Shown here piece by piece: positions 1 to 64,000 of a DNA stretch of 64,000 bases (positions are counted from its first letter, which is position 1; every line of letters begins with the position of its first letter). The DNA comes from Panorpa germanica. Its lineage: Eukaryota > Arthropoda > Insecta > Mecoptera > Panorpidae. Where the stretch lies: NCBI GenBank assembly GCA_963678705.1, contig OY783209.1, positions 7,316,001-7,380,000 of the forward strand, written 5' to 3'. A program made the translations under genes and the position numbers. The notes below the pieces were generated by a model, which saw nothing but the letters and a program-made list of their open reading frames with translations, had not been told where the DNA came from and did not search any database.

Positions 1-1745
1 CTGAAATTATACAGAAAGAAATTAGAATTAGAAGAAAGAATTATTGTCCTCAGACAATATTTCTTATAGACATAAAACAATTGAATTTAAAATATTTCTT
101 TTTTATATAAACAATAACAAAACAAGTTTAAGTAATTTAATTTAAGAATGAATGTATTGTAATTCCAACAAAAACATGTCGTTAAAGTAATAAAAATGTG
201 GTATTATAGTACGTCAGATATTAAAATGAAACAAACAAGTTTCAACAAGATAAATAAGGAAAACTGTTAGGCAAAGTTACACAAGTCACACAAGATCTTT
301 ACACGCAGATGAACATGTTAGTACATCAACATGTATTTTGATTAAAAACAGACGGAGGTAAGAATCACGCAGTCAGATCTTAGACGATGTGTTCATTTCA
401 CACATTGTATTTATTTTCAAAAAGGAACTAAAAACAAGTACGCATTCTTTTTAAATATATATATTTAGTCGAGAAAATCGATTATGAAGCAATTTTGTTT
501 CTCTTTTTATAATGTAAAAGAATCAAACGTAAATTTAAATTTGAGTTTTCGCCATCTTAAAAATATGATTGATATTAGTATTATTTGTTTATTTTGATAA
601 ATATAACACCCACAAAAATTTCGAAATAACTAGTTTTCTAGATAATAAAATTATCTACAGCTTTTATTAATCACTTTCTGTTGTAACTTTTGCAATAAAA
701 AAGTTATGAACAAGTACTTATTACAAAACTATTAAATACAATTTTCTTTTAATAAGAGTAAAGACAAGACAATCCATTAATACAACATCGTAAACAGTAC
801 ACACACGATAGCCTTCCCTTCAAAATCGAATACAGACTAGGAAAGACAATTCTATAGACGCATACTACATAAAACAAACAGATTCACCATATAAATAATA
901 ATTTAACTAAATTTTAATGCTTTTTCATTTTCAGATAATTTCCGTCCGAGTTATAGTGAAAACCGCAAATTATCTTTTTTCCCAAGACCTTCTGGAGGAA
1001 ACTCTGTTACCGGCTTATGCTTCAATATTGCTGCATGATAAAATTATACAACATAGTCAAAAGTATGCTCAATAATGTACAAAAGGTTCGAATAAAATTG
1101 CTCAATCAATACTTGAGAAAAAAAATCGCAAAAAAGTGTTTTTTTTTACGCTGAAACTCTAACCCCTCCCTTAAACAGTACGTCAGTACAGCAAAGTAAG
1201 GGTTTTAATCACTACACAAACGCTCAAGATAATATATGGTATAATGCACATTAACTAAGAACATTGACTATGTGAATATAGCTAGGCACGATAGAATTAA
1301 GAAATTAAATTTTAAACATTTTTTAAATAATTTATGGATAATAAACTTTCTGTATTTGACATAAGAGTAAACTCTTTGGTTATCAATTGATCAAGTAGAA
1401 ATTGTCGTTATTATACGAGTTATTTCACTGCTGCCAACTCTGAATGGCTAGGTCGTAAAATCAACGTTAGTTTTATTCTGCTAGATACATGTTTAAACAA
1501 GAACGCAACGTGGCTCTCAGTTTCAGAGAAGTTAGACATCACTGTTATATACATTTCCTAAATATTTGAATATTCTTAATAATCTGTGGTTAATGCTTCA
1601 AGGTAATACCTGATGACGAATTTGATGCATGAAATCGATACTCGAAGATCAACTCTCTATAAAACAAACGTGTATTATTATTTCACAACTCTTTATAGGA
1701 TTGGATTTAACACAAACAACATCGCGCGGTCGGGAAATTATAAAT
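1..1745. other. Gene-free AT-rich upstream region
   Basis: No exon, RNA gene or recognisable transposon is visible here. The longest open frame begins at 1629 and is only an upstream extension of the SP1 signal-peptide exon. A TATA box for SP1 lies at 1658-1664. The rest is unassigned AT-rich DNA. Confidence 0.6.
1658..1664 (+). promoter_or_regulatory. TATA box of SP1
   Basis: TATAAAA lies about 88 bases before the SP1 ATG. About 28 bases downstream comes CAACTCTTT (near 1686). The same TATAAAACAA...CAACTCTTT arrangement precedes SP2, so the promoters of the two paralogues appear to be homologous. This makes the upstream ATG at 1629, which lies before the TATA box, unlikely to be the start. 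Confidence 0.55.
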
Positions 1746-4340
1746 ATGATTCCAAAATTATTTATAGTGTTATTTGTAGTGTGTAATGCAGTTGTTATTA
1801 ATTCACGTAAGTATAATATTGTGACTTATTTAATTATCTTTGAAACGTACTACTTTATTAAAAAATGTAAGTGGCTTAAAGCGATGGTTTTTGATGCTAG
1901 ATTAACGTGTCCAGAGCTATATTTTCTGGATTTCTTTATCTAGTTTAACTGATTATTTATATATTACATAATCATAAATGTATTACGCAGTAATGTAGTC
2001 ATATATATGAGGCCACGACACCATAAATATTGCCCACATAAGTCGTTGGGGATAAGAAGCATTTACAAAATATTAAAAAATTAAATAATGTATATATACA
2101 CAGATATATAATTTTAGGTAAAACAAATTTATAAGCATTAGACGTATTATTTATGTAATATTTTATTTAATACCTTACTTTCCTCAATGTAACCACGGTC
2201 TTGTATTTGACGATGGTGTCTATTCTTCAGTGACATACTGACTTGTAAGACTCTGATATTTAATAATAAAGTTATAAAATAATTACGTGAGTTGCTAATT
2301 GGTCTAACTGCGTAGATCGTTAAATATTCTATTTTTTTTACTTAGTAGCAATATTTCGTCGTACCAAGGCCTCATAGTTCTGCGAATTATACCGCCGGCT
2401 AATATTAATTAAATAAACATCTAATCAACTAAACAAAACAACAAAAAAAACCTAAACAATTAGCGCAGGGTCGAATATTGATTCTAAGAGAAATTGTGTC
2501 GTTCTTTCTTCTTTAAGTGGAATTAACATAACATTTTTAGACGACTGTGTGTTCAAGTTAGATTCTCGGACCAGAATTGTATTTTCTGGGTTTGGTTGTT
2601 ATCAAGTTAAATTGATTATGTATATACATAAATGGAATTCTAATTAGACATAAAAAAATTGAAAATATAAAGTGTGTGATCGTAAGACTGTTTAAGACGC
2701 TATCGATGCAGATCTTGGTAGTAGGAGGAAATTTTGAATAAAACAGAATTTTGATAAAAATGAATTGAGGAAAATAAATACAAGATAGAAATAAAGTTAA
2801 TGGAAATGTTCTCAAAATCAAGCAGTATCAAACTTGACACCTTAGGGTTAAATACATCGTTTAAAGTCACATTTAATAGAAAGTGAAATTTCTCTTTCCA
2901 GAACAATGCACGACTCCAAACAACACTCCCGGTGAATGTATTTCTTTATTAAACTGTTATATATTATATCAAGCGTTTTGGAGTATACCAATTCCTCCAG
3001 ATACAAAGGAATTTATAAAGCGTTCTGCATGTGGTTTGGAGAATAATGTGCCCAAGGTCTGTTGTGGTGAAGAAGCTACATGGACTGAGAAACCTACTGT
3101 ACCTGTCGCCTCTACACCTACAACATTTCCAGGAATTTCGACTGGGGCACGAAGCAACCTACTACCGAAATCACCTGACTGTGGGTTGTCGTTAACTGAC
3201 AGGATCTATGGAGGAAACATAACTGCCCTCGATGAGTTCCCATGGCTTGCACTGCTTGAATACAAAACTGGTAATACTTTTTAAAAATTTAGTAATTCCG
3301 TGCATTTACCTATTAAAATATGCCAATGTTTCTTGTTTTCTTGAGATGGCGTTATGGAATTTGTTAATATGTTACAGCTCGTAACCAATTGAGGTTATCT
3401 TGCGGAGGAGCGCTAATTAACGACAGATATGTATTGACAGCAGCTCATTGTGTCACCGGAATAATCACAAGACAGGTTGGGAAATTGTAAGTATAACAAT
3501 TGTACGTAAGTTTGACCCAACAGAAGATTAATCCGCGTCTAAAGATTTTCTTCCATTGTTAACAATACCCATGTTGTGTTTTAGGGAATACGTTCGACTT
3601 GGAGAATTTGACACAACAACAGATCCCGACTGTGTGATACTCCCAGGTACTAATGAACAAGAATGTGCTGATCCTGTCCAAAGAATTCCCGTGGAAAGTT
3701 CTATACATCATCCGCAATTTGTGTATACTGACAAGAAGAGTGAGAACGACATTGCATTAGTAAGACTCGCAGCTCCTGCTAGAACTTCCGGTAAGAATTT
3801 GCAAAGTGTTTAACAAATGACTTCCAACAATTCAGAATAACATCAAGATATTTCTTGGCATAGATTTTATTAAGTTCCTGTGTCTACCAACGCCTGAAAT
3901 TATGCCGTCTGTTGGTGGTGATAAATTATTTATATCCGGATGGGGGGAAACGCAAACAAGTGAGAAAATTACATGTTTTAAGAATTAACAAATCATCTTT
4001 CATTATTTGTAATAATTGTCTAAAATATCTTGCAGGTTTATCAAGTAATGTGAAGCTAAAAGTAGATGTTCCGGTTATCGATTTTGCACGATGCAAATAT
4101 CAATTTGATAATATCTACAAGCTACCTTTAGGAAACGGACATTTATGTGCTGGCGGAGAGAGCGAAAAAGATGCTTGTTTGGGAGATTCAGGTGGTCCTT
4201 TGATGAAGTTGATTGGGAGTATTTGGTACTCTGAAGGAGTTGTTTCATATGGATTAGGTTGTGGAATTCAAGGCCGTCCAGGAGTTTATACAAGAGTTAG
4301 TTACTACATGGATTGGATTACTGAGAATGTTAGACCTTAG
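1746..4340 (+). CDS. SP1: CLIP-domain trypsin-like serine protease (CLIPB type)
   Basis: Six exons: 1746-1806, 2902-3270, 3378-3486, 3585-3790, 3864-3959, 4036-4340; 381 residues. Splice sites are GT-AG and the frame is open throughout. A signal peptide ([17 protein letters not shown]...) is followed by a complete six-Cys CLIP domain (Cys 23, 33, 39, 64, 74, 75) and a Pro/Thr-rich linker. Cys114 should tether light and heavy chains. Predicted activation is at DR121|I122 (IYGG). The catalytic domain has [13 protein letters not shown] and GDSGGP, with the pocket Asp in KDAC and Gly at 216 and 226, so trypsin-like specificity is expected. It should be a secreted zymogen acting in a haemolymph proteolytic cascade (melanisation or Toll); the exact substrate cannot be read from sequence. 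AATAAA follows at 4390. First gene of the array, most similar to SP2. Confidence 0.9.
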
Positions 4341-5299
4341 CAAAATTATACAATAATAGTATTAGTACTGTATTATTTGAAATTGATTCAATAAATAATA
4401 TTAAAAAAAAAACTAAATAGTTTGCAACAATTTCTATGACTTCCTGCATATCCATATCGGACATAAATAAAACCTAATTGATATGTAATTTTTATAATTG
4501 TAAAACTATTGTCAACCACTATTAGTTTCCTTTTTCCCCATCATTTCGTCACTGACGTTCATTCCTAAAAAGTTTGACAAGGACAAAACTGCGGATTTCA
4601 ATATATCCTGGTGCCCATTTCACACAATATAGTCTCATCGCAAATTACATTAGATATAGTACCTCTTCTCCTTTCCTTCAACCTAATAAATATTTTTAAT
4701 TTATTATAATTTTGTTCTATTCTACTAGAAGTAGTCCTTGACCTACGACTGGGATACGTTCCCAAACAACGGTCGAAAGTCGAGTTTCATACAAAGAAAA
4801 AGCTGTTTTAATCTGCCTTTATGTCGCCGTCATCAAAATTAGTATTGAATTATTATTAGTACTGAACATTATTTTTAAGTTGTTTTAAAACAATATTTTC
4901 CTGAATTAGCTTAACTCGTAAATATTATTAGGTTTCGCTTAAGTAATATATTTCTTTAATATAAGGTAACATCCATGTTTAGTTATCAGGATAATTGTGG
5001 TTGTCCGCAATATTTTGTAACCATAGACAAATTTATCATATACACGGAAATTAATGTATACACGATAACGAGTTTTTCCAGAACTGGTTATACGCAATTG
5101 TAAGAAATTCTGAACAAACCAAAATCAAAATTTCAAGGTGGCATCTATCTCGTGACATCATGACGTGATTGCAGCAACCGCGGCCGTAAGAGAACTTCGC
5201 TATAAAACAAGTGAGTACCTTGGAATCGCAACTCTTTCTGTAACTGTACTTTAAACATACAACATAGAACACTGCATGTTGGAATAAGTATTTCATAAA
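4341..5299. other. SP1-SP2 intergenic region
   Basis: Contains the SP1 poly(A) signal AATAAA at 4390-4395 and the SP2 promoter at its right end. No other gene or recognisable element is seen; the antisense open frame around 5051-5341 overlaps the SP2 promoter and first exon and has no family features. Confidence 0.6.
5201..5207 (+). promoter_or_regulatory. TATA box of SP2
   Basis: TATAAAA about 99 bases before the SP2 ATG, followed by CAACTCTTT near 5228. The layout matches the SP1 promoter, as expected if the duplication carried the promoter with it. Confidence 0.55.
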
Positions 5300-8200
5300 A
5301 TGATACGACAGTTGTTTACAGTGTTGCTCGTTCTGTGCCACACGGCTTCTATCTATTCGCGTAAGTCACATTGAAATTTATTTTATTTCTTTATAGAGCG
5401 TAATAATGAATTTAAAGAAAATGCAATAAATTTATTAACTGATTATGAAAGTGATGTGAAAATTTGTTTTTGTAGGTCGTATTTATTTAGACATTAAATT
5501 TTGCTTTGCGCGTGGACAAATAATTGTTATTTTCTGCATTACTTCAGCTGCTAAAGTTCGTAGCCGTTTTAAAAAATATACCATCCCGTTAAATGGTGAA
5601 CATCTGAAGAAAAAGGAGTTCGTATTGCAGCAGCTTATAATACACTAGCGTTTGCCCCGTCGCAAAGTAACGCTTGTTTGATATATTAAATTTAATAACA
5701 CCATTTTAAATTTTAATTTTATGTCTAAATTAAATATTATTTCATTTCATAACCAAAATAAAAAATATTTGGTACAATTCTTTCTCAAGTCAATTTCTTT
5801 TCAAAATTTTATATATACAAAACTATAATTTTCTAACACAATTATTATCCCCGTGATTGCTTTTTATTAATTAAATACTCAATTATTTCACAATGTAAAA
5901 TTTGAATTTTCTCAAAGCAACTTTTATTTCTTTAATTTCTATAGTAGAAAATATGTCCTAGCGTATCTGAAATTGCCATTGTATTACCATTTAATTAGGA
6001 TGTACGCAAATTGGCTAGTTTGAATCCCGCTCCTAAATATGTGGCTAATCGGATCCTGACTATTACCATTTATTTCACCTGAATTTTTTTTATTTCAGAA
6101 TCATGCAGAACCCCAAATAACACTCCCGGTCAGTGCATTCCTCTAATAAAATGTGAGCCCCTCTACAAAGCATTTTTGACACCGCCAATTCCTCAAGATA
6201 CGATCATTTTCTTAAAGCGATCTGGTTGTGGTTTTGAAAATAACCAACCTAAGGTTTGCTGTGGTGAGGAATCTACATGGATAAAGAGGCCAAGCCTACC
6301 TGAAGAAGGCACTACGGAGGCTCCTAACAAATACAAAAAAAATCCAAATTGGAAACGAAGTGATTTACTGCCAAAATCTCCTTACTGCGGAATATCGTTA
6401 ACCGATAGGATTCTGGGAGGAAATGTGACCAACATTGATGAGTTCCCGTGGCTTGCCGTTCTCGAATACAGAACCGGTAAGATTTAATAAATATCAAAGG
6501 TCTTATAAATTATAAGAATATTACAAAACAACTTTTACCAAATTTAAAATTATTTGAGTTTTTTTTGCAAACGTTTCAATTAAATTAAATATAAATTATG
6601 TTAATATGCAAATAAAACTTTTTTTGCAACATTATGTTACGATTTATATTACACTAATGCTCTTGTAGAATTCTAGCTGATTATACTCGTTAAAGAATTG
6701 ATTGGCAATAGAGGGTGAAAAGTAAGTAAGCTTTAGAGTGCACTTATTTCCAAATTAATCACGTTTTAACATCAGAGCTAGAACTTCTAAAATAAAGTAT
6801 AAAACTCGGTCAACCAGCACGGTAATTGATGCACCGTTATACTCAATCCGCCTTACAAATAAATCTGTTATAAAATTATCACTTTATACCTGGTATAAAT
6901 TTTATTTGTAAGGCGGATAGTCGCAAAGTTGCATCAACCAATAGGTTTTAACTTATTATATTTCTTATTAAACTATTTTATGTTATTCGTTATCCAATTT
7001 ATAAAATGTATAGAATACTCTTTTTATTATTTTAAAATACGTGTCTACTTCTTTGACACTTTGCTACTAAGCTACTAATAAGAAGCTAAGTAAAAGTAAC
7101 ATAACAAAAGTTACCTGTTACGTACACGATTTTATCTAATATACAACGTTTGGTGACTTATTTCATCAATAAATCAAACCTGTTACACATTAAACCAGCG
7201 GTTCTCAAACTTTTTACTTCGAGCCCCCTCCCCTCCTTCATAATCCAGCTGTAAGCCGGACCCTCCTACATGTAAGCGTACTATATATTATAAGGGAGTC
7301 GCATTTGACATTTTACTATGCATACTCTAATGGGGCAATAGGTTTAATCGTAATCAAAGAACAAATTCTATACAAAAAATTACAATTTATTAAGGTATTT
7401 TAGCTACTATAGTACATAATTATTGTTTGTAACTCAGAGCAATAATAATAAAAAGAGCTTCAGTGTGAAGGATGTGCTTGTACAACAACCAGGCATGCTA
7501 GGTGCTAGCTACCACGAGAGTCATCTCCCGCGCTGTACTGAAAACATGTCGCTGTACACGCACATTATTTTAATGCCGATAAACTAAAAAAAATAAAATG
7601 TTCGGCACTCTTACGACGTTGACTAAAAATTATACACTTGTTGTAATTTTAAAAATAAAAAGTTTGCTTTATTATTTTGTAATTAAATTTAATTAATTTT
7701 GCAACCAAGCTTAGGGCCCCCCCCCGGAGACTTCATTGCGCCACCTTTGGGGGTCGCGCCCCGCACTTTGAGAACCACTGCATTAAACTATTAAAAATTA
7801 TAACATCTACATTACTTGAATGTAAGGAAAGGTTTTGTGTTTTGCTTGAATGTTACAAATTTCTTTTTATATTCTAGCTGACAATCAGTTGAACATATCT
7901 TGCGGAGGAGCGCTTATTAACGAAAGATATGTATTAACAGCAGCCCATTGCGTTACTGGAGCAATCACAAGAGTGGTGGGAAACTTGTAAGTAATTATTA
8001 TTACAATAATTTTCAAAATTTTCTATTCTATTTAAGTAGTACTATCTTGATAAATTTATAATTTGCATACAATGTTTCTGAACATAATGAATTGAAGGAA
8101 TTCTTCTTATTTCCCACAATGTACGTGTACAATTTTGGTTTTAACATTAAATATCCATATTCGTATCTTAGAGAGTCCGTTCGACTTGGAGAATTCGACA

Positions 8201-8931
8201 CATCCACAGATCCGGATTGTGTGGTAAACCTACACACTAAGCGGGAAGAATGCACCGACCCTGTCCAGGTAATTCCCGTTGAGAGTTTTGTTTATTATCC
8301 AGAATACACCTATACAAGCCGAAGAAGTGAACACGACATTGCACTAGTAAGATTATCAACTCCTGCTGAAACTGGAGGTAAGAATTTGGAGATATTTACC
8401 ATTCAAATAATATCAACAATAAAAAATAACATGAAATTATTTCATTGTATAGATTTTGTTAAGTTCCTGTGCTTGCCAGCGCCGGAAACCGAACCTTCCG
8501 TTACTGGTGAAAAATTAATTGTGGCAGGATGGGGAAAAACATTGACGCGTAAGGAACTATCACAAGCTTAACATAAACTAGCATTTTTTTGAGTATTTGT
8601 AATACCTTTTTTAAATTTTCTTATAGATGCATCAAGCGATCTTAAACTAAAAGTAGATGTTCCGGTAGTCGACTTTGCACAATGCCAAAATCAATTTGAA
8701 AGGAACTACTACATACCTTTAGGAGGTGGTCATTTATGTGCTGGCGGGGAGCACGCTAAAGATGCTTGCACTGGAGATTCAGGTGGTCCTTTGATGAAGG
8801 TTAGAGGAAGTACCTGGTACTGCGAGGCAGTTGTTTCGTTTGGCTTAAGTTGCGGAGTTGACGGTCGTCCAGGAGTTTATACCAGAGTTAGTTACTACAT
8901 GGACTGGATAACAGAGAATATCAAACCATAA
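5300..8931 (+). CDS. SP2: CLIP-domain trypsin-like serine protease (CLIPB type)
   Basis: Six exons: 5300-5360, 6099-6476, 7878-7986, 8172-8377, 8453-8548, 8627-8931; 384 residues. Exon lengths are almost identical to SP1 (61/378/109/206/96/305). Signal peptide MIRQLFTVLLVLCHTASIYS, then a six-Cys CLIP domain starting at Cys23 (CRTPNNTPGQC... VCCG), a charged linker, and predicted activation at DR124|I125 (ILGG). [13 protein letters not shown] and GDSGGP supply the triad; KDAC gives the pocket Asp and PGVYTRV gives Gly226. The surface loop after the His exon has the extra Cys pair (DPDC...EECTDP) seen in CLIPB proteases. Secreted zymogen, probably in a melanisation or Toll cascade. Intron 2 (1401 bp) holds a foldback element, a dispersed repeat and a hAT element. 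Poly(A) signal at 8988. Confidence 0.9.
6826..6937. repeat. 112-bp foldback element in SP2 intron 2
   Basis: A perfect 18-bp inverted repeat (ATCCGCCTTACAAATAAA at 6846-6863, complement at 6901-6918) is nested inside a second 8-bp pair (TTGATGCA at 6826-6833, TGCATCAA at 6930-6937). It could form a long hairpin. Most likely a tiny MITE or foldback element; no target duplication was recognised. Confidence 0.6.
7096..7195 (+). repeat. Dispersed repeat RepA, copy 1 (interrupted by hAT)
   Basis: Contains GTAACATAACAAAAGTTACC and the downstream GACTTATTT...AATCAAAC section shared with copies at 24341, 52716 and 58581. Its right end is split by the hAT element that begins at 7196, so RepA was here first. 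Confidence 0.6.
7196..7780. mobile_element. Non-autonomous hAT-type element in SP2 intron 2
   Basis: 585 bp. The left end CAGCGGTTCTCAAACTT and the right end (complement CAGTGGTTCTCAAAGTG) form terminal inverted repeats of the classical hAT CAGNGGTTCTCAAA type. It is flanked by a perfect 8-bp target duplication CATTAAAC (7188-7195 and 7781-7788), the hAT length. No transposase reading frame is present. Sequence is richer in G and C than the surrounding intron. The intact duplication suggests a fairly recent insertion. Confidence 0.9.
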
Positions 8932-10810
8932 TGGAATACTTGAACAACATCAACTAATATTAATAATGAAATATTTAACTGTACTTCAATAAATTTTACT
9001 ATTTAATAATACTTTTTTTTATTGGTTTAAATGATCACCTTGATCAACTTAATTGGTAAATTTATGCAAGATTTTTATATTTATAAGATTTACCGCTCCA
9101 GTTTAAGTTCATTTAGCATACTGTTCATTTATACTCGCTATATCTTAAACGAAATACCACCATAGGTACTATGCGTAATCGTACATATGGAAAGATGAAA
9201 AGAAGAATAAAAATAATAAAATAAAGTCAACTAATGTGAAATAATAGTAATACATCTTACTGACAATAGACGCTAATAGTCTGTTGCGTAATAATCTACT
9301 GCGAAAGCAGCATTAATCTTTAATACTAAATTTTAAAAAGCATGTTAACCTGCCATTTTGTAAATGGAAACTTTTGTTCATGTTTGTAGTTGTGCACACG
9401 CAGTTTTCCAGTGCGGTTTTCTCTATCATGCATGCAGTTGAAATGCTGACAGGAATTGTGAATAATTAGCTATCAGTATTTAAAAGAACTATTTGTTTAG
9501 ACTTTCTAGGTTCACATAGTAATCTACACAAAAAATTTGTATTTAAGAGTTTATTTGCATTTGTTGGCTGACCCGATACATCATCAGACACACTCGGGCG
9601 GTCTTGTCTAAATCTTTTTGCCATTTAAAAAAAAAAAACTTCAACAATGACTGGCGCATATAATTCAGACAAAAACTAACCATACAATATGGCTGTCGTT
9701 TCTTTAAAATATTTTTTAATCAGTTATTTTAGAATAATATTTTAAATCCCAAATAATGTTTGTGTAATTACTTCTGCCATGATCTGCTTCAACCAAGTTC
9801 CGCTTTAGACAGATTTAGTTTTCACAATCAAAAATTTTACTAAATTTGTATGTTGGCAGTTTGTTTGCGTATATTTTAGTACTCATTTTAGAACCAAAAA
9901 TATGAACAAACTAGGTTTTTAGAGTAATTTTGTTTAGAAATTTTATTCATCAAATTGTATATAATGTTACACTGGAATGTAGTTAATTGTTTCTTATAAT
10001 GCAATGAACAAATTTCATTGTTTATTTAAATACCAAGTAAAATTATAAACTGACAATTTTTGTAAAATAATATTTAAATAATAAAATAAAATATTAAAAC
10101 ACTATTGAATATTTTGAAATTAAATATATATAAAAATACCAGATAAACCCAGTCGTCCCGCTGCTTTGCTGTGGCGCAGTCTAATATAAAATGAATGGGA
10201 AAGTGTGGGAATGCAACGGTGTGTCAAAATTTCATGTCAATCGACCAACTACTTTAAGATTAAGCTTACAAACAAAGAAACAGTATCTCATTCTTAAGTG
10301 ATACACATTTTTGATCGGTTACCCTTTCTGAAAACTAACGTACTTAGTTTCTTCACGGTACTTAGAGTATATACTCAAACTTTTCGAACAAATTAAAATA
10401 AGTTAAGATATAAGAAAATAATTGTATTGAATTCAACTAATAAATATTCTGAAACAATAATAATATCTACGTTAATTAATAAAGTTCATTATATCCATTA
10501 TGATAATATTTTAAATATTGCTATTATCTTTGATCTATCAACGGGAAATATGGTTTAACCAATATAATGTTTCTACCACAAAAATATAACAACGTTTGCT
10601 TTCAAGGTTATTGATTTTGTTTACAATTTGATCACTATGAATATATCTTTTCACTGCTATAACAATATCGTGACGTACGTCTCTGCTTTATTATTTTACC
10701 TCCAGGCTGACGAGTCCTCACTGTGGAAATAATTAACAGTCCGAGAATATTTTATTTATTCAGTTATTTCAGTTTAGTTTTAATACTGCTTGTGATAGGA
10801 CAAAGTCAAC
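8932..10810. other. SP2-SP3 intergenic region
   Basis: Holds the SP2 poly(A) signal at 8988-8993 and a Helitron-like fragment at 10140-10285. No gene is visible. No clear TATA box was found before SP3. Confidence 0.55.
10140..10285 (-). mobile_element. Helitron-like fragment, minus strand
   Basis: Read on the minus strand it contains AAAGTAGTTGGTCGATTGAC followed by a TGAAATT...GACAC...GCATTC stretch closely matching the repeat in SP7 intron 1 (34148). It ends in a GCCACAGCAAAGC...GGGAC segment like the GCCACAGCGAAGCGGGG end of the copy at 42715. Family assignment is by similarity to that copy. Confidence 0.5.
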
Positions 10811-13800
10811 ATGCATAAACATGTTTTAATAGTTGCGGTTCTCATTCTCTGTGAATCAGTTTTGATAAATTCACGTAAGATTTTATTATTTATATACTTA
10901 TAGTTGTAGAATAGATGATATATTAGCTATTAACTTAGAATATATTTAAAATTATTGAATGTAATTATTACAGTAAAATACTGGTTTTTTTTGTAAAGTA
11001 CACTGCGATAAAGACACATTGACATAGCACTTGGATGCTAGAATGGTTTTATGCTAAAAATTTCTATTATGCTAAAATTTTTATTTTATTCTATAGGATT
11101 TCTTGTCTTGTGTTCCAATGCCCTTAGTATAGTATTGCGGGGACACAAATATTTCTTTTTCTCTTTTGTTTACAGTTTCAAACCAACTACAAGGTCATAT
11201 TTGCATTAAATTATTAGCAGTTTAGTTGAATAATTGGGTTTATCTAAAATTTAATGTTCTTTACGTAAAACCACTTACGCAGTGGCGAACTTTATTGCTT
11301 TGAGTCTTTGACGCTACACGAAAAAGAATCGCTTAGAAAATTTAATTGTATCCAGTTACATTTGACTTTATGAGCCTCTGATATCGCGCCAACTGTTCAT
11401 CCGTCTCTGTCTTTACATAAAATATACACACTATATATTTGAGTCACTTAATACAGAAAGGAATATAAACCTCCTAGTTTGAACTACATTTAAGATCATG
11501 TAATATTTCTAATCGATATATGATGAAACAATAAATATCAATAAAATTGCATTTAATCTTATTTAACGAAAGGCATTTAATATGAGTCTGGATTAACATA
11601 ATTTTAACCTTGAAATTAGCCAAAAACCCATAAAATAAACTTGGAATTAGCGTATGGCAAGTTAGTAAGTGTGAATCTGCCAGTTATATATAAGACAGTT
11701 TTCTACTCGGGAGATTACAGTTTCAAACTTGAATACTCTCTTGATTGAATAGACAAGCAAATTCTTTAAATTACTTTCTTAAAATGAATCAAAACCCGAA
11801 TAAATTATTTACCAATCATTTTACTAAAACATAATTGCCTTTTCATTGATTCATTGAATCTTTTAACAAAAATTTTGTGTTGAGGAATGACCTTTGTCTG
11901 ACGAGTTTATGATTTTTGATTGTGAAAAAATCTTTATTAGATAAATTTATATTTATACTTAAATATGCATATTAAATGATGTTCAGTCTGATTCAAAAAG
12001 TAGTTATACAGGTCTTTAGAGCCTTCTTTGTATATTGACATTGTAATTACTGGTTTCATCCTCAAACCAGTTTTTAGTTGATTTTATTATCGCTTGAATA
12101 ACACAACATAAAATTAAAATGAAATTTAACTTTTGTTTATAGCATTCTGTACTAATTATATTATTGAAAATTATTTATCTATATTAAACAGGGTATTAGG
12201 TTCATAGATGTCAATGTTATAGATGGATGATAAAGAGAACTATGTTTATGCTATAGAAAATAGGGTTAGTTATTAATATCATCATTAGATATCTAGATAT
12301 AGATATTAAGGCTATACAAAGGATAGTTATTAATATCATCGTTGTTAAATAAAAAATCAAACAAAAACTGATATCTCGAAAACGTAGCACTTTATGAAAT
12401 AGCTTATTCTTTGAAGAAATCCTCATCGTTCAAAACGTAAATTTCGAAATGGTGTTGTCATGTTTTATATTTAAATTAAACGTTATATTTTTATTTCAGA
12501 ACAATGTACCACACCCAATTCAAAGCCTGGTAGCTGCATACCATTAGCAACTTGCCAGCCGTTGTACAAAGCCTTCTTAAATCCACCAATTCCCGATAGT
12601 AAAATCACATTCTTAAAAGCATCTAGTTGTGGTTTTGAAAATAACGCCCCTAAAGTATGCTGCGGGGATGATGAAACCTGGGCCGTGAAACCAACCACTC
12701 CACCTGTTGTGCCGACACCAACACCTCAAACATCTGAACCTTATGTTAAAAACCCAAATTGGGTACTGAGTCCCTTGCTGCCCAAACCTCCTGCTTGTGG
12801 AACATCTCTAGATGATAGGATTATCGGTGGAAACGCTACAAGCATTGATGAATTTCCTTGGTTGGCGTTGCTTCGCTACAGAACTGGTAAAATTTATTTA
12901 TATACTTAAAAATATACACAAAACATACTATACTATAACTCTAATTAAGGTAGAAAATTATTCTTGCAATTATCTTAGCAAGACAATTTCTATATAAAAA
13001 GTAGAATCTGAATCTTATTATTAACTTGACTCCTTCCAAGATAATTTTCTACCTGGGAACAAGCATTTACATTCAAGACAGCTTTGACCTTTAAAGAAGT
13101 TTTGACAATTTTGAAATTATTCATAGTTTATATGAAGACTATTTCTTTATCAATATAATATTTAAATAAAAGGTTTAGAAGATTCAAAATCCTTTTAACT
13201 GATATATAATATATCTATATTCTATAACGGGTTTAAGAGATATGGGCAAAATTGTAAGTGCATAAACTCGATGTTGAATGTCATTCACTGTTTTGAATCT
13301 TGACTTATATTCAGTAAAGAAGTGTACATATCAGAAGTGTAGCTCAATATCTATGAGATATAATGTCTAGCGGGTAAATGGAATTACCGAGCAACTGATG
13401 GAGAAATCACAGTCTTACTCTCTCAATGTTTGTTCTTGATTGTAATTAGATAATCCCGCCTTACGAATATTTTTGTATTACTGCATATTTACCAAGTTAA
13501 ACTCTTTTTCGATTGCAGCTCAAAATACCATTGTAAACTCCTGTGGTGGGGCTTTGATTAGCACGAAGTACGTTTTAACAGCAGCCCATTGCGTCACGGG
13601 AGCAATTACTAGACTTGTCGGAAATTTGTAAGTAGATTTCAAATTGGTAATTAATAACACGTATTTGTGAAATAATTAATCATCCTAAATGAAATCATTT
13701 CAGAGAGGTTGTTCGTCTTGGTGAATACGACACTACAACAGATATCGACTGTGTTGACAACAATCCTGATGATTGTGCACCTCCTGTACAGGACATTTGT

Positions 13801-14683
13801 GCAGAGAGTTTTGTGTTCCATCCAGGATACGTTGATAGAAGCAGGAATAATGCCCATGATATCGCGTTGGTCAGATTAGCAACAAGTGCAGTTTTAGGAG
13901 GTGTGTACTACTTCAGAAATATTTTTATTGATTTGCATTTAAAAGATATTGTTAATAAATGTTTTTGTTGTAGATTTCGTAAGGCTCATCTGTTTACCGG
14001 CTCCAGAAGTCCCTCCAGCGCCATCAGGAGAATCATTAAGCGTAGCTGGATGGGGGAAAACTTTAACCAGTAAGAAATTTGCTTTAAATCTTAATTCAGT
14101 AGCTTTCTGATTTTTTTTTTGCTTTATTTTGACATCTCTGAATCTATCTTTTGAGATAACGACGAAAGCAATATCCGAATTTCAAGCAATCAAGTAATCT
14201 TCGACAAGATTATCTCAGATAGTCAGATAGCTTTTTTAGAGATGTCAGAATAGATAATTTTTGTATTTCAAATTGTGCCTTATTGCATAGTGTATTAATA
14301 TACAAGTTGCAATAATGTATAATTTTTTTCTCATATTTGTGAAGGGGTAAATTTTAATTTCTGTTTTCTTTTTTTCAGCAAATGAAAGTAAACTTAAAAT
14401 GAAGGTTTTGGTGCCAGTAGTGGACTACCCACAATGTAAGAATCAGTTCCAAAGAAGCTACAGAATTCCTCTAGGAGACGGACAACTCTGTGCTGGCGGT
14501 AAATTCGCGCAAGATTCTTGCCAAGGCGATTCTGGTGGCCCACTGATGAAACGTTTATCTCGATATTGGTACTGCGAGGGTATTGTCTCCTTTGGCCTTG
14601 GGTGCGGTGTTGATGGTCGCCCAGGAGTTTACACTAGGGTCAGCTACTACATGGACTGGATCAGTGATAATCTTAAACCATAA
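10811..14683 (+). CDS. SP3: CLIP-domain trypsin-like serine protease (CLIPB type)
   Basis: Six exons: 10811-10874, 12500-12886, 13519-13627, 13704-13900, 13974-14069, 14379-14683; 385 residues. Signal peptide [18 protein letters not shown], six-Cys CLIP domain starting at Cys24 ([11 protein letters not shown]... VCCG), a Pro/Thr-rich linker ([14 protein letters not shown]) and predicted activation at DR128|I129 (IIGG). The triad is in [13 protein letters not shown] and GDSGGP; the pocket Asp is in QDSC and PGVYTRV gives Gly226. Group A exon pattern, but exon 4 is 197 rather than 206 bases, shortening the surface loop by three residues. An extra Cys replaces Pro in PVQDICAES (PVQ-IPVES in SP1 and SP2), giving a cysteine without an obvious partner. 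Intron 4 donor is GTGTGT. Role as for SP1 by family. Poly(A) signal near 14847. Confidence 0.9.
12948..13058. repeat. Small foldback repeat (AGGTAGAAAATT family), copy in SP3 intron 2
   Basis: Left end AAGGTAGAAAATTATTCTTG and right end CAAGATAATTTTCTACCTGGG are complementary with few mismatches. Related pairs lie at 19609, 27627 and 28094. Confidence 0.5.
14130..14247. repeat. 118-bp inverted-repeat element in SP3 intron 5
   Basis: Perfect 10-bp ends TGACATCTCT (14130-14139) and AGAGATGTCA (14238-14247), plus an inner pair GAGATAA/TTATCTC. Its interior GAGATAACGACGAAAGCAAT...CCGAATTTCAAG resembles the sequence near 34500, so it belongs to a dispersed family. Confidence 0.55.
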
Positions 14684-17600
14684 TTTGTACTTAAAATATT
14701 TAATTATATAACACTACTATTTTGAAATAATTTATATGTTAAATTGTGTATTCGATATTATCAAATACTGTTTAACAATTTGAAAAGTTAAAACAAAATT
14801 ATTATTATTTTTTCGTCCGCAATAATTAAGATACAATTACATTTTTAATAAAACTTTATAGTGATACTACCGTAATAAATTTTGAATAAATTGTATTACT
14901 AAAATTGTGTGTTTTATTTGTATTTTTCTTTTCACGAAGCCTTCAACTGCAATGTCATTGTTGACGAGGTTGTCAAGATTTGACGCTTGCATGTGATGAG
15001 CACAAGGTCCGGTCGGTTTTAAAGGTTGTACAGGGTGTCTCATAAGGATCCTACTATTATGCCCCACGATTAGTGGAGGTGGGAACAAACATCACAGAAA
15101 AAATTGCGTCGATTTTCAGACCTCTTCTTCAGAAAGAATTTAGAAACTTACATCTGAGATTCGACGAATTTTGGCATCGCAACGAACTTCACCTGAACTA
15201 TTTTATATTTTAAAAATAAAAATTTGTTTCTTGTTGAATTAATTATTACCAATAAACAATTTTAAAGAAACTGTCTTTATGAGACATATACTTATTTCAA
15301 GATCAAACTTTTGGCAAAAATAGTAACGAATGGTATAACTTATAATTGTATAATTTATATATAAATTTTAGATTTAGTCTTTACAATTCATAGACAAGGC
15401 TGAATTAAGTAATGAAAAAGTTTGGTCACATATCGATTTTCGGAAAAATATATTTTTTTACATTTTCCTGACTTATATCTCCCGAAAACAAATTTAATTC
15501 TTTTCAGTTATAATTTTACTATTTACCCGATTTTTCATTTAGTTTCATCTTAAATTTCATTCTCTTAAGATAATATCACACCTCTGATTCTGGAATGTTG
15601 AAGAACTTAATATCGACCAATGTCTTTTATCAATGAATAAGAGATTAATTAAGATATTTATAAATTACTTTTTTCCGGTTCTTGAAACCACCTATGTAGT
15701 TACCAAAAGACGTAATTTTTGAATTGATATTGTTTTGATCTAGATATTATTGTAACAAAAGCAATTGCAGTACCCTCAGGATCTTCTTAATCAAAAAAAT
15801 ACAGGTTTGGTGTGTTTTTATTTTCGTGTTTTATTTAATTAAGAATAAGTATATACCTAGAATTATCAATTTAGAATAACAAAAATATATTGTTGGATAT
15901 GTAGAACTTGTGTTGTGTGTACAGTGAGCTCGAAAATAGATTTTTCTAGAGAATGTTCCAGAAAGAAGTCCAGAATGTAAGCTTAAAATGTTAAACAAAT
16001 AAATACAGACAATAAAAAGTTTGTTAGAAAATGTTAACCTATTTCGCAAATTATTACAAAGTTTCTGATTCACTTTATAGCCACTTCCTATACGTTAAAC
16101 AACATGCTCTTAAAGTGGTTTCCGTAAAATAGTTGATAAACAATTGTAAAATAGATGACATTAATAATAATATTTAATTATACCACAAAACCACACACAA
16201 TTACTGATACGCAATTTATGGTATACCGATTTCCAAGTACTGCTTGTTCTAATTATCATATCTCATTAGTTACTTCTTATACACGTTGTAATGACGTAGT
16301 ATTCTCTTATCTACCCCCTCCCCCCCTTTAACGCTAGATAGGTATCAAATGTATTGTATTTATTAAGTTTATGTGTGTGTCGTTAGACTTTATGTGCTTA
16401 CATCTCATTAAAAAATTAAACTTAAAACTATTCTAACATTTTAATGACTCAGAAAGCATTGTTTGATTTGTATACTCTTGTCCCTATATCTTCTTACTCT
16501 TTCTTCTTGCCTATGCCTCCACCGTCCACCCTTTATCTTCTCCTCTCCGCAAATTGTCTATTTCCATTTCTCAATTTATCTTAAAATAGCTTTTTCCTCC
16601 TTAACTTTTTCTCGCCTACACTTTCTGCCAATCCTCTCTCTCATTATCTTATTAAACCAACGCATTCCTATCTACTATCACGTTTCATCTTCCTTGTCTT
16701 TATTTTCTCTTCTCTTGCCTTTAACCTCATTCATCCATTTTATTCCGTTGTTTTTTCCTTGCAGGATTTCTATCAGGTCGACTTCGCTTTCCACCTTCTA
16801 TGTGCTCTAATATGCTCTAAAGTTCCTGCGTAGTTTCTCTACCTCTGCTCCACAATATCTACTGTCCCACTCTTCATAACCAAGTTTAAATCTTACTAAT
16901 ATTTTTTTTCTTTTTCCTTTTGTTTTTCTAGGTACTGCGGCATTCCTTTTGTCCATTCCTTTTGCGGTTGTGATATCAATTTTAAGAAATTATTTGGGAG
17001 AAAAACGCCGATTTAATTAAGATATTTATTTCATTATATTACAGAACTTTAGACCGCTTTCGATATATGTGCACATGTACTCGCGATTCTCGCGTTACTA
17101 AACCCAAATCTACAATAATGCTTAACATTAAATAATACAATAATTTCCATTTATAATAATGATGCAATAAAATAAAAGTTGATTCAAATTAACATAATAT
17201 AAGAATATGCTACACTACGCAAAAGATTTCTTGGTTTTTTGACTAAAAAGTAGCAAAAAATAATTAAATAATAGCAACATTCTTAGTAAAAACTATTCTC
17301 TTGCCTTTGGCGATACATGCTATGGGAAATTTATATTGATCTATATGCGCATATGTTAGTTATTTCATTATTTTTGACAGGATTTATTAATTTTACTTTC
17401 CATCAGTGGTGAATCGGTTATAAGGATTACATATTAAATGTATTTTTTGTATTTGTCTAATAACTTGTAAAAACGTTTAGAGCATTTGAGAAGTAACCAA
17501 AAGTAACGTTAGGAAACTAATATTACTTTAAAGAAAGTGAATTTAATTAATTTACAGCAACCAGAGCTGCAAAATCAAAAAAAAAATGTAGCCAATGCAA

Positions 17601-19507
17601 CTGTAGTCGAAAAAAATGTTTAGACTCCGGTTTCTCTAAAAGTATGACCAATATAATAGTCCACTAACAGACAAGCATATTCTTTCTTCCATAATCAAAA
17701 TACTCATCGCACAGACAAAATATTCGAACGCAGAGAAAGTCTAAAAAAACCTAATTAATGAATCTAATTTAATCTCTATATTTTAAATAATCATACTCGT
17801 ATTTATAAACTATAAATTATGTATTAGAAATGTTTTAAAATGTATATATTGTTTGAAGTGCTAATAACTATCGATATTTGATGCACTCCAATAAATATTT
17901 CAAAAAAAGAAATTCACAACACTTCTTTAACATTCTTAAGAGATGACGCTAATGTATATTTGCCACAATTTTAGGGGAATCATTTTATATTCGTTAAGTT
18001 TTCCGCATTCTTATTCTAAGAAATAACCATGTGTAAACAAAGGTGTTTCTACGAATTAATTCATATTTAATGATAATTACATATGTACGTACTTTAATCT
18101 ATTACTAGAATGCTACAGTAGGTTATTTTTTTTTTATTAATACTTCACGGGCTTCTTAGGACCACGGTCCTTTCAGTAGGTTATATTATTAAGTATTTAC
18201 CATTTCATTGTTAACGACCTAATTATTTTCCATTCACTTACACGCAACCCCGGATTATGACTTCACTGTCGCCATAGACAAAATATAGAATATGAAAAAA
18301 TTATACCAAGTCTTGAAAGGCATCCAAAAATGAGTCATCACTAAGATAAAAATGAATATAAGATAGAAATGAATTTGAATTGAAATGTCTCATATTCGTA
18401 TTTTTTTATAATGTAATGTTACCAGAATATAGTGATGGTGAAAAATGGGTTTAAACGTAAGACTGCTCTAGAAATTTGGACAAAACAAATTTCTTGTATA
18501 GCTTAAAAGATGGTCAAAATTTCTAAGTACATTATTGCCAAATTTTACTACACCATCTTTTCTTATGCTGTATATTATTTAGTATAGTTTAATACGTTGT
18601 ATAGTATAATCGTGTTTCTTTCAAAATCACAATTTCCAAAGTGGCAGAAAATATAACTCAAACAAATGTTCAGCAATCTGTTGGAAATGTAACTATACAT
18701 TTAAAACTTAACTCTCTATAGAGGTACGTAGAATTTATGTGGTATGTATCGCCCTGGTTATAAACAATTATCTGTTGATTTTTCCGAAATTTTGAAACTC
18801 ATTTATAAAGAAACGCACTATTTTAACAAAAATCAACATATCGAAAAAATCATATGTATTTCTGCAGCTGCTCGAATATATAATTGAATAAATTTTACTT
18901 TTTTATTCTATGTCAAAATTTGCAATAACTATTTTTCCAGTCGTGGCACTTTCCAGAAAAAAAAAGATGTCAACGGAAATATGCTATACAGCCGCCATTT
19001 TGTTATAAATCGCTACAATATAGATCAGCTTTCTTACATTTCATTAGTAGTTAAATTTTTGAACAGCAATATTTATGCTCGGTTGTTTGTTCTACGAAAT
19101 TTTCTTACGATCAAAAGATCTTCCGATTTCCTTATGGTTCTGAATTACTGGAACGGCCTATAAATCTATAAATCTGTTAATATACAAAATATGAATATAA
19201 ATATTGGGGAAAAACACATTTAATAATTTATATAATTTGTTAATAACAGTGTTTTTGATACATTTCTAAACACGACAATGGTAATTCCAGGTAAAACGAG
19301 AAATTGATGAAATAATTGATGCCCTACCTCATCATATCATTTATTAATCATTTTTTTCTATCTCCCGCTTAATCCAAGGTGATGATCATTCAAGCAGGTG
19401 TGTTTAGTATAAATATATAACGAAGTCGATATCGTTCACAAAGGTAGTATTTAACAAAGTCTTCATCAAGTTCATTCAGAAAGGCAACGAGTAATAAACG
19501 TGTTAAA
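14684..19507. other. SP3-SP4 intergenic region
   Basis: No gene recognised in 4.8 kb. The SP3 poly(A) signal is near 14847. A pyrimidine-rich stretch at about 16463-16900 gives a 115-codon open frame of low complexity that I do not accept as a gene. Its minus strand encodes Lys/Glu-rich fragments interrupted by stops and could be an old LINE piece. The SP4 TATA box lies at the right end. Confidence 0.5.
19408..19415 (+). promoter_or_regulatory. TATA box of SP4
   Basis: TATAAATA exactly 100 bases before the SP4 ATG, comparable in spacing to the SP2 promoter. Confidence 0.5.
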
Positions 19508-21662
19508 ATGTTTAAACAATATTTAAAAGTGTTACTCACTTTGGTGCTATTACATGCTAAAGGTACAGTATAAAGTCAAAGAAAAACCAGATATAATTGA
19601 AAGCAATCCTGGTAGAAAATTGTTCTATAAGGAATACTTTTTCCATATACAAACTATTTAAAGGTTGAAAACTTTAAAACTTGTTAACAATCTTTTCAAT
19701 AATTAAACAAACTTAAGAAAACCTTTTTAAAGATTAAGTTGATCTTCTTTTAGATTAAATATTACCAGGTTTTGCATTTATGTTTAATTTTAGCGAGTAT
19801 ATATTAAATAACAAATTTTGTAATGTAATTCTTCAAAGCAAAACGCACTTATGAGTATGTTACAGTTATCGATTTCTGTTTTAGTTGAATGTCAACAATG
19901 GAATGCAACAAGCTTACTTCCGAGTGCACCAAACTGTGGTATTTCTTTAAACGATCGTGTTATCGGAGGGGAGATGGCAGGACTGGATGAATATCCATGG
20001 TTGGCTCTACTACAATATCGTACAAGTTAGAACCAAAGTTAAAATTTGTAAAAAATTGAATTTCTTTATATAAAATTATAATAATAACATTGTTGCAGAA
20101 AGAGGAAATCTAAGTTTCGGATGTGGAGGGGCCTTAATAAATAACAGATATATACTAACTGCTGCTCATTGTGTAACAGGTCTGCCGAGAAATTTTGAAA
20201 AATTGTAAGGAAATTTTAATCATTTAAATAAATTAATATAAAAGCAAACAAAAAAGAGAATTAAAATTTATTTATGAAATCTTTTAGAGTTTCAATTCGC
20301 CTAGGAGAGTACAATATTGAAACACCAGAGGACTGCATGACAATCAATAATAAACTAGAATGTATCGATCCTCCAATCGATATACCAGTAGAGGATATTA
20401 TTTTACATCCCGAGTATAAACAAAAGAACAGTAACAATAAAGCGCACGATATTGCATTGGTCAGACTAGCTAAAGAAGTGGAAAAAGGTAAATAATATAT
20501 TTGGTCAAAAGTTTGCAATTAAACTTATTGTGTATTTTTATAGAATTTAAGGCATGATTGATATCTTAAATCAATCGTGTCCTAATTCAGTCCGAATTGA
20601 AAACAAATATATATTACGTAATATTTCTTAATAATAAACCAAATAAAATGTAATTCTAATAATTTTCCTAATTGTTCTGATATATTACTTGTTTAACAGA
20701 CTATATGAAGCCGATTTGTCTTCCAACTCCAGATTTAGTATCTCTTAAATCTGGAGATACTGTATACGTTGCAGGATGGGGAACAATTGATAGAGATGAA
20801 GGTAACAATCTTTTGTTTTGTCTTTACATTATAAATTAAAATTATACTTTTAATGGCCCACTTTGACGTTGAAAAATACTAACATTAAAAGAAGTTTTTT
20901 TTTTTTTTTTTTGCGAGTCTTCATGTAGGCCTTTGTTACTAACTTTTTTCATTTGTGGAAATTGTGGAATTAGGATTTTGTGTAAAAGAGTTACAATAAC
21001 AAATGGACCAGACATTCAAACACAAAAATCCGTTGCAACACGTTAGATTAATAGTATAAAGAACTATGTCCGATGTTTATTATAATAGTTTTTACGATAT
21101 CGTGGCGACAGTATGTGAAAAAGAGTAGTTTTGAGATAAACGCTCAAGAAAAAAAAAGATTCAATAAGTTTATATACTGCCAATGTCGCGATCACTTCAA
21201 ATTGATATAACTGAGGAAACATTTGGAATATCGGCATGGTTAAATTGGTACAATATTCTTCAAAGTAATATCAAAAATACATCGATTTTTGGAAAATCTC
21301 AGTTTAGGCTAACCTCTTAAATAAATGAATAACGTTGTGTCCTTTTCTTCCCGTTCCCAGGTAAACTCAGCAACACAAAGATGAAGCTGGAAATACCATT
21401 CGTAGACGAATTATCTTGTGATAGTTTCTATAAAAGATACAGGGCAACTTTATCAGATGGACAACTATGTGCAGGAGGTGAGAAAGGTAAGGATACTTGC
21501 CGAGGAGATTCTGGAGGACCTCTCATGAAACATATCTCCCGGTTCATCTATTGTGAAGGTGTGGTTTCATTTGGAATTAATTGTGGTTTGGAAGGGTATC
21601 CTGGAGTTTACACGAAAGTTAGAGAATATATGGATTGGATTGTTTCAAACCTTAAACCATAA
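19508..21662 (+). CDS. SP4: trypsin-like serine protease of the CLIPB family lacking a CLIP domain
   Basis: Six exons: 19508-19562, 19885-20025, 20099-20204, 20288-20487, 20700-20801, 21361-21662; 283 residues. The signal peptide MFKQYLKVLLTLVLLHA is joined directly to a 25-residue light chain (VECQQWNATSLLPSAPNCG...) and predicted activation at DR43|V44 (VIGG). Exon 2 matches only the 3' part of the SP1-SP3 CLIP/linker exon, and the 322-bp first intron shows no CLIP exon, so the CLIP domain is missing and not merely unannotated. The catalytic domain is complete: [19 protein letters not shown], pocket Asp in KDTC, Gly226 in PGVYTKV. Without a CLIP domain it probably does not dock to cofactors as its neighbours do. 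Cys21 of the light chain has no obvious partner. AATAAA at 21928. Confidence 0.88.
19609..19770. repeat. Possible CCTGGTAGAAAATT foldback repeat in SP4 intron 1
   Basis: Left CCTGGTAGAAAATTGTTCT and right ATTACCAGG have complementary outer ends; a diverged relative of the pairs at 12948 and 27627. Confidence 0.3.
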
Positions 21663-23512
21663 ATTATGAAGAAATTTTGAAAAATTTCGAAAATGTTTTT
21701 GATATTGTTAATTTTAATGTGATTTATTTAACCGCTGCTAATATTTATATGTATGCCATTATATTCAACTTCTTAGAGCAATGTATTTATTGTAATTTAT
21801 TGTAGATAGTATCAAATATTATTAACTTATTTTATATTTATTATTTATTTTTATTAATCGTGTTTATGACAACTATTTCTCATTAAAAACAAGATGTAAA
21901 TCTTATGTTAAAAATATTATTTCATGTAATAAATTTTATGTAAGCGAAATGAAATCTTTTTTTGAACAACATCTACTAGTGGTATAAAGGAAAACGTGTG
22001 TACTGCTCGCATCAAACGCATTGCCTTTATTGAATAGAACGTAGAAGAGAAGGAAAGAGTAATGTAAAGTGCGAAAAAAGGATCGAGATCCTAAGAAGTC
22101 TGGAAAATTACAAATTAAAAAAAATATATGAAAAGCTATTTATACTACAATTTCAATATTATTACTTTTAATTTAATTTTACAATCGGCTTGCAATTTGC
22201 AATTATAATTTCGCAAGTTCTTAGGTGCGATAATCTAGAGTTTTTATGGAGAATCAACCTTTAGATAACTTGCAAAAAGACAAAGGGCTTGTGTCCTATG
22301 TCTTAAGTTCTATAAAAGTGTACTACATATTGATAAAGTGAGTTACTAGAACCTCAAATGTTCAATTATTTTTTAATAACTCCTTATATGTTAAGAGATA
22401 TTAACAATTAAAAAAGTCATTTTGTCTCTTTAATTATTAAAGGGATTTAACGTTGTACACATTCCAAATGCATGTGACATCACAATCGCTGCCAACCTTA
22501 CAGCTCATAAATCTCTGCTATATGTATTTATATATCAAAATATCAAATATTATTTACAACTATTTCAAGGAACAATCAAATTTCAATATTATGTCTGCCG
22601 TAACAGGATTAAATAAAATAAAAACTTATTATTCTTTGATTTGCCTTGATTATTTGACTACCAACAGCTATAGAATATTTCCACAGCACTGACTTGTTAC
22701 TAGTGAAAATGTTTAGAAACGTTGTTTATATAATGTAAAAGCACTGATATTTCTTTGAAATGATTATTTTAATTTACGATATTTTATTTCTTCTTTTTTG
22801 TGCGATTTTTATGATACTATTAATATAAAAATATTAAACAATTTGCGGTAGGTTTTTCTCTTTCTTTTGTACATTCCATTTTACTAGTTATCCTTAGTTC
22901 CAATTAGTCTAATAGTGGAACTATCTATTAAGTGGATTTTTAAAATATTTTATTACAGCTTACTTTTTCTTAATAATTTTCATAGAATTTATTTGCCAAA
23001 TATAATCGCATTTTTCTGTAAACTTTTATTTATTTAAATAATAAGAGAGTTATCTTGACTGTACTTCAAACCAACAGCAAGTATAAAGTAAATATTTGGG
23101 GATCTATGATAATTTAAATTCTTCTATGATAAACATAAATAAACTTATAAGGTTACAATATCAAAGGTCACAAGTTAGTGAATACATTAATTTATCAAAA
23201 TACTAAAACTGTTGTATTTATAAAATTGGTCTGATAGTAACACATTATAAAACGAGTTCAATATTTCAATAATTTCTTTTTTACTATAACTATGTAAGAT
23301 AACATTTATATATTTAATATTTAAAAAAAAGGTTAAACAAAAATCTATTAATTAAAGAAAATTGTAGTTTTTCATAAAATGAAAGAAATCTTAAAAATGT
23401 TTGAGAAACTGTGGCTTCTCAAGAAAGTAATAACATATCAGTTTACTGGAAGTTTAAACATCAGTAGTCGTTTGTTGTTTAGTTGTGAAATAATATAAAT
23501 TATTGATTCGTT
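21663..23512. other. SP4-SP5 intergenic region
   Basis: Contains the SP4 poly(A) signal at 21928-21933 and copy 1 of the GGRCTTGTGTCC element at 22285. No gene; the open frame at 22453-22692 lies inside the repeat. No clear TATA box before SP5. Confidence 0.55.
22285..22695 (+). mobile_element. GGRCTTGTGTCC-ended element, copy 1
   Basis: Begins GGGCTTGTGTCCTATGTCTT and is nearly identical for about 400 bases to 53741 onward, in the same orientation. It stops near CACAGCACTGACT, short of copy 2, so it is truncated. No protein-coding capacity seen. Confidence 0.65.
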
Positions 23513-26500
23513 ATGAAGTGGTTAATCTTTGTGCTTTCTTATGTGTTTTGCTTAGTAGCCATTGTGGAGTGTGCCAGTAAGTTTATTTTTAATAAAAATT
23601 TTATAGATACTAGTATATGTATCAGGCATTTCATAGTAACGAGCGTTACAGTTGTGCGTATGAGATTTGAATATAAAATACGCGAAATTTTGAATAATAC
23701 TTGACCGATATGACTGAAAATTTGCAAATATATAACAGACATTCACCCGAATATAACACATAAACATTGGGTCAATCGACGAACGAATAGTGCAAACGTT
23801 TCATATATTCCTTTACGAACTTTTCTGTTAACAAAATGAAAAACACATTTGCAAAAATTAAAGAGTATTAAATTATTTGAATAAGTAAAAGTGGTTTGTA
23901 TTCCTCTTCTTTTAATTTAATTTAGTAAACGTTTGCCTATTTCCGATGCTGAGTCCTATCATCGACAAATTCTTACAACTAGTTTTTGAGGAGTCGTGGT
24001 GTCGCATATGTGAACTATTATGTTTATGAATAAAGATGTACATATTTTATCTTGATCCAGAAAATATAACTCTGTACAGGGATCAGTAGTTAATCTTTAA
24101 AATTAAATGGTTTATTTAGAATATATAATACTCTGGTGATAGGATTCAGTATTGGAAATAATTCAACGTTAAATAAGTAAAGAAATCAGTTATTTTTATT
24201 GTCTTTATCTTAAATGTATTTGTAAATACTATTTTGCTTTAGCGGCAATAACTGTCTAGAATTGGTGTAGTTAAAGATATATTTCAAAGAAAAATAGTTA
24301 TTTTGTAAAGATCTTACTATTTAATAACGTAACATATCCGTTAAACACAGTTACGTGTATTTAAAGATTATCTAACTTACCATAACGTAACCAATGTTAC
24401 TCAAAATAAAACGTTTTGTGACATATTTTATCGAAAAGTAAATCTACGTTTTTGTTCATTAACATAGTTAGCAAACTTTTTAAGTACACCGATTTAAGAA
24501 TTATAGAATCTTGAGAAGTATTTTTAAATTTATATAAATATAACTAATACCAGGTTTCGTTTTAGTAAAATATTGAATGAATATAAACTAACAACAATCA
24601 TGCATTCTGTTTCACGGGTACAAACCACTTCCACTTACTAAATTTAATTGTTATTTTTTTGTTACAAATGAGTTAAAGTATTTTTTTGAAATTTCTGTGC
24701 TTGAAAATATAGTAAACTTACTTTAAAATACTTATTGAATAAAATATTGACTTAGCTTGATTAATACTGCTACAAATGAACTGGGAATTTTCTGGTCAGA
24801 ACAGAAGGTCATTTGGTTTGTTTTTTTTAAATAGCAGCTTCAATCGATGGTCAAACCAGGTAGTCTTACTTGATTTGTCCGTGTTTTAAATCACGTGTAT
24901 ATTTTATATTAATGTTTAAATAATACATAAATTTTTTATAAAAATATTAATATAACTCTTTTTCAGAAATATATAATTTGAAAAATGGAAAGAATAAAAC
25001 TTTAATATGTCTAAAGACGAAAAATTATGAGAGGATGTTAACATTTGCATCAGAAAATGAAAAATTCGTGTTTACTAAAAAGTGCGAGACGAAAGGCATA
25101 TCGACCTGCTGCAAAAATGATAAAGAATTTAGGTAGGTAAATAGTTGTCGTGCTGTTGTTCGTGCCATGTCGTGCTTCATCGGTAGAATATTAAAACTTT
25201 GTTATAAACATAAAGGATTTTCAGGTTTCATTTTGATTTTATTCCTAATTCAATTTTTTCTGGGTTTATATTATTCTATTTCTTATTTTTAGGTATGCAG
25301 CAAAAAAATTTCGGACCCCTAATGCGAAGAAAAGAATCCGACGTCAAACTGCGCAGTCACCTGCCGCAGCAGCAGTAGCTAGTTTGCTGCCTGCCAGAAA
25401 AGATTGTGGAAGACAAATTGATAATCGAATTGTCGGTGGCTCAAAAACTGAAATTGATGAATTCCCGTGGCTGGTTCTTATCGAATATGTAAATAGTAAG
25501 ATGAGTTTAATTTCATTTAATTTTCCCCTCTTATTAATAAACCCAGGTTGATAATAAACCTTGGAATTAGCTTATAGCAAGCTAATGGTAAGCGTCCACA
25601 GACTATCACGGAAAGAATGCCAAATATTTTCTATCACGGATAAAAATGCTAAATATTTTTAAGACCATATAATTCGAAAAGATTAGATAGATATCTTTTT
25701 GGAATACTAACTGAAACTATTGTCTAAAATTTTTAGCAAAACAATTCAAATATAAAATATTAAACAAAAAGCAAACGATTCCCCGTTTGAAAACCTAACT
25801 GTAATAATTTTTGAGTTAGGATAAAAATAGATTTGTAACAAATTAGCATTGCTTTTGAAATACATAAAGAGAAATTTAATTGAAAATTCCTAAAAATTAG
25901 TAAATATTTAAAATAGACAGTTTTAGTATTTGGAGAAATCGATTATTGTCTGATAAAGTATGCGTATTTAAGTTATGCGTATTTAACATAATCCTCTAAA
26001 TACAAAACGTAATATAATTTACTTAACGTTACGTTTTATTATTCATTGAAGGTTATTATAATTCTATTAAGTTCTCCACCAATAAAAATCTTTTACTAAA
26101 CCTTTACCTTTACAAAATTTTAAAAGATATATATTAAATTAATTCACATACAGTATTCTTGGCCGACTTAAAATAACATTTAATTATTACACAGAAATTA
26201 TACAAGGCAAAGGTTTTGCTTGCGGCGGGACAATAATATCTTCACGGTATGTTTTGACAGCAGCGCATTGTGTCACTGGAACTGGTTATAGAAAATTAGG
26301 AGGAATGTAAGTTTATTTAAAATATTTCACCAAATATTTTTTATGTTTATATTTGCTTAAATTTACATAGCGAATCTCTTTGGCTTGGAGAACATAACAC
26401 CGAAACAGAAATTGATTGCATTATTGAAAAAGGTGTAGTATCAAGTGATTGCGCTGATCCGCCAGTTAAAGCTCTTCCAGAGAAGATCATTCCTCATGAA

Positions 26501-28079
26501 GATTACGTTCCAGACTCCTCCAGTGGATATAATGACATTGCACTGGTTAGGGTGCAATCACCTATTGTATTTACAGGTAATTCATTTTTGAGTGCATCTA
26601 CTTTTGATAGTTATTAGCACTAAATATACATTTATCAACATTTTATAATACATAATTTATACATTATATAATTTTTTTTCCTATTTTTCAGCTTTTCTTC
26701 CTCTAATAACTTCATCATCCATCTTCCAACATCACTTTCATTATATCTTTATAGATTCATCTGTTTTTATTTCAACAAGAACTGCATCACGATCTGATAC
26801 AGGAATCGCCTCCATGCGATGTCCACATTGCATTCCTTGCTTCTTTTGAAATGCTCATTCTAATATCTTAGAGGAAGAACTTCTTCTATTAGCTCTTTCT
26901 TAATTATTGTGTATCACTTTTCCACATGTCTACCAATTGTATACTGCTAATTAAGTCCTTCCAGTGCACAACTTCTATACTTTCAACTATATCCATCTCT
27001 TCTTATCAAGTTGTTTTTCTATTCTTCCTTTTCCGTTATCTTACACATTTAAAAAAGAAGCGATCCATTGATGATGAGGTAGATTTTCTACTTAAGATTA
27101 ACAATATAGACCCAAAGAACAAATGTAGTCCTATACAAATATCCCATTTAAATCCCGTTTGTAGTTACGATAGTTTACCTCTACATATTTTATGATAATG
27201 ATTTCTTTAAATATTGTTTTACAGATTTTATAAAACCTATTTGTCTTCCAACCGCTGAATTTCCGGAAGTTGCAATCGCCCATGGACAACGCTATACAGT
27301 CGCTGGATGGGGTAAAACGGAAGAAGGTATTTTAATTCTATTGTAGTTTTTATACAATTTAAATAAGCAATAAATAGTGAGGAAGTTAGTCAAGCCAATA
27401 GAGAAATTGCACCAGAAAGGGTAAAACTCTCTTTAAAAAGGAAATGCTAGAAGCATCAGCTTAATATATTTTAACTACTTAGTAATTTACAATTTTAATT
27501 TAAAAGGACAATTATTTCACAATTGCAATTATTATGTATTTATAAATTTGCCAAAGTGTTGCGCACAAACAATTACATTTAGAATTCGGTAGCATTTGAT
27601 TTCTTCCAAACAAAAATATTCCTCTGCCCAGGTAGAAAATTTTCTTGGTGTACATGTTTCGTACTGACTTTCTTGCCAGATAATTTTTAGGTTCAGTTTC
27701 TACTTATATAGATATTTTCTTCCAATTCAAGATTCATTTTCAACCTGGGTTTTCCACTAATTCACATTTACTTTCAGGTACAAATAGTCCAGTTAAACTG
27801 AAGGTATCAGTCCCCATTGTTGATGGAGGCATATGTGGTCCACATTACGATGGTGTTTTGGAGCTAACATCTAGTCAAATTTGTGCTGGTGGAGAGAAGA
27901 GGAAAGACTCTTGTACTGGTGACAGCGGTGGTCCTCTGATGGGAGTTTCTGGTGTCACATTTTATACTATCGCCGTTGTCTCTATCGGACCCAAACCTTG
28001 TGGTCAGGAAAATATGCCGGCTATTTACACCAGCGTACCGGCTTTTATGGATTGGATTACTAATAATGTTGTTGCCTAA
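23513..28079 (+). CDS. SP5: serine protease with a four-cysteine CLIP-like domain
   Basis: Seven exons: 23513-23576, 24967-25132, 25293-25495, 26195-26306, 26371-26576, 27225-27326, 27778-28079; 384 residues. A signal peptide (MKWLIFVLSYVFCLVAIVECA) precedes a CLIP-like exon with cysteines only in LICLK, TKKC and STCC, so canonical Cys1 and Cys3 are absent. The linker holds RIRR (residues 91-94), a furin-type RXRR site, then an Ala-rich run. Predicted activation is at NR122|I123 (IVGG). The triad is in TAAHC, NDIALVRV and GDSGGP, with pocket Asp in KDSC. MPAIYTSV places Ala at position 226, and the loop SIGPKPC is one residue longer than in group A. Expected to be a secreted, probably active protease with altered S1 pocket and CLIP fold. 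Introns carry small inverted repeats. AATAAA at 28361. Confidence 0.87.
24341..24465 (+). repeat. Dispersed repeat RepA, copy 2 (SP5 intron 1)
   Basis: Starts TTAAACACAGTTACGTGTAT and shares ACGTTTTGTGACATATTTTA and the AAATCTACGTTTTTG...CATTAACAT end with copies at 52716 and 58581. No coding capacity. Confidence 0.6.
27627..27749. repeat. CCCAGGTAGAAAATT foldback repeat in SP5 intron 6
   Basis: Left end CCCAGGTAGAAAATTTTCTT faces right end AAGATTCATTTTCAACCTGGG's core (ATTTTCAACCTGGG). A 123-bp element with imperfect inverted ends and no open frame. Confidence 0.55.
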
Positions 28080-28093
28080 ATTAAATCAAATTG

Positions 28094-28163
28094 CCCAGGT
28101 ATAAAAGTATCTTGCAGTTCAAGTTTTATTCATTAATGCATTGCAATACATTTTTTACCTGGG
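28094..28163. repeat. CCCAGGTA foldback repeat after SP5
   Basis: Left CCCAGGTATAAAAG and right TTTTTTACCTGGG are inverted; 70 bp, just 15 bases after the SP5 stop codon, so it should lie in the SP5 3' UTR. Confidence 0.5.
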
Positions 28164-29609
28164 TTTTGTTTCAGCTTTATTTCTTCAGTGTACCGTAAAA
28201 TATGAATGAATTTTAAGATACTAGAATATCATAACGGACACAATTTTATTAAAGAAACAATTGATTAATTTTATGACCTTATTACTGTTATTTATTAGTG
28301 ACGTAATTAAAACTATTCTGCACTTTTACTAAGGCCTCTCTGATTGACAATGTTTCAAATAATAAATTTCAATTATATTTAAAAAAAAACATGTTGGTTT
28401 AATACCTTCCCTTTCCTCACTTTTTTCACTGTCACTTTAAGGTAACATAATTTTTATTTTACATAAATTTAAATGCTACCAAAATAGTCGTCGGCGATAG
28501 CATTGTAATCAAAAAATAAATAAATAAAAAAGAAAACATATTTCACGACTATTTTAATTGCCAAAAAAGTAGATCTATTTTGCAAAAAGGGTCACAAAAC
28601 GTTGCAAGATAATGTAAGGTTTAGTTTAAGATATATAGTTGATATATAATGAAAACCCCTGCTATAGAATATTCCATGAATTCTAAAATATTCAAATCTT
28701 TATTAATAACAATTGCTAAGTTATTACGTTTTGCAGCGAGCGAGCGACTGAGGGAGTAATATGTATATCGCACAACAGAAATACTAATTACATTAATTAA
28801 GTGATATAAGTTGACATTTATAATCACAAATTGTTGTGTTTATTTGACATACAATATGACTACATTTATTATATGTGACACGCGATATGCGATGTTCCAA
28901 CTTAATTAGTCTGAATGTTTTAGATAACAATATTGTTTTCATAACGAATTCCAAGAAGCCAAATACTAATTGTTAATTTAGGGAAAAAATCAACTTTGAA
29001 ACAAATGCATTTCTATAATGAAAAAAGGAAAGCGTTCACATTCAACACTTCCAAATGTAGACGGTTGGTAACTCTAATCAAAGACAAGACATACAAAATT
29101 ATATTGAAAAATATAATGTTTGCTGAAAAATAGGTGAACTTCTTTACTGTCTAAAAGTGGGCACTCCGAGTAGAATTTTATCCAAGATGTTGTAGAGATC
29201 CCGATAGGGATAATGATAAATGTCTAGTATGGAAAAAACGCAGCTGCCTCACGATGGCCTTATAGGCTTCTAGTCAGTTAATAATCTATATAAGTTATTG
29301 ACTTTCAATTAAGAGAACCCTAAAGAATATATATTGAAAAATAAGATAACTAATCAATTTTCTCTTATACAAAAAGTCAAGAGCTTGCAAGACAATCGAA
29401 AAAAACACTACAGTTGCATTCTTATACACATACAAACGCAATGATATTATGTTGGCTTGAAGAGGTGACTTAAATTTAAAAATAATAAAACCACTAAAAA
29501 ACCAGTACCTTAACGAAATTACTAATTAGCAACTGTCTGATAATAATTAATTAATTGCATTATTTATAACGAATTAAATGATATCAACAGTACGTTATAA
29601 GGTTATGGC

Positions 29610-29616
29610 TATATAA
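29610..29616 (+). promoter_or_regulatory. TATA box of SP6
   Basis: TATATAA (CTATATAAGGG) 61 bases before the SP6 ATG. Confidence 0.5.
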
Positions 29617-29670
29617 GGGAATAAATTTTACGTAAATGTTTATTTTGAGGAATAACTATTTTCGTAAACA

Positions 29671-32647
29671 ATGCACGTACGGTGCAAATGTTTCTTGATT
29701 ATTTGTGGCATGGGTTTGCTTGTTTGTGGTAAGTTGTATTTGAGATAAGTAAATGTTAGTTTTAAGAAAGGTCAAATTATTGACACATATAAGGAGAATT
29801 ATTACATTCAAAAAATTAGCTTATAATTTTAGTACAGTTTGTAAAATAGTTAAAAAAAAATTAAGTTAAGCCATATTTATCAACATTGTGATTAAATTTA
29901 GTCTGTTACATGTATTAAGTACAGCCACCGAATAAAATATAATACTGTGCTATATAAAGCGTATATAAAGTTTGTATTTAATATCCATCTATACTTTTGC
30001 TTATGATTGTCGCTAGTGAACTATCTTTAGTAAAATCTAGTTTCATTTAATCTTAAAACGTCTAAATTTCCCTTCAAATCAGGTTTTATTATTCAAGTCC
30101 CGACCCAAATATTTAAAATGAGTATAGCTATTTGTTAGAAGCTATTAAAACAAAACTAACGTACTTACAGTCAGCAGATTCAGTTTAAATAGCATGCCAA
30201 TATGTCTTCGAAAAACTTACCTGAAAAAAAGAAAAACAATGGTTAGAAATATGAATTATGCATTGCTGATTTTACATATAAAAACTACATTCAATTTTTC
30301 AACTATATATTGTCATTAATTTACATTGAATTAAAATTAATATTTATATAAAAAAAATTTAATTTTGATATTAATCAAATTCGTAAATCTAGTTTTAAAT
30401 ATTATAGCTATTTAAATAAATTAGCGTGTCGCTTCTTTTATAAGTAGACATCCAGTAAAAAGTTTTAAAAAGTACGAGGTCAGTCAATTTATGTGCCATC
30501 TAAAGTGGAATCGTCTATAAATATTTTAATTTTTTAAATAACCTTGTGAATGAATCGTTTAACATTTACATTACCAATCAACATCATGAGGAGGAGGGTA
30601 GGGGAATGAGGAATATTATGTAACGTTGCAAATTACGACAACGAATAATTAACTTACTTTAATAAAATTTACGTGTCTTATTACGTTTATACAGTAAAAA
30701 ACGAAAGATGAATTCTGCTGTCATAAACATGAAAACATATAGGCATATAAAACTGATCAACTGAAAAGGAATTCTTACTTTTTTCATTATTTAAAACTAA
30801 TTTCTATTGCTTGACACTTCCGAAGCTGTCTCTGAAACCCCTGAAAATGTCACTACTGGCAATACTGAGTGTGGCGTGCAAAGAACAGGTCTATCAGCAG
30901 GAAAAATTTATGGCGGAATAGAAACGCAGCTTGGCGAATTTCCATGGATGGTGTTACTGAATTACAACAGGATAAATCGATTTGACTGTGCTGGAGCGTT
31001 GATCAACGAAAGATATGTCCTCACAGCAGCTCACTGTTTAATTGGAGAAATTAATCGAGTAATTGGTCATTTGTAAGTAATATAACATGCACGTAGATAT
31101 CTAATTATAATTTCAATATTTTCTTAAGTTTTTGCTTCAATTCAGGACATTTGTTCGCTTAGGGGAGCATGATCTCTCTCAGAACCCGGATTGCTTCCAA
31201 AAAACTTGTGCACCGAAAGTTTTGGATATTCCAGTAGAAAAGATTATTCCACATCCTGGGTATGATCCATCTTCTGCTCAATCTTACCATGATATTGGGC
31301 TGATCAGGTTATCCCAAAACGTTAAATACACGGGTAAGACATAAATTTATACATTCCAGCTAGATGATGATGAATTTCACTAAGTTTTGTTTTCAGATTA
31401 TATAAGACCTATATGTCTACCCAAAAATGAACTAAATGACAATCTGAATATTGGCAAGCGATTAATTGTTGCAGGGTGGGGCAGAACACCATCAGGTAAA
31501 ACTTTAAACGAGTATTTTACCAGTATATATCCAAAATTATTGATATAGTATTGACCAGTACAAAACCAGATGAAAAGATGATATGATAGTCCAGTTAATT
31601 TATGAGATATCTTCGAAGATATATGTAAAATTGTATCCCCTATCTGATTATATATTTAAAGAAAATTAAAAATACAACGAAACAAAATTAGGATGTTGAT
31701 AAACTTGTCGATTACCGCTTCGATGCAATGTCGAATAGTTTCGTCGTTATTTATAGATTCCAAGAAACACCAAGCATTATATCAGGCACTACTCATATGA
31801 GGCCACGTCACCACAAAAATTTGTCAAAATTAATAGGAGATCGTTGAAGGTAGGATAAGTATCTGAAATAGGCAAACGCTTACAGAAAAATCTTTCAATT
31901 ATTCGTGGTAAATCGTAAACTAATGCTCCTTGATGAAATAGTGATTCTTATAATAAAATTATGTGTTCTTATATATTATAAATTGTGACTGGAACGAACT
32001 ACGTCTGCCAGCCGGCTGTGCGGGACTATTGTCAGTAGGATGTATTGGAATTGATTTGCATTAGAACACTTTAGCAAGAGAGCAAATTACTTCTTTAACG
32101 TCTTTTAATACACCAGTCCAGTGTGTACTTCCAGTATGGAATCAGCGTAATAATTTTAACTATAAAACTAATATTTTCAATAATGATAAGATAAATTTTA
32201 GCGGTTTAATTATTTAAAACTTGCCCAGCGCCAATGCCTATAGTTACGTTACTGTTTATTATTAGAAAAAGTTATTAAAAATATAGTTCTAAGTTGTACA
32301 AGTAATTTACGTTTACAGGATCGTTTAACGACGTCAAATTGAAAGTGTCCGTGCCTTTACAACCGAATGAAAAATGTACAAAGGCTTATTCTACAATATC
32401 AAATGCAAGCATAGCACTAATTCCAGAACAAATTTGTGCTGGTGGTGAATTAGGAAAGGATTCATGTCGTGGAGATAGTGGAGGTCCTTTAATGGCAACA
32501 TCAGCTCCTGCAGGATCATGGTACGCAGTTGGAATAGTTTCCTATGGACCTAGACCATGCGGGCTTAAGAAATATCCTTCTGTTTATACGAATGTATCGT
32601 CATATATACAATGGATTCAAGGTCAAATTTATTCATTTATTTACTGA
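29671..32647 (+). CDS. SP6: trypsin-like serine protease of the cluster without a CLIP domain
   Basis: Five exons: 29671-29728, 30826-31072, 31146-31333, 31397-31495, 32319-32647; 306 residues. The signal peptide [19 protein letters not shown] is followed by a 26-residue light chain with one Cys (TECG) and predicted activation at GK46|I47 (IYGG), so the activator must cut after Lys. Intron 1 (1097 bp) shows no CLIP exon. The intron that divides the start of the catalytic domain from TAAHC in all other members is missing; exon 2 spans both. Triad in [13 protein letters not shown] and GDSGGP; pocket Asp in [12 protein letters not shown] puts Ser at 226. The SYGPRPC loop is of the group B type. 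The exon 2 acceptor (at 30825) has a weak pyrimidine tract, so the light-chain start is the least certain part. AATAAA at 32695. Confidence 0.83.
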
Positions 32648-34059
32648 GGCTTACAGAACTGTACTCACAATTATTATTGCTATGTTAATTATTAAATAAA
32701 AAATATAATTAAATATTACTCATGCTTTGTTTATGTATCTCTAAAAATTTAATTGGATAGTAAACTGTATGTTGTGATTTAAATTCACGTAATTATAATT
32801 ATTGAGGTAGGAGTTTTTGTTATTACGAGTATTTTATTACGTACAAACATATTCCGGTTAGGATTTTCAGAATGTATGAACGCAACCGTCTTTTCACGCA
32901 CTGGTGACTCCAGTCACTGTCAAGATATTCTTTACACGGTAAACTACAGTAAGATCGGACATTTGGACTTTCTAACAGAGGTAAACTAGGACGGCGCAAG
33001 TCAGACACGGTCCCTTTTTAATATTTATTACGGTACGAGCACGAGTATCGCTTCTCGTCTCGTAAAAGACCTTTCTCAAAACTATTGAGACGGTACCGTG
33101 ACCACTACGGCGAGACCCGAGAGTCTCGATTCTGGTCTCGTTGACGTTATTTAAAAAAAATAATCCGAAAAAAATAAAGTACACAGTAAACATTTTGGAG
33201 TCACTTTGACATCATATTTGAGATGCGTATGATTTTTTTGTAATGAAAGAGTTCATTTATAGTTCAGTTTCTCACATTCGTTCATATGAAATGTCTGTTT
33301 TATCTGCTACAGATGACGGAACCACTCCACCTTTCGGAATACAAATGAAGATAAAGTTGATGCGAACTATAATTGAAGTGAAATAGTGATAGAGACGTCA
33401 CAAAAAGGGACACTTCACCAAATGTTTACTGGGTTATAAGAAACATAAACGTTCAACCTTTTTTTATTACAAAAAAGGGTAAACAAACATCTGTTAAATA
33501 TTTTATTTTATAATTTTGTCTTTTACAACATTTTTTGAACGGAAACGAATGTTTTAAGGGAAAATAAATGTGAACATAAATTATTTACAATGCGATTGTT
33601 TGAAGATTTTTTAGCCTTTAGTTGCCGCAAAAATGTCGCTGAGCGTAGGTGTTAATAGTGTCAACCTTACAAATTTAACAGATGCACATGCGCTTAACTT
33701 CTCCTTCGACTCTGTCACAAATCCAAGAAATATATTTCTGCATTTAACAAGAAAACTGCTAATGAATAAACTATGATTGTAGATAGCCTATAGACTTATA
33801 ACCAGTATGACTCTGCCTAAAGGTTAAACTTGTTGTTTGTTCTTAAAACAACAAAAACACAACTTCTCAAACTATTATAAAATGATATCATTTCAAAAGA
33901 AACTCATAAATATATATTTAAAATAAGTTTAACAATCTTTGAATAAACTTGAATATTTAATAATACATTTCTGAGATATACTACCAGTCGAGGTTTGAAA
34001 TCGCAAGAAACACGAATATAAAGTACATTAGAAAATTGTTAATTAAAACTGAATACAAA
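32648..34059. other. SP6-SP7 intergenic region
   Basis: Contains the SP6 poly(A) signal (32695-32700), a GC-richer segment at about 32820-33170 with several CGAGAC/GTCTCG-type short inverted motifs but no supported gene, and a 252-bp inverted-repeat element at 33183. Confidence 0.5.
33183..33434 (-). mobile_element. 252-bp MITE (CCCAGTAAACATTT ends), copy 1
   Basis: Ends are ACAGTAAACATTTTGG and CCAAATGTTTACTGGG, inverted complements. It matches, in opposite orientation, an element of the same 252-bp length at 52058. Non-coding; superfamily not determined because no clear target duplication is visible. Confidence 0.75.
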
Positions 34060-37000
34060 ATGAAGTGGATGGTGATAACGCAAGTAGTTTTATTATATGT
34101 GATATGTGCAACTTGTAACAGTAAGTTTTAGAATTAATATAACTTATTCAGCCTGCGTATGTTTGTGCTCGCAAAACTCGAAAAGTAGTTGGTCGATTGA
34201 CTTGAAATTTGGACACGACGATGCATTCAAATACGTTTGCTTTCGTTTCTTTCCAGTTGATCATAGTCTGTGCGTGTGCGTGGGTTTTATTTACATTCCC
34301 ATTCATTCATATCAGACTTAGACATTCTCAGTTTCATTTCATTCTAATATCTCCTTACTAGATACTGTGGATCCCCAAAACTTACTCATCATCTACTAAT
34401 ATTATTAAAATTTCTTATTGACTGATTGATTTGCGAATAATTTAAGAAAAGTCAAGCACTAATCTTTAAATTCATTAGTGAGATAACTCCAAATACTGAA
34501 TTTTGAAATAACAACGAAAATAATATTTGAATTTCAAGTTTTCCAAAACAAAAGTGCGGCAATTTGATTAATGCATACAAATGTGAGGTTGCAAACCTTA
34601 TCCCCGAATCAGCCAGAACCGAATGTGACAACTGTGTTGTTAGTAAAAGAACGAACGGGTTTACGAGTGAGATAAAACACACGGCACGAACGTAACTAAA
34701 CTGATTTGAAACTGGTTTTGAGCATATATTCAGCGACTATATGTCTCGGTCGCAGGGGATTGTTGGTTTCATCAACAGAGATGTTTACGAATACTATTGA
34801 AAAATATTTAAATACATACATACAATCAAATATAACACAATAAAATTCTCTGTTTTGCTATTGTTATAAATTCTATAGAGTCACGATACACGGCTCCTTC
34901 TCGTTTTCGTTGAAAACTTCATTTCTCGTTTAGTTTGCAATCAGAGGACTCGTATGCTTTTCCTCGTGTTTTATCTCACTCGTATACACGTTCAATCTCT
35001 TACTAACAACATAGTTGTAATCATGTTCGCTTCGGGCAGATTCGGGCTATGGTTTGCCACCAGTCGCGTCGTGTACGGAGTGCCTAACTACATGATTATT
35101 AAAAAAAATTCACCTCTAATCAAAAGGTCAAAGAAACGTCAGAGGTCAATACAATTTTCATATAATTTCTCAGAAATTGAGATTGTACAGCACTTACTTA
35201 GTCTTCTTAGAACTTAATCATATGAATCTTGAATGATAAGACAAATAAACAGATTGCCTCATATGTTTACATATTTTATTTTGTACGATACAAGGTTTTT
35301 GTTCATTTTCTAAGAATCACAACATACTAATTGTGTATTTTTAGTCAATGCAACTCACTCTTACTTCGTGTTTGAACAATTGTATACATTTTAGAATATA
35401 TCTTAAAAGTTATAGTTTGTATTTAGAACCATTCATTAAATACGAGTATAAATAAAAAAATAAAATTATTATTTATTATTTTAAAATATTAAATAAAAAC
35501 GAAAGTGAAATATCAAAACAATGTTTGGGAATGCCTTAAATAACTAAAACGAGAAGAAAACATTTCTATTTTAAATATTAACATCTAAGATTAAAAATGT
35601 AATTTAAATTTATTACAGAAGTAACGAAATCACCTGATGGAAATAAAAAACAAAGCGTTTTCTGTATGCCTGTCACAAAATATGAAAAGAGATTAGAACA
35701 AGTTGCAGATGATGTCAAACTTGTAATATCGGATATTTGTTCTTACCAACCGGATGAAGTGAACGTGTGCTGTGCTAATAGTGTCGCTTATAGGTAAATT
35801 ATAGATTCATTAACTAACTTTGGATGATTTTATTAATTAAAATGCATTTAATGTTATATAAAAGATACGATAATAAGAATGCAGTCTAATACCGGTTTCA
35901 CACCAGAAAGACAGTTCAATAAAACACGAACAAAAACTTGTTTTCTTTTAATAAAACACCAATGTTTACACTAAAGAGTTTTGTCTTTTGTTGCTGTTTT
36001 AGTAAACAAAACACATTCCCATCTGGAGTCGGTAAGGTCTGCTTGGTTTGAACACGCAGTTTTGATTTTTTGGACTATTTACGCTTGTCACTTCTTGTTT
36101 ACCATGTTTTTAATTTTTATGGGACACACAGAAAAACACTAAAAACAAAACCAGTCTGTTCATTGTGTACAGACTGTTTTCGAAAAACGGAACTGTTTTA
36201 AAATAAAACAAAACATGATTTTGTTTTGTTTTTTTACAACAAAACTGTCTCAATGGTGTTGAAACCGGCATAACTCTGATTTGGAATTGTAAAAATTGTA
36301 AGATATTTATGGGCGTCAGCAGAATTACTTTCAGGGTGATGCATCTAACTCAGAAGGTACATGTTCAGTATTCATAGAAAAAAAGTAGAGGACACGAATT
36401 TTTTTGAAAATTCGTTGAACATATTTCAACAACAATCGAGATACCTGAAGTTTTTATTCAAACAGTGACTTTAATAATAAAAATGTTATTCCTTTATCTC
36501 TTTCTATGTATTTTCTTTTATGGCAGGGTGTGCAAAGTGCGCCTCTAAGCTCACTCGTCCCAGAGCCCTTGTAGAAAACGGACATTATTAATATCATTGT
36601 TATTTTCAGAGACGCTATAAACAAATTTAAGGAGACAACAATAGAAAAACATAGATACACAAGAGCTGCAGAAAAAGCGAGCCTGCTTCCTAAAAAAGCG
36701 TACTGTGGGAAACAACTAACAGAGAGAATCTTTGGAGGAGAAATTACAGAAATTGATGAATTTCCGTGGCTAGCTTTATTTGAATATCAAAATAGTATGA
36801 TTAAATTGAGTTATGATGCATTATTTGTATGTACTATATATAGATATAAGATATATTTATACTCTTCTAATTGTTGCAGAAATAATAAATGGCAGAGGCT
36901 ATGCATGTGGCGGAAGTATCATAAATTCAAGGTATATTTTGACTGCAGCACACTGCATTACTGGACCCGGCTACGATAGATTAGGCGGACTGTAAGATAT

Positions 37001-38733
37001 GGTTTTTTTCTAATTTTAAATTTCGGTAAAGAAATTTGGATGAATTGTTCTAGTTATTTTTTGTAATGTATGTTTATTGAACAAAACGTAGTAATAGAAA
37101 CGAAGACCACTGCCAACAAATTAATTAGGAACACAGGAAGTATAACAATAGCACTTTAATTGTTACAGTGAAGCTATATGGCTTGGTGAGTACAATGTAG
37201 ACGAAGACCCAGATTGTATTTATCGATATGGTGCAGTAATGAATGGTGAAGAAATGAATGGTGATTGCAATGATGGAGCTGTCAAATTTACGCATGAAAA
37301 AATAATTCCACATCCAGATTATTCCTCATCAGATACAAGTGCTCATAATGACATTGCACTTGTGAGAGTGAATGAACTTATTCCATATACAGGTTTGATT
37401 CTTAGATAAAATGATAACAGAAGAAAAATAATTTAACTAGAATTTTGATACATTATTTTGTTGCAGATTTCATTCGACCAATTTGTTTACCAACTTCTGA
37501 GTTTGCGATTCATGTAGCTGTGGGACAAAATTATACAATTGCCGGTTGGGGAAAAACAGAAAGTCGTACGTTAAACTTTATTAGCCTTATTTTCTTCAAA
37601 CCGTTGAGATAGACTTTTACATAATTTATAATATTAAGGATTGTTTGGTAAGATGAAAAATAAAATGTTTTAGGGGGTTTTACACAGTCAGTTACGATTG
37701 CGATAAATAACCTTTAAGATTGATTTAGATCAGATTTAGATTCAGATAAACTGTCAGTTTATCGTACAGATATACATAATACCAAAATATAGTGCGGATA
37801 TGAACGAAGATGAAGATTTAACCTAACGCGTTGTTACGAGAAAGTTAGACTTTTGTTTGCAATGAGATCTAACAAATCATATAAAGTGAAATTTAATATA
37901 AATTTAATAATGCATTAGTACATATTTTTAAGATACATTATTTTAAAATGCAAAGGCTTGTAAGCAAAATGAATATACGGTATCTATTTTTTTTAATACA
38001 CTGGTTGAAAGAGTGTTATAGATGTTCTTAAGATTTGCTGCAAGTTGAATATGATATTTGAATTTGAAAAGTGACTGCGGAAACAAATTAGACTAGTCGC
38101 TAATGAATTGCATAATTAAGATATGGTATCAGACGTGTTTGGGAGACCAAGTACCTAGACAGATAATTATCAAAAATTAGTTCGTCTAATAAAAGTATAA
38201 CTCCATAAAACACAGTCCCGGATTTAAGGGGGATCAAACCAAGGTTTTTGCCGCGGTTTATATTCAATAAATTTAAAAAAAAAACTGTAATAATTATTAA
38301 AAAAAATTGAATTAATTTAGAAATTTATGTATATAATAAATGAACAAATATCAATGCGTGTAAAATAACTAAAATTAAAAGGGCAATTTTAAGTTTTTGC
38401 AAGTAATTATTTATTTATTTTACAGAAAGGAATAGTCCAGTCAAATTAAAAGTAAACGTCCCAATCGCTGACTACGAATTCTGTGCTCATACTTACAAAT
38501 CTAAAGGAGTAACTCTGAACAATACAAGTCAAATCTGTGCCGGTGGTGTCAACAAGAAGGATTCCTGTACAGGAGACAGTGGAGGTCCTTTGATGGACGC
38601 TTCTGGAGGCTCTTGGTATACAATTGGAGTTGTGTCATTGGGATCACATCCTTGCGCAACAGAAAATTTCCCTGCTGTATACACCAGTGTTATATACCAT
38701 TTAAATTGGATCGAAAATACACTCGAGGAATAA
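34060..38733 (+). CDS. SP7: serine protease with a four-cysteine CLIP-like domain
   Basis: Seven exons: 34060-34120, 35619-35793, 36610-36794, 36880-36991, 37169-37392, 37467-37565, 38426-38733; 387 residues. Signal peptide MKWMVITQVVLLYVICATC, then a CLIP-like exon with cysteines in VFCMP, DICSY and NVCCA only; canonical Cys1 and Cys3 are missing, as in SP5. The linker is charged and ends with predicted activation at ER118|I119 (IFGG). Triad in TAAHC, NDIALVRV and GDSGGP; pocket Asp in KDSC; FPAVYTSV gives Ala at 226. Exon 5 is 224 bases, longer than its counterparts, enlarging the surface loop (YRYGAVMNGEEMNGDC). Closest to SP5 in exon plan and shared oddities, so the two probably arose by one duplication. 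Introns 1 and 2 hold a Helitron-like fragment and a 381-bp MITE. AATAAA at 38807. Confidence 0.88.
34148..34320 (+). mobile_element. Helitron-like fragment in SP7 intron 1
   Basis: Begins TCAGCCTGCGTATGTTTGTG and matches the element in SP8 intron 1 (42509) until it breaks off near CATATCAGACT, before the CTAG terminus. It lies only 27 bases after the signal-peptide exon. Confidence 0.6.
35890..36270. mobile_element. 381-bp MITE in SP7 intron 2, PIF/Harbinger-like
   Basis: Ends TACCGGTTTCA and (complement) TGCCGGTTTCA form inverted repeats, and CAGAAAGACAG / CTGTCTCAATG continue an imperfect pairing. Flanked by TAA on both sides (35887-35889, 36271-36273), the 3-bp TWA target duplication typical of PIF/Harbinger. 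No transposase frame. Confidence 0.7.
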
Positions 38734-41700
38734 ATATATGTAAATTTCGGAATATTACAATATGCGAGTATATGCAATTTCATTTGATGTGATATAAATA
38801 AGTTGAAATAAATTTTGATTTTTTATAAGTTTTAAATTATATTATTATTTTATCTTCTAAGGCTTTAGGCTTCTAAACGGTCCAAAATGTTGAAACTTCG
38901 CGATTTATTAATAAACAACATTCTTTTCATTCATCAAAAACAACATTCATCAAAATTTCTTTAAAATTTATCGAAAAGTGGCTTCATGCTGGAACTATCT
39001 TAAGAGTTATTTTGGATCGTGACTAATCGTTGCTTTTAAACATTGTAGGTGGAAAATGTTTCGTTGACGTAGTTCAGTTAAATCTAAATGAGTGAAAATA
39101 GTACAGAATTTTATTTTATGAAATACATTTATTTTATAATACGAAAAATTACTTAATTCCTTTGTTATAAATTTAAAAATACAATAGAAACTATTTAGGT
39201 ATTTAACTTGCTTTTATTTTGTTATTATGCTGTTAATTATTTGAAAATTGTATCAACAATGGAATAGATTCAATAAGAAACGTTCATGCCTTTAGTTTCA
39301 TAATAGCACAACAAAAAAAAACTAAAATATCAACAAACAAATAGAAAAATAGATAAAATAAATATTCAAAACAATATAATACTTTTGTTAGATCAAAACT
39401 AAAAATATACAAAATAAACAACTGGTCTCAAATCAATTCTAGTCAATTTAAACTGTTTCTTTTGTTTAACAAATATATTTTATACCCGTATATTGAAGTT
39501 ATGTCGGTCTACACAAATATGTTTATCATAGCGTTACACACAACAAAGTTTTGTCACCCTTTACTAAATCATAGCTAAATAAAATTTGTAAATAATACTT
39601 ATTTGCATGTTAATTTATTAAAAAGTTGATTTAAATTGCGATGATATGTTATGATTAATGAGTTGCATAGATATTTAATTAATCTTAACAACTTGCAAAC
39701 GGTTTTAATTGCTATTTTATAGAAAAAAATTAATAAATAGTATTAAAATGTTACGCAATGCAATGACATTGAGAATAATAAATAAGCAAAAAATGTGGAT
39801 TCCCCAGTTATGTTAATAATAAACAAATTAATATTGCAGTGTAATTAATACAGTGCATATATTATCGAATCAGGAGCAGGATAGCAACGATGTTTTACCA
39901 TGACATCTTCTTGACAGCGATTTTCGTGAGTTTAAATTTCAGACAAGCGTTGTCTTAACCAACTTTACAAAAAAGCTCTAAATCATTTTAAAACACGAGA
40001 AACTACTTATTTTAAATTTTTTCTTATAGGACGAAATGTTATTGTATCACATCACTCAATAAATTCGTAGAAGGATATATAAATGGCGCCTCTATTGATA
40101 AATCCATATGATTTTTATATAGTATCAATTTTCAAACAATACATGTCAAAATTTCATGACATTTCAAACATTAGTTTACGAATTACAGTGGTTTCAATGG
40201 CGCTACTTTTGTAATTTTCAAAACAATGCAAAAATTTGAAATTCGTGTGTTGATAAAGCATTGTTCACATAATCATTTGAAGCATGTTGTGCCGGGGCCT
40301 GAGGCGGATAAACCCTTCGGTACGCCAATGGTTTTAATATCTTGTACTTTATTTATCAGATCAAAGTTTACGAATACTGTACCACGGATAATGGTTTCTA
40401 AGAAATACACTTAACTAAAGTAGTTATGCTAATTAGCAAAAAAAAAAAAAAAAAAAGGAGAAGAAGAGCAAAAGATTTAAAACACAAGCAATAAAACCAA
40501 AACAAGTATAATAATAAGTATAAATACATTTTAATATTTTTCTAGAAAAGTACAACAGCAATAAAATAAACAATTTCATGAAAACCAGAAATATTTCTCC
40601 ATTTTTGTCAATTCCACTGGTTTATATTATTTATAAATTAATGTAAATGATAAAAATACTTGGCAGTTAATTAAATCGATAAATTGTGTTGCGATACATC
40701 AGACGTATTCGTTTGTGTATATGTATGTGTATGTACCCAGACACCGTTAATTCAATATCAATTATATATAAGGCATTATTTACGTTTTACTGAGATTTCA
40801 AGGTTTAACCTTCTACCGCAGTAAGCCTTTAAGTGATTCTCAACATGTTGTACGGAAGAAATATTACAAGAAGATCATGTAGGGTAATATTAAATGGTAC
40901 AGTTTATAATTTTAAAGTAACACATGAAAAATATGAGAAAAAATTAGCTAGAAAGATTTTTAATTGTAGGTGTATAAGTCGTATTTAAGATAGTTAAAAC
41001 TGTCTTTTAAGATACAGAATAAAAGAATTTAAGTAATAAATTGAATTGAATAGAACAGAGCAGCATTTTTCGAAAAAAAAAAAAAATAAACAATTCTGAA
41101 ATTATAAATAAAAAAGTATTTATTGAAAAATAAACAAATTAAATTAAAGAAAAGAGAGAAAAAACAATTAAATAATTAACTTTTGAGTTGTGTTACTATT
41201 GTATTCAACAATATCTAATAAAGAGATATCTAATAAACATCTAAGATCTTATAAATAGATTAATTTGTTCGTTGTAAATGGATTGCGTGAAAAATTTCAT
41301 AAACATATAATAATCGTACAATTGTATTTTACGGATATATCTTCTTTCCTTAGATCATATTATTACTATCGGTGTGACCGAGATAAAATGATTCTTTCAC
41401 ATATATTATATTCTAGTTCAAAATTACTCTTCAAAATATTAAATTTTTCTAAATATGTTATACAAAATTCTATGCAAACATAATCAAAGTTTTACCCAAA
41501 GTTAAAACAAACATTTTACTTTATGCCAATTGAAAACAAAACTATTTTATATTAGGGCATAAACTAATAGAAATATAACACTAAAAAGCACGCAGGCTGT
41601 TCCATATAAAGAAGTATTGTTAAGAAAATCATCAGTTCAAAATATCAAGAAGATGCTGACATCTTTTAAATCTGCTGAAATCTGAAGTCTAATAAAGTAC

Positions 41701-42396
41701 AAAATCTAAATATTTTCTAGTTTTATTTTATCCTTGCAAAATTTACGATTGACTTTCTGTGTCTCCAGTTTGTGCAAAAATCATTTAGTTGACTTTTGAC
41801 TAGACGATAAATTAGATAACATTAATTACTTAACAGAAAGCTCATTATGTTTAACCGATAATTATTATTGGTATCATATTAGTTTATAGGCAGGAGTGCG
41901 ACGTAAGGGAAGGTACAGAAATAGAATAAGATGCAACATCAGGAAACCAAGAATACCAATATGGTTTCCACGATGGTGGTAAGAATCATGAAAAATAATG
42001 TCTCCGCAACGTCCTTCTGATTTACCAGTCTAATAAAACCAAACATAGATAACACTGATTACATAAATTATCTATTTTTTTAAAAAAACCGCTGGGTTTT
42101 TACATATTTAGAAACGTTGATTCGCTTCAACTTCAAGAACAACATTTTATAACAGTCTATAGCATATGTATATGTGTACTACATTCATTTATTTATAAAA
42201 ATATATGTGTATATATGACGAACAGACTGTAATTCTTGCAGTCATTCAGTCTAAGACTCCCTTCTGTGACGAAAGACAAGAAAGGTCAACATTTAATACA
42301 GTCAAATCAACAATATTCTTAAGTTAGTAACGTTTTGCTAGCAGTGCCAATCAGTGGTATTAGAAGATGTTGTAATTCTTTTACTTAATAAACATA
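38734..42396. other. SP7-SP8 intergenic region
   Basis: Contains the SP7 poly(A) signal at 38807-38812, a mariner remnant at 40051 and an A-run near 40439. No gene; the open frame 40226-40414 starts as mariner transposase and is then unrelated. Confidence 0.55.
40051..40270 (+). pseudogene. Mariner (irritans-like) remnant with transposase N-terminus
   Basis: An ATCACTCAATAAATTCGTAG end, matching 19 of 20 bases of the sequence at 50741, is followed 155 bases later by an ATG whose first residues MQKFEIRVLIKHC resemble the start of mariner transposases. Similarity ends after about 13-15 residues and no catalytic motifs or second terminal repeat are seen, so it is a truncated fossil. Confidence 0.55.
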
Positions 42397-45300
42397 ATGT
42401 TAGACAAAGTAAAAGTGGGTTTTGTTGTGTGTGCGGTGTTTGTTTCTGTCATTGCTACCGTCAAGTCAGGTAAGATGCGTTATTTACTAATCTTTGTCTA
42501 TAAGAACTCAGCCTGTGTATGTTTGTGCTTGCAAAACTCAAAAACTAGTCGTTCGATTGACTTCAAATCTTGACACAACATTCGAATACGCGCATGTTTT
42601 CTTTCGTTTCTTTCCAGTTATTCGTCGTCTGTATTTGTGCGTGTGTCTTTTATTTACTTTCCTTTTCATTTATCATCAGGCTGAGCCACAGCGAAGCGGG
42701 GCCGATTTTAGCTAGTACATATGATATGTTAAATGAGTATTATAAATAAATATGTATTTTATTGCGGTATATATTGTGTAATTTAGAAAAAGGGGAGTCA
42801 TTTACAATATTTACTCTTTTATTTACGCGACTCTTTTACTATATTGACAGTTTTTATGGTGTCGGAATATCATGCTTCTCTCACACTGAAATAGACTATT
42901 ATTGCGATAACATCTTTTCCAGTAAAGTGTATTCAAGTTGTTTCGTATTAATGCAGTTTATCATCAGAGGAAATTTATACTTTAAAGTTTATTAATACAC
43001 CACACCAGAAATTTTAGTACCTAAATTAAAAATCGAATGTTGAAATTTTAAAAAAAGTTGGGCAACAAACAAAATTTAAATTTTATTTTATTTTTAATTT
43101 GCCTAAAATTTCATTGATTATGTAAAATAAGTGTATTTCCTTATAAATTTTTAACAGTTAATGCACAATAAATAAATATAAAAAATATCATTCCAATAAA
43201 ATAAGATTTAATAATGAGAAGATTTTTTATGTGAATATTTTTACTCTTTAGACATAATATGCGAATCGCCTCACAAGGAAAAAGGAAAATGTATTTCCGT
43301 AGAAAACTGTCCGGGTTATCAACGTGCTTTAGAATCTCAGACTCTTACACCAGAAACCATTAGCTTCCTGCGATTGGTACAATGTGGTTATGCTGATGGT
43401 GTTGCACTAGTATGTTGCCCTCCATCCGGATATTACAGGTACGCCAACGCAAGAAATATAAAAAAAAAAATTCACACTTTAATATCCTTTTTATTCTATT
43501 AGCAACACAACTCTTTCCACTGGACCCAAGAAGCGGCGTGTTCGACCACCCAGTAATTTGCCCCCGCTAACTGCTGACCGTTTTGGGGAGAGTTCCTTGT
43601 TACCTAATGTACTGACCTGTGGACATCAGTCTGGCGGAGATAAAATTATCAATGGAGAAATTACCGGCATTGACGAGTTTCCGTGGATGGCTTTATTGGG
43701 TTATAAGAAAAGTAAGGCGATAAAGAGAAATATAGGAGAACTTGTATGTACAGTCATAATCCAACTAATGATGTCATAAACATATGATTAGCTTTTGTGC
43801 TTCACATTTACAAGTTTAATTACCAAACGACAGCCATTTTACACTAACATCAAGTACATTAATCAAAATATAAACTATCTAGACATCTCCGCAAAGGTAG
43901 TGAAAGTAATGTTAGCTCATCATTTATCAAATAAAAACTGTAAACTTAATTAATTGTTGATAAATAGCTTAATAATGATTTCAGAGGATCACAAGGGGTT
44001 GGGATTTGCCTGTGGTGGTGTGCTCATCAACCAGCGATACGTATTGACAGCGGCCCATTGCATAGCGGGCCCCAACTACGATCAATTGGGCGGATTGTGA
44101 GTACCATCACGTTACCCATCCTACTGGTCCAGTAGCAGGAGAAGAATTAATCTCTCCTGCGCCACCATCTTAAAAAAATGATAATCAAAATAATGAAGTT
44201 TATATATCTCCATCTTACTGATGGTGTATCTAAAAGATTTTGATCGTCTTTCCGATATCAAAAACTTAAAATTTTTATTACGTTGTATAATATTAAAACA
44301 TAGTCAAATATTAGAACTACCAATCCCTTGTCAAGGAAAAACTACCCTGCTACTGGACTATACCAGGAATGAGAACATCCCTTCTGGCATCCATATCACG
44401 TTCCACGAATCCTGTCTCCTGGCATCATTAATCAAACATCAACAAGTTGAAAATGACTAGCAGATTTACTGACAGTTTGAAATAAAGTTAAATTTACATG
44501 GTTCATTTTAGTTCGATCTTAAATCTAAAGCACTTTAGATTTTACCACGAATAAATAGATAGTACCTAAAGCCACAACGGAATAAAAAAATATATGTAAC
44601 GTATAATTTCTTTATTTTAACTTCATTTTCAAATGTCTTATTTGATAAAAAACATTTCCTCAAAAGATGTAATTTTCCAAACGTAATTCCGTATTTAGTA
44701 ACTTTTGTCGAATGTGAATGAAATTTCGTTTCGTATTAAAAAGATAAAATTCTAAAAAGATAAAATTCTAAAAAGATAAAATTCTAAACATGTATAATTT
44801 CAATCACATATTGAGTTATTATCTATTTCATTTTGATGTTGCTTTATTTATTATCTTTTTATTCGTTGGTTATACATGGCTAAGTATCTATTGCCAGGAA
44901 GGTGAGCAAAAGTCTCCACTTACTTATTTCATGTTTAACCTTAAGTAATTTTAAGATAAACTTATTTAACAACATTAAAATTTTGTTATTAGAGAAAATA
45001 TTCGGCTCGGTGAGTTTAACACGGAATCAAATCCTGATTGTATTCAAGAAGCTGATTTCGAGGATTGTTCGGAAGACCCTCAAGACTTTGGATTTGAAGA
45101 ACTCATTCCACATCCGGAGTATGCAGCAGATAATCCTAATCAGTATAACGACATTGCTCTTATCAGATTGGATAAAGATGTAACTTATACCGGTAAATAA
45201 TTACAGATATTGTGTTCCAAAAGAAAAATACCACCACTTTTCCATTCAAATTACAGCTCTTGTTGAATTGAAACAGAATGGAATTGATGTTAAAATTCAT

Positions 45301-46482
45301 ATTTTAGCAAATAAGTGTAAAACATAAATTAGCCACCACTTGTTTTAAAAAATGGCGAGTATTAGTCTAAACCTTTGATAAATTCATTTAAATAAAATAA
45401 GAGATATGTTGTTACAGTTACTTCTTTACTATATCATAAATACTTGGCATAAATTGTTAATTATTGGTAATAAACGTTCATGAAACGTTCACACCGAGCA
45501 TTGTAGGTTATGTGTTAACGTCATAGTTGTCTATGCAAGTGTATACTACAACTCGAACATTGCCGAATCAAATATTCGGACGTTTTGATCTGCCTTCGTG
45601 TGCTAATTGCAAATGTTTCCCGAATGAGCGTGAACTTTGTGTTCGTTCACACATGCGTGGTGGTACCTTTCAACTCGTGTAATAACAATATGTACGTATA
45701 AATATGACTCGTAAGTTAATATGGTTTATTTATTTACAGATTTTATTCGACCAATTTGTCTACCGACTCCAGAATTTCATAATATAAACACGAGTCCGGG
45801 TCAGAAATATTTCGTAGCCGGATGGGGAAAGACTCAATTAGGTGATCTAATTATTGTAAGGATAAAAACTTGCCTTGTAAATATTTGCTGAATGTATGTT
45901 TTGTTGGTTTTAGGTACTAACAGCCCCGTTAAATTGAAATTGCCCGTTCCAGTAGTTGGCTTTGAAGATTGTGCGGCACCATACACCAGATTCAGCATTA
46001 CGGTAATTATTGCAGAGTTCTTCCGAACAAAGAATAAACCTTTGTGGTAAAACTATAAGTTACAGTGATGTAAACTTGATGTTTTCCTTAAATACTGGTC
46101 ATATTTACTTAAACGAAATCTAGCAAGATGATACAGTGGCTAAGATAATTGTCGTCAGTTCGGGTTCGATTCCCGAAAATAGTTTACTATTATGATAAAA
46201 CGCCTTCCAATAAATGAATGTAATTAATTGGACATGTATTAACGACTTATATTAATTTAGGTGACTCCAAACCAACTGTGTGCTGGAGGTGAATATGGCA
46301 AGGACTCCTGCAGAGGTGATAGTGGCGGGCCCCTTATGGGCAGAGACAATATTACAAACGCGTGGTATTCTCTAGGTGTGGTTTCCTTGGGACCCAAACA
46401 ATGCGGAATTCCTGGTATTCCTGGTATCTACACTAAGGTTAAGGAATACCTCGATTGGATTGAATCATCCCTGAAGCCTTGA
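42397..46482 (+). CDS. SP8: CLIP-domain serine protease with an extra intron and Lys activation site
   Basis: Eight exons: 42397-42469, 43252-43438, 43503-43711, 43985-44096, 44993-45192, 45740-45841, 45914-46002, 46261-46482; 397 residues. Signal peptide ([24 protein letters not shown]), a full six-Cys CLIP exon ([11 protein letters not shown]... VCC), then a basic/Pro linker (KKRRVRPP) and predicted activation at DK134|I135 (IING), i.e. after Lys. Triad in [13 protein letters not shown] and GDSGGP; pocket Asp in KDSC; PGIYTKV gives Gly226. The loop SLGPKQC is group B type. The last coding exon of the family is split by a phase-0 intron (46003-46260) found in no other member. Exon plan otherwise equals SP5 and SP7. 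Secreted zymogen expected in the same type of cascade. AATAAA at 46686. Confidence 0.87.
42509..42715 (+). mobile_element. Helitron-like element in SP8 intron 1
   Basis: Shares CTCAGCCTGTGTATGTTTGT and the following GATTGACTT...GACAC stretch with the copy in SP7 intron 1. It ends AGCGAAGCGGGGCC...TTTTAGCTAG, with CTAG at 42712-42715 preceded by a short GC-rich region, as at Helitron 3' termini. No Rep/helicase frame; non-autonomous. Confidence 0.6.
44737..44784 (+). repeat. Three perfect 16-bp tandem repeats in SP8 intron 4
   Basis: TAAAAAGATAAAATTC occurs three times with no mismatch (44737-44752, 44753-44768, 44769-44784). A minisatellite-like stretch suitable as a length marker. Confidence 0.9.
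46118..46181 (+). repeat. tRNA/SINE-like sequence in the SP8-specific intron
   Basis: GGGTTCGATTCCC (46162-46174) is a canonical RNA polymerase III B box within a perfect T-stem-loop (TTCGGG...CCCGAA). Upstream, CAGTGGCTAAGAT resembles an A box. The remaining arms do not complete a tRNA cloverleaf, so a SINE head or tRNA pseudogene is more likely than a functional tRNA. Confidence 0.5.
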
Positions 46483-48577
46483 AGATATCAACGCTTCAAT
46501 ATTACTCAAACATAAACAAAAAATTTGTCTTACCAAATTTATTAGTAAATAAGTCCCAGGACTTATTTATATATTATGAAATAATTTTTATATTTCTAAA
46601 AGTAATTTGATAAAATATAAAACTTGTTCTTTCTAATTCTAACTAATTCTTTCTAGTTATAATTTTTTTTTTTTTGATTAAATTGAATAAATATTGTAGT
46701 ACTCTTATGTAAGCGTAATTATTAGAGATTTTATTTTTCCTTGTTTATCACGTTTATAATACCAAAAACTGTATGTATTGCTCGTGATAGCTGCATGTGG
46801 TATCTGACATATCACTGTATAAACCTTTTATCCCTTTATTGATTAAATGAACAAAACTGGTAATGTCTTCTATAAAATTGCGACCTATTAAAACACAATT
46901 GGAACCTGACAGCCATCTTTATCAATATAAAGTATAGTTTTATAGAAACTACGACATGTCTCATAATCCCTTTAATAAATAAAACTTACAGCACAAAAAG
47001 AAAATCTTCTTTGATATCTAACTTTAATTTCAAACAAAAACACTAAAAGACATAATAGATTTAAGATTTCAATTCTTTTAAATATTACAACAAAAACATG
47101 AAATAAATTTGATTTAATAATTCCCCTATTCCAGTGTAAAAACATGTAAAAAAAATTCTTAGCAGATTCTCTCTTGAGAACTATTTTACAAGATAAAACC
47201 ATTTTAAAATGATTCCCACGTATCAATTTAATACATGTATTAATAATGCATGGCCACGTGCTACTTCACAAAAAAATAAAATACAAATAAAACATCTATC
47301 GCAGTCCGGTATAAAATACAGCGTAGTATTTCACTTATATTTCCCCTAATCCAGAGAGATCACAGGGCATGAATTGAAGCTGAAGCATCATCCCTTCTTC
47401 TTTGTGGGTCCCAAACCCTTGTACATGTCAAATCAATCAATATAACAATGAATTATTTATGCTAATGCTGATGTTATGTGTCAAAAGAGGTCGTTTATAA
47501 TTTAAATGTACGAAATAGTACAGTTTTATTATGTGCTTGTTTCATACTTGTTAAAATAGTAAATCTGCTTTGTACAGCGCGATATAACGCGATTTATGGC
47601 ATACCGGTTTCACATCATCGTAATCATCGAATGGTTTTTTCTAAAAATATCATAGTTATTGATGGTAAAAATATTTCTTTCATTGAAAGAAGAGTATATT
47701 CGCAAAACGGAGTAATAAAAGCAATTAGTAGCGCGGTGACTCCGGCTCTGTGTTCTAGGGTACTCCCCGGTGCGTTCATGACCATCGTTTTTTAGATTGC
47801 GTTCAATTCTTTAAGGCCAGGACCACACTAGTTCTGGTATGCGTGCCATCGTAAATCTTGTTGGCGCCACTCATTAAAACGCGGAGGCCGCGTAAAAAGT
47901 TTTATAGCCAAAAATGTCCTATTACAATCCTATACGGATCATCACATGGTCGGTAATGGTGTGGTAAAAAATTGTTCAAATATTTTACAACTATTTTTAA
48001 TTTAAATTTTATACTATTTATTTCGATTTGGTACAAACTGACATAAAAGTAATTAGGACGCAATACAAATTAGAAAAAGTATTTATTTAATCATCGACAA
48101 ACTTTTACTAATGTTGGTAGTTTTAGTTGGTAGCTAACAATTTATTATTATTTTTTAAAATATTTATTTGAGTGCATTAACTTTCAAAAGTTATTATATA
48201 TATATATACATTTATAAACACTTACAAAACATAATTTACAGCTTATAGATACGAGTATGAGTACTCAAAATAAAGAGATTAAATTCGTTTCATTGATAAA
48301 GTAATTAAGGATTTTCAGACTTTCCCTGCTTTCAAATATCTGCCGTATTCTTCAGGCATATTACAGCCTTGTCTGTGCGACGACAATCGCACCTTGAGCA
48401 TCGAAGAATAATATGCTTTACCGTTAGCGGGCTGTCTTAAAACTAGTCTTACAAATTTTGTCTTAAAACTAGTCTTATCGAAAGTGTTATATTACTATAT
48501 ATGTTATCATGATTCGTACTGAACAGCGAAATTGTCTTAAAGATGTTGTGTTACAATATGATTCAAATGTTACTTAT
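46483..48577. other. Gene-free region after SP8
   Basis: SP8 poly(A) signal AATAAA at 46686-46691, then AT-rich DNA. Open frames at 46972 (minus) and 47478 (plus) have no recognisable family features. No protease exon is visible. Confidence 0.5.
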
Positions 48578-48889
48578 CAGAGGCGGCCATAGGGGGTGGC
48601 AAGCAGGGCAAACGCCCGGGTCCTCGCATTCTCGCGCAACAACCTAAGTAGAAAAATTAATTACTATATATCTATTTGAATCTCGCGCCTCACTCTTTAG
48701 AAATCCCATTTGAATCACAGCGTCTTCTTTTAAGGTATTCATGTACCTTATTTTATCATCATTAAATTTGTCGTCTTTGTGCTTGATAACTTTTATAACA
48801 CTTCCAATATGAAATTTTATTTCTCGTCAATTATCATCAAAAATACTTTCTTACAATTTACATTAATTAAATGGCTAAGGCCGCCCCTG
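48578..48889. mobile_element. 312-bp hAT-like non-autonomous element
   Basis: Left end CAGAGGCGGCCATAG and right end CTAAGGCCGCCCCTG (complement CAGGGGCGGCCTTAG) are terminal inverted repeats with two mismatches in 15. The GC-rich left interior (GGGCAAACGCCCGGG) fits hAT elements of this type. Flanking 8-mers are only partly alike, so it is old or the target duplication has decayed. Confidence 0.65.
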
Positions 48890-51800
48890 CTTACAATGTA
48901 TATTGTAGGTAATAGAATATGCCCTCTATATAATCCAATGATTGCTTTTTGTTCAAGGGGCATTAAAGGCGCAAAAATATACATATATTAATTAGTGATA
49001 AAAATAAAATTGAAAATGTTATTTTTTCGCGGGGAAAATGTAATTTTGAGCCAACCTTAGTTCAGAATGTGTTCGATATTTTTCTATGTTAACCCCACTA
49101 GTGGGTACACCGCTACTAGGGAGTATTCCAGGAGCTTTCGTTTGTGACATATAAAGATTTTCAGAAATCTTTTTCTCAATGCGTATATAGACATAGAAAA
49201 TATAGAGGTAGTAAAAATATAACTAGTAGTGATTTGGAGTGATTATTTCGTTGTTTTTAAAAGAAAAATATATCATAAAACATCTGAAATTGTTTCTTAA
49301 TGATCAATGTTATTACTTTTATATTGTAGGAGTGCGTTTTTAGAAGCACATAAATAAATTGTATTACGGTTTTTATAGATGTATCTCTAGGAAATAATTG
49401 AATATAAAATGTGATGTCTCGAATCATAAATTGTATCTTATATAGTAATTATAAATATATGAATCACGATTAACAAATTAAAAGAATCACACATAAACAT
49501 ATGCATAAACATAACGCAAAACCAATTAAATTAAAAGGAATGTACAAAATTAATAAATGAAATAGTTTTCTATAAGCTACAGCTTATTGTACGCAGCTGA
49601 TTGTAGTCACCACCCCTACCCCACCCTTTGTAATTTAGTCGAGAAATAAGGCTATAAATCGTTGAACCCCGTGGATTATTTGTGGTCCATTTCATTTGGA
49701 ATGTTACTCTATTCCTAACGGACATTATAGAGGGGGTAAAACACTGTTGAACACTTTGTTTTTTTAGGACTTTGCTATCCGTTTATGCCACGCAAAAATA
49801 ACATTCATTGTCGACAAATAGTATTGTTTATATCACTGTTTATATAGATGGTAGCAGCTTCCATTATATAATTTCCATATATTTAAACATTATTACCTAC
49901 AATGACATTGATTACAAATCTTGTTAGTCGGTAAAACAGAGATCTCTGTTTGCAATGTGAGTAAATGTTTTTATAGGACAAAACCAGTTGAGTTGATAAA
50001 ACAACATTATGAGTATGTTGCTTTAGGCGTTATTATGACAAAAAACCTTTAATATCATTTGAGTAAAAGTAAATATTTCTCATCAATTATTCCACTTTTG
50101 TTAATTTGAACAATATCGACGCTGAAGGTACATATTTATCTACATTTTTTTGTTGTCTCTATACATGTAAGTAAAAACCATCTCAGCCAGCGCATTTTGT
50201 AGGCACGGGTCAAATACAAAATTGAATTAAAGTGGTTTCAAAAGCACAAAAAGCATATTTATACTATTTCTTTTCTAATATAATAAATTAATTTTATTTA
50301 AACTTTTTAATATATCTGACAGAAACATTTATACAAAATGACAAAAAAAAAAAGATTCTATCCAGATGTACATTCTAAAACACTAATTCCCTTCTTTACC
50401 AACTTCCTGAAGCAAAAGAATCATAATCTTTAGATCTAACCGGTTGTTTAGTAAACTGACCAACTTCTAAATCCTTTTGAGAACAACAACTTCCAGCATT
50501 GAATAGAAATGATCCACCGGATCTACTCGTACTATCCTGCTGTGTTATGCTTTTATGTTTTATGCTTTGTTTATGAATACAAGTGATTCAAGAGTCTTTA
50601 TTATACGCTCGTTACATATTATGTGATGTTTCTGACTCACAATAAGGTATATCTCATGTAGGGGTCGAATTACGTCATACAGGACCGTTGCAAGGCACGT
50701 AGGTCCATTTTTTTTCGCTCTTTTTTATGTTGTACATAACATCACTCAATAAGTTCGTAGGATAACATATACAACGCGTCCTAAAATTCAACGATAAGCG
50801 GGCACCAGAGGGTGGACCTGCTCATGACTACTCGAGAGAATAAAAAAGTATCTCATTATGAAACACCTTAAAATGTTTTTAACGACCATGACCACAATTT
50901 TTTCAAATATTTATGATTTTTTTTTTTTATCAACAACCTAAGTAGCAGTGCTATCCACCACAACCAAAATCCCAGAATGCCTGTAGTTTTTACACAAAAA
51001 TCAATCTCAATTATTTTTGTCCATCAAATTTTTACTTTCAGTCCACTTTAACTCATCGTGTTGTAAAAAAAAAAGTATGAACACTACTATGGCAAGTTTT
51101 TTAAAAATTGGCGCAACTATTCAAGTTTCCAAAATGATACAATACTCCAGGAAACTAGCAATAAAAAAAAATAATGCGTACTATTTCTAAACTACAACCA
51201 AATTCATAAATTGTTGTTGTTGATAATTATCACTTTTACAATACCCAAAATAGATTTTTTTTTGTTGAATAAATTAAAACATATGGTACAAACAATTTTT
51301 CATTTATTTTATAAATTTATTCATTATTTACACTACAGTAAATGTGCAAATCGTTTGCGTTATATGTTTTATATGGATTTATTTTTTGGAGACGGCCCTG
51401 TGTACTCAAGATTTCTAATAATTTCAACTAACATGAACTTTTCATCATATAGGTTAAGGAAAGATTTATAGCGACTGGTTTTCATCCCTTATGTCACATG
51501 GGGTCGTGAAACAACTACACCCCATGCTGTTTTATTTCTTTATAATGTCATTTTTGCTACTGTTTCTTTGAATATAACTATTGTAATTCTAATATAAAAT
51601 TGTTGATGCTTGACCGCCGCGATGTCAGTTACTAGTTTTAATTGTAGTTTGGTTTTGTTATACTGTTTCCATTCGAAGCAACACGGCGGGGAACGTTGCT
51701 CTGGTTCTTTTCGATGGTTACTGGATGGATGTTGATGTTGGTGTTGCTGTTGTCTCACATGTGCGACGTTGTCCCGATGCGCTCCAAAAAACATTCTGGG

Positions 51801-52057
51801 GCTTTTAATGTTCGATTAACTTTTGTTCTCATGGTTTATGTCCTTGTGTTTTTTTTAGCTATGACATTATTTATTGGCGAGTTTTATATTTACCGACTGG
51901 TGGCTCATAAGCGTCGTTTTTAAAGAGTGAGTTCAAATAGGAAAAGGTGACTGGTATTTCCAAAAAAAAACAATGTTCGAAGAATTCATTTAAAAAATAT
52001 CTTATTTGGAAAATTCGATTTATATATTTAAACTAAAAACTTACTAACCCAGTAAAC
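48890..52057. other. Gene-free AT-rich region
   Basis: Holds a mariner-type end at 50741-50760. The segment 51600-51920 is richer in G and C and gives overlapping open frames on both strands, one Gln/His-rich; no family was recognised. Otherwise nothing identified. Confidence 0.45.
50741..50760 (+). mobile_element. Isolated mariner-type terminal sequence
   Basis: ATCACTCAATAAGTTCGTAG, one base different from the end at 40051. No transposase similarity follows, so only an end or a heavily deleted copy remains. Confidence 0.45.
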
Positions 52058-52309
52058 ATTTGGTGATGTGTCCCTTTTTGTGACGTTTCTATCAGTATTT
52101 CACTTCAATTATAGTTCGCATCAACTTTATCTTCATTTGTATTCCGACAGGTGGAGTGGTTCCGTCACCTGTAGCCGATAAAACAGACATTTCATATGAA
52201 CGATTGTGAGAAACTGAACTATAAATGACCTCTTTCATGACAAAAAAATAATACGCATCTCCAATATGATGTCAAAGTGACTCCAAAATGCTCCAAAATG
52301 TTTACTGGG
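52058..52309 (+). mobile_element. 252-bp MITE (CCCAGTAAACATTT ends), copy 2
   Basis: Reverse-complement counterpart of 33183-33434. Ends CCCAGTAAACATTTGG and TGTTTACTGGG are inverted. A 10-bp duplication (CTCCAAAATG twice) near the right end is specific to this copy. Confidence 0.75.
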
Positions 52310-53740
52310 AATGATGTTTTTTTTAAAGAATTAGTTCCGCCCGAAAATGGCGATCTGAAATTTATAGTTTTACCCGATTTCCTCTTTTCTGACTATATAA
52401 GATGTACTGAAATATAATAAACATAAAATGCAAAAAATATTGCCACAAAACCAGAAGAAAAGATCTATTACAATGAGCTAGTTTAAAATTTGGACGGTAT
52501 CATTCATTTTGCAATAGAAATAACTGCACTGTTTTATAGATTCCAAAATACAACTTAAAGTCGCAGAGAAATAGAGAAAACACCTTATGAACACATTGAA
52601 CAAACAGAGACAGCGATAACAATTCCTTTCTTAAGACAAAGTTGGACCGCATTTGCTGTGCGCGCCTGATTTTTACAGGGAACGCTATTAAATTTGATAA
52701 AATTGTAGTATCCCGCTAAACACAGTTAGATTTATGTAACATAACAAAAGTTGCTTGTAACATAAACGATTTTATTTAATGCACTACGTTTTGTGACTTA
52801 TTTTACTTATGAAAAATAAATCTACCCTTTTGCGCATTAACATAATCTGTTAAAACCGCTGAAGAACATCTATTTAGTGATAACAAAATCTTTAGACCAA
52901 CATTTTAAGGATTAAATTAGGAACTTTTAGAATGGCTGAAAAAGTAATAAAATAAGATCGTTTTAGGTCGTCTATAATAGGTTATGTTTCAGTAAAGTAT
53001 TACATGTATCATCCACGTTTTGTGCTTTTCAGGATCCATGTAAACAGAAATTACTTTTCTAACAGAATCTTAGATGCTGCGGTACCTTTCTAATTCTTTT
53101 TCACAATATTGAACAAGTCATAACATGTTTCTACAACAGTCTTATATTAATCCTTGCATATTGTTCTTTTATTTCAAAATTAAACCAAATCGACGCTACT
53201 GATAAGTGCTAATGGCCGTAGTACTATTTTTTTTGTGTAAAAACCCTCTAAACATATATCTCTGTCGTTCAGCGCGGTACACGGCCGCTTGGGGCTGTTT
53301 TCTTGTTGATTTAGGCACAGATCCCGCGCTAATTTTTCTCGTTATCTGGTCGTTTAGTTTAGTTACAACGAGACGACGCAAAGCAAGGGTCAATTCAGTT
53401 TACAACCCCGTTACACTGTGTCTATTTGTGTACACTGTAAACAAAGCCACAACGCAACGTACTTTACAACGTATTTAATATTATATAAGTCCCATTTCAC
53501 CAATAATAATCCTTCTATCAGTAAACCCTTCAGAGTTGTTCACAAGTACCTTGTTCTATTTTATATAATTTAACACCTTAAAATGTCCAGATGGTTTTCT
53601 AGTGGAACCGCACTAGACTAAAAAGGTCCGTCCACTACATACTTGCAGAATCTCTTGTAAGTTTAACAAACTGAAGCACTCAGCTAACCCTAAGCAGTTC
53701 ACGTAGAGATTTCTGTTATTCTCAAACTTTTATCTCAAAT
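52310..53740. other. Gene-free region with RepA copy
   Basis: Includes RepA copy 3 at 52716-52845 and a GC-richer block at 53200-53480 open on both strands (65 and 90 codons) without recognisable domain. No supported gene. Confidence 0.45.
52716..52845 (+). repeat. Dispersed repeat RepA, copy 3
   Basis: CTAAACACAGTTAG..., ATAACAAAAGTTGC..., ACGTTTTGTGACTTATTTTA and AAATCTACCCTTTTGCGCAT align with the copies at 7096, 24341 and 58581. Confidence 0.6.
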
Positions 53741-54287
53741 GGGCTTGTGTCCTATGTCTTAATTTCTATAAAAGTGTACTATATATTGATAAAGTTGGTT
53801 ACTACAACCTCAAATGTTCAATTATTTTTTAATATCTCCTTATATGTTAAGAGATATTAACAATTAAAAAAGTCATTTTGTCTCTTTAATTATTAAAGGG
53901 ATTTAACATTGTACACATGCCAAATGTATGTGACATCACAACCGCTGCCAACCTTACAGCTTATAAATCTCTGCTATATGTATTTATATATCAAAATATC
54001 AAATATTATTTACAGCTATTTTAAGGAACAATAAAATTTCAATACTATGTCTGCCTTAGCAGGGTTAAATAAAATAAAGACTTATTATTCTTTGACTTGA
54101 CTTGATTATTTGACTACCAACAGCTACAAAACATTACCACAGTACTGACCTAATCAACAAATAACTGACGTTAAAATGCATTTCACGTCATACAAATATG
54201 GCCGACTATTTCTAGCGCTAAAACTACAATTCAAACTTTTAATTGCTATATCTCCGTCAACATTTAGATATTTAATAAAATAGACTC
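53741..54287 (+). mobile_element. GGRCTTGTGTCC-ended element, copy 2
   Basis: Starts GGGCTTGTGTCCTATGTCTT, matches copy 1 for about 400 bases, then continues with sequence (ACGTCATACAAATATGGCCG) that matches, inverted, the copy at 63542. It breaks off before the second terminus. Confidence 0.65.
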
Positions 54288-55586
54288 TTAAAAGATATTT
54301 AAATACAAAATAGAAAATAGGTATTCACTATTTTGTATTTGCATTTTGAGTATATTTATTTGAAAAACGCACATCTATGACAGTTAGTATTCAACAAACC
54401 AACAAAGCTGCAAAGGTTCAAACATTTTAAAGTATTCTTTAAAATATATATTACGATTTAATGAGCATATATTTAGAATTAATTCATCATTTTGTGAGAT
54501 GACTTATTTTCAAATGTAGAACAGGCAAATATATGTTTTTGACAACCATTGATATGCGTAGATTCATTCAATGTCACACTTAATCGAATTTTCTTCTTTT
54601 TAGCCATTTCCCATTAACTAGTAGAGTTTTAGATAGCCGTTCAATTTTCCCCTAAATGTGTGATGTGTTTATAGACTGGATACTACAGGATACTTCAAAA
54701 TCAACCCCAACGAAGGTGTGAGTTGCTTGAGGCCACCAAACTACAAACGCTGAAGAGTACTGGAGGGAAGGGTGACAAGAGGGATGGGTGAACTCGACGT
54801 GGATGGAAGCTGCACAAAGTTACAACACCAATCTACCCTGGACACTGAGTAACCAGAGCTACTAAACAAGGGTTGGAAACAAGTCTATATAGTATTATTA
54901 TATGGATCATAATTGAAATACCTGTCCCATACCACATACACCGATAAAACCCCACACACAAATCTATAGTGTATAGAGGAAGGTTAAATAAAGATGAAAT
55001 TGGAATCCATATAAATTGTGTGTGGAATATTTCATATTATACGGAGATCATATAGATTGTATAGCCATAGATGAGCTTCTGTAAAGATTGGACCAAATTA
55101 ATCAACATTCACAATGACTCACTTCTAAGTATTTACTTAGGGAATTGATGGAATTAAAGACTTTGTTGTTGGATGCTTGGGAGAATTTGGAGCGTATGGT
55201 ACGAATACACCCGGATTTTGAGAATCTTGCTGTTTTATTGGTATTGAATTTCTGAATAATATTTCTTTTGTAGTTATCGTTTTTAAATTATTACAATTTT
55301 AATGTAAACAGAAAAAGGAATCTATAAATTTAAATCATGTAACTGATCTGGATCTGAAGATTGAGGATAAAAGATTAAAAAAATTGAATATTTCTATAGA
55401 GCTATAGAAGTTTTGTCTCTTTGATTACTAAAGATTAATACAATCTGTCCTGCTTAGAGGACATTCAGTGAGAGGTATGTCAAAGTAAAGTGTCTTGCGC
55501 GGGATGTGCCCATCGACTCATCCCTCAATTTTAATAGATCCTAGATTCTGTTCAGTTGGCTAATAGGTCCTGAAGTAATTTATTTT
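54288..55586. other. Gene-free region before the LINE remnant
   Basis: No gene or clear repeat boundary. Part of it may be the 3' tail of the minus-strand LINE at 55587-55930, but nothing in it is recognisable. Confidence 0.4.
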
Positions 55587-55930
55587 TTAGTCTGCGTACT
55601 GCGTTAGACAGCTGGCCAAATAGTTTGGATCAAGTATTCTCTCCTTGTATGCTTTGATTCTAAGCACTATTTCTTCATTAACTGTGGGTATATCCAGATC
55701 CCGATGTACGAGTATTATGTGATTAGGTACAAACCATGGTGCATTCGTGACAATCCTTAGCATTTTGGACTGGATCTTTGGATTATTTCAATATTAGAGG
55801 TAGATGCAGAACCCCATAGTTGGATACCATATGACTTACCGGTTTAAGTATGGATTTGTAAAATAGGAGTTTGTTTTCACTGCTCAGTTGTGACTGACGT
55901 CCTATCAACCAGTATATCTTCCGCAGCTAT
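55587..55930 (-). pseudogene. Jockey-like LINE reverse transcriptase remnant
   Basis: On the minus strand, separate frames give YWLIGRQSQLSSENKLL, then YGIQLWGSAS, then RIVTNAPWFVPNHII and DLDIPTVNEE, in the order found at the C-terminal part of jockey-clade reverse transcriptases. Two frameshifts separate the blocks and a stop lies at 55587. A dead fragment. Confidence 0.75.
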
Positions 55931-56994
55931 AGAAGTTAAAATGATAAAATTTTGTATGGCATCTAATACAAAATGACCTCCATATGATTCCAATATTAAC
56001 TTTTTGCTAAAATGTATTGGTGTCAATGTTTAAAGGACTGACTTTAGGCCACCAAATAGTAAATTTTCTTGCTCGCAAAGTCGATTTAAACTGTTTATTA
56101 CTTCGATATTTTCAAAAAATCCTATATTTCAATTAATGAACTTCTCATAACATGAAACCAACAAAATTCCAAACATTAAAATATTTTTAATAATAAAATA
56201 TTTATCCCACAAGAATAATTCAGCTTAAAACCCTAATAAATATCATAACAGAAGATCAACCCTTACGCCAAGAGAAGTTACCATACAAGTATAATGTGTG
56301 GTTTTATTGTACATGAAATACAAGGTTTTGCAATGGGTCAGGTACCCCCCGATCCGCAGCCCCGTATCTTACCCTATTTCTATTCTAAAATGACCCACAT
56401 TGCGTTTAATAATATAAAGGTCGTTGTTAAAATGAATTATACAATCAATTTCACTTGAAGAAGCGCTGAATCAAAAAAACAACAAGAAAGAATATAAGAC
56501 CCTTGCCGTTGCCTTGGGATATAGTTCACAGATATTTTTTGTGTTCAAAACAAGTTCTTTTCTTATTTGAAAGGACATTTGGTATTGGTATACGAGTACG
56601 TACAATAGTATGTGTTAACACTGTTTAATATCTTGTTGAATACAATGAAGAGATTTACGATCTTTGAATCATAACCAGTTCATATTTATCTCCTGTGGAG
56701 TTGCGTAACTAGTTCGCTTTGTAAGTTAATACCCTCCGTAATACCTTATTGTAAAACACAATTTATTATACCTTGTTTGAAGTACAATGTCCGGTACACG
56801 ATATGCGGTACGCAGTATTCAGCGAATATCCGTAAAGAAGCTGGTTTATTTGTTCCTATGTTAAGCATTATTCGAAAATCAAGCAAATCTGTGTAATATT
56901 GTGAGGAGATTTCTCAACATTGGTCACAAGTAAAGTACTTGTGTAGGGCATATTTCTCAATAAAGAAAAACTATGTATAAATGGGGGAAGGGGT

Positions 56995-57012
56995 GGGGGG
57001 GGGGGGGGGGGG
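56995..57012 (+). repeat. 18-base G run
   Basis: An uninterrupted run of 18 G preceded by GGGGGAAGGGGT. It could form a G-quadruplex and is also a likely site of sequencing or assembly error. Confidence 0.85.
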
Positions 57013-57165
57013 TAAGGTTATTAAACAACTTATTGTACATATTAAGTTTATTTCGTGTTACTTTGAAATTTTGAAATGCGGTTTTTCACACATAGCTTTC
57101 TAGCTTAAAATCTACTGCACCGATTCTTTTAAAATTTTGCACACTCTTTCTTTACATAAATGCCG

Positions 57166-57323
57166 AGGTAATGCTGTCGAGTTTTTTTTAATTTCTTTAT
57201 TTTAACATATTTTAAAATAACAAAGTTTCTGAGTTTTTTCATGAAAAATCGGTATTTTGACTTTAAAGTGCTGTAAAAAATTGAAAAATTAATGAAAAAA
57301 GAAAAATTCGACAGCGTTACCTG
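57166..57323. repeat. Inverted repeat, about 158 bp
   Basis: AGGTAATGCTGTCGAGTTTTT at the left and AAAAATTCGACAGCGTTACCT at the right are complementary with two mismatches. Probably a small foldback element; no target duplication seen. Confidence 0.5.
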
Positions 57324-58580
57324 CAGAAACTTATCAACTAATGAAATCATTTTGGGTTTTTGATTTCAGAAAATCCAGTGATGAGTTATGAGTGTCACCG
57401 CAATGTTACTTTTTTTTTATGTCAGCGGAGATTCGGCGTCAATGCCTCCTTTCTTGATATTTATTTATGAAAATTTCACAAAGTATTTTTGAAATGTCAT
57501 TTTATCATATAGTAATTACAAAAATAATTATATAATAACTGTGCCGTCAAAAAACATTATCGAAAATATGCTTTTTTTCATCGTTTTGACCCTTAAAGAG
57601 AAACACAATAAAAACAAAATCATATCAAATATTCTATTAAACGGAACATTTAGCAAAAATGATTTTCATTAATCTTCAGGATTTTAATTATGATTAATGA
57701 AACATAAGCCCATCATTATATTTGACATGTAGTATAGTACGCAGTAGAAACCCAGAGACATTTTGGAGTGATATTTCACTTTTACCCCAAAACAAACAAC
57801 CTTATATTCACCCCCCCCCTCCCCCAACCCCTAAAAGCTCGCAATAATCACTGCACAAGAGTACAATATGTCACATCAGGACAATGCAATAAAAGTCTTT
57901 CACAAAACAATGACATTTCTGACGTTTATAACTAAGCTTTATTTGATGTGTCTTCTCCCCTTCGTTCCTCACATTCTAGTGGTCTGCAGAAACCCCCTAC
58001 CACCCCTTTCAACTCACCCTAAAACCTGTGGAACTACCACTAACTTATTTGGTTTTACTATTACGTATAAATCTTTTTCTTTCCGGTTATTTGTCACTAA
58101 GTTTCAATTAATAGATGAACAAGAAGAAGAAAAAGAAATTACTTAACTTAAAGACAACAGCTAAAATCAGTGGATGACCTCATCAACCTTGGGGACTTAT
58201 TATTTATCATCCCCAACACGATAAAAGTTACTTTTTGTTGTCAAGGGTAACTGACTCATTCGTCGCATGAGCCAATTAAGAAAAAATCTGACAGAAAATA
58301 TAAACTTTTTTTTTTTAATTGTGTGTGGTTTATTACTAGGTGTATTTAAAATTTGAGGGGTTGTAAAAAAAGAAGTAACTACCCTCCCCCTATTAAAAAT
58401 GTTGAATGGTGTCAAATAAAATCCTCCAGCTAAGTAATTACGATAAAATATTTTACTTTTAAAGGAAATAAAAGTGGAAAATAAAATGAAATACATTTTA
58501 GAATATAAATAAAAATGTAAATAGGGAAAGCAGCAGCACATATAGATGAGACTTGGCAGGGGCGTAACGATTGTACGTTA

Positions 58581-58720
58581 AAATTAACACACAATTACGT
58601 GTATTGAAGGTTTATCTAACATAATAAAAGTTACCTGTTACGTAAACGATTTTACTTAATGTACAATGTTTTTGTGACATATTTTACTGCTTGAAAAATA
58701 AATCTACCCTTTTGTGCATT
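58581..58720 (+). repeat. Dispersed repeat RepA, copy 4
   Basis: Contains ATAATAAAAGTTACCTGTTA, GTGACATATTTTACTGC and AAATCTACCCTTTTGTGCAT, shared with the other three copies. Confidence 0.6.
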
Positions 58721-61700
58721 CACCATCTCAAGGATTAAAAGCTTATGGATACAAAACAAGAAAACTATATACTTTTATATTAAATATTATTAGGTTTTGC
58801 TTAAGTGAAATACTACATAAATTTAACGTTAACGAATACAGGGAGTCATATTTTTGAACAAACATATTCTATGACAGCTTCAAATTAATTCTGTAAATAA
58901 TAACAAACAGCTTAAATATTAACCATTGATTTTCACAGTTAGTACCTCCTTATAAAAAATACCCAATATAATATGCAGTGGTAACTACCCTTAACGCTCA
59001 ACAGCCCGTAGCATCATTCCATTAACTACGAGGAGGATATACGCAGTAACTCAAGAAAGTATTTATTTTTTAATTTCCCAAGAGCACACGAAATAAACTA
59101 AATACTTTATTACAGGCAACAGAAGACTGCCAGTGACATTTACTGCGACAAATCCCAATTTCTTTGCGGATAATTGCTATAGGTTTTTGTAAAAGATTAT
59201 TTTCTTATACAATATATAGTAAAGCCTCTATATTCGAATATAAACTTCATAAAAATGTTTTCTATGTAAAGTTCAAATTACTTTAATAAAAGAAATCTGG
59301 AATGTGGAGAATTTATTTTCTTAGAAATATAAATATTTTTAGAAATGTTGAATTGATAATATTTTAGAAATGCATATTAAGCAGTATGTTATATAGAGTC
59401 AGCGGGAGGAGGAGGAGGAGAAAGAATGGGTGGAATGAAACATGTGACAGAATATTAAAAAATACGTGTTTAAAAGTATAACATTGACAACTGTCAATTA
59501 TTCAAAATGAAACTGATTTTGACATGCAAATGAATCCAATATACAGAATGAATGGAAAATCTATTTGTGGTGGGAAACGTTCGTCACATACAATGAGGGA
59601 AAATCGAAAGGAAAATTACATTCAAATGAAAATATTAATATGTATTTTAATAAGTTTCGAATATTTTGATATTACCGTAAATTCTTTTATGGAAATTTTT
59701 AGTGAGAATTTATATGTATGTATAGTACAAATTGCGAGAGTTCGGCGGTGACTAATATTTAAAAGACGTTCGTATTGAATCTACGATACAATATAGTGAT
59801 TTTATAATAAAATTAGCGAAACAGTGTTTTTTCATTGTACGGCACTACTGTGTTTTACAACATAACATTATTTTGCCATTTATCTTTTGGTTAACAATTC
59901 AAACTTGTTTGAAACTCACTCACAATAAATAATTTGCAACCCTCGACAACAATTCAAGGTGTTTGAGATTATAGTTAATACATAAATCCTAATATCATAT
60001 CTGGTTCATAATTTTTATTTATTATATTTCTATTTCGCCTGAGGGTTGGTCTAGGATACTAACAGCTCCTTTTATTATTTTGTTTAGGCAACTGGTAGCT
60101 TAATCGTATCACTTACAAAGGGGCGCCTCAAAATATTATACACTTATTGCACAATTGTTAAATATTAAATGTACTTCTATTTATTACAAGTTTTAGGATT
60201 AAGAATACGCGTTGGTAACTTATATTTCTTTCATTGCTTTCATTCTTTTTAGTAGATCTTTCTCCTAACTGGTTTACATACTAAATAACTTTTTTTCAGT
60301 TATGATCTTACTTGAATATTACTAAAACTTTTTTTTTATAAATTAATTTGATATCAGATTTAGACGCAATAGCTTTTAAAGGAAAACAGCTAGTTTTTTA
60401 AAATTCTCAGTTAAACTTTAGTGATATGTAATATGTAACTGAGTAATGTAAAAAAATTGGTGCTCTAATTCTAGCTTTGTCAAGGACCCCATTGTCATTC
60501 ACTATTTTTAGTTATAATTTAAAGTTTTACCCTTAAAAATATTTTTGAACTTGTGAAATCATGCGTCATGCGTTGGTAATATACATTATTTTGTAATAAT
60601 TACTATCTTTATTTAATATGACTAGAGTTTACCCCCTTTTTGGCGTGTATGATTTGAATCCAATAAAATAATTCGTAATTACATTTCATATTTAATTCTA
60701 TTTTTAAATTGAAATAATAAACTCGCACACATATACATTGACACATATAAATTGAATCAAAAAAAAATTATTTTTTATCAAAATAAAAAATATTTTTAAT
60801 TTATGCAAATAAAATTTGGAAGTTTTGAATTTGTTTTTAAAAATATTATATTCAATTATTACATAATCCAAAATCTGGACTTTCTCCAAAGTTTCCTGAC
60901 GGGCCCCCTAATATTCTCAGGACCCCTTTTTATTAAATTTTCAATTTCGATGTTTTGAAATATGTTCGCATTTAATAGCGTAATATACATGCAAAATTTC
61001 ACATTTCTATCTTTTACGAATACAAAGTTATATAGCAAAAAAGGGCCCAATTTTTTTTCCAAAATTACGGGTTTCCAGGAAATTCAGGGAAAAATCTGGG
61101 GACGCCAAAAGTCTTAGAATTTTTTTCTCTACTCAATAGGAAATTTTCAAAAACTCCCTGGAGCCGTTTTCGGCTACCATAGCTACCATACAAAATTCGA
61201 ACCAAACATATAAGAATAGAAACATATAAGATTATAATAATATAAGATTATAAGAATATAAACATACACCTGGGACATTATAATATAGGATTAATTTTAT
61301 GTTTTATATTATGTTCACCTCGTAGAAAATAAATAGCTAAGAAACAAAAGTATCAACCAAGGTTTATAATAAACCTCATTTAACCGAGACTTGAAAAAAG
61401 TGTTTTAAATTTTTTAACAAAACTAAATGATGTTTATCTTTAATAAGACAAATATCTTGCTCTTTTTCTCTTCTTACATTCTGCTGGATCATAGACACAC
61501 TTTTATATATATATCTTCAATAGAATTATAATATTTATCTCAATTTATTATTCAATATAACAAAACATCTGCAATAAATCAGTACCACTTACATTTCCAA
61601 ATCAAATAAGAAAAACACAAGCACCTTGCTAAAATGGGTTTCGTAGAATAATCCCACTGTACAAGTATGACAAGAGTACTCTTACATTTATTTATTTGTT

Positions 61701-63541
61701 CTACAATAAGTGAATCTTTATAACTGGATTTACCACGTAATGTAATATTCTCTAATACACGAAAATTGAAAAAATATCGACCTTATAATAGGATGTAACT
61801 CAAATAACATACACCAATACATACATATGATAAATACAGAAAAATATATACAGAAATCTAGATAAATAACTGAAGCATTCGAAGCTGAAACCTATACGGG
61901 AATAAATCTATAGAAACATAATTTATGAATAAATTTACATATACGGACTGACACTGGCACAGTTTACTGTTGTATGAATGCTAAAAAACGCCTTAAGCGA
62001 AAAAAAACGAAGATATAAGGCATGTATTACATTGGGGATTTATAGATAGATATTTTTTTATACATGATTCATATTTTACATTTATTTGTATATGAATTTG
62101 TGTATTTTGTGATTTATGATCAATTGCAAATACTTTTTCATTTGCAACTTAATACTATTATTATTTATTTTGTAGAAAATTTATTCAGTTTTTTTATTTT
62201 TTATTTAGATTCAATTTTACAGAATTTTTTTAAATGGTGTAATGATTTTGAATGATAATGATGAAAGGAGCTAAATTTTGGATCACATCTGCCTAAAATA
62301 CGACTTTCGAACAAGAAAAATAAACAAGACCAGAAAAAAAAGTAAATTTAAGAAAAAAAAATTTTTTTCTATTGATGGTGAGAGAGTACACAATGTGTGA
62401 CAAGACGTGACTATATAGCACGAGTTAAAACCGTGTAATTTATGAAACGTAGTTTATGTATGACCCCTAATTTGAGTATCCTTACTAAAGCAAACACAGA
62501 CAGAATTAATTATTAACAACAACAGAGAGCTGCAGACAGAATTATATAATTCGCGTGTCACATCACCACATCCAATTATATCCATTTAACACGTTAATAT
62601 AAAATCAATTACAGTGAGTGGATAATAAATTATTAATATGTGTTATATATGTTGTATGTATATCAGGCGTATAACACATTTATGTTTAAAATATTGCGTA
62701 GTTGATATAATAATACGTCTGTATATTAAAGGGCTAAGGCTAGGTAATATGATAGGGTAAATACAGAGATGTTTACTCGCCTGAGTTGTTTTACTAGTCA
62801 ACGTTGTTTGAAATGAATGTGGCGACGCGGGTATTGGATTTTTAATCTAAGTAAAACTCGCTTCGATATACAAAGTGTCAGCAGTTCGAGATAATCAACA
62901 AACGCAGTAAAAAGAACACTCCCTTGTCATAGGTATATGCGCTGTCAATTTATTGTGGTATGTAAAGTAAATTGTAAATTTAATAGCATGTTACTGACGT
63001 CATTTGAATACACACTCTCAGTTGTTGTCATAGTACACCTGTAGCGATCGTATTCACTCTCAATCAAGCTAAAAAAGGTCTATGAACCCAGATATTTAAA
63101 GAAATATTAATATTTTCCTTATATTTTTAGATTCAGTTTAGAATAAATAAAATAGAAGATGAGATCAAAGAGAAACCATATTACAAAAATATTTACTAAA
63201 ATAAAATTATTGAAAAAAGTCTAAAATGATTTTTAAAAGGCTTTTTCTTAAATCTTTTTATTCTTATTTGAGTCGTTTTTATAAAATCAGTAATTCACGT
63301 TCGCGATTGTTTTGTCTGTAAAATTGTATGAGTATTGCGACGGTTGTTTGCTTTCATTATGTGATGGTAGTAAAAAAATATATAAGAATATAAAAAAGTT
63401 ATGCAATAATATGATACCGTACGATACATTCAATAATAAGGAGAATTGACTCGATGGAAAATAGAAAGAGAAAGTGACAGTACCGAACTGAGATACATAG
63501 TTTGGAAAATAAATAAATATAACATAATATTTTTTTTTAAT

Positions 63542-64000
63542 GGACTTGTGTCCTCATTTTTTAGTGGTCGATTTTTCAATTGTTGATTGAAATTGATGTT
63601 AATAAATGTGTATTGGCGTGTCTATTTTATTAAATATCTAAATGTTAACGGAGATATAGCAATTAAGAGTTTGAATTGTAGTTTTACCGCTAGAAATGGT
63701 CGGCCATATTTGTATGACGTGAAATGCATTTTAACGTCAGTTATTTGTTGAGTAGATCAGTGCTGTGGTAATGTTTTGTAGCTGTTGGTAGTCGAAATAA
63801 TCAAGTCAAGTCAAAGAATAAGGCAGATATAATATTGAAATTTTATTGTTCCTTGAAATAGCTGTAAATAATATTTGATATTTTGATATATAAATACATA
63901 TAGCAGAAATTTATGAGCTGTAAGGTTGGCAGCAGTTGTGATGTCACATACATTTGGAATGTGTACAACGTTGAATCTCTTTAATAATTAAAAGAACAAA
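63542..64000 (-). mobile_element. GGRCTTGTGTCC-ended element, copy 3 (runs off the window)
   Basis: Begins GGACTTGTGTCC at the + strand left end and carries, inverted, the sequence of copies 1 and 2 (TGACGTGAAATGCATTTTAA, GGTTGGCAGCAGTTGTGATG). Because GGRCTTGTGTCC is the outer end here and also the opposite end in copies 1 and 2, the family probably has terminal inverted repeats. The far end lies outside the window. Confidence 0.65.

Follow-up and report, generated by a model that had tools for sequence, protein, structure and literature searches.

Results

The window analysed here, a 64,000-nucleotide stretch of the Panorpa germanica genome (contig OY783209.1), holds SP5 and SP7, sister trypsin-like zymogen proteases inside a tandem array of CLIP proteases; all genes given coordinates below lie on the + strand. 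SP5 begins with a signal-peptide exon (23513..23576) that carries Cys20 in the cleavage region, followed by exon 2 (24967..25132), which encodes a putatively CLIP-derived domain with four cysteines (codons 25008-25010, 25083-25085, 25107-25109 and 25110-25112). Exon 3 (25293..25495) encodes the linker, the light-chain Cys (DCG), the activation site NR|IVGG and the start of the S1 domain, and exons 4-7 (26195-26306, 26371-26576, 27225-27326 and 27778-28079; 26195..28079 as a whole) an S1 protease domain with an intact triad. SP7 has the same layout: a signal-peptide exon (34060..34120) with Cys19 in the cleavage region, a four-Cys exon 2 (35619..35793; Cys codons 35663-35665, 35738-35740, 35768-35770 and 35771-35773), exon 3 (36610..36794) with the linker, the light-chain Cys (YCG), the activation site ER|IFGG and the S1 domain start, and exons 4-7 (36880-36991, 37169-37392, 37467-37565 and 38426-38733; 36880..38733) with the S1 domain and intact triad.

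In both genes exon 2 has AG/GT borders, is in frame with the signal-peptide exon 5' and the linker/protease exon 3', and contains exactly four cysteines ending in CC, bearing out the exon coordinates proposed in an earlier note on this DNA; its phases, 1 and 2, are those of the SP8 CLIP exon. Pfam PF00089 (trypsin) matches SP5 and SP7 with E 7e-48 and 1e-50, respectively, and in the alignment each of them has an R|I site for activation, the His-Asp-Ser triad and Asp189. The trypsin domain, triad, Asp189 and R|I site together place the two among S1A trypsin-like serine proteases of the CLIP group 2 type. The linker Cys (DCG or YCG) and the PICLP Cys are both present, and their pairing into a light-heavy chain bond is predicted, as in PMC1761132. 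Judged by sequence, both genes look functional.

A tree of the full protease domain groups SP5 with SP7 and leaves SP8 outside (UFBoot 97), and the sister relationship recurs in a tree of the last exon only (support 91). Therefore, a single ancestral event is enough to explain the cysteine loss, and the exact co-loss in two genes, which had been offered as a sign of a re-wired fold, loses that weight. SP8 (42397..46482) is the closest CLIP-bearing relative, with 52% protease identity; it has the same intron after the CLIP exon (43252-43438), but its CLIP is of the canonical six-Cys form. SP1 (1746-4340), SP2 (exon 1 5300-5360, remainder 6099-8931) and SP3 (10811-14683) are further six-Cys CLIP proteases used for comparison. 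SP4 (19885..21662, with a putative 5' end) is an S1 protease with no CLIP detected upstream, and SP6 (29671..32647) is an S1 protease with a short propeptide and no CLIP detected. The position of SP6 differs between trees: the last exon puts it next to SP5/SP7 (support 84) and the full domain puts it outside SP8. A whole-genome search with a 107-residue piece of SP5 returned 11 matches, 10 within the array and 1 on another contig; the CLIP part of this query (residues 1-44) was matched by SP5 alone and missed even the SP7 CLIP exon, so that the search says little on further copies.

The cysteine spacing in exon 2 is C-x24-C-x7-CC in SP5 and C-x24-C-x9-CC in SP7, and not the C-x(30-36)-C pattern given earlier. 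All eight six-Cys CLIPs of the array have the spacing 9-5-24-(9 or 10)-0, as does PAP2 clip-1, and in these eight Cys3 and Cys4 are separated by x24 and Cys2 and Cys4 by x30; the x24 before Cys4 in SP5 and SP7 therefore identifies the first retained cysteine, by spacing, as Cys3. Residue similarity points mostly the other way. In the Cys2 register, with one 6-residue deletion, P was 0.003 (SP5) and 0.005 (SP7), against 0.058 and 0.027 in the ungapped Cys3 register; in constrained alignments (gene by gap cost) the Cys2 register outscored Cys3 in five of six runs, all but that of SP7 at gap opening 10. The first Cys of SP5/SP7 is separated from the start of the exon by 15-16 residues, also closer to Cys2 (13-14) than to Cys3 (19-20). 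The identity of the first retained cysteine as Cys2 is thus not clear.

Pfam PF12032 (CLIP) matches the N-terminal parts of SP1, SP2, SP3 and SP8 (E 4e-13 to 2e-16) but gave no match to SP5 or SP7, at full length or with the exon alone, at E up to 10 with HMMER filters on. A first local CLIP profile had included SP5 and SP7, and matched them by construction; a profile built without them scored SP7 at 5.7 bits and SP5 at -0.1 bits, a weak similarity by sequence alone, and neither gene was among its matches in a 154-kb scan over C6:7246001-7400000. An NCBIfam search gave no match, and phmmer found nothing for the SP7 exon among PDB chains up to E 10. The AlphaFold model of the SP7 exon (input with five paralogous exons) was of low confidence (pLDDT 52, pTM 0.26) and was not used for bonding; its fold search returned no PDB match at E <= 0.001 and three chance matches only (E 7.5-8.6). 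The SP8 control model (pLDDT 77) folds as a CLIP, matching Grass (TM 0.80) and PAP2 clip-1 (TM 0.74), and it places Cys4 on one strand and Cys5 on the other strand of a single hairpin (43-47 and 50-55). These two cysteines may project from opposite faces of the sheet, a point against the pairing favoured below. Elsewhere in the window, SP7 intron 1 contains an open, Cys-rich segment (34531-34692) that was at first read as an exon of a chemosensory protein; its two Pfam matches stayed below cut-offs (E 0.08-0.1) and neither was to that family, and the reading was dropped. Nine other open frames, of 154 listed, had no Pfam match above cut-off, Rfam and tRNA scans gave 0 matches, and relatives sought in viral contigs yielded 44 pattern matches, of which 0 were confirmed.

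The four cysteines are clearly conserved beyond neutral expectation, all four being retained in only 2/2000 and 1/2000 runs of neutral simulation, and the other sites of the exon evolve close to neutrally, in contrast to those of the six-Cys paralogues. At non-Cys sites SP5 and SP7 are identical at 13/55 positions against 10.6-10.8 expected neutrally (P 0.19-0.21), whereas the six-Cys pair SP8-SP1, of similar divergence, is identical at 19/55 against 11.0 expected (P 0.001). SP5 and SP7 agree more closely over the linker (15/39 identical, 8.2 expected, P 0.002) than over the CLIP exon. Omega for the pair is 0.44 (0.07-0.98) in the CLIP exon, or 0.62 without Cys codons, and 0.20 in the protease, at a dS of 1.6-1.7, close to saturation. 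Hydrophobic-pattern conservation (11/51 against 5.0 expected by permutation, P 0.00015) was dropped as evidence, since codon-level neutral simulation mostly explained it (P 0.12-0.21) and the measure was non-significant in six-Cys pairs (P 0.12-0.40).

Discussion

The position, exon phases, terminal CC, x24 spacing and placement of the sister pair beside SP8 point to common descent of SP5/SP7 exon 2 with CLIP exons. With the group 2 CLIP of PF12032 (Manduca PAP-2, 2ikd and 2ike; Drosophila Grass, 2xxl) it shares a location after the signal peptide and ahead of the S1 domain, the terminal CC and the x24 before Cys4, and SP7 also has the x9 between Cys4 and Cys5; the exon borders are shared with six-Cys SP8. 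In contrast to group 2 CLIPs, SP5 and SP7 have four cysteines in place of six and at most two disulfides in the exon, and yielded neither a Pfam match at E up to 10 nor a confident fold. The canonical CLIP disulfides are 1-5, 2-4 and 3-6, as described in PMC5372168, and four cysteines in the exon cannot form all three. Most probably the domain is a CLIP that has been rewired or has eroded in part, and not an entirely new type.

We tentatively favour, at somewhat less than even likelihood, a CLIP derivative of single origin, probably with two disulfides and under narrow selection. The common ancestor of SP5 and SP7 would have lost two cysteines from the N-terminal third of the CLIP, by spacing Cys1 and Cys2. 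If the first retained cysteine is Cys3, bond 3-6 is retained and the orphans are Cys4 and Cys5, which could pair. Their former partners, Cys2 and Cys1, would have disappeared together, and the four kept cysteines may form the native Cys3-Cys6 bond and a new Cys4-Cys5 bond across the C-terminal hairpin, which in SP5 is two residues shorter (x7 against x9), presumably with its register kept. The resulting smaller prodomain would stay tied to the protease after R|I cleavage via the linker-Cys-PICLP bond, and may serve in docking or solubility as a loosened segment that has surrendered a large part of the classical CLIP surface. The better residue fit of the Cys2 register, the low-confidence SP7 model, the omega without Cys codons and the more conserved linker all count against this explanation.

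Should Cys2 instead have been kept and Cys3 lost, which we regard as possible but doubtful, the native Cys2-Cys4 bond would stay, and the adjacent Cys5 and Cys6 would form a strained vicinal disulfide, remain free or cross-link two chains. The residue similarity, constrained alignments and exon-start distance argue for this arrangement; yet it requires a 6-residue deletion that recreates x24 by coincidence, together with a 2-3 residue insertion upstream, and it leaves an adjacent pair of cysteines partnerless, which is uncommon in secreted proteins. The earlier claim that Cys5 and Cys6 were orphaned together holds in this register only, as the orphans are Cys4 and Cys5 if Cys1 and Cys2 were lost.

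Erosion appears unlikely: the CLIP would no longer be needed in this branch, SP5 and SP7 would be midway to a CLIP-less state, and the four cysteines would stay because an odd-number loss would misfold the protein. No CLIP was found in 6/16 array genes (SP4, SP6 and four upstream genes), which fits erosion and counts against the derivative we favour, and the near-neutral identity outside the cysteines, the failure of both CLIP profiles to match and the position of SP6 on the last exon agree with it. However, all four cysteines have been kept across a long divergence, reading frame and splice sites are intact, and SP6 falls outside SP8 in the full-domain tree. That a missing cysteine comes from elsewhere, through a signal peptide cut before Cys20 (SP5) or Cys19 (SP7) or from a further exon, is very improbable: both genes do have a Cys four residues upstream (-4) of the old Cys1 position, and by a von Heijne matrix the Cys-keeping cut scores highest in SP5 (6.07 vs 4.27) and comes second in SP7 (0.70 vs 1.58), but five cysteines make an odd number, with partners expected for all ten others in each protein, residue -4 is Asn (SP1, SP3), Tyr (SP2) or Ser (SP8) in the six-Cys paralogues, and intron 1 of either gene holds no phase-1/1 cassette exon that passes a splice filter, which can miss weak sites.

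The earlier note had described retention of Cys2, Cys4, Cys5 and Cys6 with loss of Cys1 and Cys3, in a re-wired fold and not decay. Four cysteines ending in CC stand, and the retention of Cys2 with loss of Cys3 is not confirmed; conservation of the four beyond neutral and functional-looking genes agree with a re-wired fold, and near-neutral non-Cys sites and the lack of a confident AlphaFold fold do not. Of the two grounds on which that note would have given up its proposal, an extra exon was not found past the splice filter, and relaxed selection largely describes the exon outside its retained cysteines. Among the matches listed from open-licence papers, no four-Cys CLIP appears, in line with the suggestion of an undescribed variant. 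The loss itself is single, not repeated. A stronger proposal, that SP5 and SP7 represent a previously undescribed two-disulfide CLIP class, in which Cys5 and Cys4, set free when Cys1 and Cys2 were lost, pair beside the native Cys3-Cys6 and selection keeps a stable minimal CLIP in two active proteases, seems rather unlikely.

A CLIP cysteine is also replaced in Ostrinia furnacalis SP8, where PMC5372168 reports a Cys38 to Arg variant in 3/9 sequenced samples and a recombinant protein that was not activated, for a reason unknown to its authors; there, however, a single loss leaves an odd number. One survey (PMC1761132) defines a CLIP by six cysteines ahead of the protease domain, Cys5 and Cys6 being neighbours; SP5 and SP7 have the adjacent pair but four cysteines. 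Genome surveys count CLIP domains by six cysteines (PMC1761132 and PMC10036332), which would score a four-Cys form as a CLIP-less protease, and if a two-disulfide class were true, surveys would miss four-Cys CLIPs everywhere. If the four-Cys form folds, it would indicate which part a CLIP can do without, and how half-cystines of two different bonds can go from a domain with three disulfides while its remaining cysteines stay paired. SP4, SP6 and the four upstream genes share the array and the S1 domain with SP5 and SP7 and have no CLIP-like exon that we found; with its intact, four-Cys and absent CLIPs, the array offers a natural series in which to study the role of the CLIP in protease cascades.

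A four-cysteine exon in two sister proteases

The eight S1 (trypsin-like) serine protease genes of the window, SP1 to SP8 in order, all lie on the + strand, according to models built by hand from tblastn matches and splice signals. SP1, SP2, SP3 and SP8 encode a canonical CLIP domain (Pfam PF12032, E 4e-13 to 2e-16). The second exons of SP5 (24967-25132, + strand) and SP7 (35619-35793, + strand), each encoding about 55-60 residues with four cysteines, gave no match to the Pfam CLIP at E values up to 10, and neither a six-frame profile scan nor a scan for open stretches containing CC found a CLIP in SP4 or SP6. Eight further S1 genes, recognised as clusters of tblastn matches, occupy the 70 kb scanned upstream, and none was seen in the 20 kb downstream; four of the eight carry a six-Cys CLIP, and in the other four none was detected by the profile or CC scan (open stretches of at least 25 residues). 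The tally for the 16 genes is eight six-Cys CLIPs, two four-Cys forms and six with none found. When open stretches of the 154 kb scanned (C6:7246001-7400000, contig OY783209.1) were searched for C, 2-40 non-Cys residues, C, 4-14 residues and CC, 23 matched, ten being known CLIPs and 13 un-CLIP-like by eye, and the scan gave no four-Cys candidate beyond SP5 and SP7.

The four-Cys exon is real, fails the CLIP definition and probably descends from a CLIP. It probably has a single origin, in two intact proteases. SP5 and SP7 are sisters in the protease-domain tree (UFBoot 97; 61% identical), with SP8 next, and group again in the last-exon tree (91), where SP6 stands beside the pair (84) and SP8 outside. 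Because they are sister genes, the cysteine losses need to have occurred only once; the exact co-loss emphasised in the earlier note does not require independent repeats.

Conservation of the exon

By Nei-Gojobori counts (bootstrap ranges in brackets), the SP5-SP7 CLIP exon has dN 0.76, dS 1.73 and omega 0.44 (0.07-0.98), or 0.62 without the Cys codons, and the protease has dN 0.33, dS 1.60 and omega 0.20 (0.10-0.31), dS being near saturation in both. Neutral simulations were run to the observed divergence at 30% G+C, with transitions given twofold weight, stop codons excluded and the MAFFT alignment accepted as it stood. Against these, the CLIP exon was near neutral in identity (13/55 versus 10.7-10.8, P about 0.2) and hydrophobic pairs (11 versus 8.3-8.9, P 0.12-0.21). 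Six-Cys control pairs exceeded neutral identity (SP1-SP3, 33 versus 16.3; SP2-SP3, 39 versus 23.2; SP8-SP1, 19 versus 11.0; all P <=0.001), as did the SP5-SP7 linker (15/39 versus 8.2, P 0.002) and protease (160/262 versus 99.8). The CLIP exon is therefore the least constrained of the three parts. All four cysteines were retained in only 2/2000 and 1/2000 neutral runs, and conservation is concentrated on them. The cysteine retention speaks for the proposal of re-wiring and not decay, the near-neutral identity against it. Partial erosion of the CLIP, which the near-neutral identity favours and the cysteine retention opposes, is a serious rival to the two-disulfide prodomain that we predict this exon probably to be.

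Identity and pairing of the retained cysteines

All eight six-Cys CLIPs of the array have inter-Cys residue counts of 9-5-24-9-0 or 9-5-24-10-0; the counts are 9-5-24-9-0 in PAP2 clip-1, 9-5-23-8-0 in PAP2 clip-2 and 9-5-29-9-0 in Grass. Two surveys give five residues between Cys2 and Cys3, with one exception named (PMC1761132, PMC4676143). The pattern C-x(30-36)-C expected earlier is absent, the spacings being 24-7-0 in SP5 and 24-9-0 in SP7, and by spacing the first retained cysteine would be Cys3. The earlier assignment (Cys2 retained, Cys3 lost) fares better on residue similarity between the first two cysteines, scored against the eight array CLIPs and PAP2 clip-1 with P by shuffling: 0.003 and 0.005 in the Cys2 register with a six-residue deletion, whose place was optimised in the null as well, and 0.058 and 0.027 in the ungapped Cys3 register (SP5 and SP7). 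Constrained dynamic programming favoured the Cys2 register in 5/6 runs, the exception being SP7 at gap opening 10, and MAFFT places the first cysteine half way between the registers. With spacing and similarity taken together, the two identities appear about evenly matched.

Canonical CLIP bonds are 1-5, 2-4 and 3-6 (PMC5372168). Loss of Cys1 and Cys3 would preserve bond 2-4 and orphan Cys5 and Cys6; this is a serious rival. Loss of Cys1 and Cys2 would preserve bond 3-6 and orphan Cys4 and Cys5 together, and we prefer it because no adjacent pair then lacks partners. In the predicted SP8 structure, Cys4 and Cys5 lie on two strands of one hairpin, and in SP5 and SP7 they could pair. Taken whole, Cys1/Cys2 loss with predicted Cys3-Cys6 and Cys4-Cys5 bonds in a two-disulfide prodomain is our best explanation, though a tentative one.

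Structure prediction used the same six aligned exon sequences twice. With SP8 first (pLDDT 76.6, pTM 0.55), it gave a beta-beta-alpha-alpha-beta-beta fold resembling Grass (TM 0.80, E 1e-4) and PAP2 clip-1 (TM 0.74, E 8e-4) and clip-2 (TM 0.66, E 0.02). With SP7 first (pLDDT 52.4, pTM 0.26), the model lacks helices and matches no PDB structure at E <= 0.001; so poor a model from six sequences lends a fold no support, nor does it prove that there is none.

Both proteins have a cysteine four residues upstream of the old Cys1 position, at the signal peptide end (cleavage scored with a von Heijne matrix), which would make the count odd if retained in the mature protein. No phase-compatible cassette exon in intron 1 of either gene passed the splice filter. 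The remaining ten cysteines of each, located here, are expected to have partners, judging from the pairing usual in the family and from PMC1761132.

Among the matches listed in the open-licence literature, none described a four-Cys, incomplete or divergent CLIP. Surveys define CLIP by six cysteines (PMC1761132; PMC10036332, which words it as a doublet in addition to four Cys), and counts on that basis would miss four-Cys forms. In a clip of Ostrinia SP8, a Cys-to-Arg variant is reported whose recombinant protein did not become activated (PMC5372168).

Other features of the loci

An upstream six-Cys CLIP gene (C6:7307863 to about 7309635) has AARC in place of AAHC and is possibly a non-catalytic protease homologue. 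A young inverted duplication may account for two protease genes with no CLIP detected (C6 about 7278138-7280360 and 7282400-7284470), which share near-identical stretches (CGATFAERIVGGTETKLE) and are arranged head to head, one on each strand. An extra cysteine near the C terminus (WYC or IYC motif) occurs in the neighbours SP2, SP3 and SP4; SP1 and SP5-SP8 lack it. Another contig (C2:27966001-27986000, minus strand) carries a second locus of CLIP proteases, and one of its six-Cys CLIPs has a single residue between Cys1 and Cys2 (CNC).

SP7 intron 1 contains an imperfect palindrome at 34587-35061, 62.8% self-inverted across 492 columns, which may be a foldback element. Non-coding DNA directly after exon 1 is 78% identical between SP7 (34148-34324) and SP8 (42508-42688); the cause may be a dispersed repeat, or else an exchange or duplication of recent date. 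A dispersed repeat family (22282-22693, 53738-54301 and, inverted, 63603-64000) is 82-93% identical, and a 250-base element has inverted copies at 33191-33440 and 52040-52290 (95% identical).
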